64,000 nucleotides of DNA, taken from NCBI GenBank assembly GCA_902781455.1, contig CACZJF010000003.1, positions 1-64,000 on the forward strand, given 5' to 3'. Positions within the stretch are counted from its first letter, which is position 1. Every line of letters starts with the position of its first letter. This document shows positions 1 through 64,000 of the stretch, piece by piece. The notes under the pieces are model-generated. The model made no database searches. It was not told the origin of the DNA and was given only the letters and a program-made list of their open reading frames with translations. A program made the translations under genes and the position numbers. Source of the stretch: an uncultured Lachnospiraceae bacterium (GTDB lineage: Bacteria > Bacillota > Clostridia > Lachnospirales > Lachnospiraceae).

Positions 1-1
1 C

Positions 2-133
2 TACGGGCAGGCACAGAAAGCCCACGCTCTCGAACTGCTGGCGACCCATTCGTATAGTCAGGTCGAGCGGATGACGGGAATCAGCAAGTCTACGATGATT
101 CGATACAAGCGGGAAAGGGGATTACTGAAATGA
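2..133 (+). CDS. C-terminal fragment of a serine recombinase (resolvase/invertase), cut by the window start
   Basis: An open frame enters from the left edge and ends at TGA 131-133, giving 43 residues. It contains a helix-turn-helix of the resolvase C-terminal type (HTH_7): the stretch YSQVERMTGISKSTMIRYKR has the 'x-IA-x-x-x-G-IS-x-ST-x-x-R' pattern that binds the crossover site. The catalytic serine domain would lie upstream, outside the window. Such genes usually belong to transposons, integrative elements or invertible switches, which fits the small DNA-binding gene just downstream. Family assignment rests on the HTH alone, so another HTH protein ending this way is possible. Confidence 0.6.
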   Translation, partial: YGQAQKAHALELLATHSYSQVERMTGISKSTMIRYKRERGLLK

Positions 134-285
134 TTCGGAATCGTTTCTGAATACTGCACTGTTTCGGCGGAATCCTGTTTGACTCCGTGGACTTTTTCAA
201 CTCTTTAACAATCTCACATATGAACGTGAGTCACGGAAAGGCCTGCTCGACATATTATCGGAAACTTACGAAAGAGAGGTTTCCG

Positions 286-486
286 ATGATGAGGAGCAGA
301 ATGTACGGTAAAAAGGATGTGATGAGTATTTTCGGGAAGAAGAGCGACTGGGCTTTGCAATTCCTGCGGTTCTGTAAGGTCAACGGCGAGGGAATTCAGA
401 TAGGAAAGGAGTACTTCGTCGAGGACGATAGGTTTGACGACCTGATTCAGCGGTACATGGGACTCAAAATCGAGTTGCCGACCTGA
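286..486 (+). CDS. Small putative DNA-binding / excisionase-like protein (66 aa)
   Basis: The frame is open from 187, but ATG 286 is the better start: GAGAGG sits seven bases upstream, whereas no ribosome site precedes 187. The 66-residue product begins MMRSRMYGKKDVMSIFGKK and continues with an IGKEYFVEDDRFDDL segment. This looks like the compact winged-helix or MerR-like fold of small excisionase-type proteins carried by Clostridia integrative elements. It lies about 150 bases after the recombinase fragment and is closed by a strong terminator at 505-533, so it may be the last gene of a mobile segment. The fold is inferred from general appearance, not from a signature motif. Confidence 0.5.
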   Translation: MMRSRMYGKKDVMSIFGKKSDWALQFLRFCKVNGEGIQIGKEYFVEDDRFDDLIQRYMGLKIELPT

Positions 487-504
487 CGGTCGTCGTGATA
501 TAGT

Positions 505-533
505 AAGGAAGCGGATGAACCGCTTCCTTTTTT
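505..533 (+). terminator. Rho-independent terminator
   Basis: A perfect 10-bp stem (AAGGAAGCGG with CCGCTTCCTT, loop ATGAA) is followed by a T run at 528-533. It ends the small DNA-binding gene. Confidence 0.9.
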
Positions 534-738
534 AATATGTTTCAGACTGATTCTTCGTGGTATCACAGGATTATGTTTGATTTTTCGGGACACTTTTCCG
601 GGACACTTCCCATATTGATGATTCGGAAAGTCCATTAAATACGTGGTTGTTCGTTATAGTTTTGGAAGAATCGTCAATTATCAGAAGTAAGTCCCGATAG
701 CTGAAAACGGGCAGTCTGATCCGTATAAAACACAACAG

Positions 739-787
739 AACATCACCAGGTGCGATTTGTTTCCGCATAGAAGCACCTGATGATGTT
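739..787. repeat. 15-bp imperfect inverted repeat
   Basis: AACATCACCAGGTGC at 739-753 pairs with GCACCTGATGATGTT at 773-787 with one mismatch around a 19-base loop. The right arm is followed by TTGTTATT. It could end a transcript from the left or act in the leader of the basic-protein/sirtuin pair. The 534-738 stretch before it holds no convincing gene. Confidence 0.6.
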
Positions 788-809
788 TTGTTATTATCAT
801 GGAGTAAAC

Positions 810-962
810 ATGCAGAAGCGAAAGAAGAGCCGCAGGCTTGAGATCCTGAAACAGACAAGAGACCGCAGCCCCATGCCGAGGCCTGCCGTATTTCGCAGCA
901 GGAAAAAATACGACCGGAATCTGCTGAAGGATACTTCCAGAAAGACACAGGAACCGGAATGA
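810..962 (+). CDS. Small highly basic protein (50 aa), translationally coupled to the sirtuin gene
   Basis: ATG 810 follows TGGAGTAAAC, a good ribosome site. The 50-residue product is dominated by Arg and Lys and starts MQKRKKSRRLEILKQTRDRS. Its stop codon overlaps the sirtuin start (ATGA at 959-962), the usual sign of coupled translation and a real gene. There is no membrane segment or signal peptide. The composition suggests a nucleic-acid or ribosome-associated protein, or a partner or substrate of the deacetylase, but that is inference. I do not recognise the family. Confidence 0.55.
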   Translation: MQKRKKSRRLEILKQTRDRSPMPRPAVFRSRKKYDRNLLKDTSRKTQEPE

Positions 963-1756
963 AGGAGTTCAAAAGCCAGAGAGAAAAAATCAAATACTAT
1001 CATTCCCTGGCCGGCGGCAGGAAGATGGAAGCGTTTCAGGAGATGGTGTGTGAGTCAGAGACGATTGCTTTCCTTGGCGGCGCGGGGGTATCTACAGAAA
1101 GCGGGATCCCGGACTTTCGAAGCAAGGGTGGGCTGTACAGAAAAAAGGACAGGCGCTTTGCCGGATACCGACCGGAGTATCTCTTAAGTTCTGACTGCCT
1201 GTTTAAGCGTCCGGAAGTGTTCTTCTCCTATTTCCGTCAGAACCTGGACTGCAGAACAGTCGAGCCAAATGACGCGCACAGAGTCCTTTCGAAGATGGAG
1301 GCGGACGGAAAACTGTCCGGCATCGTGACACAGAACATCGACGGACTGCATCAGAAAGCCGGAAGCCGCAGGGTGTATGAGATCCATGGAAGCGCCCTGA
1401 GAAGCTACTGTGTATCCTGCAGGACGCAGTACGGCCCGGATTACATATTTGAAAATCCTGATCCGATTCCCAGATGTCCTGCCTGCGGAAAGATGATCCG
1501 TCCGGATGTGACGCTTTACGGGGAGTCTCTTCCCCATCCGGCATATGACAACGCGGTGAATCTGATGAATACATCGAACATGCTGATCATAGGAGGGACG
1601 TCCCTGGCAGTGGGATCCGCAGCTCAGCTGGCACATCTTTTCCATGGGAAGTATCTTGTGATCATCAACAAAGGACCGACGAAGATGGAAGGAAAAGCGG
1701 ACCTGGTCTTTCACGAGAGCATAGGGGAAGTGCTGACCGGGCTTTACGGGGAATGA
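959..1756 (+). CDS. cobB: NAD-dependent protein deacylase of the sirtuin (SIR2/CobB) family
   Basis: Sirtuins remove acyl groups from lysines in the cytoplasm, using NAD and releasing nicotinamide and O-acyl-ADP-ribose. The 265-residue product has all the hallmarks: the NAD loop GGAGVSTESGIPDFRS near residues 40-55, TQNIDGLH at 124-131, catalytic His143 in YEIHGS, and two zinc-binding pairs, Cys151/Cys154 and Cys173/Cys176. Met1 overlaps the stop of the upstream basic-protein gene. Met23 (MEAFQEM) would give a more typical N-terminus, but AGGAAG lies directly against it, so the upstream start is preferred. The symbol is that of the E. coli sirtuin and has no link to cobalamin. Confidence 0.93.
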   Translation: MKEFKSQREKIKYYHSLAGGRKMEAFQEMVCESETIAFLGGAGVSTESGIPDFRSKGGLYRKKDRRFAGYRPEYLLSSDCLFKRPEVFFSYFRQNLDCRTVEPNDAHRVLSKMEADGKLSGIVTQNIDGLHQKAGSRRVYEIHGSALRSYCVSCRTQYGPDYIFENPDPIPRCPACGKMIRPDVTLYGESLPHPAYDNAVNLMNTSNMLIIGGTSLAVGSAAQLAHLFHGKYLVIINKGPTKMEGKADLVFHESIGEVLTGLYGE

Positions 1757-1806
1757 TTCAGGAATCGGACGGCATTTCACCGAGAAAGAGAGAATGAGAC
1801 TGAAAG

Positions 1807-2466
1807 ATGAAATACGGAGAATCAGCTTTTGATATTCTTTACCTTCTGTTCGCGATAGCCAGCGGCTGCCTGATCCTGATCAAAGCAAGAAGCAGAACAG
1901 AAAAACAGATGGGTTACGCAGCATTGATTCTGGGATGCGGCGATGCGTTCCATCTGATTCCCCGTGTCATGAGCTATTTCTCAGACGCGGATTTCACTGC
2001 TGCGCTTGGGATTGGCAAGCTGGTCACATCGGTTACCATGACCATATTCTATTTGCTGATGTATCAAGTCTGGATTGGATACTACCGTGAACATGAAAAG
2101 AAAAGCCTTTCTGCCGGCTTATGGATATTATTGGCAGTGCGCATTGTGCTGTGTATGCTCCCACAGAACGGCTGGCTGGAAAACAGCAGCGATATGATCT
2201 GGGGAATCATCCGGAATATTCCTTTCGTGCTGATCGGTGCCATCGTTTGTTTCCTGTATTTTCAGAAAAGGAATGATGATCGTATCTTTCGTTTGGTGTG
2301 GCTGTACATCCTGCTGTCATTTCTGTTTTACATACCGGTTGCAGTCGGCGCCGGTGCTGTTCCCGTGCTGGGAATGCTGATGCTTCCCAAGACAGTATGC
2401 TATATCCTTTTGATCGCTGCGTTCGTTCGCTGTGTGACAGAGAAACCGAATGGGCGCAGTGATTAA
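1807..2466 (+). CDS. Polytopic membrane protein of unknown function (219 aa)
   Basis: I do not recognise this family. About seven hydrophobic segments are visible, roughly residues 9-26, 37-52, 67-92, 103-120, 133-153, 164-182 and 185-206, separated by short charged loops such as KARSRTEKQ and QKRNDDR. There is no signal peptide, nucleotide-binding motif or obvious catalytic motif. It starts 50 bases after the sirtuin gene without its own clear promoter and may be cotranscribed with it. The ribosome site is modest. A sensory or transport role is possible but nothing in the sequence decides it. Confidence 0.7.
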   Translation: MKYGESAFDILYLLFAIASGCLILIKARSRTEKQMGYAALILGCGDAFHLIPRVMSYFSDADFTAALGIGKLVTSVTMTIFYLLMYQVWIGYYREHEKKSLSAGLWILLAVRIVLCMLPQNGWLENSSDMIWGIIRNIPFVLIGAIVCFLYFQKRNDDRIFRLVWLYILLSFLFYIPVAVGAGAVPVLGMLMLPKTVCYILLIAAFVRCVTEKPNGRSD

Positions 2467-2581
2467 AACCTGGCTGGAGCAGTCTTGTGCTTCAGTTACG
2501 GGAGGTTCACCAGGCCGTTCAGATTGTATCTGTATGGCAGCAGACACAGAAACCATTCCAGGGAGGTGAGGCAGAAGCGTT

Positions 2582-3322
2582 ATGCAGGAAACAGAGATCA
2601 GGATGTATTCCCTTATCTGCAGCAATGACGGTATCAAAGCCAGGGAGATCGCCAGAGAAGCCGGAGTGAGCAGGACAGATATCAACCGGCTTCTTTATAA
2701 TGCCCCGTTTGTCCATGAACTGTGTTACAGGGATTCTGATTATAACTGGCATGGCCTGATCCGCCAGACGCGGCCGCATACCGGGCTGCGTGACTTCTGC
2801 GGGTATTATGGATCGGTGGAACGCTTTCTGAAACAGCCGGAAGAGGAGTGGCTGGAAGAACTGAAAGAAGGCTGCAGGGCGATCGGCAGGAATCTGAATG
2901 ACACAAGAGGACTGATCCATTCCTTCCGGGATGCCAGAGAAGTGATGCTTGGATTGTTTCAGGATCTCGAGACGCTGGACGTCACTTCCTGGGAAATCTG
3001 CTTTGAACTGCGGATTCGGAAGGCAAGGCATGTACGGATCTACGCGGACGTTCTTGTGATCACGCAGGACAGAGTTTTCTCACTGGAATTCAAGATGAAG
3101 GACGAGATCGATCCGGGGGAAGAGCTGCAGGCAGTCAAATACGCGAAGTATCTGGATGTGATCTTCGGACCGGAATATGAAGTGATTCCGGCACTCGTCC
3201 TGACCAGAGCCTCTGACCTGTACACATGGCAGCAGCTGCCGGGGAGCACAGCCGAGGTGCCGGTGTGCTCCGGAGATATGCTGTTCAACCTGTTTGATGA
3301 GTATTATGGTTTTTTGCTCTAA
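2582..3322 (+). CDS. Stand-alone winged-helix plus PD-(D/E)XK nuclease-like protein
   Basis: The N-terminus (residues 8-40) is a winged-helix-like segment, with IKAREIAREAGVSRTDINRL giving the HTH. The C-terminal half (about 135-205) has the order of a PD-(D/E)XK nuclease core: SWEICFEL, then IYADVLVI (Asp156), then FSLEFKMKD (Glu169 and Lys171), then QAVKYAKYL (Gln183, Lys186). The middle segment GYYGSVERFLKQ and the nuclease core resemble the region found ahead of the helicase in DUF2075-type proteins, but here no helicase follows. At 246 residues it looks complete, with ATG after GGAGGTGAGGC. DNA cleavage is inferred from the motif order only. Confidence 0.6.
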   Translation: MQETEIRMYSLICSNDGIKAREIAREAGVSRTDINRLLYNAPFVHELCYRDSDYNWHGLIRQTRPHTGLRDFCGYYGSVERFLKQPEEEWLEELKEGCRAIGRNLNDTRGLIHSFRDAREVMLGLFQDLETLDVTSWEICFELRIRKARHVRIYADVLVITQDRVFSLEFKMKDEIDPGEELQAVKYAKYLDVIFGPEYEVIPALVLTRASDLYTWQQLPGSTAEVPVCSGDMLFNLFDEYYGFLL

Positions 3323-3375
3323 TCAGAAAGGCTGTCCGGAGGGAAGGATTATAGTAAGACAGGCAGGAGAAGGAA

Positions 3376-3492
3376 ATGTTTATAAAACAGGCAGTCAGGA
3401 TACGAAAGCTAAGAGCGGATGAAACTGAAGTGCTGAAGGATTTTCTGTATGAAGCCATTTTCATTCCGGAAGGTGTGGAGCCCCCTGCGTGA
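3376..3492 (+). pseudogene. N-terminal remnant of a GNAT acetyltransferase (38 codons)
   Basis: ATG 3376 follows AGGAGAAGGAA and opens a 38-residue frame ending at TGA 3490-3492. The sequence IRKLRADETEVLKDFLYEAI followed by FIPEGVEPP matches the typical first strand and helix of a GNAT N-acetyltransferase family common in Clostridia. It stops before any acetyl-CoA binding motif. The next 95 bases carry no continuation in another frame, so this is a truncation by deletion, not a simple frameshift. An intact but different GNAT gene starts at 3589. Confidence 0.65.
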
Positions 3493-3507
3493 ATGACGAT
3501 GATCTCG

Positions 3508-3516
3508 TGCTATACT
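3508..3516 (+). promoter_or_regulatory. Extended -10 promoter for the GNAT gene at 3589
   Basis: TGCTATACT is a good extended -10 box (TGn plus TATACT at 3511-3516). The -35 region is weak, as is common with extended -10 promoters. It lies about 70 bases before the start codon. Confidence 0.5.
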
Positions 3517-3588
3517 TGTCCAGGAAGCTTTAGCACGATTCATCACGGTAAATGGATTCATCACGATTTATGATTTGAGGGGTCAACG

Positions 3589-4041
3589 ATGAAAATACAG
3601 TACAGAAAGCTGACGTCCGGCGATCTGGATACCTTCATTCAGATGCGGATCAGTCAGCTTCGCGAGGAAGGTGCGACGGAGAATATTGATCTTGCTCCGT
3701 CACTAAAGGATTATTATGTCAGGCATATGGCTGACGGCACATTTGTCTCCTGGCTGGCGATGGACGAAGACAGGATCGTCGGTACCAGCGGGATGTCGTT
3801 CGTGGAAAAACCGCCGTACTTCGGGTGCCCGAGCGGCAGAATCGGACTGCTGTCAAGTATGTACACCGATCCGCGTTACCGCCGTATGGGAATCGCGAAA
3901 GAACTTCTTTCCAGAGTGGTTGACGAGGCAAGGGCATATGGCTGCGGGACGGTGCAGATCACAGCCTCCGACATGGGCGTGCTGCTGTACGCCGATTTTG
4001 GATTTGTCAAAAATGGCAATTTCATGCAGTACAGCTTATGA
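3589..4041 (+). CDS. GNAT family N-acetyltransferase
   Basis: A 150-residue cytoplasmic acetyltransferase transferring acetyl from acetyl-CoA to an unidentified amine. The fold is recognisable: IQYRKLTSGDLDTFIQMR at the N-terminus, then a central strand GLLSSMYTDPRYRRMGIAKE carrying the acetyl-CoA P-loop (RRMGIAKELL, Q/RxxGxG-like), and the C-terminal YADFGFVKNGNFMQYSL typical of the family. It has its own promoter at about 3510 and is convergent with the downstream amidohydrolase, with a 6-base overlap of the two 3' ends. The substrate cannot be deduced. Confidence 0.88.
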   Translation: MKIQYRKLTSGDLDTFIQMRISQLREEGATENIDLAPSLKDYYVRHMADGTFVSWLAMDEDRIVGTSGMSFVEKPPYFGCPSGRIGLLSSMYTDPRYRRMGIAKELLSRVVDEARAYGCGTVQITASDMGVLLYADFGFVKNGNFMQYSL

Positions 4042-4854
4042 TTTATCTGCCGGAAGCAGAAGCCGGGAGGCATTCCCTGCGAAGATGGCACATCGCTCTT
4101 CCTCTGAAAACGGAAGATTGCGGAGAATATCCACATAAGCCTTCTGTACGGACCAGGGGCTGTCTGTCGCGAACAGAATGCGGTCCGTTCCATGTTTTTT
4201 GCACAGGCTGTAAAACTGCATCGGCTCCATCCCGTTCGCACCGACTGAAAAGGCTGTATCAAAGTACACAGGGGCGCCGGCAAGGTATAAGGAAACCTCA
4301 TCCCATGCATCCCATCCGCCCATATGGGCAAGAACAAACTTCTCCGGATGGACCTGCTCAATGACATGGAGAATCATTTCCACGGAAGCATAATTGTGTC
4401 CAGGGATTCCGATATCATCTCCTGCATGTGTCAGTACGACCAGATCCAGGTTGCAGGCACAGTCGATGATATGAAGAAACCTGGGATCATCCAGGTCACA
4501 CCTCTGATAGGCAGGGTGCAGCTTGATCCCGATAAACCCCTGCTCTTTTCTGAGACGCAGCTCATCTGCGTAAGTATCAAGATCCGGGTGAATACCGGCA
4601 AAAGACAGAATCCCCATATCCTGGTGAAGAGCCCGGTTTCTGTACAGGCTGTCATTTACCTTATGGACCTGGAGCGCAGATGTCATGACCGGCAGGTTGA
4701 CGCAAAGATCTATGCCTGCCTCAGACATGGAAGCGGCCAGGCCGGCTGCCGTGCCGTCAGTATGCGCAGGGATACCTGCCGCGGCGGAAAGAACTTCCAG
4801 TGTGCGCGGTGCAATACGGTCCGGAAAAAAATGTGTGTGAAAATCAATCATCAT
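4036..4854 (-). CDS. Amidohydrolase-family metal-dependent hydrolase (ACMSD/TatD-like)
   Basis: The chain (272 residues from this start) is a TIM-barrel metal hydrolase of the amidohydrolase_2 type. The metal motif HTHFF sits at the extreme N-terminus, IKLHPAYQ in the middle, then VLTHAGDD, VLAHMGGWDAWD and FATDSPWS, which supply the further His and Asp ligands. The frame is open to 4932, but that would place 26 Cys-rich residues before the MMIDFHTHF start that the family normally has, so ATG 4854 (or 4851) is chosen. No clear ribosome site precedes it. A TATACT box lies only eight bases upstream, so the mRNA may be nearly leaderless. The substrate is unknown. Confidence 0.82.
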   Translation of the reverse strand: MMIDFHTHFFPDRIAPRTLEVLSAAAGIPAHTDGTAAGLAASMSEAGIDLCVNLPVMTSALQVHKVNDSLYRNRALHQDMGILSFAGIHPDLDTYADELRLRKEQGFIGIKLHPAYQRCDLDDPRFLHIIDCACNLDLVVLTHAGDDIGIPGHNYASVEMILHVIEQVHPEKFVLAHMGGWDAWDEVSLYLAGAPVYFDTAFSVGANGMEPMQFYSLCKKHGTDRILFATDSPWSVQKAYVDILRNLPFSEEERCAIFAGNASRLLLPADKS

Positions 4855-4860
4855 GTCGTG

Positions 4861-4886
4861 AGTATAGCACGGTTTTACGCTATACT
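4861..4886. promoter_or_regulatory. Inverted repeat carrying back-to-back -10 boxes
   Basis: AGTATAGC (4861-4868) and GCTATACT (4879-4886) form a perfect 8-bp dyad with a 10-base spacer. Each arm contains a TATACT box, one on each strand, between the divergent amidohydrolase and the L-cysteine desulfidase-like gene. It could be a divergent promoter, an operator, or both. Confidence 0.5.
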
Positions 4887-4949
4887 GATAACAGAACAGG
4901 CAAAACCGGGTCGTTTTTTCGGTACAAACCATGATGGAGTGAGAACAAT

Positions 4950-6233
4950 ATGAATCGAAACAGTATGATCTATGAAACCTATGTCAGGATACTCAGCCGT
5001 GAACTGGTCTGTGCGATGGGCTGTACAGAGCCGATAGCGCTCGCGTACTGCGCGGCAAAAGCCCGCTCTGTTCTGGGAAGCCGGCCGGAGCGGATCAAGG
5101 TGGAAGCAAGCGGAAACATCATCAAGAATGTCAAGAGCGTTGTGGTGCCCAATACCTGCGGCCGGCGGGGCCTGGCAGCGGCAGCGGCGATCGGTGTGCT
5201 TGGCGGAGATGAGAATGCGTCTTTGCAGGTGATCGCGAAGGTGCCGGACGAGACGAAGGAAGCGCTGGGGGCTTTCCTGGACAGAACCGCGATCGAGATT
5301 AAGCCGCTTGAATCGGACTGCCTGCTGGATATGATCGTTACCGTATACAAAGGGGATTCCTGGGCGAAAGTGCGGATTGCAGGAGAGCATACCAATATCG
5401 TCCTGATCGAGACAGATGAAAAGGTGCTTTTTGAAAAGGACGTGAAGGAATCGGAGGAGGTAGAAGAGGACCTGCCGGATTATGATCTGCTGACGGTTAA
5501 GGATATCTATGAGTTTGCCTGCACCTGTGACCTGGAGGACGTACGTCAGATTCTGGATCGTCAGATTGAACTGAATACAGCCATCTCCCAGGAAGGATTC
5601 CGCCACGACTACGGCGCCAATATCGGGAAGGTTCTTCTGAAAACAGGCAATGATATCCGCACCAGGGCAAAGGCCAGCGCCGCTGCGGGCTCGGACGCCC
5701 GCATGAATGGCTGCGAGCTCCCTGTCGTAATCTGTTCCGGCAGTGGCAACCAGGGAATGACGGCATCCCTGCCTGTCATTGAGTATGCCAGGGAGCTTGG
5801 AGCAGACAGGGAGAAGCTTTACCGGGCGCTTCTCATTTCCAACCTGATCACGCTTCACGCGAAAAATGACATCGGCCGGCTTTCGGCTTACTGCGGGGCC
5901 GTCAGCGCGGGCGCGGGCGCAGGTGCGGGAATCGCTTTTCTGTACGGAGGAGATGAGACGGATATTTCTCATACGATCGTCAATGCGCTTGCGATTTCCT
6001 CCGGAATTGTCTGTGACGGGGCAAAGTCTTCCTGCGCAGCCAAGATCGCGACAGCTGTGGATACCGGAATCTTCGGATATGAGATGTACAGGAATGGCCA
6101 GCAGTTCTATGACGGCGACGGTCTGGTTCTGAAGGGGGTTGAGAATTCCATAAGGAACTTCGGCCGTCTGGGACGTGTCGGCATGCAGGGAACCGATCAT
6201 GAGATCATCGCCATGATGACGGAACATACCTGA
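4950..6233 (+). CDS. L-cysteine desulfidase / L-serine ammonia-lyase alpha-like protein (UPF0597, CyuA/YhaM family)
   Basis: Members of this family are iron-sulfur enzymes. The best studied break down L-cysteine to pyruvate, ammonia and sulfide; they are related to the alpha chain of iron-sulfur L-serine dehydratase. The 427-residue chain is full length. Visible marks are MGCTEPIALAYC with Cys25, the glycine-rich SGSGNQGM, AYCGAVSAGAGAGAG with Cys315, and DGAKSSCAAKI with Cys355 and Cys362, which likely supply cluster ligands. The gene is divergent from the amidohydrolase across the 4861-4886 dyad. Cysteine desulfidase is the favoured activity, serine deamination the alternative. Confidence 0.88.
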   Translation: MNRNSMIYETYVRILSRELVCAMGCTEPIALAYCAAKARSVLGSRPERIKVEASGNIIKNVKSVVVPNTCGRRGLAAAAAIGVLGGDENASLQVIAKVPDETKEALGAFLDRTAIEIKPLESDCLLDMIVTVYKGDSWAKVRIAGEHTNIVLIETDEKVLFEKDVKESEEVEEDLPDYDLLTVKDIYEFACTCDLEDVRQILDRQIELNTAISQEGFRHDYGANIGKVLLKTGNDIRTRAKASAAAGSDARMNGCELPVVICSGSGNQGMTASLPVIEYARELGADREKLYRALLISNLITLHAKNDIGRLSAYCGAVSAGAGAGAGIAFLYGGDETDISHTIVNALAISSGIVCDGAKSSCAAKIATAVDTGIFGYEMYRNGQQFYDGDGLVLKGVENSIRNFGRLGRVGMQGTDHEIIAMMTEHT

Positions 6234-6338
6234 AAGCCACTGGCGTTCCTGAATCTGCATGCGGTCCGCATCCGGACACAGAAGAAAGACCTGACGCGGA
6301 TCAATCCACTGATCCGGGACAGGAGAGGGAGTTAGAAG

Positions 6339-7001
6339 ATGATGAAACGATCAGGAAAAGAGTGGGCACTGCGCGTGCTGATTCTGATGGTAGGTCTGAC
6401 GATTGCACATTTTGGCGTGACCCTGTTCCTGCTGTCTGAGCTGGGGTCTGACCCTTTCAATGTGCTGATCCAGGGTCTGTTCCGCACGCTGTCAAGGCTG
6501 ACAGGATCGCCGCTGCTGACACACGGGCGGGTCCATATGGCGGTCTGTTTCCTGATTATCCTGATCCTGCTGGTTCTTGACCGCAGTTATGTCAAGATCG
6601 GGACGATTCTGTGCATGTTCTGCGGCGGCCCGATCATTGATTTTTTCAGTATGCTGCTGGCGCCGCCGGGGATCTCCGAAGCTTCGGTCGTGGTGAGAAT
6701 TCCGGTACTTGTGCTGGGCTGCCTGATCCTTGCCTATGGCATGACGATCGTGATCAAATCAGATGCCGGGACAGGTCCCAATGACCTTGTGGCCATCGTG
6801 ATCAGTGACAAACTGAAGAAGCGGTTCAGCGTGGTGCGGATCATCGTGGACGTGTGCTTTGTGGTATGCGGTTTCCTCATGGGAGGAACCGTTGGAATCG
6901 GAACCGTGATCTGCGCATTCCTGGTAGGACCGGTCGCAGGGTGGTTTCTTCCCGTCAACGGAAGGCTGGTTGACAGAATCGTCGGAAAGCAGGGGAAATG
7001 A
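6339..7001 (+). CDS. YczE/YitT-type integral membrane protein
   Basis: The 220-residue product has about five or six hydrophobic segments and the family-typical start GLTIAHFGVTLFLLSELGSD followed by PFNVLIQGL, then GTGPNDLVAIVISDK and VGIGTVICAFLVGPVAGW. YczE-like proteins are found throughout Firmicutes and their function is not settled. The purine-rich stretch GAGAGGGAG precedes the start, which is one of two adjacent ATG codons. It lies 105 bases after the cysteine desulfidase-like gene and may share its transcript. Confidence 0.85.
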   Translation: MMKRSGKEWALRVLILMVGLTIAHFGVTLFLLSELGSDPFNVLIQGLFRTLSRLTGSPLLTHGRVHMAVCFLIILILLVLDRSYVKIGTILCMFCGGPIIDFFSMLLAPPGISEASVVVRIPVLVLGCLILAYGMTIVIKSDAGTGPNDLVAIVISDKLKKRFSVVRIIVDVCFVVCGFLMGGTVGIGTVICAFLVGPVAGWFLPVNGRLVDRIVGKQGK

Positions 7002-7029
7002 CAGGATCATGGCAGCGGAGGCAGTGATA

Positions 7030-7058
7030 TTGTATCAACAGCTGAGTGGTAGTATAAT
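7030..7058 (+). promoter_or_regulatory. Sigma-A type promoter for the repeat-bearing membrane protein
   Basis: TTGTAT (7030-7035) and TATAAT (7053-7058) are separated by exactly 17 bases. The start codon at 7098 follows 40 bases later. Confidence 0.75.
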
Positions 7059-7097
7059 GAGCCCCGCATTCTATACAGGTTTTATCAGAGGAAAGAT

Positions 7098-8414
7098 ATG
7101 GCGGTAGATTATACAGAATCTTTCATAATGCAACTGGAGGCGGGAAGCCACCAGAGAGTGGCGCAGGCAGGAATCTGTTTTGTGAACGCTTTCAGAAAGT
7201 TCTTCCATCACAGAAGCTGGATGGTGCTTCCGATGACAGCGGTTCTGTCCCTGATTGCGGGCCTTGCCATCAGAGATGGCTTTCTGACATCATTGGACGG
7301 AACCATGACAGGCGCATTTGTGCTGGTCGGAGTCTGTATCTGGAACGGAACCTACAGCTCGATCCAGGCCATCTGCAGAGAACGGGCGATCATCAGGGAG
7401 AAGAAGCGCCTGAAGCTGCATTCCTCGTCCTACACTGCCGGCAATATGCTGCTTCAGTTTCTGATCTGTGTGGCGGAGACCGGAATCGTGCTGGTGATGC
7501 TGCGCGCCGCGGGTATCAGGTATACGGGCCGGCCTTTATTTACACAGTGGTTTGTGGTGGATTTCGGCATTACCATTTTTCTGATCATCTATGCGTCTGA
7601 TATGGTAGCACTCTTTATCTCTGCCCTCTGCCGCACGAAGACAGCCGCGATGACCATCCTGCCTTTTGTGCTGGTGCTCCAGCTGGTGTTTTCAGGAAGC
7701 ATCATCTCCATTCCGGATTCGATTGATCCCATAGCGATGATCACGGTATCCCGCCCTGGCTTCAAGGCAATGAGCGCGCAGGCGGATCTGAATCATCTTC
7801 CGATCGCGCTTGTGGGGGATATTATGACGGATCTGGAGGATACGCCGATCGAGATCAGTATCACACTCGGCCAGGTGCTGGATTTGCTCAGTGACGCGGA
7901 CAATCCGGCTGTTGCCAAAGCCCGCAATGTGAAGATCGGAACAATCACAACCGTTGGGGATCTGAATGATCAGCTTCTGTATGATGAAAGGCTCCAGGGA
8001 CTTCGGGATACCAAAATCTTCGGCGGTCTGACGGTCGGAATTCTTCTTTCCGAAATCAATGACGCTCAGATACTGGACGATTTTAAGGATAAAAAGATCG
8101 GCATGGAGATAACCGTGGGAGAAGCAGTGGATCTGCTGGCAAACAACGCTCAGCTGGCCGGATTCCGGAATGAAGGGATCGATGTGGAAACGACGGTGGG
8201 AGAGGTGCTGGAGCTGCTGGGAAGAGAGGAGACACAGGCGCTGATCGAGGAAAAGGCAGCAATGAAATATTACGATCCCGCCCTTGACCAGACCAGGGAG
8301 AATGTTCTTTCCAACTGGACGCGTCTTCTGGTGCTGCTTCTGGTGTTCGCGGTCGGAACTGCCGTCGTCATCAAAAGCGTGGGTGCGTGGCCGAAGCGCC
8401 GCGCCCGGGCCTGA
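7098..8414 (+). CDS. ABC-2 type membrane protein with five internal 'TVG' repeats
   Basis: The 438-residue protein has an ABC-2/ABCG-like membrane domain in residues 40-210: hydrophobic segments near 45-60, 71-85, 115-140, 153-175 and 186-205, plus the cytoplasmic CRERAIIREKKRLKLHSSSY typical of ABCG permeases. A further membrane segment is at 408-426. Between them lies a soluble loop made of five repeats starting at residues 256, 285, 312, 339 and 366, each opening T(V/L)G and continuing with a leucine-rich helix such as EVLELL. No ATPase gene is adjacent, so the partner must be elsewhere. The gene has its own promoter. Transport function is inferred from the fold only. Confidence 0.7.
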   Translation: MAVDYTESFIMQLEAGSHQRVAQAGICFVNAFRKFFHHRSWMVLPMTAVLSLIAGLAIRDGFLTSLDGTMTGAFVLVGVCIWNGTYSSIQAICRERAIIREKKRLKLHSSSYTAGNMLLQFLICVAETGIVLVMLRAAGIRYTGRPLFTQWFVVDFGITIFLIIYASDMVALFISALCRTKTAAMTILPFVLVLQLVFSGSIISIPDSIDPIAMITVSRPGFKAMSAQADLNHLPIALVGDIMTDLEDTPIEISITLGQVLDLLSDADNPAVAKARNVKIGTITTVGDLNDQLLYDERLQGLRDTKIFGGLTVGILLSEINDAQILDDFKDKKIGMEITVGEAVDLLANNAQLAGFRNEGIDVETTVGEVLELLGREETQALIEEKAAMKYYDPALDQTRENVLSNWTRLLVLLLVFAVGTAVVIKSVGAWPKRRARA

Positions 8415-8420
8415 TGATGC

Positions 8421-8452
8421 AGAAAAGCCAGTACAGAAAAGCCTGCACTGGC
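8421..8452 (-). terminator. Terminator of the NAGPA-domain gene (minus strand)
   Basis: GCCAGT (8427-8432) pairs with ACTGGC (8447-8452), with inner CAG/CTG pairs. Read on the minus strand the stem is followed by TTTTCTG, a U tract. It lies between two convergent genes and may also slow transcription arriving from the plus strand. Confidence 0.6.
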
Positions 8453-8467
8453 CTGATGCCTGCCTGA

Positions 8468-9568
8468 TTACTCCGTAAACAGGAGAAAGTCAGCAACCGC
8501 CCTGCGCTGCAGGGTGCCGTCCTCCAGCCGGTCTCCGTTCTCATTGACGTACGCGCCGTTTATGACCAGCGCACTGCTGGCGCCGCCATCCAGTCCGCGC
8601 GCGTAGGCGCAGTGAAGGTCGGAGAAAATTTCCTGCTCTTCGTATACCGTAAGGCCGCCTTCATAATCCGCTCCGCCTGCCGTGATGATATAGTATTCCA
8701 GCGGGCGGACCATGCCGATGGAAGTGCGCGGATAGGAATAACCATTCCAGTCATAGTCGGTAAGCGCCATCTTCTTCCCGTCCCGGATCAGAAGATCCTC
8801 ACACGTTCCCCAGGAGAAGACAACATCTTCCTTCAGGACTGACTCGATTGTATTATAGCCCGGAGAGAAGAGTGTGCCGTCTTTCCTCAGACAGATCTCA
8901 TAACAGTCCGAATAAGGACCGTGTACCACCTGATTGTCTCTGATCAGAAGCTCTCCTCCGGTTGCGTATCCTGTTCCATAGCTGAAATAGCTGCCGTTGA
9001 CCAGGATTTCAGCGCCTGTCCGGTCAGCCGCGTCCAGCGGCGTCTCTCTGGTTCCGCCAAAATCACCCAACGAATCCTCTCCCTGAATCTGGGAGGCATC
9101 CTTGATCACCACATGGGTCAGGTAATAATATCCGTTGTCTGTTTCCTTCCGTGTACATGTGTAGAAGAGTGTATCGGAAGCATAGCGCAGATCGGCATTC
9201 CTGTATTCCTTCGCACAGCGCTTCATGGCGGTGGCAGGACCCGGATGCGGGGTGAGCGTTTTGACAGTAAGGGAAGAAGACGGTGGCTCGGCAGGAACCT
9301 CAATGGTCTGCGGCTGCGGGAGAACATCCTCCAGACTTTGTCCTTCCCGGGACTGCTTCTCACTGACAACTTCAAACAGTCCGTCTACAGAGATCAGATC
9401 CTGCGGCTTTTTTTCTTCCGGCGATGAACTGCCGGAATCAGGACGCGCGGAGGTCTCTTCCGTCTCATCCGGCACGATGTCTTCCGGATATGCAGAATAT
9501 GGTATCAGGCTGACGCACAGCCCTGCTGCAAGTATGGCAGATAACAGTTTTTTTCTCATCATTTCCAT
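8468..9568 (-). CDS. Secreted phosphodiester glycosidase (NAGPA domain) protein
   Basis: The 366-residue product starts with a signal peptide (MRKKLLSAILAAGLCVSLIPYSAYP) followed by an acidic Ser/Pro/Glu-rich linker to about residue 110. The rest is a NAGPA domain, with NGSYFSYGTGYATGGELLI, YPRTSIGMVRPL and the ending CAYARGLDGGASSALVINGAYVN, whose GLDGGxSS motif is the family signature. Relatives cleave phosphodiester-linked sugars in cell-surface or extracellular glycans. GGAGAAGGGAA precedes the chosen ATG. It stands alone on the minus strand with its own terminator. The natural substrate is unknown. Confidence 0.85.
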   Translation of the reverse strand: MEMMRKKLLSAILAAGLCVSLIPYSAYPEDIVPDETEETSARPDSGSSSPEEKKPQDLISVDGLFEVVSEKQSREGQSLEDVLPQPQTIEVPAEPPSSSLTVKTLTPHPGPATAMKRCAKEYRNADLRYASDTLFYTCTRKETDNGYYYLTHVVIKDASQIQGEDSLGDFGGTRETPLDAADRTGAEILVNGSYFSYGTGYATGGELLIRDNQVVHGPYSDCYEICLRKDGTLFSPGYNTIESVLKEDVVFSWGTCEDLLIRDGKKMALTDYDWNGYSYPRTSIGMVRPLEYYIITAGGADYEGGLTVYEEQEIFSDLHCAYARGLDGGASSALVINGAYVNENGDRLEDGTLQRRAVADFLLFTE

Positions 9569-9683
9569 TTCCCTTCTCCACTGAACAGGATTTTACCACA
9601 GAAGTACTATAAAAAAAAGCAGTATAAAAAACACGAAAGGACTCAAAATGAAAGCGGATTGTGATATACTGTGCATATGTGGG

Positions 9684-9701
9684 AACCTGTATAAACAGGT
9701 T
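9684..9701. promoter_or_regulatory. 6-6-6 dyad in the leader of the NCS2 permease
   Basis: AACCTG and CAGGTT form a perfect inverted repeat around TATAAA, about 25 bases before the permease start. A TATACT box at 9665-9670 lies just upstream. It may be an operator or a small leader hairpin; I see no purine riboswitch there. Confidence 0.4.
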
Positions 9702-9727
9702 AAATAAAAAAGAGGGAGGGAATTTCT

Positions 9728-11151
9728 ATGGAGAAGTTTTTTCATCTGAAGGAAAACCGGACCAATGTCCGGACTGAGCTGCTTGCGGGTCTTACAACGT
9801 TTATGACGATGGCGTATATCATTGCGCTGAACCCGAATCTGCTGACGAATTTCATGGATCCGGGGGAGGGATTGTGGAAGGCGGTGTTCATGGCGACCTG
9901 CATTGCTTCCGCAGTCGGAACGATCACGATGGCATTCTACGCGAACAAACCATTTGTCATGGCGCCCGGTATGGGCCTGAACAGCTTTTTCGCGGTTGTG
10001 GTCGGTAATATCGCGGCGATTACCGGAACGTCCTATCTGGTTTCCTTCCGGGCGGCGCTGTGCATCATTCTGATCGAAGGTATCCTGTTCCTGATCCTGT
10101 CGATCTTTAATATCCGGGATAAGATCGTGCATGCGATTCCGCGCCGATCCGCCTGGGCATATCGCCCGCAATCGGCCTGATGCTGCTGAATATCGGCCTC
10201 GGATCCAATGCGGGCATCTATTCCGAGCAGGGAGGACCATTCTTCGTGATGCGCGATTTCTTTGGCGCGCTGACCCCGAAGCTTGGCCAGGAGCAGATGG
10301 GAAGCGGGTATACGAGCATGGTGCTGAACGTTGTCACCATGTTTGTCGGCCTGTTCGTGATTGTATACCTGAATGAGAAAGGAACCAAGGCATCGGTCCT
10401 GGGCGGCATGTTTGTGGCTTCTGTCGTATACTGGGGCGGTGAGGCGATCTTCCTGAAGACGAATCCTTTCGCTTCTCTGCAGGGCGCATCCTTTGTACCG
10501 CCGGTGAAGGACATGGTGGAACTGACGCTGTTCAAGTTTGACTTCGGAGATTTCTTCAGTGTCGGTCTGTTCACTGCCATTACACTGATTATCACATTCT
10601 GTATGATCGATATGTTCGACACGATCGGTACGCTGGTGGGCACGGCGAGCCGCGCGGGTATGGTGGATGACGAAGGCAACATGCCGAAGATGAAGGAAGC
10701 GCTGCTTTCCGACGCTGTCGGAACGGTTGCCGGCGCGCTGAGCGGTACTTCTACTGTTACTACATTTGTCGAGTCTGCGGCAGGTGTGGAAGCCGGAGGA
10801 CGCACGGGACTGACCGCGCTGACGGCAGGATTGTTGTTCCTGGGCTGCATGTTCATAGCGCCGATTGCGGCTTTGATCCCGCCTGCAGCAACCTCCGCCG
10901 CACTGATCTATGTCGGTGTTGTGATGCTCAGCGGTCTGCAGAAGATCGACTGGAATGACATCAGCCAGATGGCGCCGGTAGCGCTGATGCTGCTTGCGAT
11001 GCCGATCTCCGGATCCATCGGACATGGCATCGGCATCGGCATGATCGCCTTTACGGTGATTAAGGTCATGTCGGGCAAGGCAAAGGAAGTCTCTGTGCTG
11101 ACCTATATCATTTCCCTGCTCTTCCTGGTGAAGTTCTTCCTGATTGTATGA
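9728..11151 (+). pseudogene. NCS2-family purine permease (PbuG/AzgA type), interrupted by a -1 frameshift
   Basis: Two abutting frames, 9728-10180 and 10180-11151, are the two parts of one nucleobase permease. Part one opens MEKFFHLKENRTNVRTELLA with the family motif TFMTMAYIIALNPNLL and runs well to IRDKIVHAIP, after which it turns into Arg-rich nonsense. Part two continues the membrane segments (GLMLLNIGLGSN) and includes MIDMFDTIGTLVGTASRAG and GTSTVTTFVESAAGVEAGGR. Restoring one G near 10139-10141 would give the expected IPAPIRLGISPAIGL reading and a chain of about 474 residues, normal for the family. A sequencing error or a genuine null mutation are both possible. Family members import guanine, hypoxanthine or adenine with protons. 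Confidence 0.85.
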
Positions 11152-11256
11152 CCGCAGGAGTGTGGGATCTTTGCCATTCACGGCAGGCGGCCGAAAGACA
11201 GTATCTCTATGGGCAGCTGAAAGACAGCAGCTGTATGAGCAAAAGAAAGGGACAAC

Positions 11257-12045
11257 ATGGGAAAAAGACTCTACTTTGGTTCCAACCTGAAGATGTATAA
11301 GACGATCTCGCAGACGCTGGATTATCTGAAGGAACTGACAGAACGCACGAAGGATATCAGCAGGGAAGAGATCACGCTTTTCATCATTCCTTCCTATACT
11401 TCCCTGGAGGACGCGTCCAGACAGACGGATCACGGGCTGTGCCTTCTCGGCGCGCAGAATATGGGCTGGGAGGAAACCGGACAGTATACGGGTGAGATCT
11501 CTCCGCTGATGCTGAATGAGATCGGCATGGATCTGGTGATGGTCGGACATTCGGAGCGCCGGCATGTATTCCGCGAGACGGACGAAGAAGAAAACCGCAA
11601 GGTAAAGTGTGCGCTGGAGCACGGGATGCGTGCGCTGCTGTGCATCGGCGAGACGATGGAGCAGAAGGAGTTCGGCATCAGTCCTGAGATTCTGCGCATG
11701 CAGATGAAGATAGGACTGCATGGGATTGATCCGTCCTTCGCGGACCGGATCTGGGTGGCCTATGAGCCTGTATGGTCGATCGGTGTAAATGGAATTCCTG
11801 CTTCCGCAGAATATGCCGCTCAGATGCATGATGTCATGAAGGACTGCCTGAAGGAGATCTTCCCCGACGCGGGAGAACAGATCCCCTGTCTGTACGGCGG
11901 TTCCGTAAATCCGGGCAACGCGAGAGAGCTGATCAGCCAGAAGTCGGTTGACGGACTGTTTGTCGGACGTTCCGCCTGGCAGGCAGACAAGTTTGACGCG
12001 CTGATCCGGGATGCCATGGAGGCTGCGCGGGCGGCAGGAAAGTGA
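11257..12045 (+). CDS. Triose-phosphate isomerase family protein, probably a sugar-pathway paralogue
   Basis: The 262-residue TIM barrel keeps the catalytic set: Asn10/Lys12 in GSNLKMY, His in GHSERR, and Glu in AYEPVW. The flexible loop reads PVWSIGVNGIPASAEYA instead of the usual AIGTGKTAT, and the phosphate loop reads GGSVNPGNA. These departures and its place ahead of a sugar ABC transporter, isomerase and kinase suggest a paralogue acting on another phosphorylated ketose, as known for the tetrulose-phosphate isomerases of polyol pathways. Normal glycolytic TIM activity cannot be excluded. AAAGAAAGGG precedes the start. Confidence 0.82.
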   Translation: MGKRLYFGSNLKMYKTISQTLDYLKELTERTKDISREEITLFIIPSYTSLEDASRQTDHGLCLLGAQNMGWEETGQYTGEISPLMLNEIGMDLVMVGHSERRHVFRETDEEENRKVKCALEHGMRALLCIGETMEQKEFGISPEILRMQMKIGLHGIDPSFADRIWVAYEPVWSIGVNGIPASAEYAAQMHDVMKDCLKEIFPDAGEQIPCLYGGSVNPGNARELISQKSVDGLFVGRSAWQADKFDALIRDAMEAARAAGK

Positions 12046-12141
12046 CGGCATGTATCTGTTTTTTTAGCAGGTTTTTCTTACGAAATCGATAAAGGAAACA
12101 GCTTCAGGCCCCACATTTTCGTCAAAACAGAAAATAACTTG

Positions 12142-12170
12142 TTGACACATGATGGGGTATGAGGTATCAT
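12142..12170 (+). promoter_or_regulatory. Strong sigma-A promoter of the sugar transport locus
   Basis: A consensus TTGACA (12142-12147) is followed after 17 bases by TATCAT (12165-12170). Transcription would begin near 12177, about 48 bases before the binding-protein start. Confidence 0.9.
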
Positions 12171-12187
12171 ATTGATGAAAGTAAAAG

Positions 12188-12201
12188 CCCTTTGTAAAGG
12201 G
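12188..12201. promoter_or_regulatory. Perfect dyad in the early transcribed region, possible operator
   Basis: CCCTTT-GT-AAAGGG is a perfect 6-2-6 palindrome located about 11 bases after the expected transcription start. A repressor such as the ROK protein of the locus could bind here; this is inference. Confidence 0.4.
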
Positions 12202-12224
12202 ACCTAAAAAAGGAGGGATTGCTT

Positions 12225-13229
12225 ATGAAAAAGAAACTGTTGGCCCTGGCTTGTGTATTCTCTATGGTAGCTAGCATGTCCTTCACCGCTTTTGCGGATG
12301 AGACAGAGGCGGCGGGAGATGTCGAGATGGTTGAGGCGACTGCCGATGTAAACGGTGATGGAAAGATCATCGTCGGATATATCTCCAAGAACCTGACCGA
12401 CCCGTTCCATGGCCCGATCAACGAGTATGCACAGAAGACACTGGATCAGATGGTTGAGGATGGTGTGATTGACGAGTGGACCGGTATCCTTGACGGAAAC
12501 ACTGACGGACCGACTCAGATTGACCGTTCTGCGGACTGTATCGCGAAGGGCTGTGACTTTGTCATCATTCTTCCCTGCGAAGCAGTTGCATCCGATCCGG
12601 CTGTTACTTCCATGGCTGAGGCCGGCATCAATGTTATCGTTGTCAACTCCAAGACCGAAAGCACCGACGATGTTGCTCTGACCTACTGCGGATCTGACGA
12701 TGTCTACGCTGGTGAGCTCCTTGGACAGTGGGTACTTGACAACTGCCCGGACGGCGGCAAGTTCCTGCACTGCAACGGCGTTCTTGGAAACAGCGCACAG
12801 ATTCAGAGAACCGAAGGTATGCACAACATTCTTGATCCGCATCCGGAATTCGAGATGGTTGGTGACGAAGATACCCAGTGGAAGGGCGACCTTGCGGCGA
12901 CCGCAGCTGAGAACTACATCGGAATGTACGGCGATGAGCTCGTAGCAATCATCTGCGACAACGACGATATGTCTTCCGCAGCACAGACTGCCTGCAACAG
13001 CATGGGCCGCAGCGACATCATCTGCGTTGGTGTTGACGGCAACCAGCATCCGCTTGAGATGATCAGAGACGGCGAGCTGAAGGGTACCGTTCTTCAGGAT
13101 GGCGTAGGCCAGATGACTGCCGGCATCGACACGATTGTCCAGGTTATCAACGAGGGCAAGTGCGCAAAGAACGTCACTGTTCCGTTCGTTATGATCACCG
13201 AGGAGAACGTTGGCGATTATCTGAAGTAA
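12225..13229 (+). CDS. Sugar ABC transporter substrate-binding protein (RbsB-like)
   Basis: The 334-residue product begins with a signal peptide (MKKKLLALACVFSMVASMSF ending AFA) and continues into a type I periplasmic-binding fold: IIVGYISKNLTDPFHGPINE, then VIILPCEAVASDPAVTSMAE, INVIVVNSK and ICVGVDGNQHPLEMI. AGGAGG lies eight bases before ATG 12225, so the six bases read from the upstream TTG are not used. The cut site looks like signal peptidase I, with no lipobox, which is unusual for a Gram-positive binding protein. It is followed by a stem-loop at 13294, allowing it to be made in excess over the rest of the locus. The sugar is unknown. Confidence 0.9.
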   Translation: MKKKLLALACVFSMVASMSFTAFADETEAAGDVEMVEATADVNGDGKIIVGYISKNLTDPFHGPINEYAQKTLDQMVEDGVIDEWTGILDGNTDGPTQIDRSADCIAKGCDFVIILPCEAVASDPAVTSMAEAGINVIVVNSKTESTDDVALTYCGSDDVYAGELLGQWVLDNCPDGGKFLHCNGVLGNSAQIQRTEGMHNILDPHPEFEMVGDEDTQWKGDLAATAAENYIGMYGDELVAIICDNDDMSSAAQTACNSMGRSDIICVGVDGNQHPLEMIRDGELKGTVLQDGVGQMTAGIDTIVQVINEGKCAKNVTVPFVMITEENVGDYLK

Positions 13230-13293
13230 TCAGAGGCTGACTGAATACCTGATGATTCAGGGGCTGAGAACTCGGAAGCACTTCGAGTGAAAG

Positions 13294-13324
13294 ACGGGGG
13301 GCCGCCCTATGGGCGGTCTCCCGT
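13294..13324 (+). terminator. Stem-loop after the binding-protein gene, probably a partial terminator
   Basis: A 14-bp stem with two G-U pairs (arms 13294-13307 and 13311-13324, loop TAT) is followed by only a short T-rich stretch. Such hairpins after binding-protein genes commonly protect the upstream mRNA and let some transcription continue. Confidence 0.7.
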
Positions 13325-13434
13325 TTCCTGTTTATATGATGACCGTGCCCTCGCCCGGCAGCTGCATTCGGCAGTATGGTTTTGCCGCAGCGTGGCCGGG
13401 ACATGACATAGAAAGAATAAGGGAGGACAGGAAT

Positions 13435-14433
13435 ATGTTTGATCGCAATTACTATGGGCACAGTACCCAGTTTTTCGGTGTGGAGGAACATCGGCTGATC
13501 GGCGGAAGGGGTGACGGCATGCGCCTCATTCAGGTCAGGAATGGAAGCGGAGTGGAATTCACAGTTTCCGCGGATCGGTGTGCAGACATTTCCAGGCTCT
13601 CCTATAAGGGAGTGAACCTGAACTATATGGGCGTCGGCGGATACGCCGGGCCAAGCTATTACGACGACAGGGGAGATCATTTCCTCAAGACATTTAACTG
13701 CGGATTCCTGACAACCTGCGGTCTTACCAATATCGGGATTCCGCAGAAGGACGGGGATGAAGACCTTCCGCTGCATGGAACCATCGGAAACCAGCCGGCG
13801 GATCAGCTCTGGTACACTTCCTCGGAAGAGATGATCGAGATCCACGCACGTATCCCGGAGATGCACATCTTCCGGCAGAAAATGGAGCTGGAACGCACGA
13901 TCAGCTGCCCGGTCGGAGGGAATACGATGACAATTCATGACAAGGTAAGGAACATCGGGTCCCGTACGGAGCCCATGCTGATCCTCTATCACATGAATAT
14001 GGGGTATCCGCTCCTGAGTGAGCATTCCATAGTCAAAGTCAATTCCGACAGGGTGATTCCGAGAACGGAGCACGCGGCTGAAGGGCTTGAGACATGGGAT
14101 CAGATGATTCCTCCGGTCAGAGGTTTTGAGGAACAGTGCTACTATCATGAGTTTGACGGCAGGGAAGCCTGCGCCGGAATCTTCAATCCTGATGCAGGCG
14201 CGGGTCTCAGGATCCGCTTTGATCCTGCGCAGCTTCCATATCTGACAGAGTGGAAGATGATGGGAGAGAAGGATTATGTCCTCGGACTGGAGCCGATGAA
14301 CGCGACACTGGACGGAAGGAAGGGACTGCGGGAATCCGGAAAGCTCCCGTATATCGAACCCGGAGAAGAGAGAGTCTTTGAGGTTCGGGTGGATTTTTAT
14401 GACAGCAAAGAAGCATTTTTGAACTTCAGCTGA
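13435..14433 (+). CDS. Aldose 1-epimerase-like protein (DUF4432)
   Basis: The 332-residue protein matches the DUF4432 branch of the galactose mutarotase superfamily. Marks are FTVSADRCADISRLSYKG, NCGFLTTCGLTNIG, LPLHGTIGNQPA (the family His), ILYHMNMGYPLL and the late LGLEPMNATLDGR. The start at 13435 follows AAGGGAGGA, while the frame open from 13309 has no ribosome site and passes through the stem-loop. Such proteins interconvert anomers of sugars or phosphosugars in the cytoplasm and often sit in catabolic operons, as here. The exact sugar cannot be read from sequence. Confidence 0.85.
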   Translation: MFDRNYYGHSTQFFGVEEHRLIGGRGDGMRLIQVRNGSGVEFTVSADRCADISRLSYKGVNLNYMGVGGYAGPSYYDDRGDHFLKTFNCGFLTTCGLTNIGIPQKDGDEDLPLHGTIGNQPADQLWYTSSEEMIEIHARIPEMHIFRQKMELERTISCPVGGNTMTIHDKVRNIGSRTEPMLILYHMNMGYPLLSEHSIVKVNSDRVIPRTEHAAEGLETWDQMIPPVRGFEEQCYYHEFDGREACAGIFNPDAGAGLRIRFDPAQLPYLTEWKMMGEKDYVLGLEPMNATLDGRKGLRESGKLPYIEPGEERVFEVRVDFYDSKEAFLNFS

Positions 14434-14509
14434 TATACCGATATACTGGCAGGATGCCCTGCCTTGAACGGCCTCCTGAGAAGTGGGATCAGTATGGGGG
14501 GATGGTGCT

Positions 14510-15637
14510 ATGACAGCAGAGAAAGGAACAAACAGAGCGATACGCAAGGAGAACAGGAACCGTATTTTCAGGTATATCTGTAAAAACGGCCGTTCGTCCA
14601 ATCCCTTGATTGCCGATGCGCTGAAGATGAGCCTTCCGACTGTTCTTCAGAATACACGGGAACTGCAGGAAGCAGGTTTTCTGTATGACGCGGGTGTGCT
14701 GGATTCCACGGGCGGCAGGAAGGCAAAGACGGTGAATGTGGTAGCGGATTACCGCTGCAGTGTCGGTATAGACATCACCAGGAATCACATTGTCATGGTT
14801 CTCACGAACCTGATCGGGGCCAATGTTGACCGGGAAAGAGTCTACGTTCCGTTCCGGGATGAGGAAGAATATTACCGGAACATGCAGCAGATCCTGAAGG
14901 CGTTCACAGACCGGAATCATCTGGAGCAGGAAAAGATTCTCGGGGTCGGCGTATCCATTCCCGGAATCGTGAACAAGAGGACGAACCGGATCGACCGCTC
15001 CCATGTGCTGGGGCTGGAAGATTATCCGCTGGAGAAAATGGCTTCTTATATTCCGTATAAGACATGGTTTATGAATGACGCGAATGCAGGTGCATTTGCG
15101 GAAGGATTCCACGCGTCGGAGGGAGACCACTTTTTCTACCTGTCCCTGAACAATACGGTGGGCGGCTGTTTCTATGACAGAAAGGAGCTGCTGGAGGGAG
15201 ATCATTTCCGAAGCGGCGAGGTCGGCCACATGATTCTGATTCCGGACGGGAAACGCTGTTACTGCGGGCGGAAGGGCTGCTCGGATCCTTACTGCAGCGC
15301 ACGCAGGCTGGCAGAGCTCGAGGAGAACAATCTGGAGCGTTTCTTTGAGAAGCTGTCGGCATCCAGGAGCAGGGAAGTCAAAAGATGGCAGGAATATGTT
15401 CATAACGTGGCGCACCTGATTCACAACATTCATATGATGCTGGACTGCGATGTGATTATCGGAGGTTATGTGGGCAGCGCGATGGGAGACTATATTGAGG
15501 ACATCCGGAAGGAAGTCAGAGCGCTGGATCTGTTTGACCAGGACGCATCCTATATCAGGCCGTGTGTTTTCAAGATCAGTGAGTCAGCCTTCGGAGCTGC
15601 GCTTTATGAGATGGAGAAGTTTCTTGCTCAGATCTGA
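14510..15637 (+). CDS. ROK-family transcriptional regulator (XylR/NagC-like)
   Basis: The 375-residue chain has an N-terminal winged helix (RKENRNRIFRYICKNGRSSN followed by PLIADALKMSLPTVLQN) and a ROK sugar-binding domain: LGVGVSIPGIV, FMNDANAGAFAEG, SGEVGHMI and the zinc motif CYCGRKGCSDPYC. It would sense a sugar or sugar phosphate and control the locus in which it sits. GGGGGAT lies ahead of ATG 14510; a GTG at 14483 in frame is less convincing. It probably acts on the promoter at 12142-12170, where a dyad is present. Effector and sign of control are inferred, not shown. Confidence 0.9.
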   Translation: MTAEKGTNRAIRKENRNRIFRYICKNGRSSNPLIADALKMSLPTVLQNTRELQEAGFLYDAGVLDSTGGRKAKTVNVVADYRCSVGIDITRNHIVMVLTNLIGANVDRERVYVPFRDEEEYYRNMQQILKAFTDRNHLEQEKILGVGVSIPGIVNKRTNRIDRSHVLGLEDYPLEKMASYIPYKTWFMNDANAGAFAEGFHASEGDHFFYLSLNNTVGGCFYDRKELLEGDHFRSGEVGHMILIPDGKRCYCGRKGCSDPYCSARRLAELEENNLERFFEKLSASRSREVKRWQEYVHNVAHLIHNIHMMLDCDVIIGGYVGSAMGDYIEDIRKEVRALDLFDQDASYIRPCVFKISESAFGAALYEMEKFLAQI

Positions 15638-15693
15638 TCCGTGACAGAAGATGTTCTTTAGAAAGGTGTTCCTCGGTTTGAGGAAGAGGTACC

Positions 15694-17010
15694 ATGCATT
15701 ACAAAGACCGCTATCGTTATTACCTGGAGCAGCTGCCGGACAATATCCGCTTTCGGAAGGAGCATGAGAGAAGGACGTTCCTTGCGTTTACCAGCAATTA
15801 TGATGTTGTCCTGAAATGGAACGCGGAGACATTCAGCTGTCTGTTGGACAGATATCTGTGCCAGGAACCCGGCGCGCAGGCCGGAGACCGGATCGAAAGC
15901 ATGCAGGATCTGGCCAGGATATCCGCTTACTGCGCGATCCATGGCCTGGGTATGAATTTTGACATAACAGACATCGGCGTCTGCAATGTGCTGATGGAAA
16001 GCTTTGAGACGGAGCGCGCGCTGGGCGGAACGGGCGCGCAGGCTGCAGCGGCACTTTCCACTGCCGGGTTTCCGGCAGCTGCAGCCTTGACGGATCAGAG
16101 CAGGGAAGTATGCGCGATGCTGAACCAGTCCGACATGCGTGTCGTGTCGCAGGGTCAGCTGATTCCTGTTATGGAAGGCGCTTCCGGTGATCCCCCGGTT
16201 TATCACATCATTCTTCAGTTCGCGAAAGGTGATGTCATACGCGTCGGGGGACGCGAAGTGGAGATTCCACTGTCCAACCGCCTGATCTTTTTCTATGACA
16301 CGATTCATAAGATCGTTCCGATCAGGGATGACTTTATGGAATACCTGCCGTCCCATCCGGAGAAGGTCTCTTCTCTGGTGGTTGCGGGATTTGACGCGGT
16401 CATTGATCCGGAGATCGTGAAAGAGCGTGCAGCGCAGATCGAGACGATGCTGACCGCACTTCGGAAAAGGAGCATCTCTATCCCGGTTTATATGGAAGGA
16501 GCGTTCTATATGAACCCGGAGGTCAAGGAGATCCTCTTCCGGACGCTGGGGCACTGCTGCACCGTGATCGGAACCAATGAAGAAGAGCTGGCGGATCTGA
16601 TGAAACGCCGCGGCCTGGAGACAGATCTTGCGGATCCGGCATCCGTACTTGGTTCGCTGGAAGTCATGCTTGGCTGGTATGGGCCGGAGGGTGTCATTCT
16701 TCATACGAAGGATTACGCGCTCTTCTATGGCAGGTGCCCGGCAGGTGTGGATATGGAAAAGGGTCTGACCATCGGAAACCTGATGAGCGCAACGCGGGCA
16801 AGATGCGGACGTTACGGCAGTATGGAAGATCTGAAAGAGAGCCTGGACATCCCCCTGAGCGCGGAAGGCCTGCGGTTCTTCGACGGGATTCAGCGGCTGG
16901 AGAAGAAGCATGAGGCAGTGATTGTGCCGTCCAGATATCTGGAACGTCCCCGCTATACAATCGGGCTGGGAGATACGTTTGTAGGCGGCGTACAAACCTG
17001 CTATGATTAA
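15694..17010 (+). CDS. ADP-dependent glucokinase/phosphofructokinase family sugar kinase
   Basis: This 438-residue protein resembles the ADP-dependent PFK/GK branch of the ribokinase superfamily, which uses ADP as phosphate donor and is best known from archaea. Supporting segments are FTSNYDVVLKWNAE near the start, ALGGTGAQAAAALSTAGFPA for substrate binding, VVAGFDAVID, IGTNEEELADL, and YTIGLGDTFVGG at the C-terminus, whose GxGD supplies the catalytic Asp. GAGGAAGAGG precedes ATG 15694. It follows the ROK gene by 56 bases in a sugar locus that has an isomerase but no other kinase, so it probably phosphorylates the ketose formed by that isomerase. Confidence 0.8.
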   Translation: MHYKDRYRYYLEQLPDNIRFRKEHERRTFLAFTSNYDVVLKWNAETFSCLLDRYLCQEPGAQAGDRIESMQDLARISAYCAIHGLGMNFDITDIGVCNVLMESFETERALGGTGAQAAAALSTAGFPAAAALTDQSREVCAMLNQSDMRVVSQGQLIPVMEGASGDPPVYHIILQFAKGDVIRVGGREVEIPLSNRLIFFYDTIHKIVPIRDDFMEYLPSHPEKVSSLVVAGFDAVIDPEIVKERAAQIETMLTALRKRSISIPVYMEGAFYMNPEVKEILFRTLGHCCTVIGTNEEELADLMKRRGLETDLADPASVLGSLEVMLGWYGPEGVILHTKDYALFYGRCPAGVDMEKGLTIGNLMSATRARCGRYGSMEDLKESLDIPLSAEGLRFFDGIQRLEKKHEAVIVPSRYLERPRYTIGLGDTFVGGVQTCYD

Positions 17011-17200
17011 GATATGTTTATGATAGGAAAGAAGCATATATACAAGGAAGAGAGGCCAGAAAGGAGGGAGCCGAGCAGCAGTACATGAACACGATCTGTC
17101 AGAACAGACCGTATCCGGAGCATCAACGGTTACAGGCAGCGTATGATCAGATTATCAGATGAAACCTACCGGCTGTCTGTGCATGAGCCGGAGAGCGACT

Positions 17201-17232
17201 CTGCCGGATCCGGGGAAACCCCACTCCGGCAG
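17201..17232 (+). other. Intercistronic stem-loop before the ABC ATPase gene
   Basis: CTGCCGGA (17201-17208) pairs with TCCGGCAG (17225-17232), with inner GGGG/CCCC pairs around AAA. There is no T run, so mRNA processing or stability control is more likely than termination. The 17011-17200 part of this gap holds no gene that I can support. Confidence 0.5.
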
Positions 17233-17256
17233 CAACAGGATGAGAGGTGAAAAAAG

Positions 17257-18774
17257 TTGGCTAAGAACAATACACAAAATGATGAGTATGTGTTTGAGTG
17301 CTCCGGAATCTCCAAGGCATTCGGCGGTACTCAGGCGCTGAAGGACGTGCAGCTGCATGTGAAGCGTGGAGAGGTTCTTGCATTGCTTGGCGAAAACGGT
17401 GCCGGAAAGTCCACCCTGATGAAGGCAATCATCGGCCTGCATCAGCCGGATTCCGGAACGATGACCTTTGAGGGCAAGCCATATTCTGCCAGGAGCCCGG
17501 TCGACGCGATGAACGCAGGCATCTCCATGATCCATCAGGAACTGAATCCGGAGCCGCATCTGACGATTGCGGAATCCATTTTCCTGAAACGGGAGAGCAT
17601 GAACGGTATCTTCCTGAATAAGAAGGCTCAGAACGAGAGAGCCCAGAAGATCCTTGATGATTTTAATTTCCCGTATCCGGCAACGACAGTCATGAAGAAG
17701 CTTACGATTGCCCAGATGCAGATGGTTGAGATTATCAAGGCGGTTTCCAGCAACGCCAGGATGATCATCATGGATGAGCCGACCTCTTCCCTTGACAGTG
17801 AAGAGACCAATCATCTGTTCCAGGTAATTCGTGATCTGAAGGCACAGAATGTTGCCATTATCTATATCTCACACCGCATGGAAGAGATCTTCGAGATCTG
17901 CGATTCTGTCGCGGTCTTCCGTGACGGTACCTATGTGGGTTCCCGCTCCATGGAGAATGTCACCCGCCCCGAGCTGATCTCGATGATGGTCGGCCGTGAA
18001 GTATCCAATGTTTTCCCGAAGATTACCGTACCGATCGGTGAGACCGTATTCAAGGTGGAAGGACTGTGCGGAAAGGGCTTTTCGGATATCAGCTTTGAAG
18101 TGCACGCCGGTGAGATCCTTGGATTCTCAGGCCTGGTCGGTTCCGGCCGCAGCGAGACCATGAGAGCGATCTTCGGCCTGGACAGGCTGGAATCCGGGAA
18201 GATCTACCTGGAAGGAAAGGAGATCCGGATCAGGAGCCCGCGCGAGGCAATCAACCAGGGCATCGCGATGGTCAATGAGGACAGAAAGGACTATGGCCTG
18301 TGCCTGTTCCGTTCGATCCGTGAAAACATCTCTCTGCCGAATCTTCCGTCCAGACAGAAGGGACTCCTTCTGAACCAGAGACGCGAGAAGAAGGAATGCA
18401 ATGAGTACTCGAAGCTTCTGACTGTCAAGACGCCGTCCATTGAGAACAATGCGTTCTCTCTTTCCGGCGGCAACCAGCAGAAGGTTGTCATAGCGAAGTG
18501 GATCATGGCGAATCCGAAAGTCCTGATCCTTGATGAACCGACCCGAGGCGTTGACGTCGGCGCGAAGTCCGAGATCCACGCCCTGATGGGAAAGTTTGCG
18601 CAGGAAGGCATGGCGATCATCATGATCTCTTCAGAACTTCCGGAAGTCATGGGTATGAGCGACCGTATCCTCATCTACCATGAAGGAAAGCTGAATGGTG
18701 AAGTGACCAGGGAAGAGATCGACTGCGGCGCCGTCAATCAGGAAAGCATTCTCGCGAAAGAGTTTGGTGAATAA
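17257..18774 (+). CDS. Sugar ABC transporter ATP-binding protein (RbsA/MglA-like)
   Basis: A 505-residue double ATPase. The first domain has GENGAGKST (Walker A), MIIMDEPTSSLDS (Walker B) but a degenerate signature (KKLTIAQMQM). The second has LVGSGRSE as a degenerate Walker A, SLSGGNQQKVVIAKW as signature and LILDEPTRGVDVG as Walker B. This asymmetry is normal for carbohydrate-uptake CUT2 ATPases. The start is TTG 17257, preceded by AGAGGTG at good distance; no ATG serves as well. It energises import with the permease at 18852 and the binding protein at 12225. Confidence 0.95.
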   Translation: MAKNNTQNDEYVFECSGISKAFGGTQALKDVQLHVKRGEVLALLGENGAGKSTLMKAIIGLHQPDSGTMTFEGKPYSARSPVDAMNAGISMIHQELNPEPHLTIAESIFLKRESMNGIFLNKKAQNERAQKILDDFNFPYPATTVMKKLTIAQMQMVEIIKAVSSNARMIIMDEPTSSLDSEETNHLFQVIRDLKAQNVAIIYISHRMEEIFEICDSVAVFRDGTYVGSRSMENVTRPELISMMVGREVSNVFPKITVPIGETVFKVEGLCGKGFSDISFEVHAGEILGFSGLVGSGRSETMRAIFGLDRLESGKIYLEGKEIRIRSPREAINQGIAMVNEDRKDYGLCLFRSIRENISLPNLPSRQKGLLLNQRREKKECNEYSKLLTVKTPSIENNAFSLSGGNQQKVVIAKWIMANPKVLILDEPTRGVDVGAKSEIHALMGKFAQEGMAIIMISSELPEVMGMSDRILIYHEGKLNGEVTREEIDCGAVNQESILAKEFGE

Positions 18775-18777
18775 GAG

Positions 18778-18828
18778 TTACAGTTCACGGCCGGTCTGCT
18801 TCTGGTGAGAAAGGACTGTGAATTGTAA
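18778..18828 (+). other. Intercistronic hairpin between ATPase and permease genes
   Basis: TTACAGTTCAC (18778-18788) pairs with GTGAATTGTAA (18818-18828) with a single G-U pair and a 29-base loop. It may tune relative expression of the transporter subunits. Confidence 0.45.
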
Positions 18829-18851
18829 TCGAAGATAAAGGAGGAAGTAAA

Positions 18852-19829
18852 ATGGCAGCAAAAGGAAATACAAGTTTCTTTAAGAGTGAAGGATTCCGTA
18901 CCTTCATGTCAAAATACGGCGTCAGCGTCATCATGCTGTTCATGATCATCGGCATCGCGATCGCGCGCCCGATGTTCCTGAGTTCAACGAACCTGCTGAA
19001 TGTCTGCACGCAGATCTCGATTAATGGTCTGCTGACCTTCGGTATGTGCCTTGCGATTACCACCGGCGGTATCGATCTGACGGTCGGCGCCCAGCTGGCA
19101 CTGTGTTCCGTTATCCTCGGACAGCTGATCACCAACAATGGAATGCCGATCTTTGCCGGTGTTCTGGTTGGTATCCTGGTCGCAACCTGCTTTGGATTCA
19201 TTAACGGATTCCTGATCGCGAAGTTCAACATGTTCGCGTTCGTCGTTACACTTTCCATGCAGCTGGTTATCCGTGGTTCCGCCCAGGTTGTTTCCGGCGG
19301 CCGCGCGATCACGTTCAACTCCGCGTTTACGCAGATCTACTATGGTAAACTGTTCGGGGTGATCCCATTCCCGATCCTGATCTTTGCCGTCGTGTTCATC
19401 ATTATGTATCTGATGTTCCACTGGACGAAGCTGGGACGCTATATCCTGGCTGTCGGCGGCAATGAAAAAGCGGCAATCGCTTCCGGTGTCAACTCTGTCC
19501 GTGTCAAGATCATCTGCTATACGATTTCCGGATTTATGGCAGGTCTGGCAGCCGTCATTATGACAGCAAAGACCGGTTCCGGACAGTCGAACATCGGTGT
19601 CGGATATGAGACCGACGCGGTTGCGGCTTCCGTTATCGGCGGTACCTCTTTCGCGGGCGGCGTTGCTACGATGCCCGGATGCCTGATCGGTATCTTCATC
19701 ATCGGTTTCATCTACAACGGAATTACGATGATCGGTATCGACGCGAACTGGCAGTCCATTATCCGCGGCCTGATCATCATCGGAACGGTTATGCTGGATA
19801 TGGCGATCAACGGAAGGAGCCGTTCGTAA
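18852..19829 (+). CDS. Sugar ABC transporter permease (RbsC-like)
   Basis: A 325-residue integral membrane protein of the CUT2 permease family with about eight to ten hydrophobic segments. Family marks include CLAITTGGIDLTVGA near residues 66-80, FGFINGFLIAKFNM, AVGGNEKAAIASGVNSVRVK (the cytoplasmic coupling loop) and VIGGTSFAGGVATMPGCLIG. AAAGGAGG precedes the start. It forms the membrane channel for the locus, pairing with the RbsA-like ATPase just upstream. Confidence 0.95.
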   Translation: MAAKGNTSFFKSEGFRTFMSKYGVSVIMLFMIIGIAIARPMFLSSTNLLNVCTQISINGLLTFGMCLAITTGGIDLTVGAQLALCSVILGQLITNNGMPIFAGVLVGILVATCFGFINGFLIAKFNMFAFVVTLSMQLVIRGSAQVVSGGRAITFNSAFTQIYYGKLFGVIPFPILIFAVVFIIMYLMFHWTKLGRYILAVGGNEKAAIASGVNSVRVKIICYTISGFMAGLAAVIMTAKTGSGQSNIGVGYETDAVAASVIGGTSFAGGVATMPGCLIGIFIIGFIYNGITMIGIDANWQSIIRGLIIIGTVMLDMAINGRSRS

Positions 19830-19903
19830 GTATCTTAATTCGTTATCTGGCTCTGTCTTCTGTGTCAGGGCAGGTTGAATGATTTGCAGGAGGAAAATAC
19901 ATC

Positions 19904-20587
19904 ATGAAACGTTCTTTGATTGACAAAAACATCGACTGGGCAATCGAACTGTGTGAGAAGATGCACGTAGCGCTTCCCGGATTTGCGTACTGGACACCGC
20001 AGGACTGGGAGGACAAGAAGGATTCGACCGCGTATATGCGCAAGGTCGCGATGGGCTGGGATGTGACGGACTATAATTCCGGCGATTTCGACAAGGTCGG
20101 CTGTGTTCTGTTCACAATCCGCAACGGAGAGCAGGATAAGCCGGAGACCGGAAGGGTATACTGCGAGAAGTTCCTGATCATGAAGGCAGGACAGCTGCTT
20201 CCGTGCCATTTCCACTATTTCAAGAGCGAGGATATCATCAACCGCGCGGGCGGAACGCTTCGTGTCTATCTGTGGAATTCAACCCCGGAATTTGACGGTT
20301 ACCAGAAGGATCTCAAGGGGGATGTCCACGTGATGATCGACGGACAGCCGGTTACCGTGGAAGCGGGCGGCTATGTCGACATCAAGCCGGGCGATTCGAT
20401 TTACCTTGGGCCGTATATCTACCATGCATTCTGCGCGGTAGAGGAAGACGGCGACCTGATCGTCGGCGAGGTTTCCCGGTGCAATGATGACGCGAACGAC
20501 AATCATTTCAATCCGCATGTAGAATTCCAGAAGATTGAGGAGGACGCGCCGATCCGGCATCTGCTGTGCGGCGGCTACCAGCAGTAA
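19904..20587 (+). CDS. D-lyxose/D-mannose ketol-isomerase (cupin type)
   Basis: The 227-residue cupin matches D-lyxose isomerase. It converts D-lyxose to D-xylulose and, in several members, D-mannose to D-fructose, using a divalent metal. Ligands are visible: His102 and His104 with Glu109 in CHFHYFKSEDI, and His174 in YIYHAFCAVEEDGD. Its length is normal and GCAGGAGG precedes the ATG. It is the last gene of the sugar locus and is followed by a strong terminator. With the kinase at 15694 it suggests an isomerise-then-phosphorylate route. The family has few characterised members, so the true substrate may differ. Confidence 0.88.
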   Translation: MKRSLIDKNIDWAIELCEKMHVALPGFAYWTPQDWEDKKDSTAYMRKVAMGWDVTDYNSGDFDKVGCVLFTIRNGEQDKPETGRVYCEKFLIMKAGQLLPCHFHYFKSEDIINRAGGTLRVYLWNSTPEFDGYQKDLKGDVHVMIDGQPVTVEAGGYVDIKPGDSIYLGPYIYHAFCAVEEDGDLIVGEVSRCNDDANDNHFNPHVEFQKIEEDAPIRHLLCGGYQQ

Positions 20588-20628
20588 GGAATCATCCGAA
20601 ACGATCACGTCTGCCGGCGGCAGACTTG

Positions 20629-20658
20629 CCCGGATACGGTACGCCGTATCCGGGTTTT
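20629..20658 (+). terminator. Rho-independent terminator of the sugar locus
   Basis: An 11-bp perfect stem (CCCGGATACGG with CCGTATCCGGG, loop TACG) is followed by TTTT. Confidence 0.92.
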
Positions 20659-20720
20659 GCATGAGAAAGCCTGAGCATGCGCGCGTGCCTGCATGCGAAG
20701 CATTCGAGGGAAAAATCAGG

Positions 20721-20749
20721 TTGAAATCGTCGCATGAAGCCGCTATAGT
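20721..20749 (+). promoter_or_regulatory. Sigma-A promoter for the MATE transporter gene
   Basis: TTGAAA (20721-20726) and TATAGT (20744-20749) are spaced by 17 bases; a second TATACT starts at 20749. Confidence 0.75.
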
Positions 20750-20836
20750 ATACTGACGACTGTGCCGGGGCGGCCTTGCCATGGCAGGCAGCCAGGACGC
20801 GCGGAGACAGAATATCAGGAACAAGGCGGCAGCAGT

Positions 20837-22225
20837 ATGGGAAAGCTCAGGAAAAAGTACATCGGCGATAAAGCCTTCTATGTGATGCTGATGAGCGTTG
20901 CGGTACCGATTATGGTGCAGAACGGCATCACTAATTTTGTGAACCTTCTGGACAATATCATGGTGGGACGCATCGGAACGGAGCAGATGTCCGGCGTGGC
21001 GATCGTGAACCAGATCATGTTCATCTATTTCCTGTGCATGTTCGGCGGACAGTCCGGCGCAGGAATCTTTACCGCGCAGTTTTTCGGATACAAGGACGAC
21101 AATGGGATCCGGCATACGTTTCGCTACAAGCTGTGGCTGGGGCTGATCATTACGGTCACAGCGATTGTTATCATGCATTTTTTCGGAGAGAACCTGGTCG
21201 GCCTGTTCCTGAACGAGAGCAGTGACGGCGGAGACCTTCAGGCTACACTGCGCTATGCGCTGGGCTATATGAGAATCATCTTTTTCTCCATGCCGCTGGT
21301 TCTGGTCTCCTTTACCTATTCGAGCACGCTCAGGGAGTGCGGAGAGACGATGATCCCCATGTACGCGGGTCTGGCGGCGGTCTTTGTGAATCTTGCGTTC
21401 AACTATCTGCTGATCTACGGAAAGCTTGGTTTTCCGGCAATGGGCGTGTACGGAGCTGCGATCGCGACGGGAATCTCCAGGGTGGTGGAATGCATGATCC
21501 TCGTGATATGGATGCATACCCACAGCCATATTCATACGTTTATCCGGGGCATCTACCGGACGATGAAGATACCGCTTTCCACTGTCCGGCAGTTTTTCGT
21601 GACAGGAGCGCCGCTTTTGATCAATGAGACACTGTGGGCGACAGGAATCTTCCTGCTGAACCAGGCATATTCCCTCAGGGGGCTGAATGCGGTCGCGGGG
21701 CAGAATATCGCGAATACCATCAACAATGTCTTCAACATTGCGTTCATCGCGCTGGGAGACGCGGTTGCCATCATCGTGGGGCAGCTTCTGGGCGCAGGGA
21801 AAATGAAGGAAGCAAAGGATACAGATACGAAGATCATCGCAGCGTCCGTATTCATCGGCTGTCTTCTGATGGTGCTGATGATCGTGAGTGCGCCCCTGTT
21901 TCCGCAGCTTTATAATACCAATGACGAAGCAAAGAAGCTGGCGATGCTGTTTTTGATCGTGCAGGGACTGGCAACGCCGAAGGAGGCGTTTCTGCATACG
22001 ACGTATTTCACGATCCGCTCGGGCGGCAAGACGATCATCACCTTCCTGTTCGACAGTGTTTTCATGTGCCTGGTCAGCGTACCGCTGGCGTTCGTGCTGA
22101 GCCGGTTTACAAGTATGCATGTGATCGGAATCTTCGCGATCGTCCATACGGCTGACCTGATCAAATGCGTGATCGGATACGTTCTGGTGAAAAAGAATGT
22201 CTGGATGAGGAACATCGTTGCGTAA
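20837..22225 (+). CDS. MATE family multidrug/metabolite efflux transporter
   Basis: A 462-residue, twelve-segment membrane protein of the MATE (NorM/DinF-like) family, which exports drugs or metabolites in exchange for sodium or protons. Typical segments are LMSVAVPIMVQNGITNFVNL then LDNIMVGRIGTEQMSGVAI at the N-terminus, and PLVLVSFTYSSTLRECGET and AVAGQNIANTINNVFNIAFI later. The frame is open from 20762, but those first 25 residues are polar and Arg/Pro-rich and lack a ribosome site. Met at 20837 (MGKLRKKYIGDKAF) begins the normal N-terminus after AAGGCGG. It has its own promoter. The substrate is unknown. Confidence 0.92.
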   Translation: MGKLRKKYIGDKAFYVMLMSVAVPIMVQNGITNFVNLLDNIMVGRIGTEQMSGVAIVNQIMFIYFLCMFGGQSGAGIFTAQFFGYKDDNGIRHTFRYKLWLGLIITVTAIVIMHFFGENLVGLFLNESSDGGDLQATLRYALGYMRIIFFSMPLVLVSFTYSSTLRECGETMIPMYAGLAAVFVNLAFNYLLIYGKLGFPAMGVYGAAIATGISRVVECMILVIWMHTHSHIHTFIRGIYRTMKIPLSTVRQFFVTGAPLLINETLWATGIFLLNQAYSLRGLNAVAGQNIANTINNVFNIAFIALGDAVAIIVGQLLGAGKMKEAKDTDTKIIAASVFIGCLLMVLMIVSAPLFPQLYNTNDEAKKLAMLFLIVQGLATPKEAFLHTTYFTIRSGGKTIITFLFDSVFMCLVSVPLAFVLSRFTSMHVIGIFAIVHTADLIKCVIGYVLVKKNVWMRNIVA

Positions 22226-22227
22226 GG

Positions 22228-22257
22228 TTGCTTTCTGTGGATTCGAGAGTATATAAT
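22228..22257 (+). promoter_or_regulatory. Promoter of hom
   Basis: TTGCTT (22228-22233) and a consensus TATAAT (22252-22257) are spaced by 18 bases, 45 bases before the hom start. Confidence 0.65.
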
Positions 22258-22301
22258 GATTGCGCAATTCAGTACAAATGCGGAACAGAAGGAATAAAGG
22301 T

Positions 22302-23588
22302 ATGACAAAAGAAGGAATCCATGTGGCACTTTTGGGACTGGGAACGGTCGGAGCAGGTGTGTATAAGCTGACGCAGCGCCAGAAGGGTGAGATGCTGCAG
22401 AAGCTGAATACGATGCTTCATATCGACGCGATCCTGGTGCGGAATATCGAAAAGCACAAAGACGAAGTGGACGATCCGAAGGTGCTGACGACGTCCTTTG
22501 ACCGGATTCTGGAAGATCCGAAGATCGATATTGTCGTAGAGTTGATGGGCGGCATAGAGCCGGCTTTCACGTATATCAGGAGCGCACTGGAGGCGGGCAA
22601 AAGTGTCGTCACGGCAAACAAGGATCTGATCGCGGACAGGGGCGGAGAGCTGCTGCAGATCGCGGAAGAGAACCATGTGGAACTTCGGTTCGAGGCTGCT
22701 GTCGCCGGCGGCATCCCGATCATCAGTCCGCTTAAGAACAGCCTGGCGGCGAACGAGATCCGCCGGATTATGGGAATCGTGAACGGCACCACGAATTATA
22801 TACTCACCAAGATGACCACGGAAGGGATGGACTACGAGGACGCCCTGGCAGAGGCAACAGCGCTGGGATATGCCGAGGCGGATCCGACGGCTGACGTGGA
22901 GGGATATGACGCAGGCCGGAAGATCGCCATCCTGGCAACGATTGCATTTCACTCCAGAGTCACGTTCCGGGATGTCTATACGGAAGGGATTACAAGGATT
23001 ACATCGAAGGACATATCCTACGCGAAGACGCTGGGCCGTGTCATCAAGCTGATCGCCCTGGCGTGCAATACACCGGAGGGGATCGAGGTGAAGGTGCACC
23101 CGATGCTGATCCCGGAGGATCATCCGCTTGCCTCCGTCAGCGGCTCCTACAATGCGGTTTATGTGGACGGCGACGCGGTGGGAGACGTGATGTTCTACGG
23201 CAAGGGTGCCGGGGAGATGCCGACAGCGAGTGCGGTCATGGGAGATGTTTTTTCCGTCGCGCGCCGGATTGCCGGGCATACCCAGGGGGCAACCAGGGAT
23301 AACGTCTACCGGTCGATTCCCGTCAAGCGGGCCGAGAACACGAGATCGTGCTACTTCATCCGCATGGAAGTGGAAGACAGGCCGGGTGTTCTCGCGACGA
23401 TTGCCAGCATCTTTGGAAACAATTCGGTTTCCATCGAGCAGGTAATCCAGAAGAATAAAATCGATAATAACGCGGAACTGGTTATCATCACCAGCAATGT
23501 GAAGGAACGTCACATTAAGGATGCCCTGCTGATCCTTGAATCAAGCAGCGTGGTGCACCAGGTGGCGACGATGATCCGTGTTTATTGA
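22302..23588 (+). CDS. hom: Homoserine dehydrogenase
   Basis: The enzyme reduces aspartate semialdehyde to homoserine with NAD(P)H, the branch point to threonine and methionine. The 428-residue chain has the nucleotide fold LGLGTVGAG near residues 11-19, VVELMGGIEPA, SVVTANKDLIAD, VNGTTNYIL, GYAEADPTADVEGYDA (catalytic acids) and a C-terminal ACT domain (RMEVEDRPGVLATIASIFG) that normally mediates feedback inhibition by threonine. Met at 22302 starts the family-typical N-terminus, so the 14 residues read from 22260 are not used. It has its own promoter; gpmI follows 51 bases later. Confidence 0.96.
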   Translation: MTKEGIHVALLGLGTVGAGVYKLTQRQKGEMLQKLNTMLHIDAILVRNIEKHKDEVDDPKVLTTSFDRILEDPKIDIVVELMGGIEPAFTYIRSALEAGKSVVTANKDLIADRGGELLQIAEENHVELRFEAAVAGGIPIISPLKNSLAANEIRRIMGIVNGTTNYILTKMTTEGMDYEDALAEATALGYAEADPTADVEGYDAGRKIAILATIAFHSRVTFRDVYTEGITRITSKDISYAKTLGRVIKLIALACNTPEGIEVKVHPMLIPEDHPLASVSGSYNAVYVDGDAVGDVMFYGKGAGEMPTASAVMGDVFSVARRIAGHTQGATRDNVYRSIPVKRAENTRSCYFIRMEVEDRPGVLATIASIFGNNSVSIEQVIQKNKIDNNAELVIITSNVKERHIKDALLILESSSVVHQVATMIRVY

Positions 23589-23639
23589 CAGCAATACTGA
23601 TGTGCAGACACAGCGTTTCTATTTGGGAAGGAGCAGTTT

Positions 23640-25181
23640 ATGAGTAAGAGACCTACCGTTTTGATGATCCTTGATGGCTACGGATTGAATCCGGTCAAAG
23701 AGCATAACGCAGTCGCGATGGCGGATACGCCGGTGATGGACCGGCTGATGAAGGAATACCCCTTTGTTCCGGGGCAGGCCAGCGGACTCTATGTCGGGCT
23801 TCCGGATGGACAGATGGGAAATTCTGAGGTCGGACATCTCAACATGGGAGCCGGCCGGATCGTCTATCAGGATCTGACCCGGATTACCAAGGCAATCCAG
23901 GACGGCGATTTTTTCGAGAATGAAGTTCTGCTCAAAGCGATCGACAATGTCAAAGCGCATGACAGCCAGCTGCATCTGTACGGACTTCTGTCTGACGGCG
24001 GTGTACACAGCCATAACACGCATCTGTACGCTCTGCTGGAGATGGCGAAGCGGCATGGCCTGAAGAAGGTGTTTGTCCACTGCTTCCTCGACGGGCGCGA
24101 TACCCCGCCTGACAGCGGCGCGGAGTATGCGCAGCAGCTGCAGGATCAGATGGATCAGATCGGTGTCGGGAAGATCGGCGTTGTATCCGGAAGATACTAC
24201 GCGATGGACCGTGACAACCGCTGGGACAGGATTGAGAAGGCATACCGCGCGCTGACGCTTGGGGAAGGTGTCCCGGCTGAAAGCGGCGTACAGGCCATCA
24301 AGGACTCCTATGCGCAGGGTGTCACCGATGAATTCGTCATTCCGGCGGTCGTGATGGAGGACGGGAAACCTGTCACCACGATCCAGGACAATGATTCCAT
24401 CATCTTCTTTAACTTCCGTCCGGACCGGGCGCGTGAGATCACCCGCTGCTTCTGCATCGATGATTTCGACAAGTTCGACAGAGGACCGAGGAAGCAGGTA
24501 TTCTATGCATGCTTTACCGACTATGACGTTACTATTCCGAACAAGGAAATCGCGTTTCCGAAGGTGGAGATCACCGAGACCTTCGGAGAATATCTGGCGC
24601 AGCACGATATGACGCAGGCCCGTATCGCGGAGACGGAGAAGTATGCGCATGTCACCTTCTTCTTCAACGGCGGCGTGGAAGAGCCGAACAAGGGAGAGGA
24701 CCGTATCCTGGTCAAGAGCCCGAAGGTGGCGACCTATGACCTGCAGCCGGAGATGAGCGCGCCTGAGGTCTGCGACCGCTTCGTCGAGGCCATCAAGTCC
24801 GGGAAGTATGATGTTATCATCACGAACTTCGCGAACCCTGATATGGTGGGACATACCGGCGTCGAAGAAGCAGCCGTCAAGGCGATCGAGACCGTCGACC
24901 ACTGTGTCGGCAGAGTCGTGGACGCGATCCTCGAGGTGGGCGGACAGCTGTTCATCACCGCGGATCACGGAAACGCGGAGCAGATGGTGGACTATGCGAC
25001 CGGCGAACCGCTGACCGCGCACACCACGAATCCGGTTCCCTTTATCCTCGTGAATTATGACCCGGATTACAAGCTCAGGGAAGGCGGCGCGCTGTGTGAT
25101 ATCATTCCGACGCTGATCGAGATGATGGGCATGGAGCAGCCGAAGGAAATGACCGGAAAGAGCCTGCTCGAGCACAGATAA
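23640..25181 (+). CDS. gpmI: 2,3-bisphosphoglycerate-independent phosphoglycerate mutase
   Basis: This glycolytic enzyme interconverts 3- and 2-phosphoglycerate using two manganese ions and a phosphoserine intermediate. The 513-residue chain is full length. It shows the metal motif [10 protein letters not shown] at the N-terminus, the nucleophile Ser62 in [42 protein letters not shown] and the C-terminal metal motifs [10 protein letters not shown] and [20 protein letters not shown] precedes the ATG. It lies 51 bases after hom and may be cotranscribed with it, an arrangement with no obvious pathway logic. Confidence 0.97.
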
Positions 25182-25192
25182 CCGATAACAGT

Positions 25193-25227
25193 TTTTTCAC
25201 ATTTTCCCCTGCCGGTTTTTCACATTT
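25193..25227 (+). promoter_or_regulatory. Two direct 12-bp repeats upstream of the HtrA promoter
   Basis: TTTTTCACATTT occurs at 25193-25204 and again at 25216-25227, 23 bases apart, about two helical turns. A TATAAA box at 25254-25259 with a poor -35 region follows. Spaced direct repeats ahead of a weak promoter suggest an activator site, for example for an OmpR-type regulator. Confidence 0.45.
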
Positions 25228-25364
25228 GGAACACAACTGGAGACTATCCTTTGTATAAATCAAAGGGCAGCAGAAAAAAGGATCCGTTCTGAATGCCTTG
25301 GAAATACCGATGTAAGAAACGGACCGCATGAAACGGACCGGTTGAATGAAAGGGGAAATGATCC

Positions 25365-26690
25365 ATGAAGAAGAAGTTTGCAGCAGGATTGACGGGAGCG
25401 ATCATCGCAGGAGCCCTGGCGGTCAGTCAGCTCGCACCTGTCGTATATGCAGAGGATGGGGAGACCAGCCTGAGCGTTTCCGAGACCGAGGCTCCCGAGA
25501 CGGAAGCAAAGGAAGAGGAGACAGAGAAGAAGGTACACGCCCAGCTTGAAACAACGAACACAGACGAAGCGCAGGTGACTGCAATTGATGTTTCCGGAGT
25601 CGTTGACTCTGTGATGCCGTCGGTCGTCATGGTCACGGAGAAGGGTGTCCAGGAAGTGATGGATCTGTTCGGAAGATCCGAGCAGTATGAGACCCAGGGC
25701 GCCGCGAGCGGCTTTATCATCGCGCAGAATGACGATGAGCTGCTGATCGCCACCAACAATCATGTGGTAGAGAATTCAACGGAAGTCACGGTTGAGTTTT
25801 CCGTAGACGCGGAGGACGAAGAGGACCTGCTTGCTTCCGCGAAGGTCAAGGGAACGGATCCGAAGACGGATCTGGCCGTCATCGCGGTTGACCTGAATGA
25901 TGTGAAGGAAGATGTTCTGAAACAGTTGAAGATCGCGGTGCTCGGCAGCTCCGACAACCTGAAGGTCGGACAGTCTGCCATTACGATCGGCAACACCCTC
26001 GGGGAAGGCATCTCTGTTACCTCCGGTATCGTGAGCGCGCTTGACTGCGAAATTACGGTTGAGGATGGATCTGTTTTCCATGAGTTCCAGACAGACGGCG
26101 CCGCGAACCAGGGACAGAGCGGCGGCATGATCGTGAACGCAAAGGGCGAAGTGATCGGTATCTTCAACGCAGGTTACCTGAGCGGTGACAACGTTGGCTA
26201 TGGAATCCCGATCAGCACGGCGATTCCGGTTCTCCAGGATCTGATCAACCGTGAGACGAGAGATGCCCTGGACGAGCATGGCTACATGGGAATCACGGTT
26301 GTGGCGGTTTCTTCCGAGGCGAGCGAGTTCTACAACATTCCGGAAGGCGCGTATATCTACGAGGTGACGAAGGATTCTGCCGGTGACAAGGCCGGACTGC
26401 AGAAGGGCGATATCATCACCGGATTTGACGGCATCACGATTGATTCCAAGGAGACACTCCTGCGCCAGATCACCTATTACGCGCCGGGTGAGAAGGTGGA
26501 TGTGACCGTCATGCGGCAGGGTTCCGGCGGATACGAAGAACAGACAGTTGAGGTTACCCTGGAGGAGGCACCGGAAGGGCTGAAGAAGTCTGCTTCCGAG
26601 AAGCCTGCTGAGGACAGCGGCGACGGACTGCAGCCGATCCCGGATCCGTTCGGCGGATTCTTCGGCGGCAATGGAGACGGAGACTTCTGA
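25365..26690 (+). CDS. HtrA/DegP-like secreted serine protease with a PDZ domain
   Basis: The 441-residue product starts with a cleavable-looking signal peptide (MKKKFAAGLTGAIIAGALAV to VYA), then an acidic linker. The trypsin-like domain keeps the triad: His133 in TNNHVVENS, Asp169 in DPKTDLAVIAVD and Ser252 in GAANQGQSGG. That last motif differs from the usual AINPGNSGG. A PDZ domain spans about 295-375 (GAYIYEVTKDSAGDKAGLQK), followed by an acidic tail ending in a Gly/Phe-rich stretch. It would degrade misfolded proteins outside the membrane. Most Gram-positive HtrA proteins keep a membrane anchor; here it looks released. Confidence 0.9.
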   Translation: MKKKFAAGLTGAIIAGALAVSQLAPVVYAEDGETSLSVSETEAPETEAKEEETEKKVHAQLETTNTDEAQVTAIDVSGVVDSVMPSVVMVTEKGVQEVMDLFGRSEQYETQGAASGFIIAQNDDELLIATNNHVVENSTEVTVEFSVDAEDEEDLLASAKVKGTDPKTDLAVIAVDLNDVKEDVLKQLKIAVLGSSDNLKVGQSAITIGNTLGEGISVTSGIVSALDCEITVEDGSVFHEFQTDGAANQGQSGGMIVNAKGEVIGIFNAGYLSGDNVGYGIPISTAIPVLQDLINRETRDALDEHGYMGITVVAVSSEASEFYNIPEGAYIYEVTKDSAGDKAGLQKGDIITGFDGITIDSKETLLRQITYYAPGEKVDVTVMRQGSGGYEEQTVEVTLEEAPEGLKKSASEKPAEDSGDGLQPIPDPFGGFFGGNGDGDF

Positions 26691-26723
26691 GAACCGTCTC
26701 AGAGATTGTAAAAAGTTATGGAA

Positions 26724-26758
26724 CCTCCCGGCGGAGCATGCATGATTCCGCCGGGAGG
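26724..26758 (+). terminator. 12-bp stem-loop between htrA-like gene and smpB
   Basis: CCTCCCGGCGGA (26724-26735) pairs perfectly with TCCGCCGGGAGG (26747-26758). There is no T run after it, so it may be a weak terminator or an mRNA boundary element only 20 bases before smpB. Confidence 0.5.
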
Positions 26759-26778
26759 TATATCCGTTGGAGAGAAAG

Positions 26779-27243
26779 ATGGAGAAGAAGCCGGTAAAGC
26801 TGATCGCGAACAACAAAAAAGCATATCACGATTATTTTATCGAAGAGAAGTATGAGGCCGGAATCTCTCTGGCCGGGACCGAGGTGAAGTCCCTGAGAAT
26901 GGGGAAGTGTTCCATCAAGGAGTCCTATATTACCATCTCGAACGGGGAAGCGATCATCAACGGCATGCACATCAGCCCTTACGAGAAGGGCAATATCTTC
27001 AACAAAGATCCGCTCCGGCCGAGGAAGCTTCTGCTTCATAAGAAGGAGATCCAGAAGCTGATCGGCGCTTCCACCCGGCAGGGATATACGATTGTCCCGC
27101 TGCAGGTTTATTTCAAGGGAAGCCTGGCGAAGTGTGAGATCGGGCTTGCGCGCGGCAAGAAACTCTATGACAAGCGGGCGGATATCGCGAAGAAAGATGC
27201 CCGGCGGGACATGGAGAGAGCGTTCAAGGAGTACAACCGTTAG
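26779..27243 (+). CDS. smpB: SsrA-binding protein SmpB
   Basis: SmpB carries alanyl-tmRNA to stalled ribosomes for trans-translation. The 154-residue chain shows the family motifs [48 protein letters not shown] and the basic tail [22 protein letters not shown] 26779 has GGAG six bases upstream; a TTG at 26767 in frame is less likely. The gene for its partner, ssrA, begins 240 bases downstream, the common order in Firmicutes. Confidence 0.97.
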
Positions 27244-27245
27244 TT

Positions 27246-27268
27246 CAATTCCGCCATCGGCGGAATTG
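27246..27268 (+). terminator. Stem-loop directly after smpB
   Basis: A perfect 10-bp stem (CAATTCCGCC with GGCGGAATTG, loop ATC) starts just after the smpB stop. No T run follows, so termination would be partial. Confidence 0.45.
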
Positions 27269-27330
27269 CGCCCGAGCGCGCGGCAGCGATAGCTGCCTTC
27301 CACTGCGCGCTCGTGGCATCCGCCGGAGGC

Positions 27331-27429
27331 TTCAAACTTCGTCGCGGATATGGCCCACGACTACGTAGATTTGTTGTTATGCGCTCCTCCCACGACTGAG
27401 TCACGGGAATCCACGCGACGAAGTTTTGA
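27331..27429. repeat. Long-spaced inverted repeat upstream of ssrA
   Basis: TTCAAACTTCGTCGCG (27331-27346) is complementary to CGCGACGAAGTTTTGAA (27414-27430) apart from one inserted base. The enclosed 67 bases include CCCACGACT twice. No protein or RNA gene is evident here. It may be a remnant of a small repeat element. Confidence 0.5.
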
Positions 27430-27439
27430 ACCACCTGTC

Positions 27440-27468
27440 TTGACGCTCCGGGAAAGAATGCTTACAAT
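27440..27468 (+). promoter_or_regulatory. Sigma-A promoter of ssrA
   Basis: TTGACG (27440-27445) and TACAAT (27463-27468) are 17 bases apart; the mature tmRNA begins about 15 bases after the -10 box. Confidence 0.85.
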
Positions 27469-27482
27469 AAAGCCGTAGATAT

Positions 27483-27826
27483 GGGGTAGTAAAGGTTTCG
27501 ACGGGGGCTGTGAATCCGGAGAAGCTATCCGCAGGGCGATGCGTTAAATTCCAACCTAAATATAAACGCTGACAATAATTATCAGCTCGCTGCGGCTTAA
27601 TTAGCTGCGGCTGTCCGCCACAGGGCACCTGCACCTTGTGATACGGGCATCGATTATGCAGGAAACGACACGCGCAAAGCTTTGAGCGCGCGGGCGTAAC
27701 ATGAAGCTACCGAGGCTGTCAGGACGTTTGCTTCCGGGCAGCGGGGGGAATCCCAAACAGCAGACTATGATAGTAGAAGGACGGTGGACCGGCTTTCGGA
27801 CACGAGTTCGACTCTCGTCTACTCCA
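27483..27826 (+). ncRNA. ssrA: Transfer-messenger RNA (tmRNA)
   Basis: tmRNA rescues stalled ribosomes and tags the unfinished protein for proteolysis. The 5' end GGGGTAG followed by the conserved GGTTTCGACGGGGGC pairs with CTACTCC at 27819-27825 to form the acceptor stem, and the T-arm segment GAGTTCGACTCTC is present. The tag frame runs from GCT 27568 to TAA 27598-27600 and encodes ADNNYQLAAA, ending in the small-hydrophobic pattern recognised by ClpXP. The 3' CCA does not appear to be encoded, since CTC follows the discriminator A, so it would be added after transcription. A strong terminator follows. Confidence 0.96.
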
Positions 27827-27843
27827 CTCATCAAAAACAGCCA

Positions 27844-27884
27844 CAGCCAGCCGCCGGGGGAATTCCCCGGCGGCTGGCTGTTTT
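27844..27884. terminator. Bidirectional terminator between ssrA and the acyltransferase gene
   Basis: A perfect 16-bp stem (arms 27844-27859 and 27865-27880) is followed by TTTT on the plus strand. On the minus strand the same stem runs into GGCTGTTTTTG, so it can end both converging transcripts. Confidence 0.93.
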
Positions 27885-27900
27885 ACACCCTCACGGGTCT

Positions 27901-29037
27901 TCAGCGGGTTTTGTCTGTGATCAGGCAGGTCCTGATCCCGTCGGCGCATATACACAGAATCCATCCGAAAAACATCGACAGGAAGGTAAATACAGGATAT
28001 TTCGCGGCAGGATAAGCCGAGATCTTCTGCAGAATGGTCGAATACTCCAGCAGGTTGACGATGAGAACCAGATGGACAATATAGATGCCATATTCATACT
28101 TTGAAATCCACAGCAGTCCCCGTTTGATGATATGACTGCCGGACAGTTCCTTCCTGGCATAGAAGAAGACGCCGAAGCAGACGCAAAGGGCAATCAAGGT
28201 ATGCCATACATAGCCGCTGGCTGTATCAGAATGGATGCCATGATTTACGCCAAACTGACAGACAAGGTATAACAGAACGAAACACAGCGTGATCATGACA
28301 AGATTGAACCACTTTTTATTCGTGGCTTCCAGAGGCTTTCGCTGAGCCAGCCATGCCGTAAACATGCCAAGGGCAAAATTGTCAATCACGGAAGGCAGAA
28401 TCTGCCTGCTCGCCCAGAAATCATCTGCCAGGTGCAGATAATGGAAACAGATGATCTTGCATCCGATTGTAATGGCCATGAACAAGACTGGAAAAAAATA
28501 CTTTGTTTTCTGAAGCAGCCGGTACATCGGGACAGCGAGCAGATAAAACTGTACGATTACAGCCATCGTCCACAGGGCACCGTTAATTGACCCGGCGGTC
28601 GCAGCGTCCATGTTGTGCAGAAAGACAAGATGAAGAACGACCTGCTTCAATCCTGCCGTGGACAGACATGCAGCCTGGGAGGTGAAAAACAACAGGACCA
28701 GGAGCGACAGCGTATATTCCGGAAAGATGCGGATCAGGCGCTTTTTCATAAAAGGGAGAAAACGAACCTGCCCTGTCTGGTTTCTGTGATCGAGCGAAAG
28801 AAAGATTCCGTACCCGCTGAGGACAAAGAAGATGGTGACGCCGATTTCTCCGCCAAATCTGATAAAATCATCCAGGACAGGATTTGTGATTCTGGCTCCG
28901 CCTGTCAGAATCCAGATATGGTAGATCATCACCCACAGCAGGGCGATACTACGGACAATGTCGATGTTTCTGTTTCTGGAGACGGAACCGGTCTGTCCGG
29001 ATTTGTTCTGACTGTCTGTATGAATGGCTGCTTCCAT
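27901..29037 (-). CDS. Acyltransferase 3 family membrane protein (OafA/YrhL-like)
   Basis: A 378-residue multi-pass membrane protein with about ten hydrophobic segments. It belongs to the acyltransferase_3 family, which O-acylates cell-surface sugars, lipids or teichoic-type polymers. Marks are RNRNIDIVRSIALLWVMIYH (catalytic-type His in the first segment), FFVLSGYGIFLSL and FMKKRLIRIFPEYTLSLL (the conserved R-xx-R-I-xP). The start at 29037 follows AAGGAGGGGGCCGC; the frame continues to 29208 without a comparable site. It stands alone on the minus strand. The acceptor molecule is unknown. Confidence 0.87.
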   Translation of the reverse strand: MEAAIHTDSQNKSGQTGSVSRNRNIDIVRSIALLWVMIYHIWILTGGARITNPVLDDFIRFGGEIGVTIFFVLSGYGIFLSLDHRNQTGQVRFLPFMKKRLIRIFPEYTLSLLVLLFFTSQAACLSTAGLKQVVLHLVFLHNMDAATAGSINGALWTMAVIVQFYLLAVPMYRLLQKTKYFFPVLFMAITIGCKIICFHYLHLADDFWASRQILPSVIDNFALGMFTAWLAQRKPLEATNKKWFNLVMITLCFVLLYLVCQFGVNHGIHSDTASGYVWHTLIALCVCFGVFFYARKELSGSHIIKRGLLWISKYEYGIYIVHLVLIVNLLEYSTILQKISAYPAAKYPVFTFLSMFFGWILCICADGIRTCLITDKTR

Positions 29038-29188
29038 GCGGCCCCCTCCTTGCGCATGTGGAATGGATGGCGGTGCGTTTTCCCCCAACATCATATCATG
29101 AAGGAGGAAGATTCCGCAACGAAAGCGAAAAGGGGGCTGCGTGGGACGAAACACAGGAAACATGCAGGGAAACATAAGAAAAAACACC

Positions 29189-29217
29189 TTGCCACGAAGA
29201 GAAATCATCGGTAAAAT
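29189..29217 (+). promoter_or_regulatory. Sigma-A promoter of the response regulator gene
   Basis: TTGCCA (29189-29194) and TAAAAT (29212-29217) are 17 bases apart, about 49 bases before the start codon. Confidence 0.7.
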
Positions 29218-29265
29218 TTTGGGAAAAGGTCCAAGAATACCACTTCACACAAAGAGGAGCAGAAT

Positions 29266-29958
29266 ATGGATATTTTGAAAATTCTTGTCGTGGATGATGA
29301 AGCCAGGATGCGGAAACTGGTAAAGGATTTTCTGGTCAGGAAGGGATATGAAGTTCTGGAAGCCGGCGACGGGATCGAGGCAATGGACGTGTTTTACGCG
29401 ACACAGAACATCGCTCTGATCATACTGGACGTCATGATGCCGAAGATGGACGGCTGGGAGGTCTGCAGGGAGATCCGCAAGGAATCCAAGGTTCCGATCA
29501 TCATGCTGACGGCCAAGTCAGATGAGAGAGATGAGCAGCTGGGATTTGACCTGGGTGTGGATGACTATATCTCCAAGCCGTTCAGTCCGAAGATTCTGGT
29601 CGCAAGAGTGGAAGCGATCCTGAGAAGAAGCGGGGCTTCGTCCGGTGATGAGGTACTCAAAGCCGGCGGCGTGGAGATTGACAAGGCCGCGCATCTGGTC
29701 CGGATCAACGGGAAGCTTGTGGAACTGTCCTTTAAGGAGTTTGAGCTTCTGACCTATTTTGTTGAGAATGAGGGGATTGCCCTGTCACGCGAGAAGATCC
29801 TGAACGCTGTGTGGAACTACGATTACTTCGGAGATGCCCGGACAATCGATACCCACGTCAAGAAGCTCAGGGCGAAAATGGGTGACTGCGGCAGCTATAT
29901 CAAGACGATCTGGGGGATGGGATACAAGTTTACGACTGCGGAGGAAGAAACGCAGTAA
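29266..29958 (+). CDS. OmpR/PhoB-family response regulator
   Basis: The 230-residue product has a receiver domain with acidic pocket DDE at 10-12, phospho-acceptor Asp55 in LIILDVMMPKMDGW, MLTAKSD and Lys104 in YISKPFSP. It also has a C-terminal winged helix, with SFKEFELLTYFVENEG and TIDTHVKKLRAKMG for DNA contact. AAAGAGGAGC precedes the start. No histidine kinase gene is adjacent; the only sensor kinase in the window is 27 kb away at 57296. It is therefore an orphan regulator in this region and its targets are unknown. Confidence 0.95.
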   Translation: MDILKILVVDDEARMRKLVKDFLVRKGYEVLEAGDGIEAMDVFYATQNIALIILDVMMPKMDGWEVCREIRKESKVPIIMLTAKSDERDEQLGFDLGVDDYISKPFSPKILVARVEAILRRSGASSGDEVLKAGGVEIDKAAHLVRINGKLVELSFKEFELLTYFVENEGIALSREKILNAVWNYDYFGDARTIDTHVKKLRAKMGDCGSYIKTIWGMGYKFTTAEEETQ

Positions 29959-29975
29959 CCCGGCTGCAGACTTGA

Positions 29976-30254
29976 ATGTCAGCAAAATTTCAGAATCAGA
30001 AGAATACAAAGATGAAAGCAGAGCGGATCCGGAAGGGCTGGAGCACATTGCTGGATCAGTATTTCCCGGACCGGACCGTGCAGCAGAGAAATGAGATCGA
30101 TACGCAGATCCGGCTTCTTTCCAGGCTGAAGGTAGCCTGTGCACCTGCAGTCGCGAAGGGGATTTTTGATGAACTGATGCAGCAGAGTGTAAACGATGTA
30201 AAGGTGAATCTGATTCCACGGATCGATGAGCTGATCGGTGTCATAGACTGGTGA
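29976..30254 (+). CDS. Small hypothetical protein (up to 92 aa)
   Basis: I do not recognise this protein. The frame starts 17 bases after the response-regulator stop. The most protein-like part begins at Met13 (30012), MKAERIRKGWSTLLDQYFPD, and continues as amphipathic helices rich in Leu, Ile, Arg and Glu. It could be an all-helical cytoplasmic protein. Neither possible start has a good ribosome site, though AGAAGAAT lies ahead of 30012. Cotranscription with the regulator is likely. A real gene is more likely than not because base choice and helix pattern look natural. Confidence 0.5.
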   Translation: MSAKFQNQKNTKMKAERIRKGWSTLLDQYFPDRTVQQRNEIDTQIRLLSRLKVACAPAVAKGIFDELMQQSVNDVKVNLIPRIDELIGVIDW

Positions 30255-30270
30255 TGGCTTTTCCGGGAGG

Positions 30271-30299
30271 TTCACGCTTCCAGAAACATGTGTTACAAT
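30271..30299 (+). promoter_or_regulatory. Promoter of the cobalamin regulon
   Basis: TTCACG (30271-30276) and TACAAT (30294-30299), the latter in the favourable context TGTTACAAT, are 17 bases apart. Transcription would start just before the riboswitch. Confidence 0.65.
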
Positions 30300-30317
30300 G
30301 AATCAACTGAATAAGTA

Positions 30318-30511
30318 TGCGGTGCCGGAGCGAATCTGCCGGAAGACAGTCTGATGGCAGATCTGCAAGGGGTAAAAGGGAAACAGGTGAAAGGCCTGTG
30401 CGAACTCGTCACTGTAAATACGGAGAACAGCTGTGCATGAAAAAGGGTCACTGGGCAAGCCCGGGAAGGCCGGCAGCTGCTCGATGAGGTATGAGCCAGG
30501 AAACCTGCCGC
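30318..30511 (+). ncRNA. Cobalamin (B12) riboswitch
   Basis: The leader has the defining elements in order: GCGGTGCCGGAG at the 5' side, AAAGGGAAACAGGTGAAAGG, GCGAACTCGTCACTGTAAAT in the core, and the B12 box GCCAGGAAACCTGCC at 30495-30509. Binding of adenosylcobalamin should favour the terminator at 30580-30612. It precedes cbiK and so controls import and synthesis genes together. Confidence 0.95.
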
Positions 30512-30579
30512 ATATGGGTACAGGAGCTGATCCGGGTCACGAGTAACTGACCGTACTGAAAGAGCAGGGAAGAATCATT

Positions 30580-30612
30580 CAGCCAGGGTATGACTGGCTG
30601 GGTTTGTTCTTG
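30580..30612 (+). terminator. Riboswitch expression-platform terminator
   Basis: CAGCCAG (30580-30586) pairs with CTGGCTG (30594-30600), loop GGTATGA, followed by GGTTTGTTCTTGT. It sits 90 bases before the cbiK start, where transcriptional attenuation would act. Confidence 0.75.
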
Positions 30613-30703
30613 TCTGTCTGTCAATCACGTTACTCATTCCGGAAGACAGCGGAGTGAGTTTTTTTATTCACAGCAGGCAAAAACAAAGAAGGAGGAAAGA
30701 ACA

Positions 30704-32290
30704 GTGAAGAAAAGAACAACGTCGGTGATCCTTGCAGCAGTCTTTGCGTCTGCATTGCTTCTGGGCAGTCTGCATGCCGCGGAAACAGAGCCCGGGCAGG
30801 GCGCGGAAACAGAATCCGGTCAGGCCGCGGAAACGGCACAGCTGATTGACGCGATCTATGTGCAGGAATGGAATGATGACACGTACGATCTGTGCGAACA
30901 GGCGAAAGCTTCCTGGGACGCATTGACCGATGAAGAAAAGGAGTCAGTGGAGGGCGAATACGCGGATCCGGATTACTTTGGGAGAGACACAGGCGACGCG
31001 TCGAAGGATGATCCTCTGAACGCGGACGAGATCGGAGAAAATGAAATCCTCGTGGTCAGCTTCGGTACATCGTTCAATGACAGCCGCGTCGAGGATATCA
31101 AAGGAGTAGAGGACGCGATTGCTGCCGCATATCCGGACTGGTCTGTCCGGAGAGCTTTCACCGCGCAGATTATCCTCAATCATATCTATGCGAGAGATGG
31201 AGAGAAGATTGACAACATCGAGCAGGCGCTGGAGAGAGCTGTGGAAAACGGAGTGAAGAATCTTGTGATCCAGCCGACGCATCTGATGCACGGAGCGGAG
31301 TATGATGAGATCATCGCAGCGCTGGAAGCGTACCGGGATCAGTTTGAAACAGCAGCAGTAGCCGAGCCTCTGCTGGGCGAAGTGGGAGCGGATATCGCAG
31401 ACATCAACGAGGATAAGCAGATCGTTGCCGAAGCTGTCACAAAAGAGGCGGTCCGTGCGGCGGGATATGATTCCCTCGAAAGTGCCTCGCAGGACGGAAC
31501 AGCCTTTGTGCTGATGGGCCATGGGACTGCGCATACCGCGAAAGTCAGCTACAGCCAGATGGCTTCCCAGATGAAAGCGCTGCATTATGACAATGTGTTC
31601 ATCGGAACAGTGGAAGGGGAGCCAGAGGAAACTTCCTGTGAGCATGTGATAGAAGAAGTAAAGAACGCCGGATATACGAAGGTTGTGCTCCGTCCGCTGA
31701 TGGTAGTCGCCGGAGATCATGCCAACAATGACATGGCCGGAGATGAGGATGATTCCTGGAAAAGCATGTTTACCGCTTCCGGTGCATTTGACAGCATCGA
31801 CTGTCAGGTGGAAGGACTTGGAAGAATCGAAGCGGTCAAGGATCTGTATGTATCTCATACGTCTGCGGCCATTGAGGAACCGGAGCACGCGGAGGCGCCG
31901 GAAACGGAGAGTGAGGCAGTCTCCGCCGCGCTTCCGGACGGGGAATATGATGTCATATTTCAGACAGACAGCAATATGTTCAGGATCAATGAGGCCCTTC
32001 ATGACACAGCGCGTCTCACGGTGAAAGACGGAAAGATGACCGTGCACATCAGCCTTGCTTCGCAGAATATTGTGAATCTGTTTCCGGGCATTGCTGAGGA
32101 TGCGGCAAAAGAAGGGGCAAAGCTTCTGGAACCAACCAGGGATGAAGTAACCTACAGCGATGGTATGACGGAGACGGTGAATGGATTTGATGTTCCGGTT
32201 CCGGCCCTTGATACGGAGTTTGACCTTGCGTTGATCGGCACCAAGGGGAAATGGTATGACCATAAGGTCATGGTTTCCTCCCCGGAGTGA
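30704..32290 (+). CDS. cbiK: Exported sirohydrochlorin cobaltochelatase (CbiK) with an extra C-terminal domain
   Basis: CbiK inserts cobalt into sirohydrochlorin (precorrin-2 level) in the anaerobic B12 route. The start is GTG 30704 after AAGGAGG. The 528-residue chain has a signal peptide (MKKRTTSVILAAVFASALLL to HAA), a small domain at 45-110, the chelatase at 112-390 and an added domain at 409-528. Chelatase marks are ILVVSFGTSFNDSR, QPTHLMHGAEY, His273 in LMGHGTAH and His339 in VAGDHANNDMAGDE, matching the two metal-binding histidines of the family. The C-terminal domain (MTVHISLAS, then FDVPVPALD and WYDHKVMV) resembles the N-terminal domain of the next protein. A cytoplasmic role would need the signal to be ignored. 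Confidence 0.88.
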   Translation: MKKRTTSVILAAVFASALLLGSLHAAETEPGQGAETESGQAAETAQLIDAIYVQEWNDDTYDLCEQAKASWDALTDEEKESVEGEYADPDYFGRDTGDASKDDPLNADEIGENEILVVSFGTSFNDSRVEDIKGVEDAIAAAYPDWSVRRAFTAQIILNHIYARDGEKIDNIEQALERAVENGVKNLVIQPTHLMHGAEYDEIIAALEAYRDQFETAAVAEPLLGEVGADIADINEDKQIVAEAVTKEAVRAAGYDSLESASQDGTAFVLMGHGTAHTAKVSYSQMASQMKALHYDNVFIGTVEGEPEETSCEHVIEEVKNAGYTKVVLRPLMVVAGDHANNDMAGDEDDSWKSMFTASGAFDSIDCQVEGLGRIEAVKDLYVSHTSAAIEEPEHAEAPETESEAVSAALPDGEYDVIFQTDSNMFRINEALHDTARLTVKDGKMTVHISLASQNIVNLFPGIAEDAAKEGAKLLEPTRDEVTYSDGMTETVNGFDVPVPALDTEFDLALIGTKGKWYDHKVMVSSPE

Positions 32291-32315
32291 TTGTGGGCGA
32301 TCAGAGAGGGATTCT

Positions 32316-33926
32316 ATGCGGATACGGAAAAAGTCATTTTTCAGTCTGCTGTTTTTCATTCTTGTCATGATGACAGCCTCCTGCACCATGCAGGAGGTTT
32401 CTCTGGCAGCGTCCGGACAGGAAGAAACGAGACACTATGAGATTACGCTGGAAGGCGGTACGGGGAAAGCAGGCATTCAGTCTCCGGTTGAAGTTCGGTT
32501 CAAAGACGGCAGCATGACGGCGCGCCTTGTCTGGACCAGCAAAAATTATGACTATATGATCGTGGACGGGATCCGGTATGACAATGAAAACGCCGGGGGC
32601 GATTCCACCTTTACGATTCCGGTGAAGCGTCTGGACCAGCCGCTTCCGGTGATCGGTGACACGGTTGCCATGAGCGAGCCGCACGAGATCGCATATGTCA
32701 TCTACTGGGGCGAGGAAGTGGACAGCGGAGCAGGCACGGACAGCCGAGCAGAAGCGGACGACGGCGGGGAGGCGGACACGGACGGTGGCGGGGAAGCGGA
32801 CAGCGGAGCAACCTCGGAACCGTCGGAAACTGAGCAGACGGAAACAGCGCTGGCTGCTGAGGCAATGCGCCGCAGCGGGCTGTCCGAAACCGGAAGCCTT
32901 TCCCTTCTGTACGCGGATCAGTTCGATGTCCGTTTCTACGGGGACTGCACACTGATTCACATAGAAAACACCGGTGACTACCTGCTGATTCCGGAAGGCG
33001 GGAAGGCGCCGGACCAGCTTCCGGAAGATGTCGTGGTGCTGGAAAAGCCTCTGGACACTGCTTATCTGGTGTCCAGCTCCGCGGCGGACCTGATTGAACA
33101 CTGTGGGGCGCTGGACAATATCAGGCTCTCCGGTGTCAGAAAGAGTGACTGGTACAATGCAGCGATCCGGACGGCGATGGAAGAGGGCAGAATTCTCTAT
33201 GCAGGGAAATACAGAGCGCCGGACTATGAGAAGATCCTCGCGGCAGGATGTGACCTTGCGATCGAGAATACGATGATCTTCCATGAGCCTGCGGTGAAGG
33301 AGAAGCTGGAAGAACTTGGCATTCCTGTCCTGGTGGAGCGCTCAAGCTATGAAACACACCCGCTCGGCCGGCTGGAATGGATCAAGCTGTACGGGGTTTT
33401 GTTTGACTGCCAGACGGAAGCGCAGGCGTACTTTGACCGCCAGATGGAAGCAGTCAGACCGATTCTTGAAAAGAAGAGAGATACCGGAAAAACGGTCGTC
33501 TTTTTCTACATTACGGCAGGCGGTCTGGTCAATGTTCGCAGGCCGGGGGATTATATCACGAAGATGATTGAACTGGCCGGCGCAAAGAGCGCGCTTTCAC
33601 GTACAGGCAACGGGGAGGAGTCCTTCTCCTCCATGAACATGCAGATGGAGGATTTCTATCAGGATGCGGCGGACGCGGATATTCTGATCTACAACAGCAC
33701 GATCGGCGGGGAGATCACCTCTGTGGAAGAACTGCTTAAGAAGAGTTCTCTTTTTCAGGATTTCAAGGCAGTGAAAGAAGGCAATGTATATTGTACCCAG
33801 AGAAGTCTCTTTCAGCAGACTTCGGGCATGGCAGATTTTCTGCTGGACCTGGACGCGGTGATTCATGAAGAAGACAGGGACTTTGTGTATTTGAACAGAC
33901 TGGAATCATCCGAAACCAATTCCTGA
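32316..33926 (+). CDS. Corrinoid/metal-chelate ABC transporter binding lipoprotein with an N-terminal accessory domain
   Basis: The start at 32316 follows GAGAGGGATTCT. The 536-residue product begins with a lipoprotein-like signal (FFILVMMTASC, Cys near residue 19). It then has a beta-rich domain (about 38-130: YEITLEGGTGKAGIQSP, DGSMTARLVWTSKNYDYMIV, FTIPVKRLDQPLPVIGDT), a Gly/Asp/Glu-rich linker, and a FepB/BtuF-type binding domain from about 190 (YADQFDVRFYGD, AYLVSSSAADLIEHC, VLVERSSYETHPLGRLEWIK, VKEGNVYCTQ). The accessory domain belongs to a type often attached to haem or metal transport proteins in gut Firmicutes. It feeds the permease and ATPase downstream. Corrinoid is the likely cargo because of the B12 riboswitch. 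Confidence 0.85.
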   Translation: MRIRKKSFFSLLFFILVMMTASCTMQEVSLAASGQEETRHYEITLEGGTGKAGIQSPVEVRFKDGSMTARLVWTSKNYDYMIVDGIRYDNENAGGDSTFTIPVKRLDQPLPVIGDTVAMSEPHEIAYVIYWGEEVDSGAGTDSRAEADDGGEADTDGGGEADSGATSEPSETEQTETALAAEAMRRSGLSETGSLSLLYADQFDVRFYGDCTLIHIENTGDYLLIPEGGKAPDQLPEDVVVLEKPLDTAYLVSSSAADLIEHCGALDNIRLSGVRKSDWYNAAIRTAMEEGRILYAGKYRAPDYEKILAAGCDLAIENTMIFHEPAVKEKLEELGIPVLVERSSYETHPLGRLEWIKLYGVLFDCQTEAQAYFDRQMEAVRPILEKKRDTGKTVVFFYITAGGLVNVRRPGDYITKMIELAGAKSALSRTGNGEESFSSMNMQMEDFYQDAADADILIYNSTIGGEITSVEELLKKSSLFQDFKAVKEGNVYCTQRSLFQQTSGMADFLLDLDAVIHEEDRDFVYLNRLESSETNS

Positions 33927-34062
33927 CGAAACGATCCGTCATTGACTTTGGCAGCGCACAGCGCGAAACAATCCGTAATCGACTTTGGCAGCGCGAAGCG
34001 CGAAACAATCCGTAATCGGCTTTGGCAGCGCGCAGCGTGAAACAATCCGTAATCGGCTTTGG
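33927..34062 (+). repeat. 37-bp tandem repeat, three and two-thirds units
   Basis: Units begin at 33927, 33964, 34001 and 34038. Each full unit reads YGAAACRATCCG, then TCATTGAC or TAATCGRC, then TTTGGCAGCGC and a GCG ending; the last unit is cut short after CTTTGG. Each full unit carries a small GCGC-NNN-GCGY palindrome. The array starts at the stop codon of the binding protein and ends about 15 bases before the permease start, so it sits inside the operon. Confidence 0.95.
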
Positions 34063-34077
34063 AAGGTGAATTATTTG

Positions 34078-35085
34078 ATGAATACAAAGAGATATGCGGC
34101 GGTTTTCTCCCTGGCGGCCGTGTTCATCGCACTGCTCCTTTGGATCAATCTCTCTTTCGGAAGCGCAGAGATATCCGTCCCGGAGCTCTTTCGGATTCTG
34201 TCCGGGGGCGGCGATGAGATGAATCGCAATATTATCTGGAATATCCGGCTGCCGAGAGCTGTTTCGGCAGTCTGGCTGGGCGGGGGACTGGCTCTGTCAG
34301 GGTATCTGCTTCAGACTTTTTTCGGCAACCCGATCGTCGGGCCGTTTGTTCTGGGCATCTCTTCCGGCGCGAAGCTGATGGTGGCACTTACGATGATCTG
34401 GTTCCTGTCAGCGGGGAGAAACCTGAGTCAGGCGGTTATGGTCCTTGCAGCGTTTGCGGGCGCGCTGATCTCGATGGGGTTTGTGCTCCTGATTTCTCTG
34501 AAAGTAAAGAAAATGAGCGTCCTCGTGGTCTGCGGCATCATGATTGGCTATATCTGTTCTGCCATAACGGACTTTGTTGTCACATTCGCGGACGATTCCA
34601 ACATTGTCAATCTGCATAACTGGTCCATGGGGAGCCTGTCCGGCATGAACTGGGATCAGGTCAGGGCGGTCTGCGTGATTACAGTGACCGGGCTGGTACT
34701 GACAGTACTGATGATCAAACCGGTGAGTGCGTACCGGCTGGGAGAAGCCTACGCAAGAAGCGCAGGAGTGAATATTATGCTGCTCCGGGTGATGCTGATT
34801 CTGGTCTCCAGCCTCCTTGCCGCCTGTGTAACCGCATTTGCCGGTCCGATTTCTTTTGTCGGAATTGCGGTTCCGCATCTTGCCAGGACAGCGGTAAACA
34901 GCAATGCGCCCAGGGTGATGATTCCCGCCTGCTTTCTTGGCGGCGCGGCTGTTACGCTTCTGTGTGACTTTGCTGCCCGGACGGTGTTCGCGCCGACAGA
35001 AGTAAGCATCAGTTCCGTGACGGCAGTTCTGCTGGTTCCGGTCGTGATCTTCATGATGATAAAACCAAAACACAGGGATATGTGA
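34078..35085 (+). CDS. Corrinoid/iron-chelate ABC transporter permease (BtuC/FecCD family)
   Basis: A 335-residue membrane protein with about nine or ten hydrophobic segments and the FecCD family marks: IIWNIRLPRAVSAVWLGGGL, LALSGYLLQTFFGNPIVGPF, VLGISSGAKLM, NLHNWSMGSLSGMNWDQV and PISFVGIAVPHLARTAV. The frame is open from 33985 through the tandem repeat, but ATG 34078 with GGAAGGTG upstream gives the natural N-terminus. Its stop overlaps the GTG start of the ATPase-CbiP fusion by four bases. B12 specificity is inferred from the riboswitch and neighbours. Confidence 0.92.
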   Translation: MNTKRYAAVFSLAAVFIALLLWINLSFGSAEISVPELFRILSGGGDEMNRNIIWNIRLPRAVSAVWLGGGLALSGYLLQTFFGNPIVGPFVLGISSGAKLMVALTMIWFLSAGRNLSQAVMVLAAFAGALISMGFVLLISLKVKKMSVLVVCGIMIGYICSAITDFVVTFADDSNIVNLHNWSMGSLSGMNWDQVRAVCVITVTGLVLTVLMIKPVSAYRLGEAYARSAGVNIMLLRVMLILVSSLLAACVTAFAGPISFVGIAVPHLARTAVNSNAPRVMIPACFLGGAAVTLLCDFAARTVFAPTEVSISSVTAVLLVPVVIFMMIKPKHRDM

Positions 35086-37472
35086 GTATGGCAGACTGCA
35101 GAGGGATTCAGACACAGCAATTGAATATCGGGTATGACACGGACCTGATCCGGAAGATCTGCATCGAAGTGAAACCGGGTCAGATTGTCACTCTGATCGG
35201 CCCGAATGGCTGCGGCAAGACAACGCTTCTCAAAACCCTGACAGGTGAGCTGAAGGCCAGAGGCGGCTGCGTGTATCTTGACGGGAAAGACTTTTCTTCG
35301 ATGAAAGAGCGTGAAGCAGCCCGGCATATGTCCATGGTCATGACCGTCAGGGTGAATCCGGATCTGATGACATGCCGTGAGGTGGTGGAGCTCGGCCGGT
35401 ATCCCTATACGGGAAGAGCCGGGATTTTGTCCGGGAGAGATCATGAACTGGTCCGGGAGGCGATGGCGTGGACGAATGTGGAAGAGCTCGCGGAGACATT
35501 TTTCCAGAACATCAGCGACGGTCAGAGACAGCGCGTCATGCTTGCCCGCGCCATCTGCCAGGAGCCGGAGGTTCTGATTCTGGACGAGCCGACGTCCTAT
35601 CTGGATATCAGGCACAAGCTGGATCTTCTGGAAAAGATCCAAAGACTGGCGACGGAGAAGCAGATTGCCGTCCTGATGTCTTTGCATGAGCTGGAGATCG
35701 CGATGCGGATCTCCGATTACGCGGCTGCTCTGGGAGAAGGACGTGTCCTGCGGACAGGGCCTGTGCGGGAAGTATTTGAGGAGGCGTTCATCAGAGACCT
35801 CTATCAGATCAAAGACATGGATACGACGCTGCTTGGAAGCGCCTGCTGGTTTGAGAACAAGGAGGCTGACGGCGCGGAAAACGGCACGCAGGAAGACGTG
35901 AAAGAAGACGCGGAAGTATGGAAAGCAGAGCAGACCGCGTCTCCCGGCAAAGCCAGGGTGATCATGATCCAGGGAACCATGTCGAGTGCCGGCAAGAGTG
36001 TGATTGCGGCAGGACTGTGCAGAATCTTTGCCCAGGACGGTTACCGGACTGCTCCTTTCAAGTCCCAGAATATGGCGCTGAATTCCTGTGTCACGAAGGA
36101 AGGCCTGGAGATGGGCCGGGCACAGGTCATGCAGGCAGAGTGCGCGAAGACAGAGCCTGTGGCGGCCATGAACCCGATTCTGCTGAAGCCGGTTACGGAT
36201 CAGGGGTCACAGGTCATTGTGATGGGCCGTGTCAGGGGAAATATGAGTGCGGCGGACTATTATTCCCGCAGAAAGGAATACGTTCCATGTATTCTCGACG
36301 CGTTCCGGCAGCTGTCAGAAAGCAACGATGTTGTGGTTGTCGAGGGAGCAGGATCTCCTGTCGAACTCAATCTCAAGAAGGACGATATCGTGAATATGGG
36401 ACTGGCCGGCATGATCGACGCGCCCGTTCTTCTCGTCGGGGATATTGACAAAGGGGGCGTCTTTGCGCAGCTGATCGGAACGCTCGACCTTCTGGAGAAG
36501 GAGGAGCGCAGCCGGGTGAAGGGGGTTATCGTCAACAAATTCAGGGGGGATCAGAAGCTCTTTGAGAGCGGTGTCCGGATCCTGGAGGAAAAAGGAAGGA
36601 CAAAGGTTGTCGGTGTTGTTCCATATATGGACGTGAAGCTGGACGATGAGGATTCTCTGTCGGAGCGGTTCCTGGTCCGGCGCGGGCCGGTACAGGAACC
36701 GGAAGCAAAGCAGACAGCGGGAGATTCCGTTCAGATCGGGGTCATTCGCCTCCCGCATATCTCGAATTTTACAGACTTCAATCCGTTCGAGCAGCTTAGA
36801 TGTGTGACCGTAAGGTACGTCCGGTCTTTGCCGGAGCTTGACAATCCTGACATTATCATACTGCCCGGTTCCAAGAATACGATCCGGGATCTGAGATGGC
36901 TGAAGGAAACAGGCCTTGCGGCAGCCATAGAGGAGAAAGCTGCAAAAGGAACCATCCTGATCGGGATCTGCGGCGGCTTTCAGATGCTTGGAAACAGGAT
37001 CGAGGATCCGGAAGGGGTGGAATGCGGAGGCAGCGAAGAAGGACTTGGACTTCTTCGCGTGAACACGGTCCTGGGAGGAGAAAAGAAGCGCTCTGTCTTT
37101 GACGGCAGCATTGTTCATGCCACCGGGGTTTTGTCCCATCTTGCGGGCAGGAGTGTCCAGGGATATGAAATCCATATGGGAAGCACGTATCCGGACGGGG
37201 AAGTATATGAGTTTACGTCCGGGCAGACAGGGTATTGCCGGGACAATATCTACGGCAGTTATGTCCATGGTCTGTTTGACAGGGCAGAAATCATGACTTC
37301 GCTGATGGAGGCAGCCTGCAGCGCGCAAAACAAAGAGGCGGACATCAAAGGGGCTGTGGACTATGCTGCCTTCAAAGAGCAGCAGTATGACATCCTTGCA
37401 CAGACTTTGAGACAGAGCCTGGACATGGACTATCTTTACAGCATAATGGGACTGGTGAAACATGACACTTGA
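35082..37472 (+). CDS. Fusion of an ABC transporter ATPase (BtuD-like) with cobyric acid synthase (CbiP/CobQ)
   Basis: The 796-residue chain joins two proteins normally separate. Residues 1-250 are a FecE/BtuD-type ATPase: GPNGCGKTTLL (40-50), FFQNISDGQRQRVMLARAIC (signature) and VLILDEPTSYLD (Walker B). A polar acidic linker covers about 256-290. Residues 291-796 are CbiP, the glutamine-dependent amidase that aminates four carboxylates of cobyrinic a,c-diamide. They include GTMSSAGKSVIAAGLCRIF, KSQNMALNS, VVEGAGSPVELN, GDIDKGGVFAQ, Cys630 in GICGGFQMLG and His729 in YVHGLFD. GTG 35082 overlaps the permease stop. Both halves keep their catalytic residues, so both should work. Confidence 0.95.
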   Translation: MSMADCRGIQTQQLNIGYDTDLIRKICIEVKPGQIVTLIGPNGCGKTTLLKTLTGELKARGGCVYLDGKDFSSMKEREAARHMSMVMTVRVNPDLMTCREVVELGRYPYTGRAGILSGRDHELVREAMAWTNVEELAETFFQNISDGQRQRVMLARAICQEPEVLILDEPTSYLDIRHKLDLLEKIQRLATEKQIAVLMSLHELEIAMRISDYAAALGEGRVLRTGPVREVFEEAFIRDLYQIKDMDTTLLGSACWFENKEADGAENGTQEDVKEDAEVWKAEQTASPGKARVIMIQGTMSSAGKSVIAAGLCRIFAQDGYRTAPFKSQNMALNSCVTKEGLEMGRAQVMQAECAKTEPVAAMNPILLKPVTDQGSQVIVMGRVRGNMSAADYYSRRKEYVPCILDAFRQLSESNDVVVVEGAGSPVELNLKKDDIVNMGLAGMIDAPVLLVGDIDKGGVFAQLIGTLDLLEKEERSRVKGVIVNKFRGDQKLFESGVRILEEKGRTKVVGVVPYMDVKLDDEDSLSERFLVRRGPVQEPEAKQTAGDSVQIGVIRLPHISNFTDFNPFEQLRCVTVRYVRSLPELDNPDIIILPGSKNTIRDLRWLKETGLAAAIEEKAAKGTILIGICGGFQMLGNRIEDPEGVECGGSEEGLGLLRVNTVLGGEKKRSVFDGSIVHATGVLSHLAGRSVQGYEIHMGSTYPDGEVYEFTSGQTGYCRDNIYGSYVHGLFDRAEIMTSLMEAACSAQNKEADIKGAVDYAAFKEQQYDILAQTLRQSLDMDYLYSIMGLVKHDT

Positions 37473-38550
37473 TACGCTACTGTCCATAACAGTCGAAGCG
37501 CCGGACGAATCTGTCCGCAGGAAGGCTCAGAGAAGATGGGACGCGATTGCGAAGCCGGTGGACGGACTGGGAAAATTCGAGGAGATTGTCTGCCGGGTGG
37601 CTTCGATTCTTCAGGATCCGCTGCCGGATCTGTCAAAAAAAGCGCTGATTATCATGTGCGCAGACAATGGCGTGACGAAAGAAGGGGTTACGCAGACGGA
37701 CCAGAGTGTGACACGCAAAGTGGCAGCACTGATGGGACAGGGAAAAAGCAGCGTGGGCATCATGACGAAGCATTACCCTGTGGACATATTCCCTGTGGAC
37801 GCAGGCATCAACAGTGACGAAACCCCGGAAGGCGTGATCGATCAGAAGGTGGCAAAAGGAACGGCTGATTTTCTGAAGATGCCTGCGATGTCCACGCAGG
37901 AGTGCCTGAAAGGGATTCAGGCAGGGATGGATAGCGTCAGGATGTGCGCGGAGCTCGGATACCGGATCATTGCCACGGGAGAGATGGGGATCGGGAACAC
38001 TACAAGCTCTGCGGCACTTCTGTGCGCGCTCACGGGAATCGCCCCTGAGACAGTCACAGGCAGAGGGGCAGGCCTGTCCGAGGGCGGTATGCAGCGAAAG
38101 CTGCACGTGATCCAGGACGCGCTGCAGCTTCATTTCGGAGAGAGGAAGCGTGCAGGGACATCCTCCGGGCGGGAGGCTTTTGAGGCGCTGAGAAGAGTGG
38201 GCGGCCTTGACCTCGCTGCCCTGACGGGAGTTTTTATCCAGGGCGCGGTCTGCAGGATTCCTGTGGTGATTGACGGACTGATCAGCGCGGTCGCGGCACT
38301 GTGCGCGGAGAAAATCGTCAAAGGCTGCAGTGCGTATATGATCGCTTCCCACCGTGGCAGGGAGCGGGGAACATGGGAAGCGCTGCGCCGTCTGGGCCTG
38401 GAGGCGGTGATTGACGCGGATCTGGCGCTTGGAGAAGGGAGCGGAGCTGTCATGCTGCTGCCGCTTTTGGATATGGCGATGCTGCTCTACCGGGAGGGGA
38501 CGCTCTTTTCTGAGATTGAGATGGAGCAGTATGAGAGGTTTCCCACATGA
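37462..38550 (+). CDS. cobT: Nicotinate-nucleotide--dimethylbenzimidazole phosphoribosyltransferase
   Basis: CobT makes alpha-ribazole phosphate from the lower-ligand base and nicotinate mononucleotide, starting nucleotide-loop assembly. The 362-residue chain shows DGLGKFEEIVCRVASIL, IIMCADNGVTKEGVTQTDQS, GEMGIGNTTSSAAL, VTGRGAGLSEGG and the catalytic-type Glu near the end in DLALGEGSGAVMLLPLLD. It overlaps the CbiP fusion by 11 bases and cobU by four, so translation is tightly coupled. Which base it activates cannot be told from sequence. Confidence 0.96.
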   Translation: MTLDTLLSITVEAPDESVRRKAQRRWDAIAKPVDGLGKFEEIVCRVASILQDPLPDLSKKALIIMCADNGVTKEGVTQTDQSVTRKVAALMGQGKSSVGIMTKHYPVDIFPVDAGINSDETPEGVIDQKVAKGTADFLKMPAMSTQECLKGIQAGMDSVRMCAELGYRIIATGEMGIGNTTSSAALLCALTGIAPETVTGRGAGLSEGGMQRKLHVIQDALQLHFGERKRAGTSSGREAFEALRRVGGLDLAALTGVFIQGAVCRIPVVIDGLISAVAALCAEKIVKGCSAYMIASHRGRERGTWEALRRLGLEAVIDADLALGEGSGAVMLLPLLDMAMLLYREGTLFSEIEMEQYERFPT

Positions 38551-39047
38551 TCATATTGGTGACCGGCACACACAACAGCGGAAAGTCTGCCCTGGCGGAG
38601 GAGCTGGCGATCGGGACCAACGATCCGGTCCGGTACTACCTGGCCACGATGGAAGTGCTTGATGAGGCCGGCAGAAAACGGGTCTTGAAACATCGCCGGC
38701 TAAGGGAAGGGAAAGGCTTTCTTACCATCGAGAGAACCTGCGATGTCACGAAAGCGCTTTCCGATATGAAGGATGCAGCACGGTCGGTCGTTCTTCTGGA
38801 GTGTATGGCGAACCTTGTGGGAAATGAGATGCACCGCGAAACCAGTCTGGAGGAGCGTTCCTTTGTAAGCCGCATCCTGGGGGATATTCAATTCCTGGCT
38901 GCCCATGTTCACAACCTGATTGTCGTGACGAATACCTATGAGAAAGATGCCGAAGGATATGATGACGAAACCAGGGCGTATGTCAGGCTGCTGGATCTTG
39001 TAAATGAGAGGCTGCTGGAATACGCCGACGCCGTATACAGGCGGTGA
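38547..39047 (+). CDS. cobU: Adenosylcobinamide kinase / adenosylcobinamide-phosphate guanylyltransferase
   Basis: CobU phosphorylates adenosylcobinamide and then attaches GMP, activating it for CobS. The 166-residue protein is close to normal length. It has the P-loop GTHNSGKSALAEEL (7-20), YYLATMEVLDE, the region KHRRLREGKGF with His49 as probable guanylylation site, and VVLLECMANLVGNEM. The start overlaps the cobT stop (ATGA). The DETRAYVRLLDLVNERLLEY tail is typical. Confidence 0.92.
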   Translation: MIILVTGTHNSGKSALAEELAIGTNDPVRYYLATMEVLDEAGRKRVLKHRRLREGKGFLTIERTCDVTKALSDMKDAARSVVLLECMANLVGNEMHRETSLEERSFVSRILGDIQFLAAHVHNLIVVTNTYEKDAEGYDDETRAYVRLLDLVNERLLEYADAVYRR

Positions 39048-39102
39048 GCATACAGCCCGGCCATGATGCCCATTTATGCCTGGGTAGAAAGGATACAGAC
39101 GG

Positions 39103-39891
39103 TTGAAGATCTTCAGATGGATGGCTGTCTCACTATCGCTGTACAGCCGGATTCCGATGCCGCGTCTGACATACGCGGAAGACGACATGCAGTACAGTCT
39201 GATCTGGTTTCCGCTGGTCGGGGTTGTGATCGGGGCGCTCATATGCCTGGTGAACATCCCGGACTGTATGAGAGAAGTGCCGGCTGCGGTCAGGATCCTG
39301 CTGAGTCTTTTGATTCCGGTCATCATAACCGGAGGGTTTCATATAGACGGGTTTATGGACACAGAGGACGCGTTGCGTTCCTATGCGCCAGTGAAAAAAA
39401 AGCTTGAGATTCTCAAGGATCCTCACATCGGTGCCTTTGCCGTGATCGGACTGGTCAGAACAGGCCTGATCTTTGCACTGGCCGTGACAGTGATCGTTCT
39501 TTATTCCCAAAGCAGCACGGACAACATCCTGCTTTTTGCCGCGGTGTTCGTGATCGGACGAATCCTGAGCGGCCTGACTTCTCTTCTTTTCCGGAAAGCA
39601 AAAAAGGACGGGATGCTCCGTAAGGAAACGGCAGGGAACCGGAGTGGTGTGATCTGGTGCCTGGCGGTTTGGCTTCTTATATCCGTTGGCTTTGTCCTGT
39701 ACGTGGAGATCGGAAAGGGTGTGCTGCTTCTTCTTGCCTTCGGCGCGTCCACGGCCTGGTACAGGCATCGCGCGTACAGGCTTTTCGGCGGTGTGACAGG
39801 AGATACGGCAGGGCATTATCTGGTATCGGCACAGACCATGGCAGCATCCGTTCTGGCTGCCGTGATTCTGATCAGCAGCCTCTGCCAATGA
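39103..39891 (+). CDS. cobS: Adenosylcobinamide-GDP ribazoletransferase (cobalamin synthase)
   Basis: CobS is the membrane enzyme that joins adenosylcobinamide-GDP to alpha-ribazole (phosphate). The 262-residue chain has about six hydrophobic segments and the family motifs LSLYSRIPMPRLTY near the N-terminus, YSLIWFPLVGVVIGAL, GGFHIDGFMDTEDALRSY (acidic metal motif) and KDPHIGAFAVIG. The start is probably TTG 39103 (MKIFRWMAV) with AAAGGA upstream; ATG 39121 is an alternative. It follows cobU by 55 bases. Confidence 0.93.
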   Translation: MKIFRWMAVSLSLYSRIPMPRLTYAEDDMQYSLIWFPLVGVVIGALICLVNIPDCMREVPAAVRILLSLLIPVIITGGFHIDGFMDTEDALRSYAPVKKKLEILKDPHIGAFAVIGLVRTGLIFALAVTVIVLYSQSSTDNILLFAAVFVIGRILSGLTSLLFRKAKKDGMLRKETAGNRSGVIWCLAVWLLISVGFVLYVEIGKGVLLLLAFGASTAWYRHRAYRLFGGVTGDTAGHYLVSAQTMAASVLAAVILISSLCQ

Positions 39892-39957
39892 TCTGCAGTC
39901 AGGAAAGTGTGCTGAGGCAGACAGAGTGAAGCATTTGCCGTCCAGGCAGGAGAAAGT

Positions 39958-40578
39958 ATGGCACGGAAAAGAGTATACCTGATCCGGCATGGGAAGACAC
40001 CGGGCAACGCGCTGAGAAAATACATCGGAAGGGGGACGGACGAAGCGCTTTCCCCGGAAGGAATGGAAGAGGCAGAGCGCTGCAGACGGTTGACTGACTC
40101 CATGCAGGATTTTCAACAGGACGCGCTGCGCGTATGCGCAAGCCCGATGATCAGGGCACTGCAGACGGCCGGAATTCTTTTTGACAGGCCCGTGACAGCC
40201 ATCAGGGCCCTGGAAGAGATGGATTTTGGTTTGTTTGAAGGGAAAGAGGAAAAAGAGCTGTCGAAGCTGTCTTCCTGGCAGAGCTGGGTGGACGGGGGCT
40301 GCATGGGACAGGTTCCGGGCGGAGAGAATCTGGACGGCTTTATCGACCGGTCTTATGCAGGTTTTCTGGAAGCGCTTGGGGACAAGGCGCTGGACGAGAC
40401 CATCGCCATCGTCTGCCATGGGGGAACGATCATGGCGGTTTTATCAAGGCTTACCGGGGAGCCGTATTTCTCTTTCATGGTACACAATCTGTGTGGATAC
40501 AGGCTGGATCTGGAGACAGAAGATGAGAACATACATCTGGTATCATATGACCGCTTTGGTGGCGGGGATCCTGCTTGA
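39958..40578 (+). CDS. cobC: Alpha-ribazole phosphatase-like histidine phosphatase
   Basis: The 206-residue protein is a histidine phosphatase of the phosphoglycerate-mutase-like superfamily, with catalytic His11 in YLIRHGKTPGNA, Arg in ASPMIRALQTAG, Glu in EEMDFGLFEGKEE and the second His in IAIVCHGGTIMA. In this operon it most likely removes the phosphate in nucleotide-loop assembly. AGGAGAAAGT precedes the start. Its end overlaps the cbiB start by 56 bases in another frame. Confidence 0.88.
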   Translation: MARKRVYLIRHGKTPGNALRKYIGRGTDEALSPEGMEEAERCRRLTDSMQDFQQDALRVCASPMIRALQTAGILFDRPVTAIRALEEMDFGLFEGKEEKELSKLSSWQSWVDGGCMGQVPGGENLDGFIDRSYAGFLEALGDKALDETIAIVCHGGTIMAVLSRLTGEPYFSFMVHNLCGYRLDLETEDENIHLVSYDRFGGGDPA

Positions 40579-41530
40579 CCTGGCGGTCGGAGACCCTCAC
40601 TGGTTTCCCCACCCGGTCCGTCTGATCGGGGCTTATATCTCCCGGCTGGAAAGAAGGCTGTATCCGGAAGCAAAAACCGGGATCCGGAGGGATCCTCAGC
40701 TTGAACAGGAAAGAGGAACGATCCTCTGGCTTCTGGTCTTCCTGACCGTGATGGCTGTGACAGGCGCTGTCATGGCGGCGGCGTACCTGATTCACCCGGT
40801 CTTCGGAATGGCGGCTGAGGCAGTGATGACCTGCTGCGCCCTGGCAGCCAGAAATCTTTCTTCGGAGAGCAGGAAAGTGGGAAGGATCCTGGACCAAAAT
40901 GACCTGACGGGTGCAAGACGGGCTTTGTCGATGATTGTCGGACGGGACACGGAGGCACTTGGACAGGAGGAGATCATACAGGCAGCAGTGGAGACCGTTG
41001 CGGAGAATACTTCAGACGGCGTCATCGCACCTCTTTTGTATGCAGCGCTTGGGGGTCCCGTTCTCGGATTCGGATACAAGGCAGTCAATACCATGGACTC
41101 CATGCTCGGATACCGCAATGAGCGGTATGAGTCCTTTGGAAAAAGGGCAGCGCGGATGGATGACGCTTTCAACTTTGTTCCGGCGAGAATCAGCGCGGTT
41201 CTGATGATTCTGTCCGCCTGGATGCTCGGTCTTTTTTCAAAGGCATTCAATGGTAAGGAGGCATACAGGATCTGGAAGCGGGACAGGCGCAAACATCTGT
41301 CTCCCAATGCTGCCCAGACGGAGAGCGCCTGCGCAGGGGCACTGGGTCTTCGGCTTGGAGGAGCGCATCTGTATGGGGGAGTCCTGGTGAAAAAACCGGC
41401 GATCGGCGACGCACGAAGAAAACCTGTAACGGAGGATATTGCCAGGGCTGCGCGCTTGATGTACCTGTCGGAATGCCTTGCCGCGGTCTTTGCAGGAGGG
41501 ATCCTGGGGTTGATTTTGGCAGGTTTATGA
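40523..41530 (+). CDS. cbiB: Adenosylcobinamide-phosphate synthase
   Basis: CbiB joins adenosylcobyric acid with (R)-1-aminopropan-2-ol phosphate (or aminopropanol) at the membrane. The 335-residue chain opens with a hydrophobic segment and [20 protein letters not shown], the family signature, followed by [53 protein letters not shown] and [21 protein letters not shown]. The start at 40523 lies within the end of cobC, with GGAG upstream; the frame is open from 40226 but that part is a cobC shadow. The next gene starts 181 bases later after a GC-rich gap. Confidence 0.94.
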   Translation: [335 protein letters not shown]

Positions 41531-41711
41531 TGTCCTGGCAGGGATCAAAGTTGTGTCGCGTGCGCACCGCGTCCGCAAGCTCCTCGCGCACCGCGCACGA
41601 GTTGGAATGTGCTTCGCACCGGGTATGGTGTGCCAGGTTCACTGCGGTAACGATATTCAATCGGTAGTTTCATTTCGTTTGCGAGTATAAAAGAATGGGA
41701 AGAGGTCAGGC

Positions 41712-42344
41712 ATGCAGATTCAGAACGTGAGTCCTGAAGAAATTGAAAAAAAGAGCTTTGAGATCATTTCCCGCACCCTGAAGGAGACGGGAGTTGTGCC
41801 TGACAGGGAGAATGCTTCCGTGATCATGCGCTGCATTCATGCATCGGCTGACTTTGATTACGCCCGGACGCTGACATTTTCGAAGGACGCTGTTGGCATC
41901 ATGAAAAAACTGATTCTGGGCGGAGCGGACATTGTCACCGATACCAATATGGCAAAAGCCGGCATCAACCAGAACAGGCTGTCCCTGTACGGCGGGACAG
42001 TGCGCTGTTTTATGGCGGAAGAAGACGTGAGGACAGAGGCGAAAGCGCGCCGGACGACGCGGGCCGCTGTTTCCATGGAACGGGCAGCGAGGCTGAACAG
42101 GCAGGTCATATTCGCGATCGGCAATGCGCCGACCGCGCTGATCCGGCTTCACGAAATGATGCAGGAAGGAATCTTCCGGCCGGACTTTGTCATCGGTGTC
42201 CCGGTCGGCTTTGTCAATGTGATTCCGGCAAAAGAACTGTTCGCCGCGTCCGATGTCCCGCACATCATCAACCGCGGTCCAAAAGGAGGGAGCAGCATCG
42301 CGGCGGCCATCTGCAACGCGGTGCTCTATGAGCTGCCTTCCTGA
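41712..42344 (+). CDS. cbiC: Cobalt-precorrin-8 methylmutase
   Basis: CbiC moves the C11 methyl to C12, giving cobyrinic acid. The 210-residue chain is typical, with SFEIISRTLKETG, RCIHASADFDYA containing the catalytic His, ADIVTDTNMAKAGIN, FAIGNAPTALIRL, VIGVPVGFVNVIPAKE and NRGPKGGSSIAAAICNAVLY. GGAAGAGGTCAGGC precedes the ATG. The 181-base gap before it is unusually long for this operon and contains GC-rich repeats (GCGCACCGCG occurs twice) but no recognisable riboswitch. Confidence 0.96.
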   Translation: MQIQNVSPEEIEKKSFEIISRTLKETGVVPDRENASVIMRCIHASADFDYARTLTFSKDAVGIMKKLILGGADIVTDTNMAKAGINQNRLSLYGGTVRCFMAEEDVRTEAKARRTTRAAVSMERAARLNRQVIFAIGNAPTALIRLHEMMQEGIFRPDFVIGVPVGFVNVIPAKELFAASDVPHIINRGPKGGSSIAAAICNAVLYELPS

Positions 42345-42419
42345 CGGCACTGTCAGATATGATTCATCTCATTTTATTTCGGTTTGTACCGCTGATTCAG
42401 CGGTGGACGGGAGACTCTT

Positions 42420-43586
42420 ATGAGAAAGGGTTTTACGACGGGAAGCTGCGCTGCGGCCGCGGCCAAGGCTGCGGCGTGGATGCTTCTTGGCGGCGGCCGG
42501 AAAGAACAGATTGAAATCATCACGCCGGTTGGGATCCGTTACAAAGCGCGGATTGAGGAAATATCGGTCCGTGAAGATGCTGTCTGCTGCGCCGTGCGCA
42601 AGGACGCCGGGGATGATCCTGATATCACGGATCAGATGCTCATCTACGCGAAGGTGAGCCGTACTCTCGATGTACCGGATCCTGGGCCAGAGGGCAGAGT
42701 GAATCCGGATGATCCGGTTCGTTCAGGCAAAGAGAGCGCAGCCGGAAAGATCTATATCCGGGGCGGCAGAGGCATCGGGCGTGTCACACGGCCGGGACTG
42801 GACCAGCCGGTCGGCTGTGATGCCATCAATTCTGTACCGCGGGCGATGATCCGGAAAGAAGTCGGATCTGTGATGGAACTTTTTGATTACCGGGGCTTTC
42901 TGACCGTAGAGATCTTTGCGCCGGAAGGAGAGGAGCTGGCAAAAAGGACATTTAACCCGAGGCTGGGAATCGAAGGGGGCATCTCCATCATCGGGACGAC
43001 AGGGATTGTGGAACCGATGAGCACCAGGGCGATCCTGGATACCATCCGGGTCGAGATCTCCCAGAAGAAGGCGATGGGAGAAAGTGTGCTGGTTGTGGTG
43101 CCGGGAAATTACGGCCTGCAGTTTCTGAAGGACCGATATGGATTTGATCCACAAAAGGCTGTCAGATGCTCGAACTTCATCGGTGATACGATCGATATGG
43201 CAAAAGAGGCCGGCATGAGGAAGCTTGTTCTGTGCGGCCATGTGGGAAAGCTGATCAAGCTGTCGGGCGGCATCATGAATACCCATTCCAGGGAAGGGGA
43301 CTGCCGGCTGGAACTGCTGGCTGCGGCGGCTCTCAGATGCCATGCGCCCAGTCAGATTCCGGAGCGCATCCTGGCATGCGCAACGGCAGAGGAAGCCTGT
43401 ACGATTCTGCAGGAAGAAGGACTGGGAAGGCAGTGCTTTCCTCTGATCATGGACCGGATCCATTTTTACCTGAAAAAACGTGCCGGATTGCAGCCGGAAA
43501 CGGAATGCCTGATGTACTCGAATCAGTATGGGCTTCTGGGAGCGACAAAAGGCGCGGAGGAATTCTTTATGGGGGAAATGACATGA
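42420..43586 (+). CDS. cbiD: Cobalt-precorrin-5B (C1)-methyltransferase
   Basis: CbiD is specific to the anaerobic pathway and methylates C1 of cobalt-precorrin-5B. The 388-residue chain begins MRKGFTTGSCAAAAAKAAAW, the family signature, then has DDPDITD, GRGIGRVTRPGLDQPVG, GISIIGTTGIVEPMS and GNYGLQFLKDRYGF. It ends inside the start of cbiF (four-base overlap ATGA). The chain is full length with no odd insert. Its presence with CbiG marks early cobalt insertion. Confidence 0.96.
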   Translation: MRKGFTTGSCAAAAAKAAAWMLLGGGRKEQIEIITPVGIRYKARIEEISVREDAVCCAVRKDAGDDPDITDQMLIYAKVSRTLDVPDPGPEGRVNPDDPVRSGKESAAGKIYIRGGRGIGRVTRPGLDQPVGCDAINSVPRAMIRKEVGSVMELFDYRGFLTVEIFAPEGEELAKRTFNPRLGIEGGISIIGTTGIVEPMSTRAILDTIRVEISQKKAMGESVLVVVPGNYGLQFLKDRYGFDPQKAVRCSNFIGDTIDMAKEAGMRKLVLCGHVGKLIKLSGGIMNTHSREGDCRLELLAAAALRCHAPSQIPERILACATAEEACTILQEEGLGRQCFPLIMDRIHFYLKKRAGLQPETECLMYSNQYGLLGATKGAEEFFMGEMT

Positions 43587-44347
43587 TACGTTTCGTAGGA
43601 GCCGGCCCCGGCGCAGTGGATCTCATTACAGTCCGCGGTATGGAATATCTGAAGAGAGCGGACGTGGTCATCTATGCCGGAAGCCTCGTCAACCCGGCAT
43701 TGCTGGAGTACGCGCCCAGGAAGGCAAAGATCTGCAACAGTGCGTTCATGACGCTGGAGGAAGTGATGGATGTCATGATCAGCGCGGATGCTTCCGGCCA
43801 GGAGGTGGTCAGGCTCCACACAGGAGATGCCAGCCTGTACGGCGCCGTCAGGGAACAGATGGACCTGCTTGACAGCCATCATATTCCATATGAGTCATGT
43901 CCCGGTGTCAGTGCCTGTTTCGGCGCTGCGGCAGGACTGAATCTGGAGTTTACGCTGCCGGGTATCACCCAGACTCTGATTGTTACCAGGCTTGCCGGAA
44001 AAACAGCTGTGCCGGAGAAGGAAAAGCTGAGACTTCTGGCCTCTCATGGATCTTCCATGGCCATTTACCTGAGCGCGGGGATGCTCGGAGCGCTTTCCGC
44101 GGAACTGCTCGCGGGCGGATACGCGCCGGACACGCCTGCCGCGATTGTCTACAAGGCGACATGGCCGGAAGAAAAAACAGTGATGTGTACGGTGAAAACG
44201 CTGGAGGAGGCGGGCAGGCAGCACCAGATTACGAAAACCGCGGTTGTTCTGGTGGGAGATGTTCTTCTTTCCAACGGGGCATATGAAAGGTCCAGACTTT
44301 ACAGCCCGGACTTCAGTACACAGTTCAGACAGGCGAAAGAGGACTGA
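43583..44347 (+). CDS. cbiF: Cobalt-precorrin-4 (C11)-methyltransferase
   Basis: CbiF uses S-adenosylmethionine to methylate C11. The 254-residue protein has FVGAGPGAVDLITVRGMEYL at the N-terminus, VVIYAGSLVNPALL (the CbiF-type YAGSLV), VRLHTGDASLYGAVREQ, CPGVSACFGAAAGLNLEFTL and YKATWPEE. The start overlaps the cbiD stop by four bases; the longer open frame from 43232 lies in the cbiD region and is not used. A three-base gap leads to cbiG. Confidence 0.95.
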   Translation: MIRFVGAGPGAVDLITVRGMEYLKRADVVIYAGSLVNPALLEYAPRKAKICNSAFMTLEEVMDVMISADASGQEVVRLHTGDASLYGAVREQMDLLDSHHIPYESCPGVSACFGAAAGLNLEFTLPGITQTLIVTRLAGKTAVPEKEKLRLLASHGSSMAIYLSAGMLGALSAELLAGGYAPDTPAAIVYKATWPEEKTVMCTVKTLEEAGRQHQITKTAVVLVGDVLLSNGAYERSRLYSPDFSTQFRQAKED

Positions 44348-44350
44348 ACG

Positions 44351-45367
44351 ATGAAAAAGACAGCGGTCTGCTTTACGAAAAAGGGCAGAGAGGTCATAAA
44401 AAGGATCAACCAGGAGTGCCAAAAGCAGGGACTGAGCCTCTGGAACGCCTATACCTTTCTGAAACCGAATCAAGAATCGGAAGAAGAGAAAAAAGAAGAC
44501 TGCCCGGGGTTTACGAGAGTGGAAGGATCGCTGGAAGACTGGACAAGGGAGCGCTTCGGCAGCGGGCATGCCCTTTTGTTTGTCGGAGCGGTGGGCATCG
44601 CCGTGAGGGCGCTGTCTCATCTTCCGAAGGACAAGCTCAGTGACAGTCCGGTTCTGGTCGTGGATGACAATGCCAGGTTTGTGATTCCCATTCTGTCAGG
44701 CCATATGCAGGGCGCAAATAAGATGGCAGCAGTCCTGGCGAAGCTGCTTGGCGCTGTGTGCGTCATTACCACTTCAACCGATGTCAACGGCGCATTTTCG
44801 GCGGACGTATTCGCGGCGGAGCACAGACTGAATATTCGGAACAGGGAAGGGATCAAGGCGGTATCCGCCAAAGCGATTGAAGGAAAAAGCATCACGCTTT
44901 CGATCAAGCATTATCCGCCCTCCGGGCCGGTTGATGTCATAGTGGCAGACGAGACAGACGCGGAATATTCCCTTCTGCTCAGTCCGAAGCCATACACGGT
45001 GGGACTTGGCATGAAGAAGGGGAAGGACGCCGGAGAGGTGGAGCAATTTTTCCTCGGGACGCTTCAGGAAGCAGGCATTTGCCCGGAAGAGGTATACGCC
45101 ATCTGTACGATTGACCTGAAAGAAGAGGAAGCAGCGGTCAGAGCGCTCAGGGACAAATACCGGATTCCGGTTCTTGCTTTTGACAAAGACCTGCTGCGGA
45201 AGGCGGAAGGCGTGTTTCATTCCTCGGATTTTGTGTACAGAACCGTGGGCGTGGACAATGTCTGTGAGCGGGCGGCCGTGCTGGGAGCGGGGCCGGACGG
45301 GGTACTGGTCCAAAGCCGGAAAGCAGGTGATGGTATGACAATTGCCATCGGAAAGAGAAACAGGTAA
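44351..45367 (+). CDS. cbiG: Cobalt-precorrin-5A hydrolase
   Basis: CbiG opens the delta-lactone and releases acetaldehyde during ring contraction in the anaerobic pathway. The 338-residue chain shows LFVGAVGIAVRALSHLPKDK, SPVLVVDDNARFVIPILSGH, TTSTDVNGAFSADVFA in the N-terminal half and a C-terminal domain starting PYTVGLGMKKGKDAGEVEQF, with AVLGAGPDGVLVQSRKAGDG near the end. It is complete, separate from CbiH (the two are fused in some organisms) and starts three bases after cbiF. Confidence 0.94.
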   Translation: MKKTAVCFTKKGREVIKRINQECQKQGLSLWNAYTFLKPNQESEEEKKEDCPGFTRVEGSLEDWTRERFGSGHALLFVGAVGIAVRALSHLPKDKLSDSPVLVVDDNARFVIPILSGHMQGANKMAAVLAKLLGAVCVITTSTDVNGAFSADVFAAEHRLNIRNREGIKAVSAKAIEGKSITLSIKHYPPSGPVDVIVADETDAEYSLLLSPKPYTVGLGMKKGKDAGEVEQFFLGTLQEAGICPEEVYAICTIDLKEEEAAVRALRDKYRIPVLAFDKDLLRKAEGVFHSSDFVYRTVGVDNVCERAAVLGAGPDGVLVQSRKAGDGMTIAIGKRNR

Positions 45368-45372
45368 CAGAC

Positions 45373-46101
45373 ATGGGGAAGATCTATGTGGTCGGGATCG
45401 GTCCGGGCTGCAGCCGGATGATGACAGAGCAGGCGAAAGAGTTGCTTCGCGGATGCGATGTCATCGTCGGTTACAGAACATACGTGGACCTGGTCAGGGA
45501 AGAATTCTCCGGCAAGGTATTTTATGAAAGTGCTATGCGGCAGGAGACGGAACGCTGTCTCAAATGCATCGAATTTGCTTCGGAAGGAAAAACCGTCGCC
45601 CTGATCTGCAGCGGAGACGCAGGAATCTACGGCATGGCATCTCCCCTGCTGGAAATGGCAGACAGGGAGGGCTTTTCCGATGTGGAGATCATCCCCGGCA
45701 TCACTGCGGCCAGCAGCGGGGCAGCGCTTCTGGGCGCGCCGATCGGGCATGATGTATGCCTGATCAGTCTGAGCGATCTTCTGACTGACTGGGCGTTGAT
45801 CGAGAAGAGACTGCTCTGCGCGGCAGAAGGGGATTTTTGCATCGTCCTCTACAACCCCGCAAGCAAAAACAGAAAAGACCATCTGAGCAAAGCCTGTAAG
45901 ATCCTTCTGACCAGGCTGCCGCCGGATACACCGTGCGGCTATGTGCGGAAGATCGGAAGAGAAGGAACGCAGAAGAAAACCTGCACACTGGAGGAACTCA
46001 GGACGGTGGAAGCTGACATGTTTACGACGGTTTTTATCGGCAGCAGCAGGACGAAGATTGCGGGTGACTGGTTGATCACGCCGAGAGGATTTCGATTATG
46101 A
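45373..46101 (+). CDS. cbiH: Cobalt-precorrin-3B (C17)-methyltransferase
   Basis: CbiH methylates C17 and triggers ring contraction. The 242-residue protein has KIYVVGIGPGCSRMMTEQAK, DVIVGYRTYVDLV, ALICSGDAGIYGMASPLLEM, IIPGITAASSGAALLGAPIG, HDVCLISLSDLLTDW and FCIVLYNPASKNRKDHL. The last two motifs are typical of CobJ/CbiH rather than other corrin methyltransferases. It starts five bases after cbiG and its stop overlaps the start of the triple-fusion gene. Confidence 0.95.
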   Translation: MGKIYVVGIGPGCSRMMTEQAKELLRGCDVIVGYRTYVDLVREEFSGKVFYESAMRQETERCLKCIEFASEGKTVALICSGDAGIYGMASPLLEMADREGFSDVEIIPGITAASSGAALLGAPIGHDVCLISLSDLLTDWALIEKRLLCAAEGDFCIVLYNPASKNRKDHLSKACKILLTRLPPDTPCGYVRKIGREGTQKKTCTLEELRTVEADMFTTVFIGSSRTKIAGDWLITPRGFRL

Positions 46102-48209
46102 AGAAGACAGTCATTTTCTCCGGAACCACAGAAGGCCGCTGGATTTCTGAACAGCTTTGTGCCCTGGGACAGCCGCATATGGTCTGTGTCGCGACTGAAT
46201 ACGGAAAAGAGATGATGCCGGAGGATTCCCCCGCCCGGGTCCATGTGGGACGTATGGACGAAGAGGAGATGATCCGGTTTCTCCGGGAAGCAGGATTCGG
46301 AAGCGGGGACCTGGTGGTAGACGCTACGCATCCGTATGCCGTGTCCGCCTCGAAAAACATCAAAGAGGCAGCCGGAAGAATGCATTGCCGGTATCTGAGA
46401 GTTGTCAGAGAGAGAAAAGGCACACTCAGCGGTCTGACGCATGAAGGAGGGAGCACCGGTAAGAACGGGCAGGTGCACGGGTACGAAACGACTCTGGAGT
46501 GTGCGCTGGCGCTGAATGGGTGCAGCGGCAATATCCTGCTGACTACGGGAAGCAAGGAACTGGGTCTGTTTAGCCGGAATGTATCGGAGGAAGTCAAAAA
46601 AAGGATGTATGTCAGGGTGCTTCCATCCCCGGAAAGCCTGCAGCTGTGTCTTGCGGAGGGAATTGCGCCGGACCATGTGATCGCGATGCAGGGGCCTTTT
46701 TGTCAGGAACTGAACCTTGCACTGATCCGGCAGTATCAGATCAGTCATCTGGTGACCAAAGAAAGCGGAAGCGCAGGCGGCTTTGAAGAGAAGATAAAAG
46801 CAGCCAAAGCTGCGGGAGCCGTTTGCCATGTCATATGCCGTCCCTCAATGGAAACCGGGAAGGATGCGGAAGAAGCGCTGAAAGAGATTCTGGAGGTTTC
46901 CGCTGACAGATCGCTGTCGAAGCTGCCGGACGAAGGTGATAAAGAAACGCAGAAAGGCAGTCCGGGCAGGGCCTGCGGGATTGAAGCAGACGGGCGGATG
47001 ACCGTCACGCTGGCGGGAATCGGCATGGGCAGCGCATCAGGGGAAACGTCTGAGGTCCGGGAGGCTGTCGAGGCTGCGGACGTGGTATTCGGTGCCGCAA
47101 GGCTTGTAGAGGGGATTCAGAAAAAAGAGACATATGCGCTGTATCAGACAGAAGATATCATCCCGATCCTGGAAGACAGAAGACCGCGCAGGGCAGTGAT
47201 CCTCTTTTCCGGTGATACCGGGTTTTACAGCGGGGCAAAGGCTGCCGCCGGCAAGCTGAAAGCATGGAACCGGGAGATCGATCTTCAGATACTTCCCGGC
47301 ATCTCGTCCGTCTCTTTCCTGGCGGCCAGACTGCAGGAGAGCTACGAAGACGCTGTGCTGTTCAGCCTGCACGGAAGAAATACAGACAGGCATATGACAG
47401 AACTGATCTGGAAGATCCGGCATCACAGGAAGGTTTTCCTCCTGCTGTCCGGCGCGGAAGACCTTCGAAGCGTTGCCTCAAGGATCCTGGAAGCAGGTAT
47501 GTTCTGCAGGATTTATGCAGGGTCCAGTCTGTCATACAGCCATGAAAAAGTGGAGGAACTTACACCGGAAGCAGCTGCCGCATACGCGTGTGACGGCCTT
47601 GTCACAGCGATGATCCGGAACCTGGCTCCTGAAAGGCGGCCGTTGATTCCGCTGAAAAAAGACGGCGATTTTGTGAGGGACCGCGTTCCAATGACGAAAG
47701 AATGCGTCCGCCATGAAAGTATTATCCGGCTTTCTTTAAGGGAATCGGATCTTCTGTACGACATTGGATCAGGAACCGGCTCTGTGGCAGTCGACGCGGC
47801 ATCGCTTCATCCGTCCCTGCACGTGTACGCGATCGATAAAAGGCCGGAAGCGGCGGCTCTGACCAGGGAAAATGCGCGCCGCTCAGGTCTGGGAAACGTG
47901 ACGGTAATCGAAGGAGCGGCGCCGGATGCTTTGGAGCGCCTGCCTGCCCCGGACTGTGTCTTCATCGGAGGGAGCGGGGGACAGCTTGCCGGGATCATAG
48001 ACGCGGTTCACGCGAAAGGAAACGGGATCCGGTTTGTCATCAACGCAGTCAGCATCGAAACCGTCGCGCAGATCCGGGAAGCCGTGCGCAGGTACATGCC
48101 GGAAAAGGTTGAGGCTGTGCAGCTGTCCGTCAATGAGATCCGCCAGGCAGGAGCGCATCATCTGCTGCAGGCGAACAACCCTGTCTTTGTTGTTTCCTTT
48201 ACGCTGTGA
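46098..48209 (+). CDS. Triple fusion CbiJ-CbiE-CbiT (precorrin-6A reductase, C5 and C15 methyltransferases)
   Basis: The 703-residue chain carries three consecutive activities. Residues 1-265 are CbiJ (VIFSGTTEGRWISEQL, DLVVDATHPYAVSASKNI, LLTTGSKELGLF, HLVTKESGSAGGFEEKI). A polar linker spans about 266-300. Residues 301-508 are CbiE (MTVTLAGIGMGSAS, AVILFSGDTGFYSGAK, LQILPGISSVSFLAA, LFSLHGRNTD). Residues 520-703 are CbiT (GDFVRDRVPMTKECVRH, LYDIGSGTGSVAVDAASLH, VFIGGSGGQL), which also decarboxylates the C12 acetate. CbiE-CbiT fusions (CobL) are common; adding CbiJ is less so. All three domains look intact. Confidence 0.95.
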   Translation: MKKTVIFSGTTEGRWISEQLCALGQPHMVCVATEYGKEMMPEDSPARVHVGRMDEEEMIRFLREAGFGSGDLVVDATHPYAVSASKNIKEAAGRMHCRYLRVVRERKGTLSGLTHEGGSTGKNGQVHGYETTLECALALNGCSGNILLTTGSKELGLFSRNVSEEVKKRMYVRVLPSPESLQLCLAEGIAPDHVIAMQGPFCQELNLALIRQYQISHLVTKESGSAGGFEEKIKAAKAAGAVCHVICRPSMETGKDAEEALKEILEVSADRSLSKLPDEGDKETQKGSPGRACGIEADGRMTVTLAGIGMGSASGETSEVREAVEAADVVFGAARLVEGIQKKETYALYQTEDIIPILEDRRPRRAVILFSGDTGFYSGAKAAAGKLKAWNREIDLQILPGISSVSFLAARLQESYEDAVLFSLHGRNTDRHMTELIWKIRHHRKVFLLLSGAEDLRSVASRILEAGMFCRIYAGSSLSYSHEKVEELTPEAAAAYACDGLVTAMIRNLAPERRPLIPLKKDGDFVRDRVPMTKECVRHESIIRLSLRESDLLYDIGSGTGSVAVDAASLHPSLHVYAIDKRPEAAALTRENARRSGLGNVTVIEGAAPDALERLPAPDCVFIGGSGGQLAGIIDAVHAKGNGIRFVINAVSIETVAQIREAVRRYMPEKVEAVQLSVNEIRQAGAHHLLQANNPVFVVSFTL

Positions 48210-48327
48210 ATGCACCTTTCAAACTTTCGCCGCACGGAAGGCAGCTGACGCTGCCGCATACCCCGGCGCAGCCAGGCCGGCGGCAGGATGCAATGACTGA
48301 CCTCAGCCGGCAGAGGGAAAAGCAGAT

Positions 48328-49779
48328 ATGCAGTATTCTGAACATGAAAAGAGCAGAAAAACGGTAAAAAAACCCAGGGTCATGCTGGCTGCTTCGGCAT
48401 CAGGAAGCGGCAAGACCCTGATCACCTGTGCGCTCCTGAAAGCGCTGAAAAACAGAGGACTTGTCCCGGATGCATTCAAATGCGGACCGGACTACATAGA
48501 CCCGATGTTTCACAGGACAATGACAGGAAAAGACAGCCGGAATCTGGATCCCTTTTTTTCTGACGGGAATGAGATCCGCCGGATCATTGCCTCCGGAGAG
48601 GGGGACTGCGCCGTCCTGGAGGGCGTGATGGGGATCTATGACGGCGCGGACATCGGAAGCTTCAGGGGATCTTGCTATGAAGTGGCGCTGGAAAGTGAAA
48701 CCCCGGTGATCCTGCTCGTGAATGCGGCAAGGAAAGGAAGAACGCTTCTGTCAGAGATCAAAGGCATACTGGGAGAGGATCAGAAAGGTTGCATCAAAGG
48801 ACTGATTCTCAATCAGATCAGCGCCTCCTTCTATGCATCCTTGAAAAGCGTGCTGGAGAAAGAACTGAAGCAGGCAGGTTTTGGGACGGCTGTTTTGGGA
48901 TATATGCCGGTTCTGTCCGGCCTGCATCTGGACAGCAGGCATCTTGGCCTGGTTCTTCCCGATGAGATCGATGATCTTCCGGGACAGATGGAAGAAGCAG
49001 CCAAAGTTCTGGAGCAGTCGGTTGATGTGGACAGAATCCTGAAATTGATGGATATGGCCGGGAGGCCTGAAATCGAATGTACCACGGGTGATATCACAGA
49101 TCATGCTGCGGCGGATCGCACAGATCATGCCGGTAAGGATGCTCCGCTCATTCTGGGCGTCGCTTATGACAGCGCATTCTGCTTTTATTACAGGGAAAAC
49201 CTGGACCTGCTTGCGCGAAAAGGGGTAAAGCTGCAGTTCTTTTCTCCCCTCAGGGACCAAAGCATACCGGAGCATGTGTCCGGCCTTTTGCTTGGGGGCG
49301 GGTATCCTGAGCTCTACCTGAAAGCGCTGAGTGAAAACAAAAGCATGCTGGATTCTGTGAGGGGAGCAATCGGGAGCGGGATTCCCAGCCTGGCTGAGTG
49401 CGGAGGATTCATGTACCTTCATGACACAATAACAGACGCGTCCGGGAAAACGTACCGGATGGCCGGGGCAGTAAAGGGTGCCTGCCGGTATACGGGGCAT
49501 CTGGTGAGATTCGGCTATCTGGAGCTTTTATCTTCGACGATGCCGGATCAGTATTATCAAAGCTTTGTCGGAATGAGAGGGCATGAGTTCCATTATTATG
49601 AAAGTGACGCGTGCGGGGATTCCTTTGTTGCCGGGAAACCATTCAAAGACCGAAAGTGGAACTGCATGGTGACAGAAAAAAACGGTCTCTGGGGATTTCC
49701 CCATTTCTATTATGGATCGGATCCGGAGGCAATCGACCGGTTCATTCAGAAAATGCTTGATACACGGAAGGTACTGTAA
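48328..49779 (+). CDS. cbiA: Cobyrinic acid a,c-diamide synthase
   Basis: CbiA uses glutamine and ATP to amidate the a and c carboxylates. The 483-residue chain has the ATP motif LAASASGSGKTLITCALLKA, FKCGPDYIDPMFH, LEGVMGIYDGA, LGLVLPDEI, then a class I amidotransferase domain with GLLLGGGYPELY, Cys in SLAECGGFMYL, and the late HEFHYYE and GFPHFYYGSDP. AGAGGGAAAAGC precedes the ATG. A 118-base gap separates it from the triple fusion, with no gene seen in it. It is the last gene of the regulon, before a good terminator. Confidence 0.95.
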   Translation: MQYSEHEKSRKTVKKPRVMLAASASGSGKTLITCALLKALKNRGLVPDAFKCGPDYIDPMFHRTMTGKDSRNLDPFFSDGNEIRRIIASGEGDCAVLEGVMGIYDGADIGSFRGSCYEVALESETPVILLVNAARKGRTLLSEIKGILGEDQKGCIKGLILNQISASFYASLKSVLEKELKQAGFGTAVLGYMPVLSGLHLDSRHLGLVLPDEIDDLPGQMEEAAKVLEQSVDVDRILKLMDMAGRPEIECTTGDITDHAAADRTDHAGKDAPLILGVAYDSAFCFYYRENLDLLARKGVKLQFFSPLRDQSIPEHVSGLLLGGGYPELYLKALSENKSMLDSVRGAIGSGIPSLAECGGFMYLHDTITDASGKTYRMAGAVKGACRYTGHLVRFGYLELLSSTMPDQYYQSFVGMRGHEFHYYESDACGDSFVAGKPFKDRKWNCMVTEKNGLWGFPHFYYGSDPEAIDRFIQKMLDTRKVL

Positions 49780-49849
49780 GATGACAGCCGCCGGCACGCG
49801 GGAGCATGAATCTGACAGAAGTATCAAAGCGTTATCTTATAGGAACAGC

Positions 49850-49872
49850 AGCCCGGTTATGCCGGGCTTTTT
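49850..49872 (+). terminator. Terminator of the cobalamin regulon
   Basis: AGCCCGG pairs with CCGGGCT around TTATG, followed by TTTTTCT. Confidence 0.9.
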
Positions 49873-49902
49873 CTGTGCAGCAAACATTTTTAAAATCTAT
49901 AC

Positions 49903-49931
49903 TTGAATATCCGCTCATATGAATATATAAT
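49903..49931 (+). promoter_or_regulatory. Sigma-A promoter of the MacB/FtsX-type exporter
   Basis: TTGAAT (49903-49908) and consensus TATAAT (49926-49931) are exactly 17 bases apart in a markedly AT-rich stretch. Confidence 0.85.
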
Positions 49932-49936
49932 CATAT
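49917..49936. promoter_or_regulatory. Inverted repeat overlapping the -10 box, candidate operator
   Basis: ATATGA (49917-49922) and TCATAT (49931-49936) form a 6-8-6 dyad covering the -10 element. A bound repressor would block the promoter. No regulator gene lies next to it. Confidence 0.5.
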
Positions 49937-49994
49937 CAGATAGTTAGATAAGCCTGACTAAACATAGATATATACAACAGGAGGAATTACATCA

Positions 49995-50696
49995 ATGAAT
50001 ACAGCATTGTCGCTTCGTTCTGTCAGCAAGATTTATTCGACTGGAGGACACGCTTTCAAAGCACTGGACAAGGTAGACCTGGATATCGAAGAAGGGAAGC
50101 TGGTTGTCATCCTGGGTCCTTCCGGCGCCGGAAAGTCGACGCTTTTAAACCTGGTCGGAGGCATGGACGTTCCTTCCGAAGGATCGATCAGGGTAAACGG
50201 AACGGACATTTCCACTTATTCAGAGAACGAGCTTGCGGATTATCGTGCCGGCAATATCGGCTTTATCTTCCAGTTTTACAATATTCTGCCGACGCTGACG
50301 GTTCTGGAGAATGTGAATCTGGTCGCGGATCTGTCAAAAAATGCAGTGGACGGGAAGAGCGCCCTGGAGGCGGTCGGTCTCGGAGCGCATCTGGACAAGT
50401 TTCCCAATCAGCTGTCCGGCGGTGAGCAGCAGAGGGTTTCCATCGCCAGGGCCATCGCAAAGAACCCGGCGCTTCTTCTGTGTGATGAGCCGACCGGCGC
50501 ACTGGACTCCGCGACAGGCGTGACGATCCTGAAGCTTTTGAAGGAACAGACGCAGCATGGAAAGACTGTCATCATTGTCACGCATAATACGCTGTTCGCG
50601 GAAATCGCGGATGTGGTTGTGCGGCTGAAGAACGGAAAGATCAAAAGTGTGACAAATGTGGAAAACCCGATGCGTATCGATGACGTCGAGTGGTGA
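49995..50696 (+). CDS. ABC transporter ATP-binding protein (MacB/LolD type)
   Basis: The 233-residue ATPase has [20 protein letters not shown] (Walker A), the MacB/LolD-type [20 protein letters not shown] (Q-loop), [19 protein letters not shown] (signature), [13 protein letters not shown] (Walker B) and the switch His in IIVTHNT. It pairs with the FtsX-type permease 44 bases downstream. CAGGAGGAATTACATCA precedes the ATG. Relatives drive mechanotransmission for exporting peptides, lipoproteins or drugs, or for resistance to antimicrobial peptides. The AT-rich, dyad-bearing promoter suggests inducible expression. Confidence 0.95.
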
Positions 50697-50740
50697 GGCG
50701 CGAAAGGACAGCAGCATGCGCCGATAAAGGAGGAAGAATC

Positions 50741-53080
50741 ATGCTGAGAAAAAAACTGGTCCGGGATCTGCGCCGGAATCTGTCGCAGTTCTTTGTGATC
50801 TTTATGATGGTATTGCTCTCTGTGATGGTTTTTGCCGGTGTCCATGCATACATGGACGGCATGCGGATCAGCGCGGAAGAAATCTATGAAAGCCACCATC
50901 TGGCTGACATGTGGCTCACCGGGGAAGGCTTCACGGAAGAAGACCTGAAGAAAGTCCTATCGCATGATAATGTGCTTGCGGCGGATCGTGTCCTGACCGT
51001 GCAGGCTGCCCCGGACGGCATGGACGATGCGACACTGGAGCTGAACGTGATCGAGGCGAATGATGTCTGCCGCATGTATGTGTTCGAAGGAGAGGCATTT
51101 GATCCGGAAAGCAAGGATGGAATGTGGCTGGATAAGGAGTTTGCGAAGGCCAGGGGCCTGAAGATCGGTGATTCCATTACGATCCGCTATGAGATGATCG
51201 CGGTCACGGCACAGATCGCCGGTATCGTGGAGACACCGGATCATGCCTACAGCATCAAGGACTCCACAGAAATCTTCCCCGATCACAACACCTTTGGCTA
51301 TGCGTATCTGTCAAAAGCCGCCCTGCCGGAGATGATACAAAGCCTTGCTCCGTTCCCATCGATTCTTGTAGATCTGAAGGAAACAGACAGATATGATGAA
51401 ACAAAAGCCAGCCTGCAGGAGATGGTGCCGGGAATTCTTGCTGTAACCGGCAGAGAAGAACTGCCTTCCTATGTCGGCTACCAGTCAGAAGTGGAGGAGG
51501 GAGAGACCTATTCCTTCGTATTCACTGCACTGTTCCTGTTCATCGCGATCCTGTCGGTGATTACGACGATGCGGCGCTTTGTCAGAAAAGAGCGGACACA
51601 GATCGGAACCCTCAAGGCACTCGGATACCGCCGGGGCCGTATCGTGCGGCATTATGTCAGCTACAATCTTCTGCTGAGCATCGTGGCTGCCGTCCTCGGA
51701 ATCGCGCTTGGCGCGTGGCTGATCGGCTCTTTCTTCCTGAATATGGAGATGGAATACTTTGAGATGCCCGAAGCGCATATTGTGCTTCTGCCCATTGTGT
51801 ACGCTGTCGCCGCGGTGTGTGTTCTGGTCATTGTGCTTGTCACATGGCTTTCCTGCCGGAAAATCCTGAATGAGCCGGCCAGCCAGGCACTGAGAACAGA
51901 GATCCCGACTGTGAAGAATACCAGGTTTTCCCTGACAACGAAGGGCGTCTTCCGGAAACTGTCCACCGTCACGAAGTGGAACCTGCGGGATATCGCGCGC
52001 AACAAAGGCCGGTGTGTCGCAGGCGTGGCAGGAATCATGGGCTGCACGATGCTGGTCGTCACTGCGCTGGGTATGTTTGATACGATCCGCAATTATCTGA
52101 GCTGGCAGTTTACGCAGCTGAACCGGTATGAATCCTATGCGGTGGTCTCACCATCCTGCACAGACAGCCAGCTGGAGCAGCTGATCGAAATGTATGGAAC
52201 GGAAACCTCCCAGACACTTGCCATAGAAGTGAAGGAGAAGGAACCTGAAGAGGGCGGTGCGCCGGATAACGGTACAATGCCGGGAAGAACAACGACGCAG
52301 ATGATGTTTGTGAGCGATGCGCCGCAGAGCCTGCAGTTTACGGGACATGACAAGTCACAGATCGAACTGTCGGATGAAGGCGTCTATATCACGGAAAAAC
52401 TTGCCGATACCCTTCGCCTTGATGTGGGGGATACATTTACCTGGCATGTATACGGGGAGGATGACTGGTATACTTCAGAAATTGCCGGAACCTACAGGGA
52501 TCCGCAGAATCAGCGGTTTGCCTGCACTGCAGGATACCTGAGACGGATCGAAAGAGAATACCGTCCGGATACCATCTACAGCATGGAGGAACTGGACCGG
52601 ACACAAGTGCCGGATGGCGTGGAAGTGATCCAGACCAAGGACGGACTGCAGAAAGGCGTAGAATCCATGCTCAGCCGCATGACTTCGATTATCTGGCTGT
52701 TCATCGGTTTTGCGGCGCTGCTGGCGGTCGTGATTCTGTATAACCTGGGGATCCTGAGTTTCTCTGAGAAGCAGTATCAGTTTGCGACGCTGAAGGTACT
52801 GGGATACAGGACACGGGCCCTCCGGAAGATTTTCAACCAGCAGGGCAGGATCCTGGCTTATCTCTCGATTCTGCTGGGACTGCCGGCCGGCTGGTGGATG
52901 ACCTCCTATATCTTTGAGGCAGCACTGGGAGACAACTATGATTTTCAGGCATATATCAGGCCGGTGACGTATGTGATCGCGGGAGTCGGAATCTTTGCGG
53001 TATCTGTCCTGGTCAATGACATGATGAGCAGGAAGATCAGAAAGATTGATATGGTAAGCAGCCTGAAGGCAAATGAGTGA
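50741..53080 (+). CDS. FtsX-like ABC transporter permease with two FtsX domains
   Basis: The 779-residue protein starts at ATG 50741 after AAGGAGGAAG. Its layout is duplicated: one membrane segment at about 17-37, a large extracytoplasmic part, three segments from about 264 to 385 ([20 protein letters not shown], then [20 protein letters not shown] as coupling region). A second set starts near 445, ending with three segments ([38 protein letters not shown]). Repetition of the 'TLKxLGYR' coupling motif shows two FtsX domains. It forms the membrane part of an exporter with the ATPase upstream. The substrate is unknown. Confidence 0.92.
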
Positions 53081-53103
53081 TGCTGTCTGCAGATCCGGCC
53101 TTT

Positions 53104-53154
53104 GGCCCGGCTGGTGATGATCGTCTGTCAATGACGGTCATCACCAGCCGGGCC
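53104..53154 (+). terminator. Terminator after the ABC exporter
   Basis: A perfect 17-bp stem joins 53104-53120 and 53138-53154, with an inner CGTC/GACG pairing in the loop. The following sequence (AGTTGTCTTATATTT) is moderately T-rich. Confidence 0.75.
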
Positions 53155-53215
53155 GGAGTTGTCTTATATTTCCATATCGCTTTTTTTGGCCTGCTATGGT
53201 AGCATTGATCAATAG

Positions 53216-53256
53216 AACACGAAGACACAATGATGTCGACACAATGATGTCGTGTT
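53216..53256. repeat. Tandem 14-bp duplication inside a 7-bp inverted repeat
   Basis: GACACAATGATGTC occurs twice back to back (53224-53237 and 53238-53251), framed by AACACGA (53216-53222) and TCGTGTT (53250-53256). It lies in the leader before the exonuclease gene; a TATGGT box is seen just upstream at 53195. The rest of the 53155-53344 gap holds no gene. Confidence 0.75.
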
Positions 53257-53344
53257 TCCTCCATCCTTGCAGACGAGGATGGAAAGAGGCAGAAAAGAGG
53301 AATCGATATGTTTATATATGTGATGGATGAAGTGGAAGAAAGCC

Positions 53345-54019
53345 ATGCCGCGCTATATTGTATTTGATGTTGAAACACCGAACCGGTACAACAGCAGAAT
53401 CAGTGCAATCGGAATCAATACCGTCGAAGATGGCAGCATTACGGACAGCTATTTCTCCTATGTCAACCCCCAGCAGCATTTTGACTGGTTCAACACACAG
53501 CTGACAGGGATCGATGAAAATACGGTAAAGGACGCGCCGGCTTTCCCGGATCTTTGGAAATCGATCGAGCCTTATCTGTCTTCCGGGATTCTTGTCGCGC
53601 ACAACGCGCCCTTTGACATGGGCGTGCTGAAGAAGTGCCTTGGCGATTACGGGATTGACTGGAAGCGGGAAGTGCCGTACTGCTGCACGGTTCAGATGGG
53701 AAGAAGGCTGCTGCCGGGAATCAGGCATAACCTGGACTGTATGTGCGACTATTACGGCATCAGCCTGGATCATCACAAGGCTGACAGTGACGCGCGGGCA
53801 GCCGCGCTGATCCTCCTTCAGTATATGAAAGCCGGGGCCGATCCGGCGGGTTTTGTGAAGCAGTACCAACTGGCGGAGGAATCCGCGTCGCCGACGCTCC
53901 GGTGCCCTCTTTGCGGCAGAAGCCTGGTGCTCAGGACCGCCAGGAAGGGGATGCATGCCGGGAAACAATTCTATGGCTGCTCCGGCTACCCGATGTGCCG
54001 TTATGTAAAAAATCTGTAA
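53345..54019 (+). CDS. DnaQ-like 3'-5' exonuclease with a C-terminal topoisomerase-type zinc finger
   Basis: The 224-residue protein has a DEDDh exonuclease domain: VFDVETPN (Asp, Glu), LVAHNAPFDMGVL (Asp), and HHKADSDARAAALIL (His, Asp). From about residue 186 follows a four-cysteine zinc finger like those at the C-termini of bacterial topoisomerase I: CPLCGRSLVLRTARKG, then FYGCSGYPMCRYVKN. It would trim DNA or RNA 3' ends, with the finger giving nucleic-acid grip. Start at 53345 (MPRYIVFDVE) after GGAAGAAAGCC; the earlier ATG 53327 has no better site. It has its own leader with a repeat at 53216-53256. Confidence 0.9.
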   Translation: MPRYIVFDVETPNRYNSRISAIGINTVEDGSITDSYFSYVNPQQHFDWFNTQLTGIDENTVKDAPAFPDLWKSIEPYLSSGILVAHNAPFDMGVLKKCLGDYGIDWKREVPYCCTVQMGRRLLPGIRHNLDCMCDYYGISLDHHKADSDARAAALILLQYMKAGADPAGFVKQYQLAEESASPTLRCPLCGRSLVLRTARKGMHAGKQFYGCSGYPMCRYVKNL

Positions 54020-54139
54020 AAAAAGAGATGTGACTGTCTCTGCGGACTGCTGTGTCGTATGTTCTAACATCAGAGAGCACAGACGGCCGGATTCAAAATC
54101 ATTCCGGCACAGGCTGAGAAAGCAAGGAGGAATCTGATT

Positions 54140-55066
54140 ATGAAGAAAAAGACAATGACATGTACAATACTTGCAGCAACCGTAACGATGCTTGGAGCAG
54201 CAGGCGTATTCGCGCAGAGCACTGACAGAGTCGAGGCACAGGGGATTGCGTTTGAGCTTCCGGAAGAGATCAGGGATCTTGTGACCGTCAGGACGGACGG
54301 TCTGGAAGCGGACGAGCTGGTAAGTGTGTACGAAACAGCTTCCCTTGACGCCGCTGCGGCAAGGGGAGAGGAGGATACAGGAGCCGGCTGGATCTTCAGC
54401 ATCAGCGCGATTCCGGAAGACAGGCTGAGAGAGCTGCGCTGCGGCGGAATGGATGGCATGGAAGTGTTCGCGGAGGACGAGGACGTCGTTTATGTATTCA
54501 ATCATCCGACGGATGTGCGCATGGTCAGAGCGTCCAATGATGAGATGAACAAAGGCATGGACCAGTGGACGATGATCAACGAATGGGCATCCCAGGAGGT
54601 CCGTCAGGAGATCCTTGCCAACAATCCGGAGCTGGACGAGGAGTTCTACACCAACACAGACCTGGATATGCATCTGGCACAGGCCGCGTACAGGCCGGGA
54701 ACAAAGTTTGAACTCAGGGCGGTTGATTATGGTCCTGATCCGCTGGATCCGGCAGCGCTGGGTGAGAATGACTATATTGAGGATCTCGCAGAGGATTACA
54801 CCTATGAGATGCGGGACGATGTGGAGGAGCCGGCCGGTGAATACTATGTTCTGGCCTTTGACGACGGCGGAGAAGAAGTGAGATTTGATTTCTTCAAGAC
54901 TTCGGAAGACGGGAATCTCGTCCGTGAGGTGAGACAGATCGGAGACGAGGAGTACGAAACATATTATCAGGCGCATGCCAAGGACGTGGACGAGGATCAG
55001 TCCGTGACCGACGTCATGGCCGCCTGGTGCCAGGAGATCGCAACCGGAGTTGAGGTGGACGACTGA
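54140..55066 (+). CDS. Secreted acidic protein of unknown function
   Basis: I do not recognise a family. The 308-residue product starts with a signal peptide (KTMTCTILAATVTMLGAAGV to FAQ) preceded by AAGGAGG. The mature chain is strongly acidic, with many Glu and Asp, and contains the segments FELPEEIRDLVTVRTDG and GAGWIFSISAIPEDRLRELR. The latter resembles secreted stress or sensor proteins of gut Firmicutes. There is no lipobox, sortase motif or transmembrane anchor, so it should be released. It stands alone, bounded by stem-loops. Function cannot be proposed safely. Confidence 0.7.
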   Translation: MKKKTMTCTILAATVTMLGAAGVFAQSTDRVEAQGIAFELPEEIRDLVTVRTDGLEADELVSVYETASLDAAAARGEEDTGAGWIFSISAIPEDRLRELRCGGMDGMEVFAEDEDVVYVFNHPTDVRMVRASNDEMNKGMDQWTMINEWASQEVRQEILANNPELDEEFYTNTDLDMHLAQAAYRPGTKFELRAVDYGPDPLDPAALGENDYIEDLAEDYTYEMRDDVEEPAGEYYVLAFDDGGEEVRFDFFKTSEDGNLVREVRQIGDEEYETYYQAHAKDVDEDQSVTDVMAAWCQEIATGVEVDD

Positions 55067-55108
55067 GCCCGGACAACTGAACCTGGACGTTCCGTTTCAG
55101 TGGTACAG

Positions 55109-55132
55109 CCCCCTGCCCGAACAGGCAGGGGG
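55109..55132 (+). terminator. Stem-loop between the secreted-protein and nitroreductase genes
   Basis: CCCCCTGCC (55109-55117) pairs with GGCAGGGGG (55124-55132). It has a GC-rich stem but no T run, so it is a weak terminator at best. Confidence 0.55.
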
Positions 55133-55168
55133 CACGTTCCGCGTTTCGCACAGAAAAGAGGTTTGCCT

Positions 55169-55768
55169 ATGACAGATATGCTGGAGTTTATCAAATCGAG
55201 AAGAAGCACACGGAGATATCAGGACAGAACGGTCCCGAAGGAGTGGCTGGAGAAAATCGTGGAGGCAGGCAGATACGCGCCAAGCGGCGGGAACTGCCAG
55301 ACCTCCCATTTTCTCGTGATACAGGACAGGCAGGTCCTGGACCACCTTGCACAGACAGTCAAACAGGAATTTGCCAAAATGGAGATCACCGAGGGGATGT
55401 ATCCGTCTTTGGTTAATTCCATTCGTCTCTCCAGGGCGGGCCGGTATGTGTTCCATTATCAGGCGCCGGTCCTGATCGCGGTGGCGAACAGGAAAGACTA
55501 CGGGAATAACATCGCAGACTGCGCCTGCGCGCTGGAAAACATGATGCTCATGGCCAATGCGCTGGATCTGGGAAGCTGCTGGATCAATCAGCTGAAATGG
55601 CTCAATGAGAACGAGGCGCTTCTTTCCATCGAGAGAGAACTCGGCCTTCTGGAACATGAGCGGATCTACGGTGCTCTTTCTGTCGGTTTTGCCGGGACGA
55701 AGGATTCCCTGCCGGACAGGAAACCGCTTGCGCGCAGAGGCAACGCTGTCACATGGATCGAAGCTTAG
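55169..55768 (+). CDS. Nitroreductase family FMN-dependent oxidoreductase
   Basis: The 199-residue flavoprotein shows the family marks SRRSTRRYQDRTVPKEWLEK at the N-terminus (FMN phosphate contact), RYAPSGGNCQTSHFLVIQD, DCACALENMMLMANALDLGS and CWINQLKWL. Members reduce nitro groups, quinones or enones with NAD(P)H. The start at 55169 follows AAAAGAGG with good spacing; the frame upstream to 55100 runs through the stem-loop and is not used. Its end overlaps the next gene's longest reading by 16 bases. The physiological substrate is unknown. Confidence 0.9.
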   Translation: MTDMLEFIKSRRSTRRYQDRTVPKEWLEKIVEAGRYAPSGGNCQTSHFLVIQDRQVLDHLAQTVKQEFAKMEITEGMYPSLVNSIRLSRAGRYVFHYQAPVLIAVANRKDYGNNIADCACALENMMLMANALDLGSCWINQLKWLNENEALLSIERELGLLEHERIYGALSVGFAGTKDSLPDRKPLARRGNAVTWIEA

Positions 55769-56316
55769 CCGGTATGACATACAGAGTCATCCGTTCAGGA
55801 CGAAAGACACTCGCCATGGAGATGCGGCCGGAAGGGCTGATCGTGCGCGCTCCGTACTGGGCTTCCCAGACGCAGATTGATGCCTTTGTCGGAGCGAACA
55901 GAGCCTGGATCGAGAAGGCAAAAAAGAAACTGGAGCAAATCCCGGCTCCGGCTCATCTGCTCACGAAAGAAGAAATCCAGGATCTGGCACGGAAGGCTGC
56001 AGCCTATCTGCCCGGCAGAGTGGCTTACTATGCGCCGTTGGTCGGCGTGACCTACGGACGCATCACCATCCGCAATCAGAGGAGCAAGTGGGGCAGCTGC
56101 AGCGCGAAGGGAAATCTGAACTTCAACTGCCTTCTGATGCTGACGCCGCCGGAGGTGATTGACAGTGTGGTCGTCCATGAGCTGTGCCACAGGAAAGAAA
56201 TGAATCATTCGAAGCGGTTTTACGCGGAAGTACTGCGGGTATTTCCGGACTATTACAGGTGGAACGGCTGGCTGAAAAAGAACGGGACGGCAATATTAAG
56301 GCAGATGACGGGGTGA
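55753..56316 (+). CDS. YgjP-like (DUF45/M48) metallopeptidase-type protein
   Basis: The protein of 187 residues (180 if it starts at Met8, 55774) carries the zinc motif VVHELCHRKEMNHSKRF (HExxH, then a downstream His) and the family segments MTYRVIRSGRKTLAMEM and ITIRNQRSKWGSCSAKGNLN. YgjP-like proteins are presumed zinc proteases; the DUF45 group also occurs beside restriction systems, which are absent here. Neither start has a clear ribosome site, suggesting coupling to the nitroreductase it overlaps. Its end is six bases before the DUF4037 gene. Confidence 0.9.
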   Translation: MDRSLAGMTYRVIRSGRKTLAMEMRPEGLIVRAPYWASQTQIDAFVGANRAWIEKAKKKLEQIPAPAHLLTKEEIQDLARKAAAYLPGRVAYYAPLVGVTYGRITIRNQRSKWGSCSAKGNLNFNCLLMLTPPEVIDSVVVHELCHRKEMNHSKRFYAEVLRVFPDYYRWNGWLKKNGTAILRQMTG

Positions 56317-56322
56317 CGTCAG

Positions 56323-57258
56323 ATGACAGATGTAATACAGAAGAACCGGCGGTTTTATGAAGAACAGGTCGCGGATCTGATCCACAGAGAATTTCCGGCG
56401 TATGAGCGGCGGATCGCGGTCGGCATCGCAGGAGAAGGCTCGGACTGTTTCGGATATGATGACGAGATATCCAGAGACCACGACTTTGGGACGGGTGTCT
56501 GTCTGTGGGTGACGGACGAAGATATGGAACGGTTTGGCTACAGGCTGTCCATCGCTTATAATGAACTCGTTGACAGCGTGGAGCGTTCCTACTATACGCA
56601 GCGCCTCAGGGAGAGAAGGGGAGTCATGACGATTCATGATTTCTATTCGGATATCCTGCAGACAGACTGTGATACAGCCGGTTGCACCATGACAGAGCAG
56701 GACTGGTATCACCTGGATCATTCCTGTCTGAAGACAGCAACGAACGGGGAGGTGTTCCGCGATGATCTGGGTGTATTCACCGCGTTCAGGCAGCTGCTTT
56801 TGGACTATTATCCGGACCGGGTGTGGAGAACGAGGATCGCGGAGCAGCTGCACGCGTACGCGGCAGCGCTTCAGGTGAATTACGCCAGATGCATGAGCCG
56901 TCGGGATACGGTGGCCGCCGAGCTGTGCAGGGCGCAGGGGATCCGGTCAGCCATGGAGCTGTTCTTCCTGCTTCACAGGGAATACCCGCCCTACTATAAA
57001 TGGACGTACCGGGCTTTGACACAGATCGACACAGAGGGTATATTTTCCTCAAAAGTCAGGCAGCTGTCAGAGGCAGTGATCTGCTGTGACGCGTGGGAGG
57101 GGATCCGGTATTCTCCCAGCCACATCAACCGTGCAGACCGTGTCGTATCTCTGGCGGAGGAGATTGCCCTGGAAGTGGAAGAGCTGCTTGCCGCAAGGCA
57201 GATGATCAGAAAGAAGAACCGGTATCTGGAAACCCATGTGAATGAAGTCCTGCCTTAG
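56323..57258 (+). CDS. DUF4037 nucleotidyltransferase-like protein
   Basis: The 311-residue protein has, near residues 35-57, IAGEGSDCFGYDDEISRDHD, a GS-x-D-x-D arrangement like nucleotidyltransferase active sites. Further on it has the family's DUF4037 segment (DFYSDILQTDCDT, then EVFRDDLGVFTAFRQLLLDY and YPDRVWRTRIAEQLH). No substrate is established for the family. It starts six bases after the metallopeptidase gene and slightly overlaps the longest reading of the histidine kinase. A transferase role is inferred from motif shape only. Confidence 0.82.
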   Translation: MTDVIQKNRRFYEEQVADLIHREFPAYERRIAVGIAGEGSDCFGYDDEISRDHDFGTGVCLWVTDEDMERFGYRLSIAYNELVDSVERSYYTQRLRERRGVMTIHDFYSDILQTDCDTAGCTMTEQDWYHLDHSCLKTATNGEVFRDDLGVFTAFRQLLLDYYPDRVWRTRIAEQLHAYAAALQVNYARCMSRRDTVAAELCRAQGIRSAMELFFLLHREYPPYYKWTYRALTQIDTEGIFSSKVRQLSEAVICCDAWEGIRYSPSHINRADRVVSLAEEIALEVEELLAARQMIRKKNRYLETHVNEVLP

Positions 57259-57295
57259 GGCAGACGGTTTTCTGGCAGACGGTGCGGCAGAAAAG

Positions 57296-59077
57296 ATGAA
57301 GGCAACTGAGAAAAAACCGAAAAACAGATCCATCGCGATGGAGCTGTCCATTCTGTTCATCGGACTGCTCCTGCTGATCCTGATCGCGATGCTTTTCATG
57401 AATAATACGTATCTGACGCGGTTCTATGAGCTGCGTCTTCAGCTTACCCTGAAGAAAGCTTACCGGGAAGTGGACAGGCACGTGACATCTGATGACGGTG
57501 TGGATATCGATTATTTCGAGAAAGAATTCCGTTCTCTGGAACGCTCCGGCAATATCTCCCTGGTGATTTCAGATCCGGAGTTTTCACAGGTGATCGAGCT
57601 GAGACGGGAGGACGATGATATCATGGCAGCCCGGCTCAACGCGTACAGCATGGGCATTGACCTGGAAGACGTCACCGTCATCGAGCAGAAGGAGAATTAT
57701 GTCATCCAGAAAAAGTCCGATGACAAGTATCAGATGGACTTTCTGGAGATGTGGGGGACCCTTCCGTCCAGCGGCTATCATTTTATGATGCGGATCCCGA
57801 TGGAAAGCATCCGGATGAACGCGAAAATATCGAATGAGTTCATCCTCTATACGATTCTTCTGACCGGACTGGTGGGAATCATCCTGATCGGGTGGCTGTC
57901 CCGCAGGATCGCGAAGCCGGTGAAGGAACTGACGGAGATCTCTGCCCGGATGGCAAACCTGGACTTTGACGCGAAGTATACCAGCGGCGGGCGGAATGAG
58001 ATCGGCCAGCTGGGAGAAAACTTCAACCGCATGAGCGGGACGCTGGAGAAGACGATCTCGGAGCTGAAGACCGCGAACAATGAGCTGCAGAAGAATCTCG
58101 ATGAAAAGACGAAGATCGATGACATGAGACGGGAGTTCCTCTCCAATGTTTCCCATGAGCTCAAGACCCCTCTGGCCCTGATCCAGGGCTACGCGGAAGG
58201 GCTGCAGGACAGCGTGGCGGACGATCCGGATTCCAGAGAATACTACTGTGAGGTGATTGTGGACGAGGCAGAGAAGATGAACGCGCTCGTGCAGAAACTC
58301 CTCACGCTGAACCAGCTTGAATTCGGCGAGGAAGAGGTAGAACTGGTGCGGTTTGACCTGGCGGAGCTGATCCGCGGAAAGGTCAATTCCTCCAGGATCC
58401 TGGCGGACCAGAAGTGTGCTTCGGTGCAGTATGAAGGCCCCTCCAGGCTGGAAGCATGGGGGGACGCCTTTAAGGTGGAGGAGGTGCTGACCAACTACCT
58501 GAGCAATGCCATCAATCATGTGGACGATGTGGACAGCGGACACAGCGGATCCCATAAACCCTCCGCTCCGGTGTCTGTATCAGAAGACGGCAGCGGTAAG
58601 GGGTGCCCGGCTGACGGCGGGTCCGGACGCAGAATCATCGTCCGTGCCGGTGTAACGGAAGAGCATGACAAGGTGCGCGTGAGCGTGTTCAATTCGGGAA
58701 GCCGCATTCCGGAGGAAGACCTGGATAAAGTCTGGGACAAGTTCTACAAGGTAGACAGGGCACGCACGCGGGAGTACGGCGGAAGCGGCGTCGGCCTGTC
58801 CATAGTCCGCGCGATCATGGAATCCTTCCATCAGGCATTTGGCGTACGCAATGTGGAAGATGGAGTGGAATTCTGGTTCGAGCTGGACTACGCGGGATCT
58901 GAGAACGATGCCGCCCAGGAGACGGCAGCCGGGAAAGACGCATCTTCTTCCGCCCTGGACAGGAAGGAGCGCCGCGCGCGGGAGGCGGCTGAGAAGGAAG
59001 CGGTGAAGCGTATGAAGCAGGAGATGCGCCATGATGACGTGCCTGTGGACGCGGAATGGGTGAGCAAAGAGCCATGA
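57296..59077 (+). CDS. Sensor histidine kinase with HAMP domain and a disordered insert
   Basis: From Met at 57296 the chain has 593 residues. It has a first membrane segment (about 17-37), an extracytoplasmic sensor region, a second segment (183-201) and a HAMP domain (202-254). Then follow HisKA with His287 in FLSNVSHELKTPLALIQGYA and an ATPase domain with NAINHVDDVD, VFNSGSRIPEEDLDKVWDKF and GGSGVGLSIVRAIME. A Gly/Ser-rich insert of about 35 residues interrupts the ATPase domain after the N box, and a basic, helix-prone tail of about 50 residues follows. No response regulator is adjacent; the one at 29266 is a possible partner. The upstream start at 57242 overlaps DUF4037. Confidence 0.9.
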   Translation: MKATEKKPKNRSIAMELSILFIGLLLLILIAMLFMNNTYLTRFYELRLQLTLKKAYREVDRHVTSDDGVDIDYFEKEFRSLERSGNISLVISDPEFSQVIELRREDDDIMAARLNAYSMGIDLEDVTVIEQKENYVIQKKSDDKYQMDFLEMWGTLPSSGYHFMMRIPMESIRMNAKISNEFILYTILLTGLVGIILIGWLSRRIAKPVKELTEISARMANLDFDAKYTSGGRNEIGQLGENFNRMSGTLEKTISELKTANNELQKNLDEKTKIDDMRREFLSNVSHELKTPLALIQGYAEGLQDSVADDPDSREYYCEVIVDEAEKMNALVQKLLTLNQLEFGEEEVELVRFDLAELIRGKVNSSRILADQKCASVQYEGPSRLEAWGDAFKVEEVLTNYLSNAINHVDDVDSGHSGSHKPSAPVSVSEDGSGKGCPADGGSGRRIIVRAGVTEEHDKVRVSVFNSGSRIPEEDLDKVWDKFYKVDRARTREYGGSGVGLSIVRAIMESFHQAFGVRNVEDGVEFWFELDYAGSENDAAQETAAGKDASSSALDRKERRAREAAEKEAVKRMKQEMRHDDVPVDAEWVSKEP

Positions 59078-60366
59078 TGAAACAGACAGATCAGACCACG
59101 GATGTCATTGTGATCGGTGCCGGTGCTGCCGGCATGATGGCAGCCTGCCAGGCGGCGCTTTGCGGCGCCCGGGTTCTCCTTCTGGAGAAAAATGAAAAGG
59201 CCGGAAAGAAGATCTACATCACAGGGAAGGGACGCTGTAATTTCACAAACGCCTGTGAGACAGAGGACTTTTTTGAAAATGTGCCTCAGAATGCCAGCTT
59301 CCTCTATTCCTCTGTCTACAGCTTCGATCCGCACGCGGTGATCGAATGGTTCGAAGCACATGGCGTCAGGACGAAGATTGAGCGCGGGCTGCGCGCATTT
59401 CCACAGAGCGACCATGCGTCTGATATTACCAGATGCCTTGAGAAGGAGATGCGGCGCCTGGGAGTGGAGATCAGACTGAACACGGAGGTGGAAAAGCTTC
59501 TGCTCTCGGACAGCCTGAATGAGGTTGGCGGCGTCTGCCTGAAAGGCGGAGCCAGGCTTTTATCCAGGTGCGTGATTGTCGCGGCCGGCGGACTGTCTTA
59601 CCCCTCCACCGGTTCGACGGGAGACGGCTACCGCTTTGCCCGGGAAACCGGACACACGGTGGGAAGACTGTCGCCCTCGCTGGTTCCGTTTGAGGTGCAG
59701 GAAGAGGACATCCGGAAACTGCAGGGACTGTCTCTGAAAAATGTCGTGTTCACTGTGTACGGCAGGAAACAGAAGCTGTTCCGGGAGATGGGGGAGATGA
59801 TGTTCACGCATTTCGGCGTGACAGGACCGCTGGTGCTCAGTGCCAGTGCCCGCGTCCAGGACGCGATCGCCGCTTCTTCGCTGCAGGCACAGATCGACCT
59901 GAAGCCGGCGCTGCCTCAGGAGAAGCTGGATGCCAGAATCCTGCGTGAGTTTGACTCGAACAGGAACCGCTCCCTGCGGAACGCCCTCCGGGGGCTGTAT
60001 CCGTCCACGCTGGTGCCGGTGATCATTGAGCGTGCGGGAATTGACCCGGAGAAGCCCGTCCACGATGTCACTGCGGCGGAAAGAAAAGCGCTGATCCTGC
60101 ATACGAAGCAGTTTGCCCTGACCATCACGGCGCTGCGCGGTTTTGGGGAGGCGGTGATCACCCACGGTGGCGTCAGCGTCAGGCAGATTGATCCGGGCAC
60201 CATGGAATCAAAGCTTGTGCAGGGACTGTTCTTCGCGGGAGAGGTTCTGGATGTGGACGCGCTGACAGGCGGGTTCAATCTGCAGATCGCGTGGTCCACG
60301 GGACACGCGGCAGGCGCTGCGGCGGCAGAGCGGGCCGGACGCTGCAGTTCGCCGCCCTGCTGCTAA
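59074..60366 (+). CDS. BaiN/HI0933-type NAD(P)/FAD-dependent oxidoreductase
   Basis: The 430-residue flavoprotein begins with VIVIGAGAAGMMAACQAALC (dinucleotide fold at 11-30), then EKNEKAGKKIYITGKGRCNF, FPQSDHASDI, GLSYPSTGSTGDGYRFA and the C-terminal FFAGEVLDVDALTGGFNLQI, all diagnostic of the HI0933 family. The name BaiN comes from a bile-acid pathway member, but many relatives are uncharacterised, so bile-acid activity is not implied. The start (two adjacent ATG) overlaps the kinase stop. It is 83 bases from cmk. Confidence 0.92.
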   Translation: MMKQTDQTTDVIVIGAGAAGMMAACQAALCGARVLLLEKNEKAGKKIYITGKGRCNFTNACETEDFFENVPQNASFLYSSVYSFDPHAVIEWFEAHGVRTKIERGLRAFPQSDHASDITRCLEKEMRRLGVEIRLNTEVEKLLLSDSLNEVGGVCLKGGARLLSRCVIVAAGGLSYPSTGSTGDGYRFARETGHTVGRLSPSLVPFEVQEEDIRKLQGLSLKNVVFTVYGRKQKLFREMGEMMFTHFGVTGPLVLSASARVQDAIAASSLQAQIDLKPALPQEKLDARILREFDSNRNRSLRNALRGLYPSTLVPVIIERAGIDPEKPVHDVTAAERKALILHTKQFALTITALRGFGEAVITHGGVSVRQIDPGTMESKLVQGLFFAGEVLDVDALTGGFNLQIAWSTGHAAGAAAAERAGRCSSPPCC

Positions 60367-60449
60367 GCCACTGGCGAAGAGCCCCCGCGAGACACCAAAG
60401 CCCGCTCCCGCCGGGCTGACAATCATCATTACAGGAAGGGAGACCGGAT

Positions 60450-61121
60450 ATGAGTTTCAACATCGCAATCGACGGGCCGGCAGGTGCCGGGAAGAGTACA
60501 GCGGCAAAGCTTGCGGCTAAGGAGCTGGGCTTCATCTATGTGGATACGGGAGCCATGTACAGGACCATCGCTTTGTATCTTCTTCGAAGCGGCACGGATA
60601 TTGAAGAGGAAGCCGCGCTGCAGGCCGCGCTGGAAGACATCGATGTCAGGATCTCTTATGAGCAGGGGGTGCAGCACATGATCCTGAACGGAGAAGATGT
60701 CTCCGGACTGATCCGTACCCCGGAGGTTTCCGACATGGCTTCCAGATCCTCCGCGCGTCCCGCCGTGCGCAAAAAGCTGCTCGACCTTCAGAGACAGCTC
60801 GCCGCCAGGGAGGATGTGCTGATGGACGGCAGGGATATCGGAACGGCGATTCTTCCGAAAGCGGACCTGAAGATCTTTCTCACCGCCAGTGTCGCGGAAA
60901 GGGCCAGGCGCAGATTCCTTGAGATGAAAGAAAAAGGGGAAGAATGCTCTGAGGAAGAGATCCGCAGGGAAATCGAGGAGAGAGACTACCGTGACATGCA
61001 TCGTGAGATTTCTCCGCTGGTGCAGGCGGAGGACGCGGTGCTTCTGGATACTTCTGACATGACCCTGGAACAGGTTGTGGAAAGGATCACCGCGCTGGCG
61101 AAGGAGAAGATGCATGCCTGA
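60450..61121 (+). CDS. cmk: Cytidylate kinase
   Basis: Cmk phosphorylates CMP and dCMP with ATP. The 223-residue chain shows IDGPAGAGKSTAAKLAAKEL (P-loop 9-16), YVDTGAMYRTIALYL, MDGRDIGTAILPKADLKIFL and the lid region ARRRFLEMKEKGE, then RDYRDMHREISPL. GGAAGGGAG precedes ATG. It starts the cmk-ispH-rpsA run found in many Clostridia; its end overlaps ispH by eight bases. Confidence 0.97.
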   Translation: MSFNIAIDGPAGAGKSTAAKLAAKELGFIYVDTGAMYRTIALYLLRSGTDIEEEAALQAALEDIDVRISYEQGVQHMILNGEDVSGLIRTPEVSDMASRSSARPAVRKKLLDLQRQLAAREDVLMDGRDIGTAILPKADLKIFLTASVAERARRRFLEMKEKGEECSEEEIRREIEERDYRDMHREISPLVQAEDAVLLDTSDMTLEQVVERITALAKEKMHA

Positions 61122-62094
61122 TTCTGAGAACCTGCTCCGGACGAGAGAGCGCATCGTGGAATTGAAAAAAGAGGTCGAAAGAGGCACTGTCCTGAAGGGA
61201 GATCTGTGGGTCTGTGAGGACGGGCTGGGTGCGCTGTATCAGGCGAAGAGCGCCGGGTTCTGTTTCGGGGTGCAGCGCGCTGTCGATACCGTGCTCGGAC
61301 TGATTCAGTCCGGTGTCGCGCCGATCTATACCTATGGCCCGATCATCCACAATGAAATCGTGGTGAAGGACCTGGAAGAGAAAGGCGTCAGCGTGATTTA
61401 CACCCAGGGGGAGCTGGAGCAGCTGAAAGAAGGTACGGTTGTCATCCGCTCGCATGGCGTTGGCAGGGAGGTTTATTGCCTGATGGAGGCAAACGGCTTG
61501 CACATTGTGGACGCGACCTGTCCTTTCGTCAGGAAGATACACAGGATTGTGGAAGAAAAAGGCAAGGCCGGGTATGAGGTGGTGATCATCGGATCCGCTT
61601 CCCATCCGGAAGTGGAGGGGATCAAAGGCTGGTGTGTGGGTGAAGCGACAGTGGTGGAAACGCTTCAGGAGGCTGCGTCGTTTACACCGAAAACAGACAA
61701 GCCGCTGTGCATCGTCAGCCAGACAACGTTTAACCTCAAGAAATTTCATAATTTTGTTGAAATCATAAGAAAGTTGAGTTATCATGATGTTGCTGTATTG
61801 AATACTATATGCAATGCAACGGAAGAAAGGCAGACAGAGGCAAGATCAATCGCCCGGCTTGCAGACACGATGTTTGTGATCGGGGGAAAACACAGTTCAA
61901 ATACACAGAAGTTGTATGAGATATGCAGGAAAGAGTGCGAAGACACCTTTTTTGTTCAGGCTTTCGATGATTTGAATCTCCGTCTGGTGCCATTCAGGGG
62001 CATCGTAGGTATCTCAGCAGGGGCTTCCACCCCAAACATATTAATCGAGGAGGTTTCAAATCTATGTCGGAAGAAAATTTTGCGGATCTTGTAG
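61114..62094 (+). CDS. ispH: 4-hydroxy-3-methylbut-2-enyl diphosphate reductase
   Basis: IspH catalyses the last step of the methylerythritol phosphate pathway with a [4Fe-4S] cluster. Ligand cysteines appear in KSAGFCFGVQRAV, VDATCPFVRKIH and LNTICNATEERQTEA; IIGSASHPEVEGIKGW and GASTPNILIEEV are also typical. The protein has about 45 extra N-terminal residues before the usual AKSAGFCFG start. ATG 61114 overlaps the cmk end and no nearer ATG exists, so the extension seems real. The stop lies 31 bases inside rpsA, whose ribosome site is within this gene. Confidence 0.95.
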   Translation: MPDSENLLRTRERIVELKKEVERGTVLKGDLWVCEDGLGALYQAKSAGFCFGVQRAVDTVLGLIQSGVAPIYTYGPIIHNEIVVKDLEEKGVSVIYTQGELEQLKEGTVVIRSHGVGREVYCLMEANGLHIVDATCPFVRKIHRIVEEKGKAGYEVVIIGSASHPEVEGIKGWCVGEATVVETLQEAASFTPKTDKPLCIVSQTTFNLKKFHNFVEIIRKLSYHDVAVLNTICNATEERQTEARSIARLADTMFVIGGKHSSNTQKLYEICRKECEDTFFVQAFDDLNLRLVPFRGIVGISAGASTPNILIEEVSNLCRKKILRIL

Positions 62095-63266
62095 ACAATT
62101 ACAGTAAGACCGTTCACAGCGGAGAGATTGTCGAGGGAGAAGTGATCGACGTTACACCCGATCAGATTGTCCTGAACATTCACAGCAAGTCAGACGGAAT
62201 CATCACCAAGAATGAGTATTCGAATGATTCCAGCGTTGATCTGACAGAGGTCGTCAAGGTTGGCGATACCATGGAAGCGAAGGTCATCAAGGTCAATGAC
62301 GGCGAAGGCCAGACGCTCCTTACCTACAAGAGGCTTGCGGCAGAGAAGGGCAACAAGCGTCTTGCTGAGGCGTTTGAGAATCATGAGATCCTGAAGGCAC
62401 CGGTTGTGCAGGTTCCGAATGGCGGACTTGTTGCCGTTGTTGACGGCGCGCGTGTATTTATCCCGGCTTCTCTGGTTTCCGATACTTATGAGAAGAACCT
62501 GGAGCGCTACAACGGTCAGGAGATCGAGTTTGTTGTCACGGAGTTTAACCTTCGCAGACACCGCATCATCGGCGACCGCAAGCAGATCCTTGTCGAGCGC
62601 AAGAAAGAGCTCCAGAAGGAACTGTTCGAGCGCATCCATATCGGCGATACCGTAACGGGCATCGTGAAGAACGTCACCGATTTCGGCGCGTTCATCGATC
62701 TGGGCGGAGCGGACGGACTCCTTCACATCTCAGAGATGAGCTGGGGCCATGTTGAGAACCCGAAGAAGGTTTTCAAGGTTGGCGAAGAAGTCACCGTTCT
62801 GATCAAGAACATCAACGGAGAGAAGATTGCTCTTTCCATGAAGTTCCCGGGACAGAATCCGTGGCTGGATGCAGGTACGAAGTACGCGGTCGGAACCATC
62901 GTGACCGGACGTGTTGCCCGCATGACAGACTTCGGCGCGTTCATCGAGCTGGAGCCGGGTGTGGATGCACTGCTGCATGTTTCCCAGATTTCCCGTGAGC
63001 ATGTGAACAAGCCGTCAGATGTTCTCAGGGTCGGACAGGAGATCGAGGCGAAGGTGGTTGACTTCAACCAGCAGGATCACAAGATCTCTCTGAGCATGAA
63101 GGCTCTGGAAGATATGGCGCCGAAGCATGACGAGATGGCGACCTCCATCGGGGATATCATTCCCGAGGAAGTAACCGCGGAAGAAGCTCCTGTTGAGGAA
63201 GCTGTCGCTGAGGAAGCAGCACCGGTCGAGGAAGCTGTTGCCCAGGAGGCTCCGGCAGAGGAGTAA
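62064..63266 (+). CDS. rpsA: 30S ribosomal protein S1 homologue (four S1 domains)
   Basis: The 400-residue protein carries four S1 RNA-binding domains, roughly 18-90, 103-172, 190-260 and 275-347. The last two are the clearest (GIVKNVTDFGAFIDLGGADG and GRVARMTDFGAFIELEPGVD). The C-terminal 45 residues are an acidic Ala/Glu/Val/Pro repeat (EEAPVEEAVAEEAA). AGGAGG is placed nine bases before the ATG, inside ispH. Firmicute S1 proteins are shorter than the six-domain E. coli form and their role in translation is looser. In some Clostridia it is fused to IspH; here the frames are separate. Confidence 0.96.
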   Translation: MSEENFADLVDNYSKTVHSGEIVEGEVIDVTPDQIVLNIHSKSDGIITKNEYSNDSSVDLTEVVKVGDTMEAKVIKVNDGEGQTLLTYKRLAAEKGNKRLAEAFENHEILKAPVVQVPNGGLVAVVDGARVFIPASLVSDTYEKNLERYNGQEIEFVVTEFNLRRHRIIGDRKQILVERKKELQKELFERIHIGDTVTGIVKNVTDFGAFIDLGGADGLLHISEMSWGHVENPKKVFKVGEEVTVLIKNINGEKIALSMKFPGQNPWLDAGTKYAVGTIVTGRVARMTDFGAFIELEPGVDALLHVSQISREHVNKPSDVLRVGQEIEAKVVDFNQQDHKISLSMKALEDMAPKHDEMATSIGDIIPEEVTAEEAPVEEAVAEEAAPVEEAVAQEAPAEE

Positions 63267-63288
63267 GCCAGAATATCTGAATGAATGG

Positions 63289-63320
63289 AAGCTGCCGCAT
63301 CATTGTGATGCGGCAGCTTT
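63289..63320. terminator. Bidirectional terminator between rpsA and the YprB-like gene
   Basis: A 14-bp perfect stem (63289-63302 with 63306-63319, loop TTG) is followed by T residues on the plus strand and preceded by A-rich sequence serving the minus strand. Its left arm covers the last codons of the minus-strand gene. Confidence 0.88.
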
Positions 63321-64000
63321 TATGATGTCATGGACGTATGCTGCGATCAGGCCCGGATCCTGCACCATGCCGGGATCATATTCAAACCACCTGACCTTAT
63401 CTTTGCAGGATCTGGAAAAGACCGCCCTGTCTGACGCGTCACAGCCTTCCGGCAGCGGAAGAAAGACCCCCTCTTTTTTTACATAGCAGTTCTGCGCTTT
63501 TGCCTTTTCCCGGTGGGCGGGATCCACGAACGATGCGACACTTTTATGGATCGCCATGTCTTCTTCCGGAAGGTAGTAGTAGTTCCTGAAGTCCGGAAAG
63601 AAATGATACAGCGTTCCGGCACAGGGGCGGATGACTACGGCAGCGTTCCTTCCGGAAAAGGTAATGTCACAACAGTTTTCAAAAGAAAAGTGCACGGCAG
63701 TGGGAACCGGGAGCGCCAGTTCATAGGCAGCTTCCATCACCAGGCTGCCATCGTCACTTTGAAGTGTCCGGATCCGGACTGCGCCGTCCTGCTGTATGGC
63801 AAGGCTGTATCCGAGCAGCCCGGTCATGGCAAGCATTCCGAGCACATCTTCCTCATTATGCAGAAACAGCGCGTCAACCGCCGCTGAAGGGTCAGCCAGC
63901 TTCCGGTCCCGGACATCGCGGTAGACATCGATCAGCTGTCCGCCATTGTAGGGATCCTTCCTGCCGATCTGCAGGAATGCTTCCACCGATTTCTGGTTCA
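63300..64000 (-). CDS. C-terminal part of a YprB-like RNase H-fold protein, cut by the window end
   Basis: The frame is open to the right edge (the GTG at 63984-63986 is internal), so only the C-terminal 232 residues or so are visible. The segment KDPYNGGQLIDVYRDVRDRK followed by DALFLHNEEDVLGMLAM matches the C-terminal end of the YprB/RNase_H_2 domain, with the HNxxDVLG motif that supplies the last acidic residue of the exonuclease-like site. The rest (about 150 residues) is a family-specific tail with FFPDFRNYYYLPEED and a VKKEGVFLPLPEG stretch. It is convergent with rpsA. Nuclease activity is inferred. Confidence 0.75.
   Translation of the reverse strand, partial: NQKSVEAFLQIGRKDPYNGGQLIDVYRDVRDRKLADPSAAVDALFLHNEEDVLGMLAMTGLLGYSLAIQQDGAVRIRTLQSDDGSLVMEAAYELALPVPTAVHFSFENCCDITFSGRNAAVVIRPCAGTLYHFFPDFRNYYYLPEEDMAIHKSVASFVDPAHREKAKAQNCYVKKEGVFLPLPEGCDASDRAVFSRSCKDKVRWFEYDPGMVQDPGLIAAYVHDIIKAAASQ

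Follow-up and report, generated by a model that had tools for sequence, protein, structure and literature searches.

Introduction

NEAT domains are the haem-shuttle fold of the Isd systems; a YxxxY motif in their final strand provides the haem ligand. The closest described chelatases are two proteins of the CbiK family, FetB (also called IhtB) of Porphyromonas gingivalis and CbiKP of Desulfovibrio vulgaris. According to the available part of a 2026 review (PMC13402209), P. gingivalis swaps metals in porphyrins via FetB. CbiKP, an exported CbiK, binds cobalt according to the accessible text of PMC4063343. In Desulfovibrio a B12 element controls cbiK–cbiL and btuCDF, that cbiK not necessarily being the periplasmic one (available portion of PMC545781). 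From genome surveys, some bacteria are predicted to complete corrins without being able to begin them. Such precursor salvagers, mostly Firmicutes, keep the corrin genes and lose early tetrapyrrole genes (Shelton et al., PMC6461909); the experiments in the sections available were on 5-aminolevulinate, and these sections name no uptake route for later precursors. A figure of 0.6% precorrin-2 salvagers is quoted in the accessible part of a further review (PMC8123684).

Here, a window of 64,000 nucleotides from an uncultured Lachnospiraceae bacterium was analysed. It encodes a CbiK with an added C-terminal domain (A), a lipoprotein composed of an N-terminal domain (B) and a substrate-binding domain (SBP), and a BtuCD-type importer. 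This CbiK–A–B–SBP–BtuCD locus, found in 69 of 200 sampled genomes of the family, is a candidate entry machine for such bacteria. In a literature search, which covered few subscription papers, no description of NEAT-like domains on an exported CbiK came up.

Organization of the locus

The features of the locus are given in Table 1. NCBIfam matches in the window lie above the cut-off for CbiD, CbiF, CbiH, CbiJ, CbiE, CbiT and CbiA and below it for CbiC and CbiG. A cobalamin riboswitch was found upstream in 38 of the 40 related loci searched, in addition to the window; the count covers loci related to the window, with those of cytosolic CbiK outside it. The locus is probably controlled by this element, as BtuFCD importers are. 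The sequence-only reading, made from the letters of the window before this analysis, had missed the riboswitch as well as the NEAT resemblance of domains A and B.

Table 1. Coordinates of the features of the locus in the window
Feature	Position	Strand	Basis
Cobalamin riboswitch RF00174	30308..30526	+	84 bits, gathering score 31.5
CbiK with C-terminal domain A, predicted exported, 528 aa	30704..32290	+	Pfam CbiK, E 9.9e-71
Predicted export signal, CbiK residues 1-25, SPI-like	30704..30778	+	By eye and pattern search
CbiK chelatase domain, residues 115-391	31046..31876	+	Pfam match
E199 of CbiK, aligned with E89 of 1qgo	31298..31300	+	
H273 of CbiK, aligned with H145 of 1qgo	31520..31522	+	
H339 of CbiK, aligned with H207 of 1qgo	31718..31720	+	
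Domain A, CbiK residues 409-528, probably NEAT-like	31928..32287	+	Profile comparison
Lipoprotein, domain B and substrate-binding domain, 536 aa	32316..33926	+	
Domain B, lipoprotein residues ~38-130, probably NEAT-like	32427..32705	+	Profile comparison
Peripla_BP_2 binding domain (SBP), lipoprotein residues 253-495	33072..33800	+	Pfam, E 1.4e-31
FecCD/BtuC-type permease	34069..35085	+	Pfam FecCD, E 1e-78
ABC ATPase (BtuD type)-cobyric acid synthase CobQ fusion	35082..37472	+	
CobT, CobU, CobS, CobC, CbiB (later cobamide steps)	37462..41530	+	CobS, CobC: NCBIfam below cut-off; CobT, CobU, CbiB: by eye
CbiC, CbiD, CbiF, CbiG, CbiH, CbiJ-CbiE-CbiT fusion, CbiA; no CbiL (corrin ring from CbiH on)	41712..49779	+	NCBIfam

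Seven of the eight possible fusion or split patterns of CbiK, A, B and SBP occur among 83 loci, and the order, strand and 7 kb span are kept in 78 of these. Adjacent BtuD and CobQ are fused in 15 of 28 pairs in relatives. The cbi genes directly follow CbiK–A–B–SBP–BtuC–BtuD in genome G004, and CobQ and other genes lie in between in G158 and G169. The neighbourhood of CbiD was surveyed over stretches of up to 20 kb in 20 genomes at least 95% complete that have exported CbiK only and lack all four upstream genes considered below. CbiG, CbiH and CbiJ were each found in 19 of the 20, CbiF in 18, CbiE and CbiA in 17 and CbiC and CbiT in 15; all matches were on one strand in 19 genomes and mixed in G196.

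The exported CbiK

The CbiK gene starts with GTG at 30704, with a GGAGGA ribosome site identified by eye just ahead. Its product scores 238.6 bits against Pfam PF06180 (gathering score 26.2) and 192.7 against the NCBIfam equivalog NF047852, below the cut-off of 400. The best PDB sequence match was 9b86 (heme-binding protein FetB; E 1.1e-41), followed by 1qgo (E 1.8e-37) and 2xvx (E 2.4e-29). Residues E199, H273 and H339, which like their 1qgo counterparts we take to be metal-site residues, are invariant in 109 of 109 alignment rows (the window being counted twice).

By eye, the N-terminus carries a predicted export signal ending LHA–AE, through which the protein would depart from the cytoplasmic standard of CbiK. 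A loose pattern search was made at 108 of 110 CbiK loci, the remaining two being open at the 5' end; 98 had a lipobox, nine (the window included) a signal peptidase I-like N-terminus and one neither. Among 20 more distant CbiK proteins, 16 had an export or lipoprotein signal and four had none. Of the two features that the sequence-only reading had claimed, the extra C-terminal domain (residues 409-528) is borne out, and so, as a prediction, is the signal peptide.

The first exported type of CbiK was assigned in 53 genomes, of which 30 had the N-terminus inspected and 23 were classed by similarity (E <1e-140). A possible mix-up of cytosolic with exported CbiK was checked on 40 CbiK proteins classed as cytosolic, none of which had a clear export signal, with G010 cut by a contig end and G027 and G046 doubtful. 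Nine of the 40 are preceded by about 260-345 residues, the starts of which resemble cytosolic enzymes by eye (ABC ATPase in seven, CbiH in one and HemC in one, G081).

Domains A and B

Profiles were compared in hhalign. For A against B the probability was 94.5% with 107 distinct A and 89 distinct B sequences, and 91.8% with 45 sequences of each. Of 100 column shuffles run each way, not one attained the real score (the best gave 29% and 62%). With reversed profiles the probability was 2.4% and 1.2%, and with seven control segments from unrelated proteins it was at most 2.2%; because all of these score lower, the likeness goes beyond chance. The relation between the C-terminal domain of CbiK and the N-terminal domain of the lipoprotein suspected earlier thus proved significant. 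The alignment spans profile columns 9-109 of A and 2-82 of B and includes the first two motif pairs, with the closing His strand outside it; of the common motif order claimed earlier, the first two pairs therefore hold by profile alignment and the third by eye only. Three A sequences are identical between two locus sets.

With a NEAT alignment grown from the matches of a whole-genome NEAT search, hhalign gave 96.6% for A and 95.0% for B, and none of 100 column shuffles reached the real score in either case. Against PF05031 (gathering score 32.8 bits), A of the window scores 18.9 bits and so lies below; B of the window has no NEAT match at E 1, and the source genome has none at E 0.001. Among relatives, 24 of 63 rows match NEAT at E 0.001 (best 1.4e-8). 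Counted by place in the whole-genome search, a match falls at the exported-CbiK locus in only 11 of 69 genomes, always below the cut-off. A PDB search with profile A listed 24 sequences at E up to 10. Two of them, 4h8p (E 0.021) and 4h8q (E 0.034), are described as iron transport-associated domain, and two more, 3sik (E 0.039) and 3sz6 (E 0.049), bear the title conserved domain protein and are presumably NEAT. IsdA 4myp followed (E 0.32), and the remainder consisted of galectin-8 (18 sequences) and a single streptococcal surface protein. Searches with profile B, an A–B profile and one single B returned no NEAT entry. The closing strand reads WYDHKV in A and PHEIAY (PHEIxY) in B, and the profile alignments to NEAT end ahead of it. 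Both domains are probably NEAT-like, at a distant relation.

The lipoprotein and the importer

The lipoprotein has the lipobox TASC. Its only NCBIfam match is IsdE (27.8, cut-off 298.65), which is also matched, below the cut-off, by 38 of the 49 members of the lipoprotein alignment. The best NCBIfam model for the permease is BtuC (196.8, cut-off 334); the cut-offs of the curated BtuC and BtuF models were not reached by the permease and the lipoprotein of the window. Since the SBP sequence is nearer to the haem binders IsdE and Lmo2184 than to any B12 binder, the label 'BtuC-type importer' is no firm guide to what is carried.

Upstream tetrapyrrole genes

The 69 genomes with exported CbiK make up about a third of those sampled, and 68 of them are among the 120 with CbiD. 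Within the 120, 48 have exported CbiK only and 64 have cytosolic CbiK; the eight without any CbiK were kept outside the two-group tests and the tree. HemB, HemC, SUMT and precorrin-2 dehydrogenase were found in 6, 11, 14 and 15 of the exported-only genomes, respectively, and in 45, 61, 61 and 61 of those with cytosolic CbiK; the HemB of G149 (24.1 bits) was left uncounted. All four were absent in 33 of the 48 exported-only genomes, and in 20 of 30 when completeness was at least 95%. Some upstream gene is kept in the other 15; because six of these (G002, G029, G037, G083, G153 and G192) keep all four, export is not confined to auxotrophs. Three genomes with cytosolic CbiK (G062, G149 and G186) lack all four. 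When 112 genomes were placed on a CbiD gene tree, HemC and cytosolic CbiK were associated with a phi of 0.748, which none of 1000 simulations reached (maximum 0.507). Sister pairs differing in cytosolic CbiK (n = 10) agreed in five cases, were tied in four and opposed in one.

CbiL was taken as present in 89 genomes above the cut-off and in G062, G009 and G011 (just below the cut-off or cut). No CbiL above the cut-off was found in 17 of the 33 exported-only genomes without upstream genes, the source genome included, and sirohydrochlorin alone would therefore not be enough in those genomes. In the source genome, an 81% complete MAG, none of HemB, HemC, SUMT and the dehydrogenase was found above the cut-off. 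This fits the early-gene absence of a precursor salvager; the corrin pathway is short of CbiL, and CbiC, D, F, G, H, J, E, T and A are present.

Proposed route and alternatives

We infer the location of CbiK, the insertion of cobalt, the hand-over and the cargo from these observations. A sirohydrochlorin-type tetrapyrrole from other cells would be caught outside the membrane, where the exported CbiK would insert cobalt. The two NEAT-like domains, A and B, might then hand the cobalt tetrapyrrole on to the haem-type SBP for entry through the BtuC/BtuD-type ABC importer. Inside, CbiH to CbiA, together with CbiL in genomes that have it, would complete the corrin ring. A shortage of B12 should turn the set on through the cobalamin riboswitch. 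We favour this route because the upstream genes are mostly absent with exported-only CbiK and the HemC link survives the tree control, and because of the retained corrin genes, the upstream riboswitch, the fusion patterns, the invariant E, H and H and the likeness of A, B and SBP to NEAT domains or haem binders. As a whole, from external capture and cobalt insertion through import to completion inside, its chances of being right and wrong appear to us balanced, and within that evenly weighted reading the window locus would be the head of a cobamide operon with a role in precursor salvage. The external cobalt-tetrapyrrole salvage put forward earlier is thus backed by domain shuffling, the riboswitch and the upstream-gene absence; the importer type does not settle the cargo by sequence. 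In a more tentative version, to which we give somewhat less than even weight, corrin synthesis starts outside. CbiK would insert cobalt into a scavenged isobacteriochlorin (sirohydrochlorin, its 20-methyl form where CbiL is lacking, or siroheme through metal exchange), and the NEAT-like domains, with their specificity shifted away from haem, would pass this cobalt ring to the IsdE-like importer.

The exported CbiK may instead exchange metal, as FetB is reported to do in protoporphyrin. It would remove the iron of siroheme (or haem) and replace it with cobalt, with the remaining route unchanged. Only siroheme would serve here, because haem is without side chains needed for corrin; haem as corrin raw material was ruled out on this chemistry. 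Class II chelatases mostly insert metal, however, and the riboswitch points to B12 and not to iron; we regard exchange as unlikely, although the top PDB match is to FetB, haem binders are what A, B and SBP resemble, and metal exchange in porphyrins is reported for FetB in the review cited above (PMC13402209, available part). It is likewise improbable that the locus is a corrinoid importer, with cobinamide or cobamides brought in by the SBP and BtuCD. The part of CbiK, A and B would then be no more than to bind the corrinoid or present it. Such an importer would suit the riboswitch, the permease, with BtuC as its best model (below the cut-off), and the nearby CobU, CobS and CbiB, which are capable of cobinamide salvage, in the window and many relatives, but it gives no need to keep CbiC to CbiJ and leaves unexplained both the upstream-gene absence with exported CbiK and the invariant metal-site residues.

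Capture and import of a metal-free tetrapyrrole, with the outside CbiK as receptor and cobalt added later, would be in line with a 2025 description of the enzyme as both carrying sirohydrochlorin and joining cobalt to it (PMC12654859, citing Lobo 2008; available part). No second CbiK was found in the 33 exported-only genomes, however, and no other CbiK or CbiX in the source genome, to which the CbiX search was limited, and we consider this reading quite improbable. A general supply of cobalt or iron through the module, with no part in corrin synthesis, seems to us very unlikely: families of FecCD-type permeases and SBPs also handle siderophores and haem, but the riboswitch, the cob and cbi genes close by and the association with absent upstream genes speak against it.

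If the more tentative version is true, the locus would give salvagers at the precorrin-2 level the way in that they have so far lacked, and B12 cross-feeding could proceed by an unfinished ring. Under the proposed route, bacteria of this kind would be misfiled wherever any CbiK is read as evidence that B12 synthesis is complete, and NEAT-type domains would serve more than haem iron. Judged from genomes, a cobalt-inserting enzyme seems to sit outside the cell in many gut bacteria, joined to carrier domains and an importer.

Comparison with known systems

FetB, the presumed identity of 9b86, and the CbiK of the window are both of the CbiK family, and FetB is outside the cell and haem-related. 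The matched FetB chain differs in its length of 293 aa, too short for A or B, and in its Gram-negative host. To our knowledge FetB is not in a B12 operon; the window locus, in contrast, has a cobalamin riboswitch upstream. CbiKP of D. vulgaris, which we take to be 2xvx ('chelatase, putative'), is exported, as predicted for the window CbiK, but the matched chain of 269 aa leaves no room for A or B. A link to precursor auxotrophy is not described for CbiKP in the portions of the literature available. Domains A and B are like Isd-type NEAT domains (PF05031) in their surface or lipoprotein setting and their IsdE-like neighbouring binding protein, and unlike them in scoring below the cut-off, in their closing strands and in their predicted control by B12 rather than iron. 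With its corrin genes present and its early tetrapyrrole genes missing, the genome of the window is like the salvagers of Shelton et al.

Locus organization

CobT, CobU and CbiB were assigned in the window by eye. The parent assembly (2.39 Mb, 81% complete) holds the window CbiK as its sole CbiK and its sole CbiX-like match. Fusion of the ABC ATPase to cobyric acid synthase recurs in relatives, in 15 of 28 adjacent gene pairs. The helical-looking stretch N-terminal of the CbiK domain matched no Pfam family above the cut-off; a COX4 match (E 0.0087) was judged to be spurious.

Features of the locus and of its surroundings
Feature	Position	Strand	Remark
tmRNA	27483–27829		tag ADNNYQLAAA
Cobalamin riboswitch	30308–30526	+	84 bits
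Exported CbiK with C-terminal domain A	30704–32290	+	
Conserved helical-looking stretch	30839–31003		LIDAIYVQEW...QAKASWDALT
Lipoprotein, N-terminal domain B and binding-protein domain (SBP)	32316–33926	+	
Repeats in Asp/Gly/Ala-rich linker, B to SBP	32715–32807		
Tandem repeat between lipoprotein and permease genes	33927–34062		37 bases, 3.7 copies, 91% matches
FecCD/BtuC-type permease	34069–35085	+	
ABC ATPase–cobyric acid synthase fusion	35082–37472	+	single 796-aa ORF
CbiJ–CbiE–CbiT fusion	46098–48209		single 703-aa ORF
cob/cbi genes	to 49779	+	end with CbiA

Residues E199, H273 and H339 of the window CbiK align with E89, H145 and H207 of the CbiK structure 1qgo and do not vary in the 109 rows of the alignment, in which the window occurs twice. 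The closest solved structures to the SBP were Lmo2184 (E 3.9e-10), 4ovk and IsdE (E 3.1e-4); Lmo2184 is a haem-binding protein. The NCBIfam model matched by most SBP rows was IsdE (38 of 49, far below the cut-off), the title of which states haem binding.

Riboswitches were sought at 40 loci (L002–L030, six loci of named genomes and five of a second exported type) and lay upstream of CbiK in 19/20 loci in each of two sets. Of the two exceptions, L020 starts inside CbiK and L118 shows none in about 590 upstream bases. The predicted riboswitch ties the module to B12 supply, not to iron.

The shared domain

The locus sample comprised 110 loci, namely 30 from family genomes, among them that of the window, and a further 80 from named genomes, the best of 586; every locus has A, and 90 also have B. 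Profile–profile comparison of A with B gave 94.5% across 81 columns, and a 40-segment NEAT alignment, built up from NEAT matches of the whole-genome search, reached 96.6% against A and 95.0% against B. In none of 100 column shuffles per comparison was the real score attained, and seven control segments of CbiK, SBP and CbiD scored at most 2.2%. A domain common to the CbiK C-terminus and the lipoprotein N-terminus, as proposed in the sequence-only reading, is thus confirmed. The profile alignment spans the first two of the three motif pairs noted in that reading; the third (a closing strand with a His), matched by eye, lies outside the aligned part.

Among Pfam families NEAT gave the most matches. 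At E up to 1 it matched 26 of the 45 A rows, with a lowest E of 2e-5, and 24 of the 45 B rows, with a lowest E of 6.9e-7; at E 0.001 the count was 24 of 63 rows (lowest 1.4e-8). The window's A reached 18.9 bits against a cut-off of 32.8, and its B gave no NEAT match even at E 1. In the whole-genome search, with matches assigned to loci by place, 11 of the 69 genomes with an exported-CbiK locus had a NEAT match there, all below the cut-off (G074, G105, G119, G138, G160, G169, G171, G177, G180, G183 and G191); the other 58 had none at that locus at E 0.001. The evidence for an A–B–NEAT relation is good but not final, because shuffles fail to mimic other β-sandwich folds.

Fusions were surveyed in the 83 loci (the window's included) having all four parts, although some ORFs run off the locus. 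Order and strand were kept within 7 kb in 78 of them. Of the remaining 27 loci, 18 lacked B and SBP and nine lacked SBP, some ending close by; loci without A are under-sampled because the query contained this domain. The ease with which the parts are joined or separated suggests that the chelatase, A, B and the binding protein cooperate, outside the membrane, on a shared cargo.

Domain arrangements in four-part loci (hyphen, same ORF; slash, separate ORFs)
Arrangement	Loci (of 83)
CbiK-A / B-SBP	39
CbiK-A / B / SBP	12
CbiK / A-B / SBP	11
CbiK-A-B / SBP	8
All apart	7
CbiK / A / B-SBP	4
CbiK / A-B-SBP	2

Other CbiK types

A second exported group (L113–L128; 44–53% identical) consists mostly of lipoproteins; the G174 and G048 ORFs end in an apparent domain B, and a riboswitch lies upstream in four of five loci searched. 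Some cytosolic CbiK occur as fusions (L295–L302, L304, L305). Of nine long cytosolic ORFs, seven resemble an ABC ATPase at their start when judged by eye (possibly the CbiO subunit of a cobalt importer), and that of G059 starts like CbiH. CbiK shares a single ORF with CbiL in G008 and with HemC in G081.

Absence of upstream pathway genes

CbiK, CbiD, CbiL and the upstream genes HemB, HemC, SUMT and precorrin-2 dehydrogenase were sought in 200 family genomes (the window's included), 120 of which carry CbiD. The 48 exported-only genomes comprise 38 near the window's type and ten of the second type, in which export or lipoprotein signals were identified from the sequence.

Genes present in CbiD-positive genomes, by CbiK type
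Gene	Exported only	Both	Cytosolic only	No CbiK
HemB	6/48	16/20	29/44	2/8
HemC	11/48	20/20	41/44	1/8
SUMT	14/48	20/20	41/44	1/8
Precorrin-2 dehydrogenase	15/48	20/20	41/44	2/8
CbiL	26/48	18/20	44/44	3/8

For HemC, exported-only genomes differ from those with any cytosolic CbiK at a Fisher p of 2.4e-16, kinship ignored. All four upstream genes are absent from 33 of the 48 exported-only genomes, and from 20 of the 30 that are at least 95% complete. Kinship was controlled on a CbiD gene tree of 112 genomes, not a species tree. Parsimony gave 21 changes each for HemC and cytosolic CbiK, and the observed link was attained in 0/1000 simulations of HemC, likewise for SUMT. Among the ten sister pairs in which only one member has a cytosolic CbiK, five follow the link, four are tied and one goes against it. 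The fit is imperfect: 15 of the 48 exported-only genomes retain some upstream genes, six of them all four (G002, G029, G037, G083, G153 and G192), and three genomes with a cytosolic CbiK have none of the four.

For the 20 genomes that are at least 95% complete and devoid of upstream genes, up to 20 kb of sequence surrounding CbiD was read; genes missed may lie beyond it. CbiG, CbiH and CbiJ were each found in 19, CbiF in 18, CbiE and CbiA in 17, and CbiC and CbiT in 15, with all matches on one strand in 19. Unassigned intervals of about 1 to 1.3 kb, frequently next to CbiB, could accommodate further genes; G180 has one of 6.8 kb. In G004, G043, G158 and G169 the order is CbiK, A, B, SBP, BtuC, BtuD and then cbi genes. 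Since a genome unable to make the CbiK substrate keeps a CbiK, predicted to lie outside, near product-using genes, the simplest account is that this substrate would come from outside.

CbiL fits less well, being absent above the cut-off from 17 of the 33 genomes without upstream genes, the window's included; two of the 17 (G004 and G072) are rated 100% complete. In such strains either the salvaged ring would already be C20-methylated or another enzyme would methylate C20. Corrin clusters without recognisable CbiL occur at 95% completeness or above in G004, G043, G072, G075, G079, G131, G156, G158 and G193.

Comparison with known systems

The direction of the external cobalt-tetrapyrrole salvage route proposed earlier is supported by the domain shuffling, the riboswitch and the missing upstream genes; its chemistry is putative. 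NEAT-like domains on exported CbiK, their shuffling and a link to missing upstream genes were not found described in the literature search. In the excerpts of the sources available, CbiKP (PMC4063343) and FetB (PMC13402209) are exported CbiK relatives, a B12 element precedes cbiK-cbiL and btuCDF in Desulfovibrio (2004; PMC545781), precursor salvagers are predicted by Shelton et al. (PMC6461909), and a rumen study of 2025 (PMC12654859) refers to transport of sirohydrochlorin by CbiK. Exported CbiK, a NEAT-type haem relay and BtuCD-type import are known kinds; what appears to be new is their combination.
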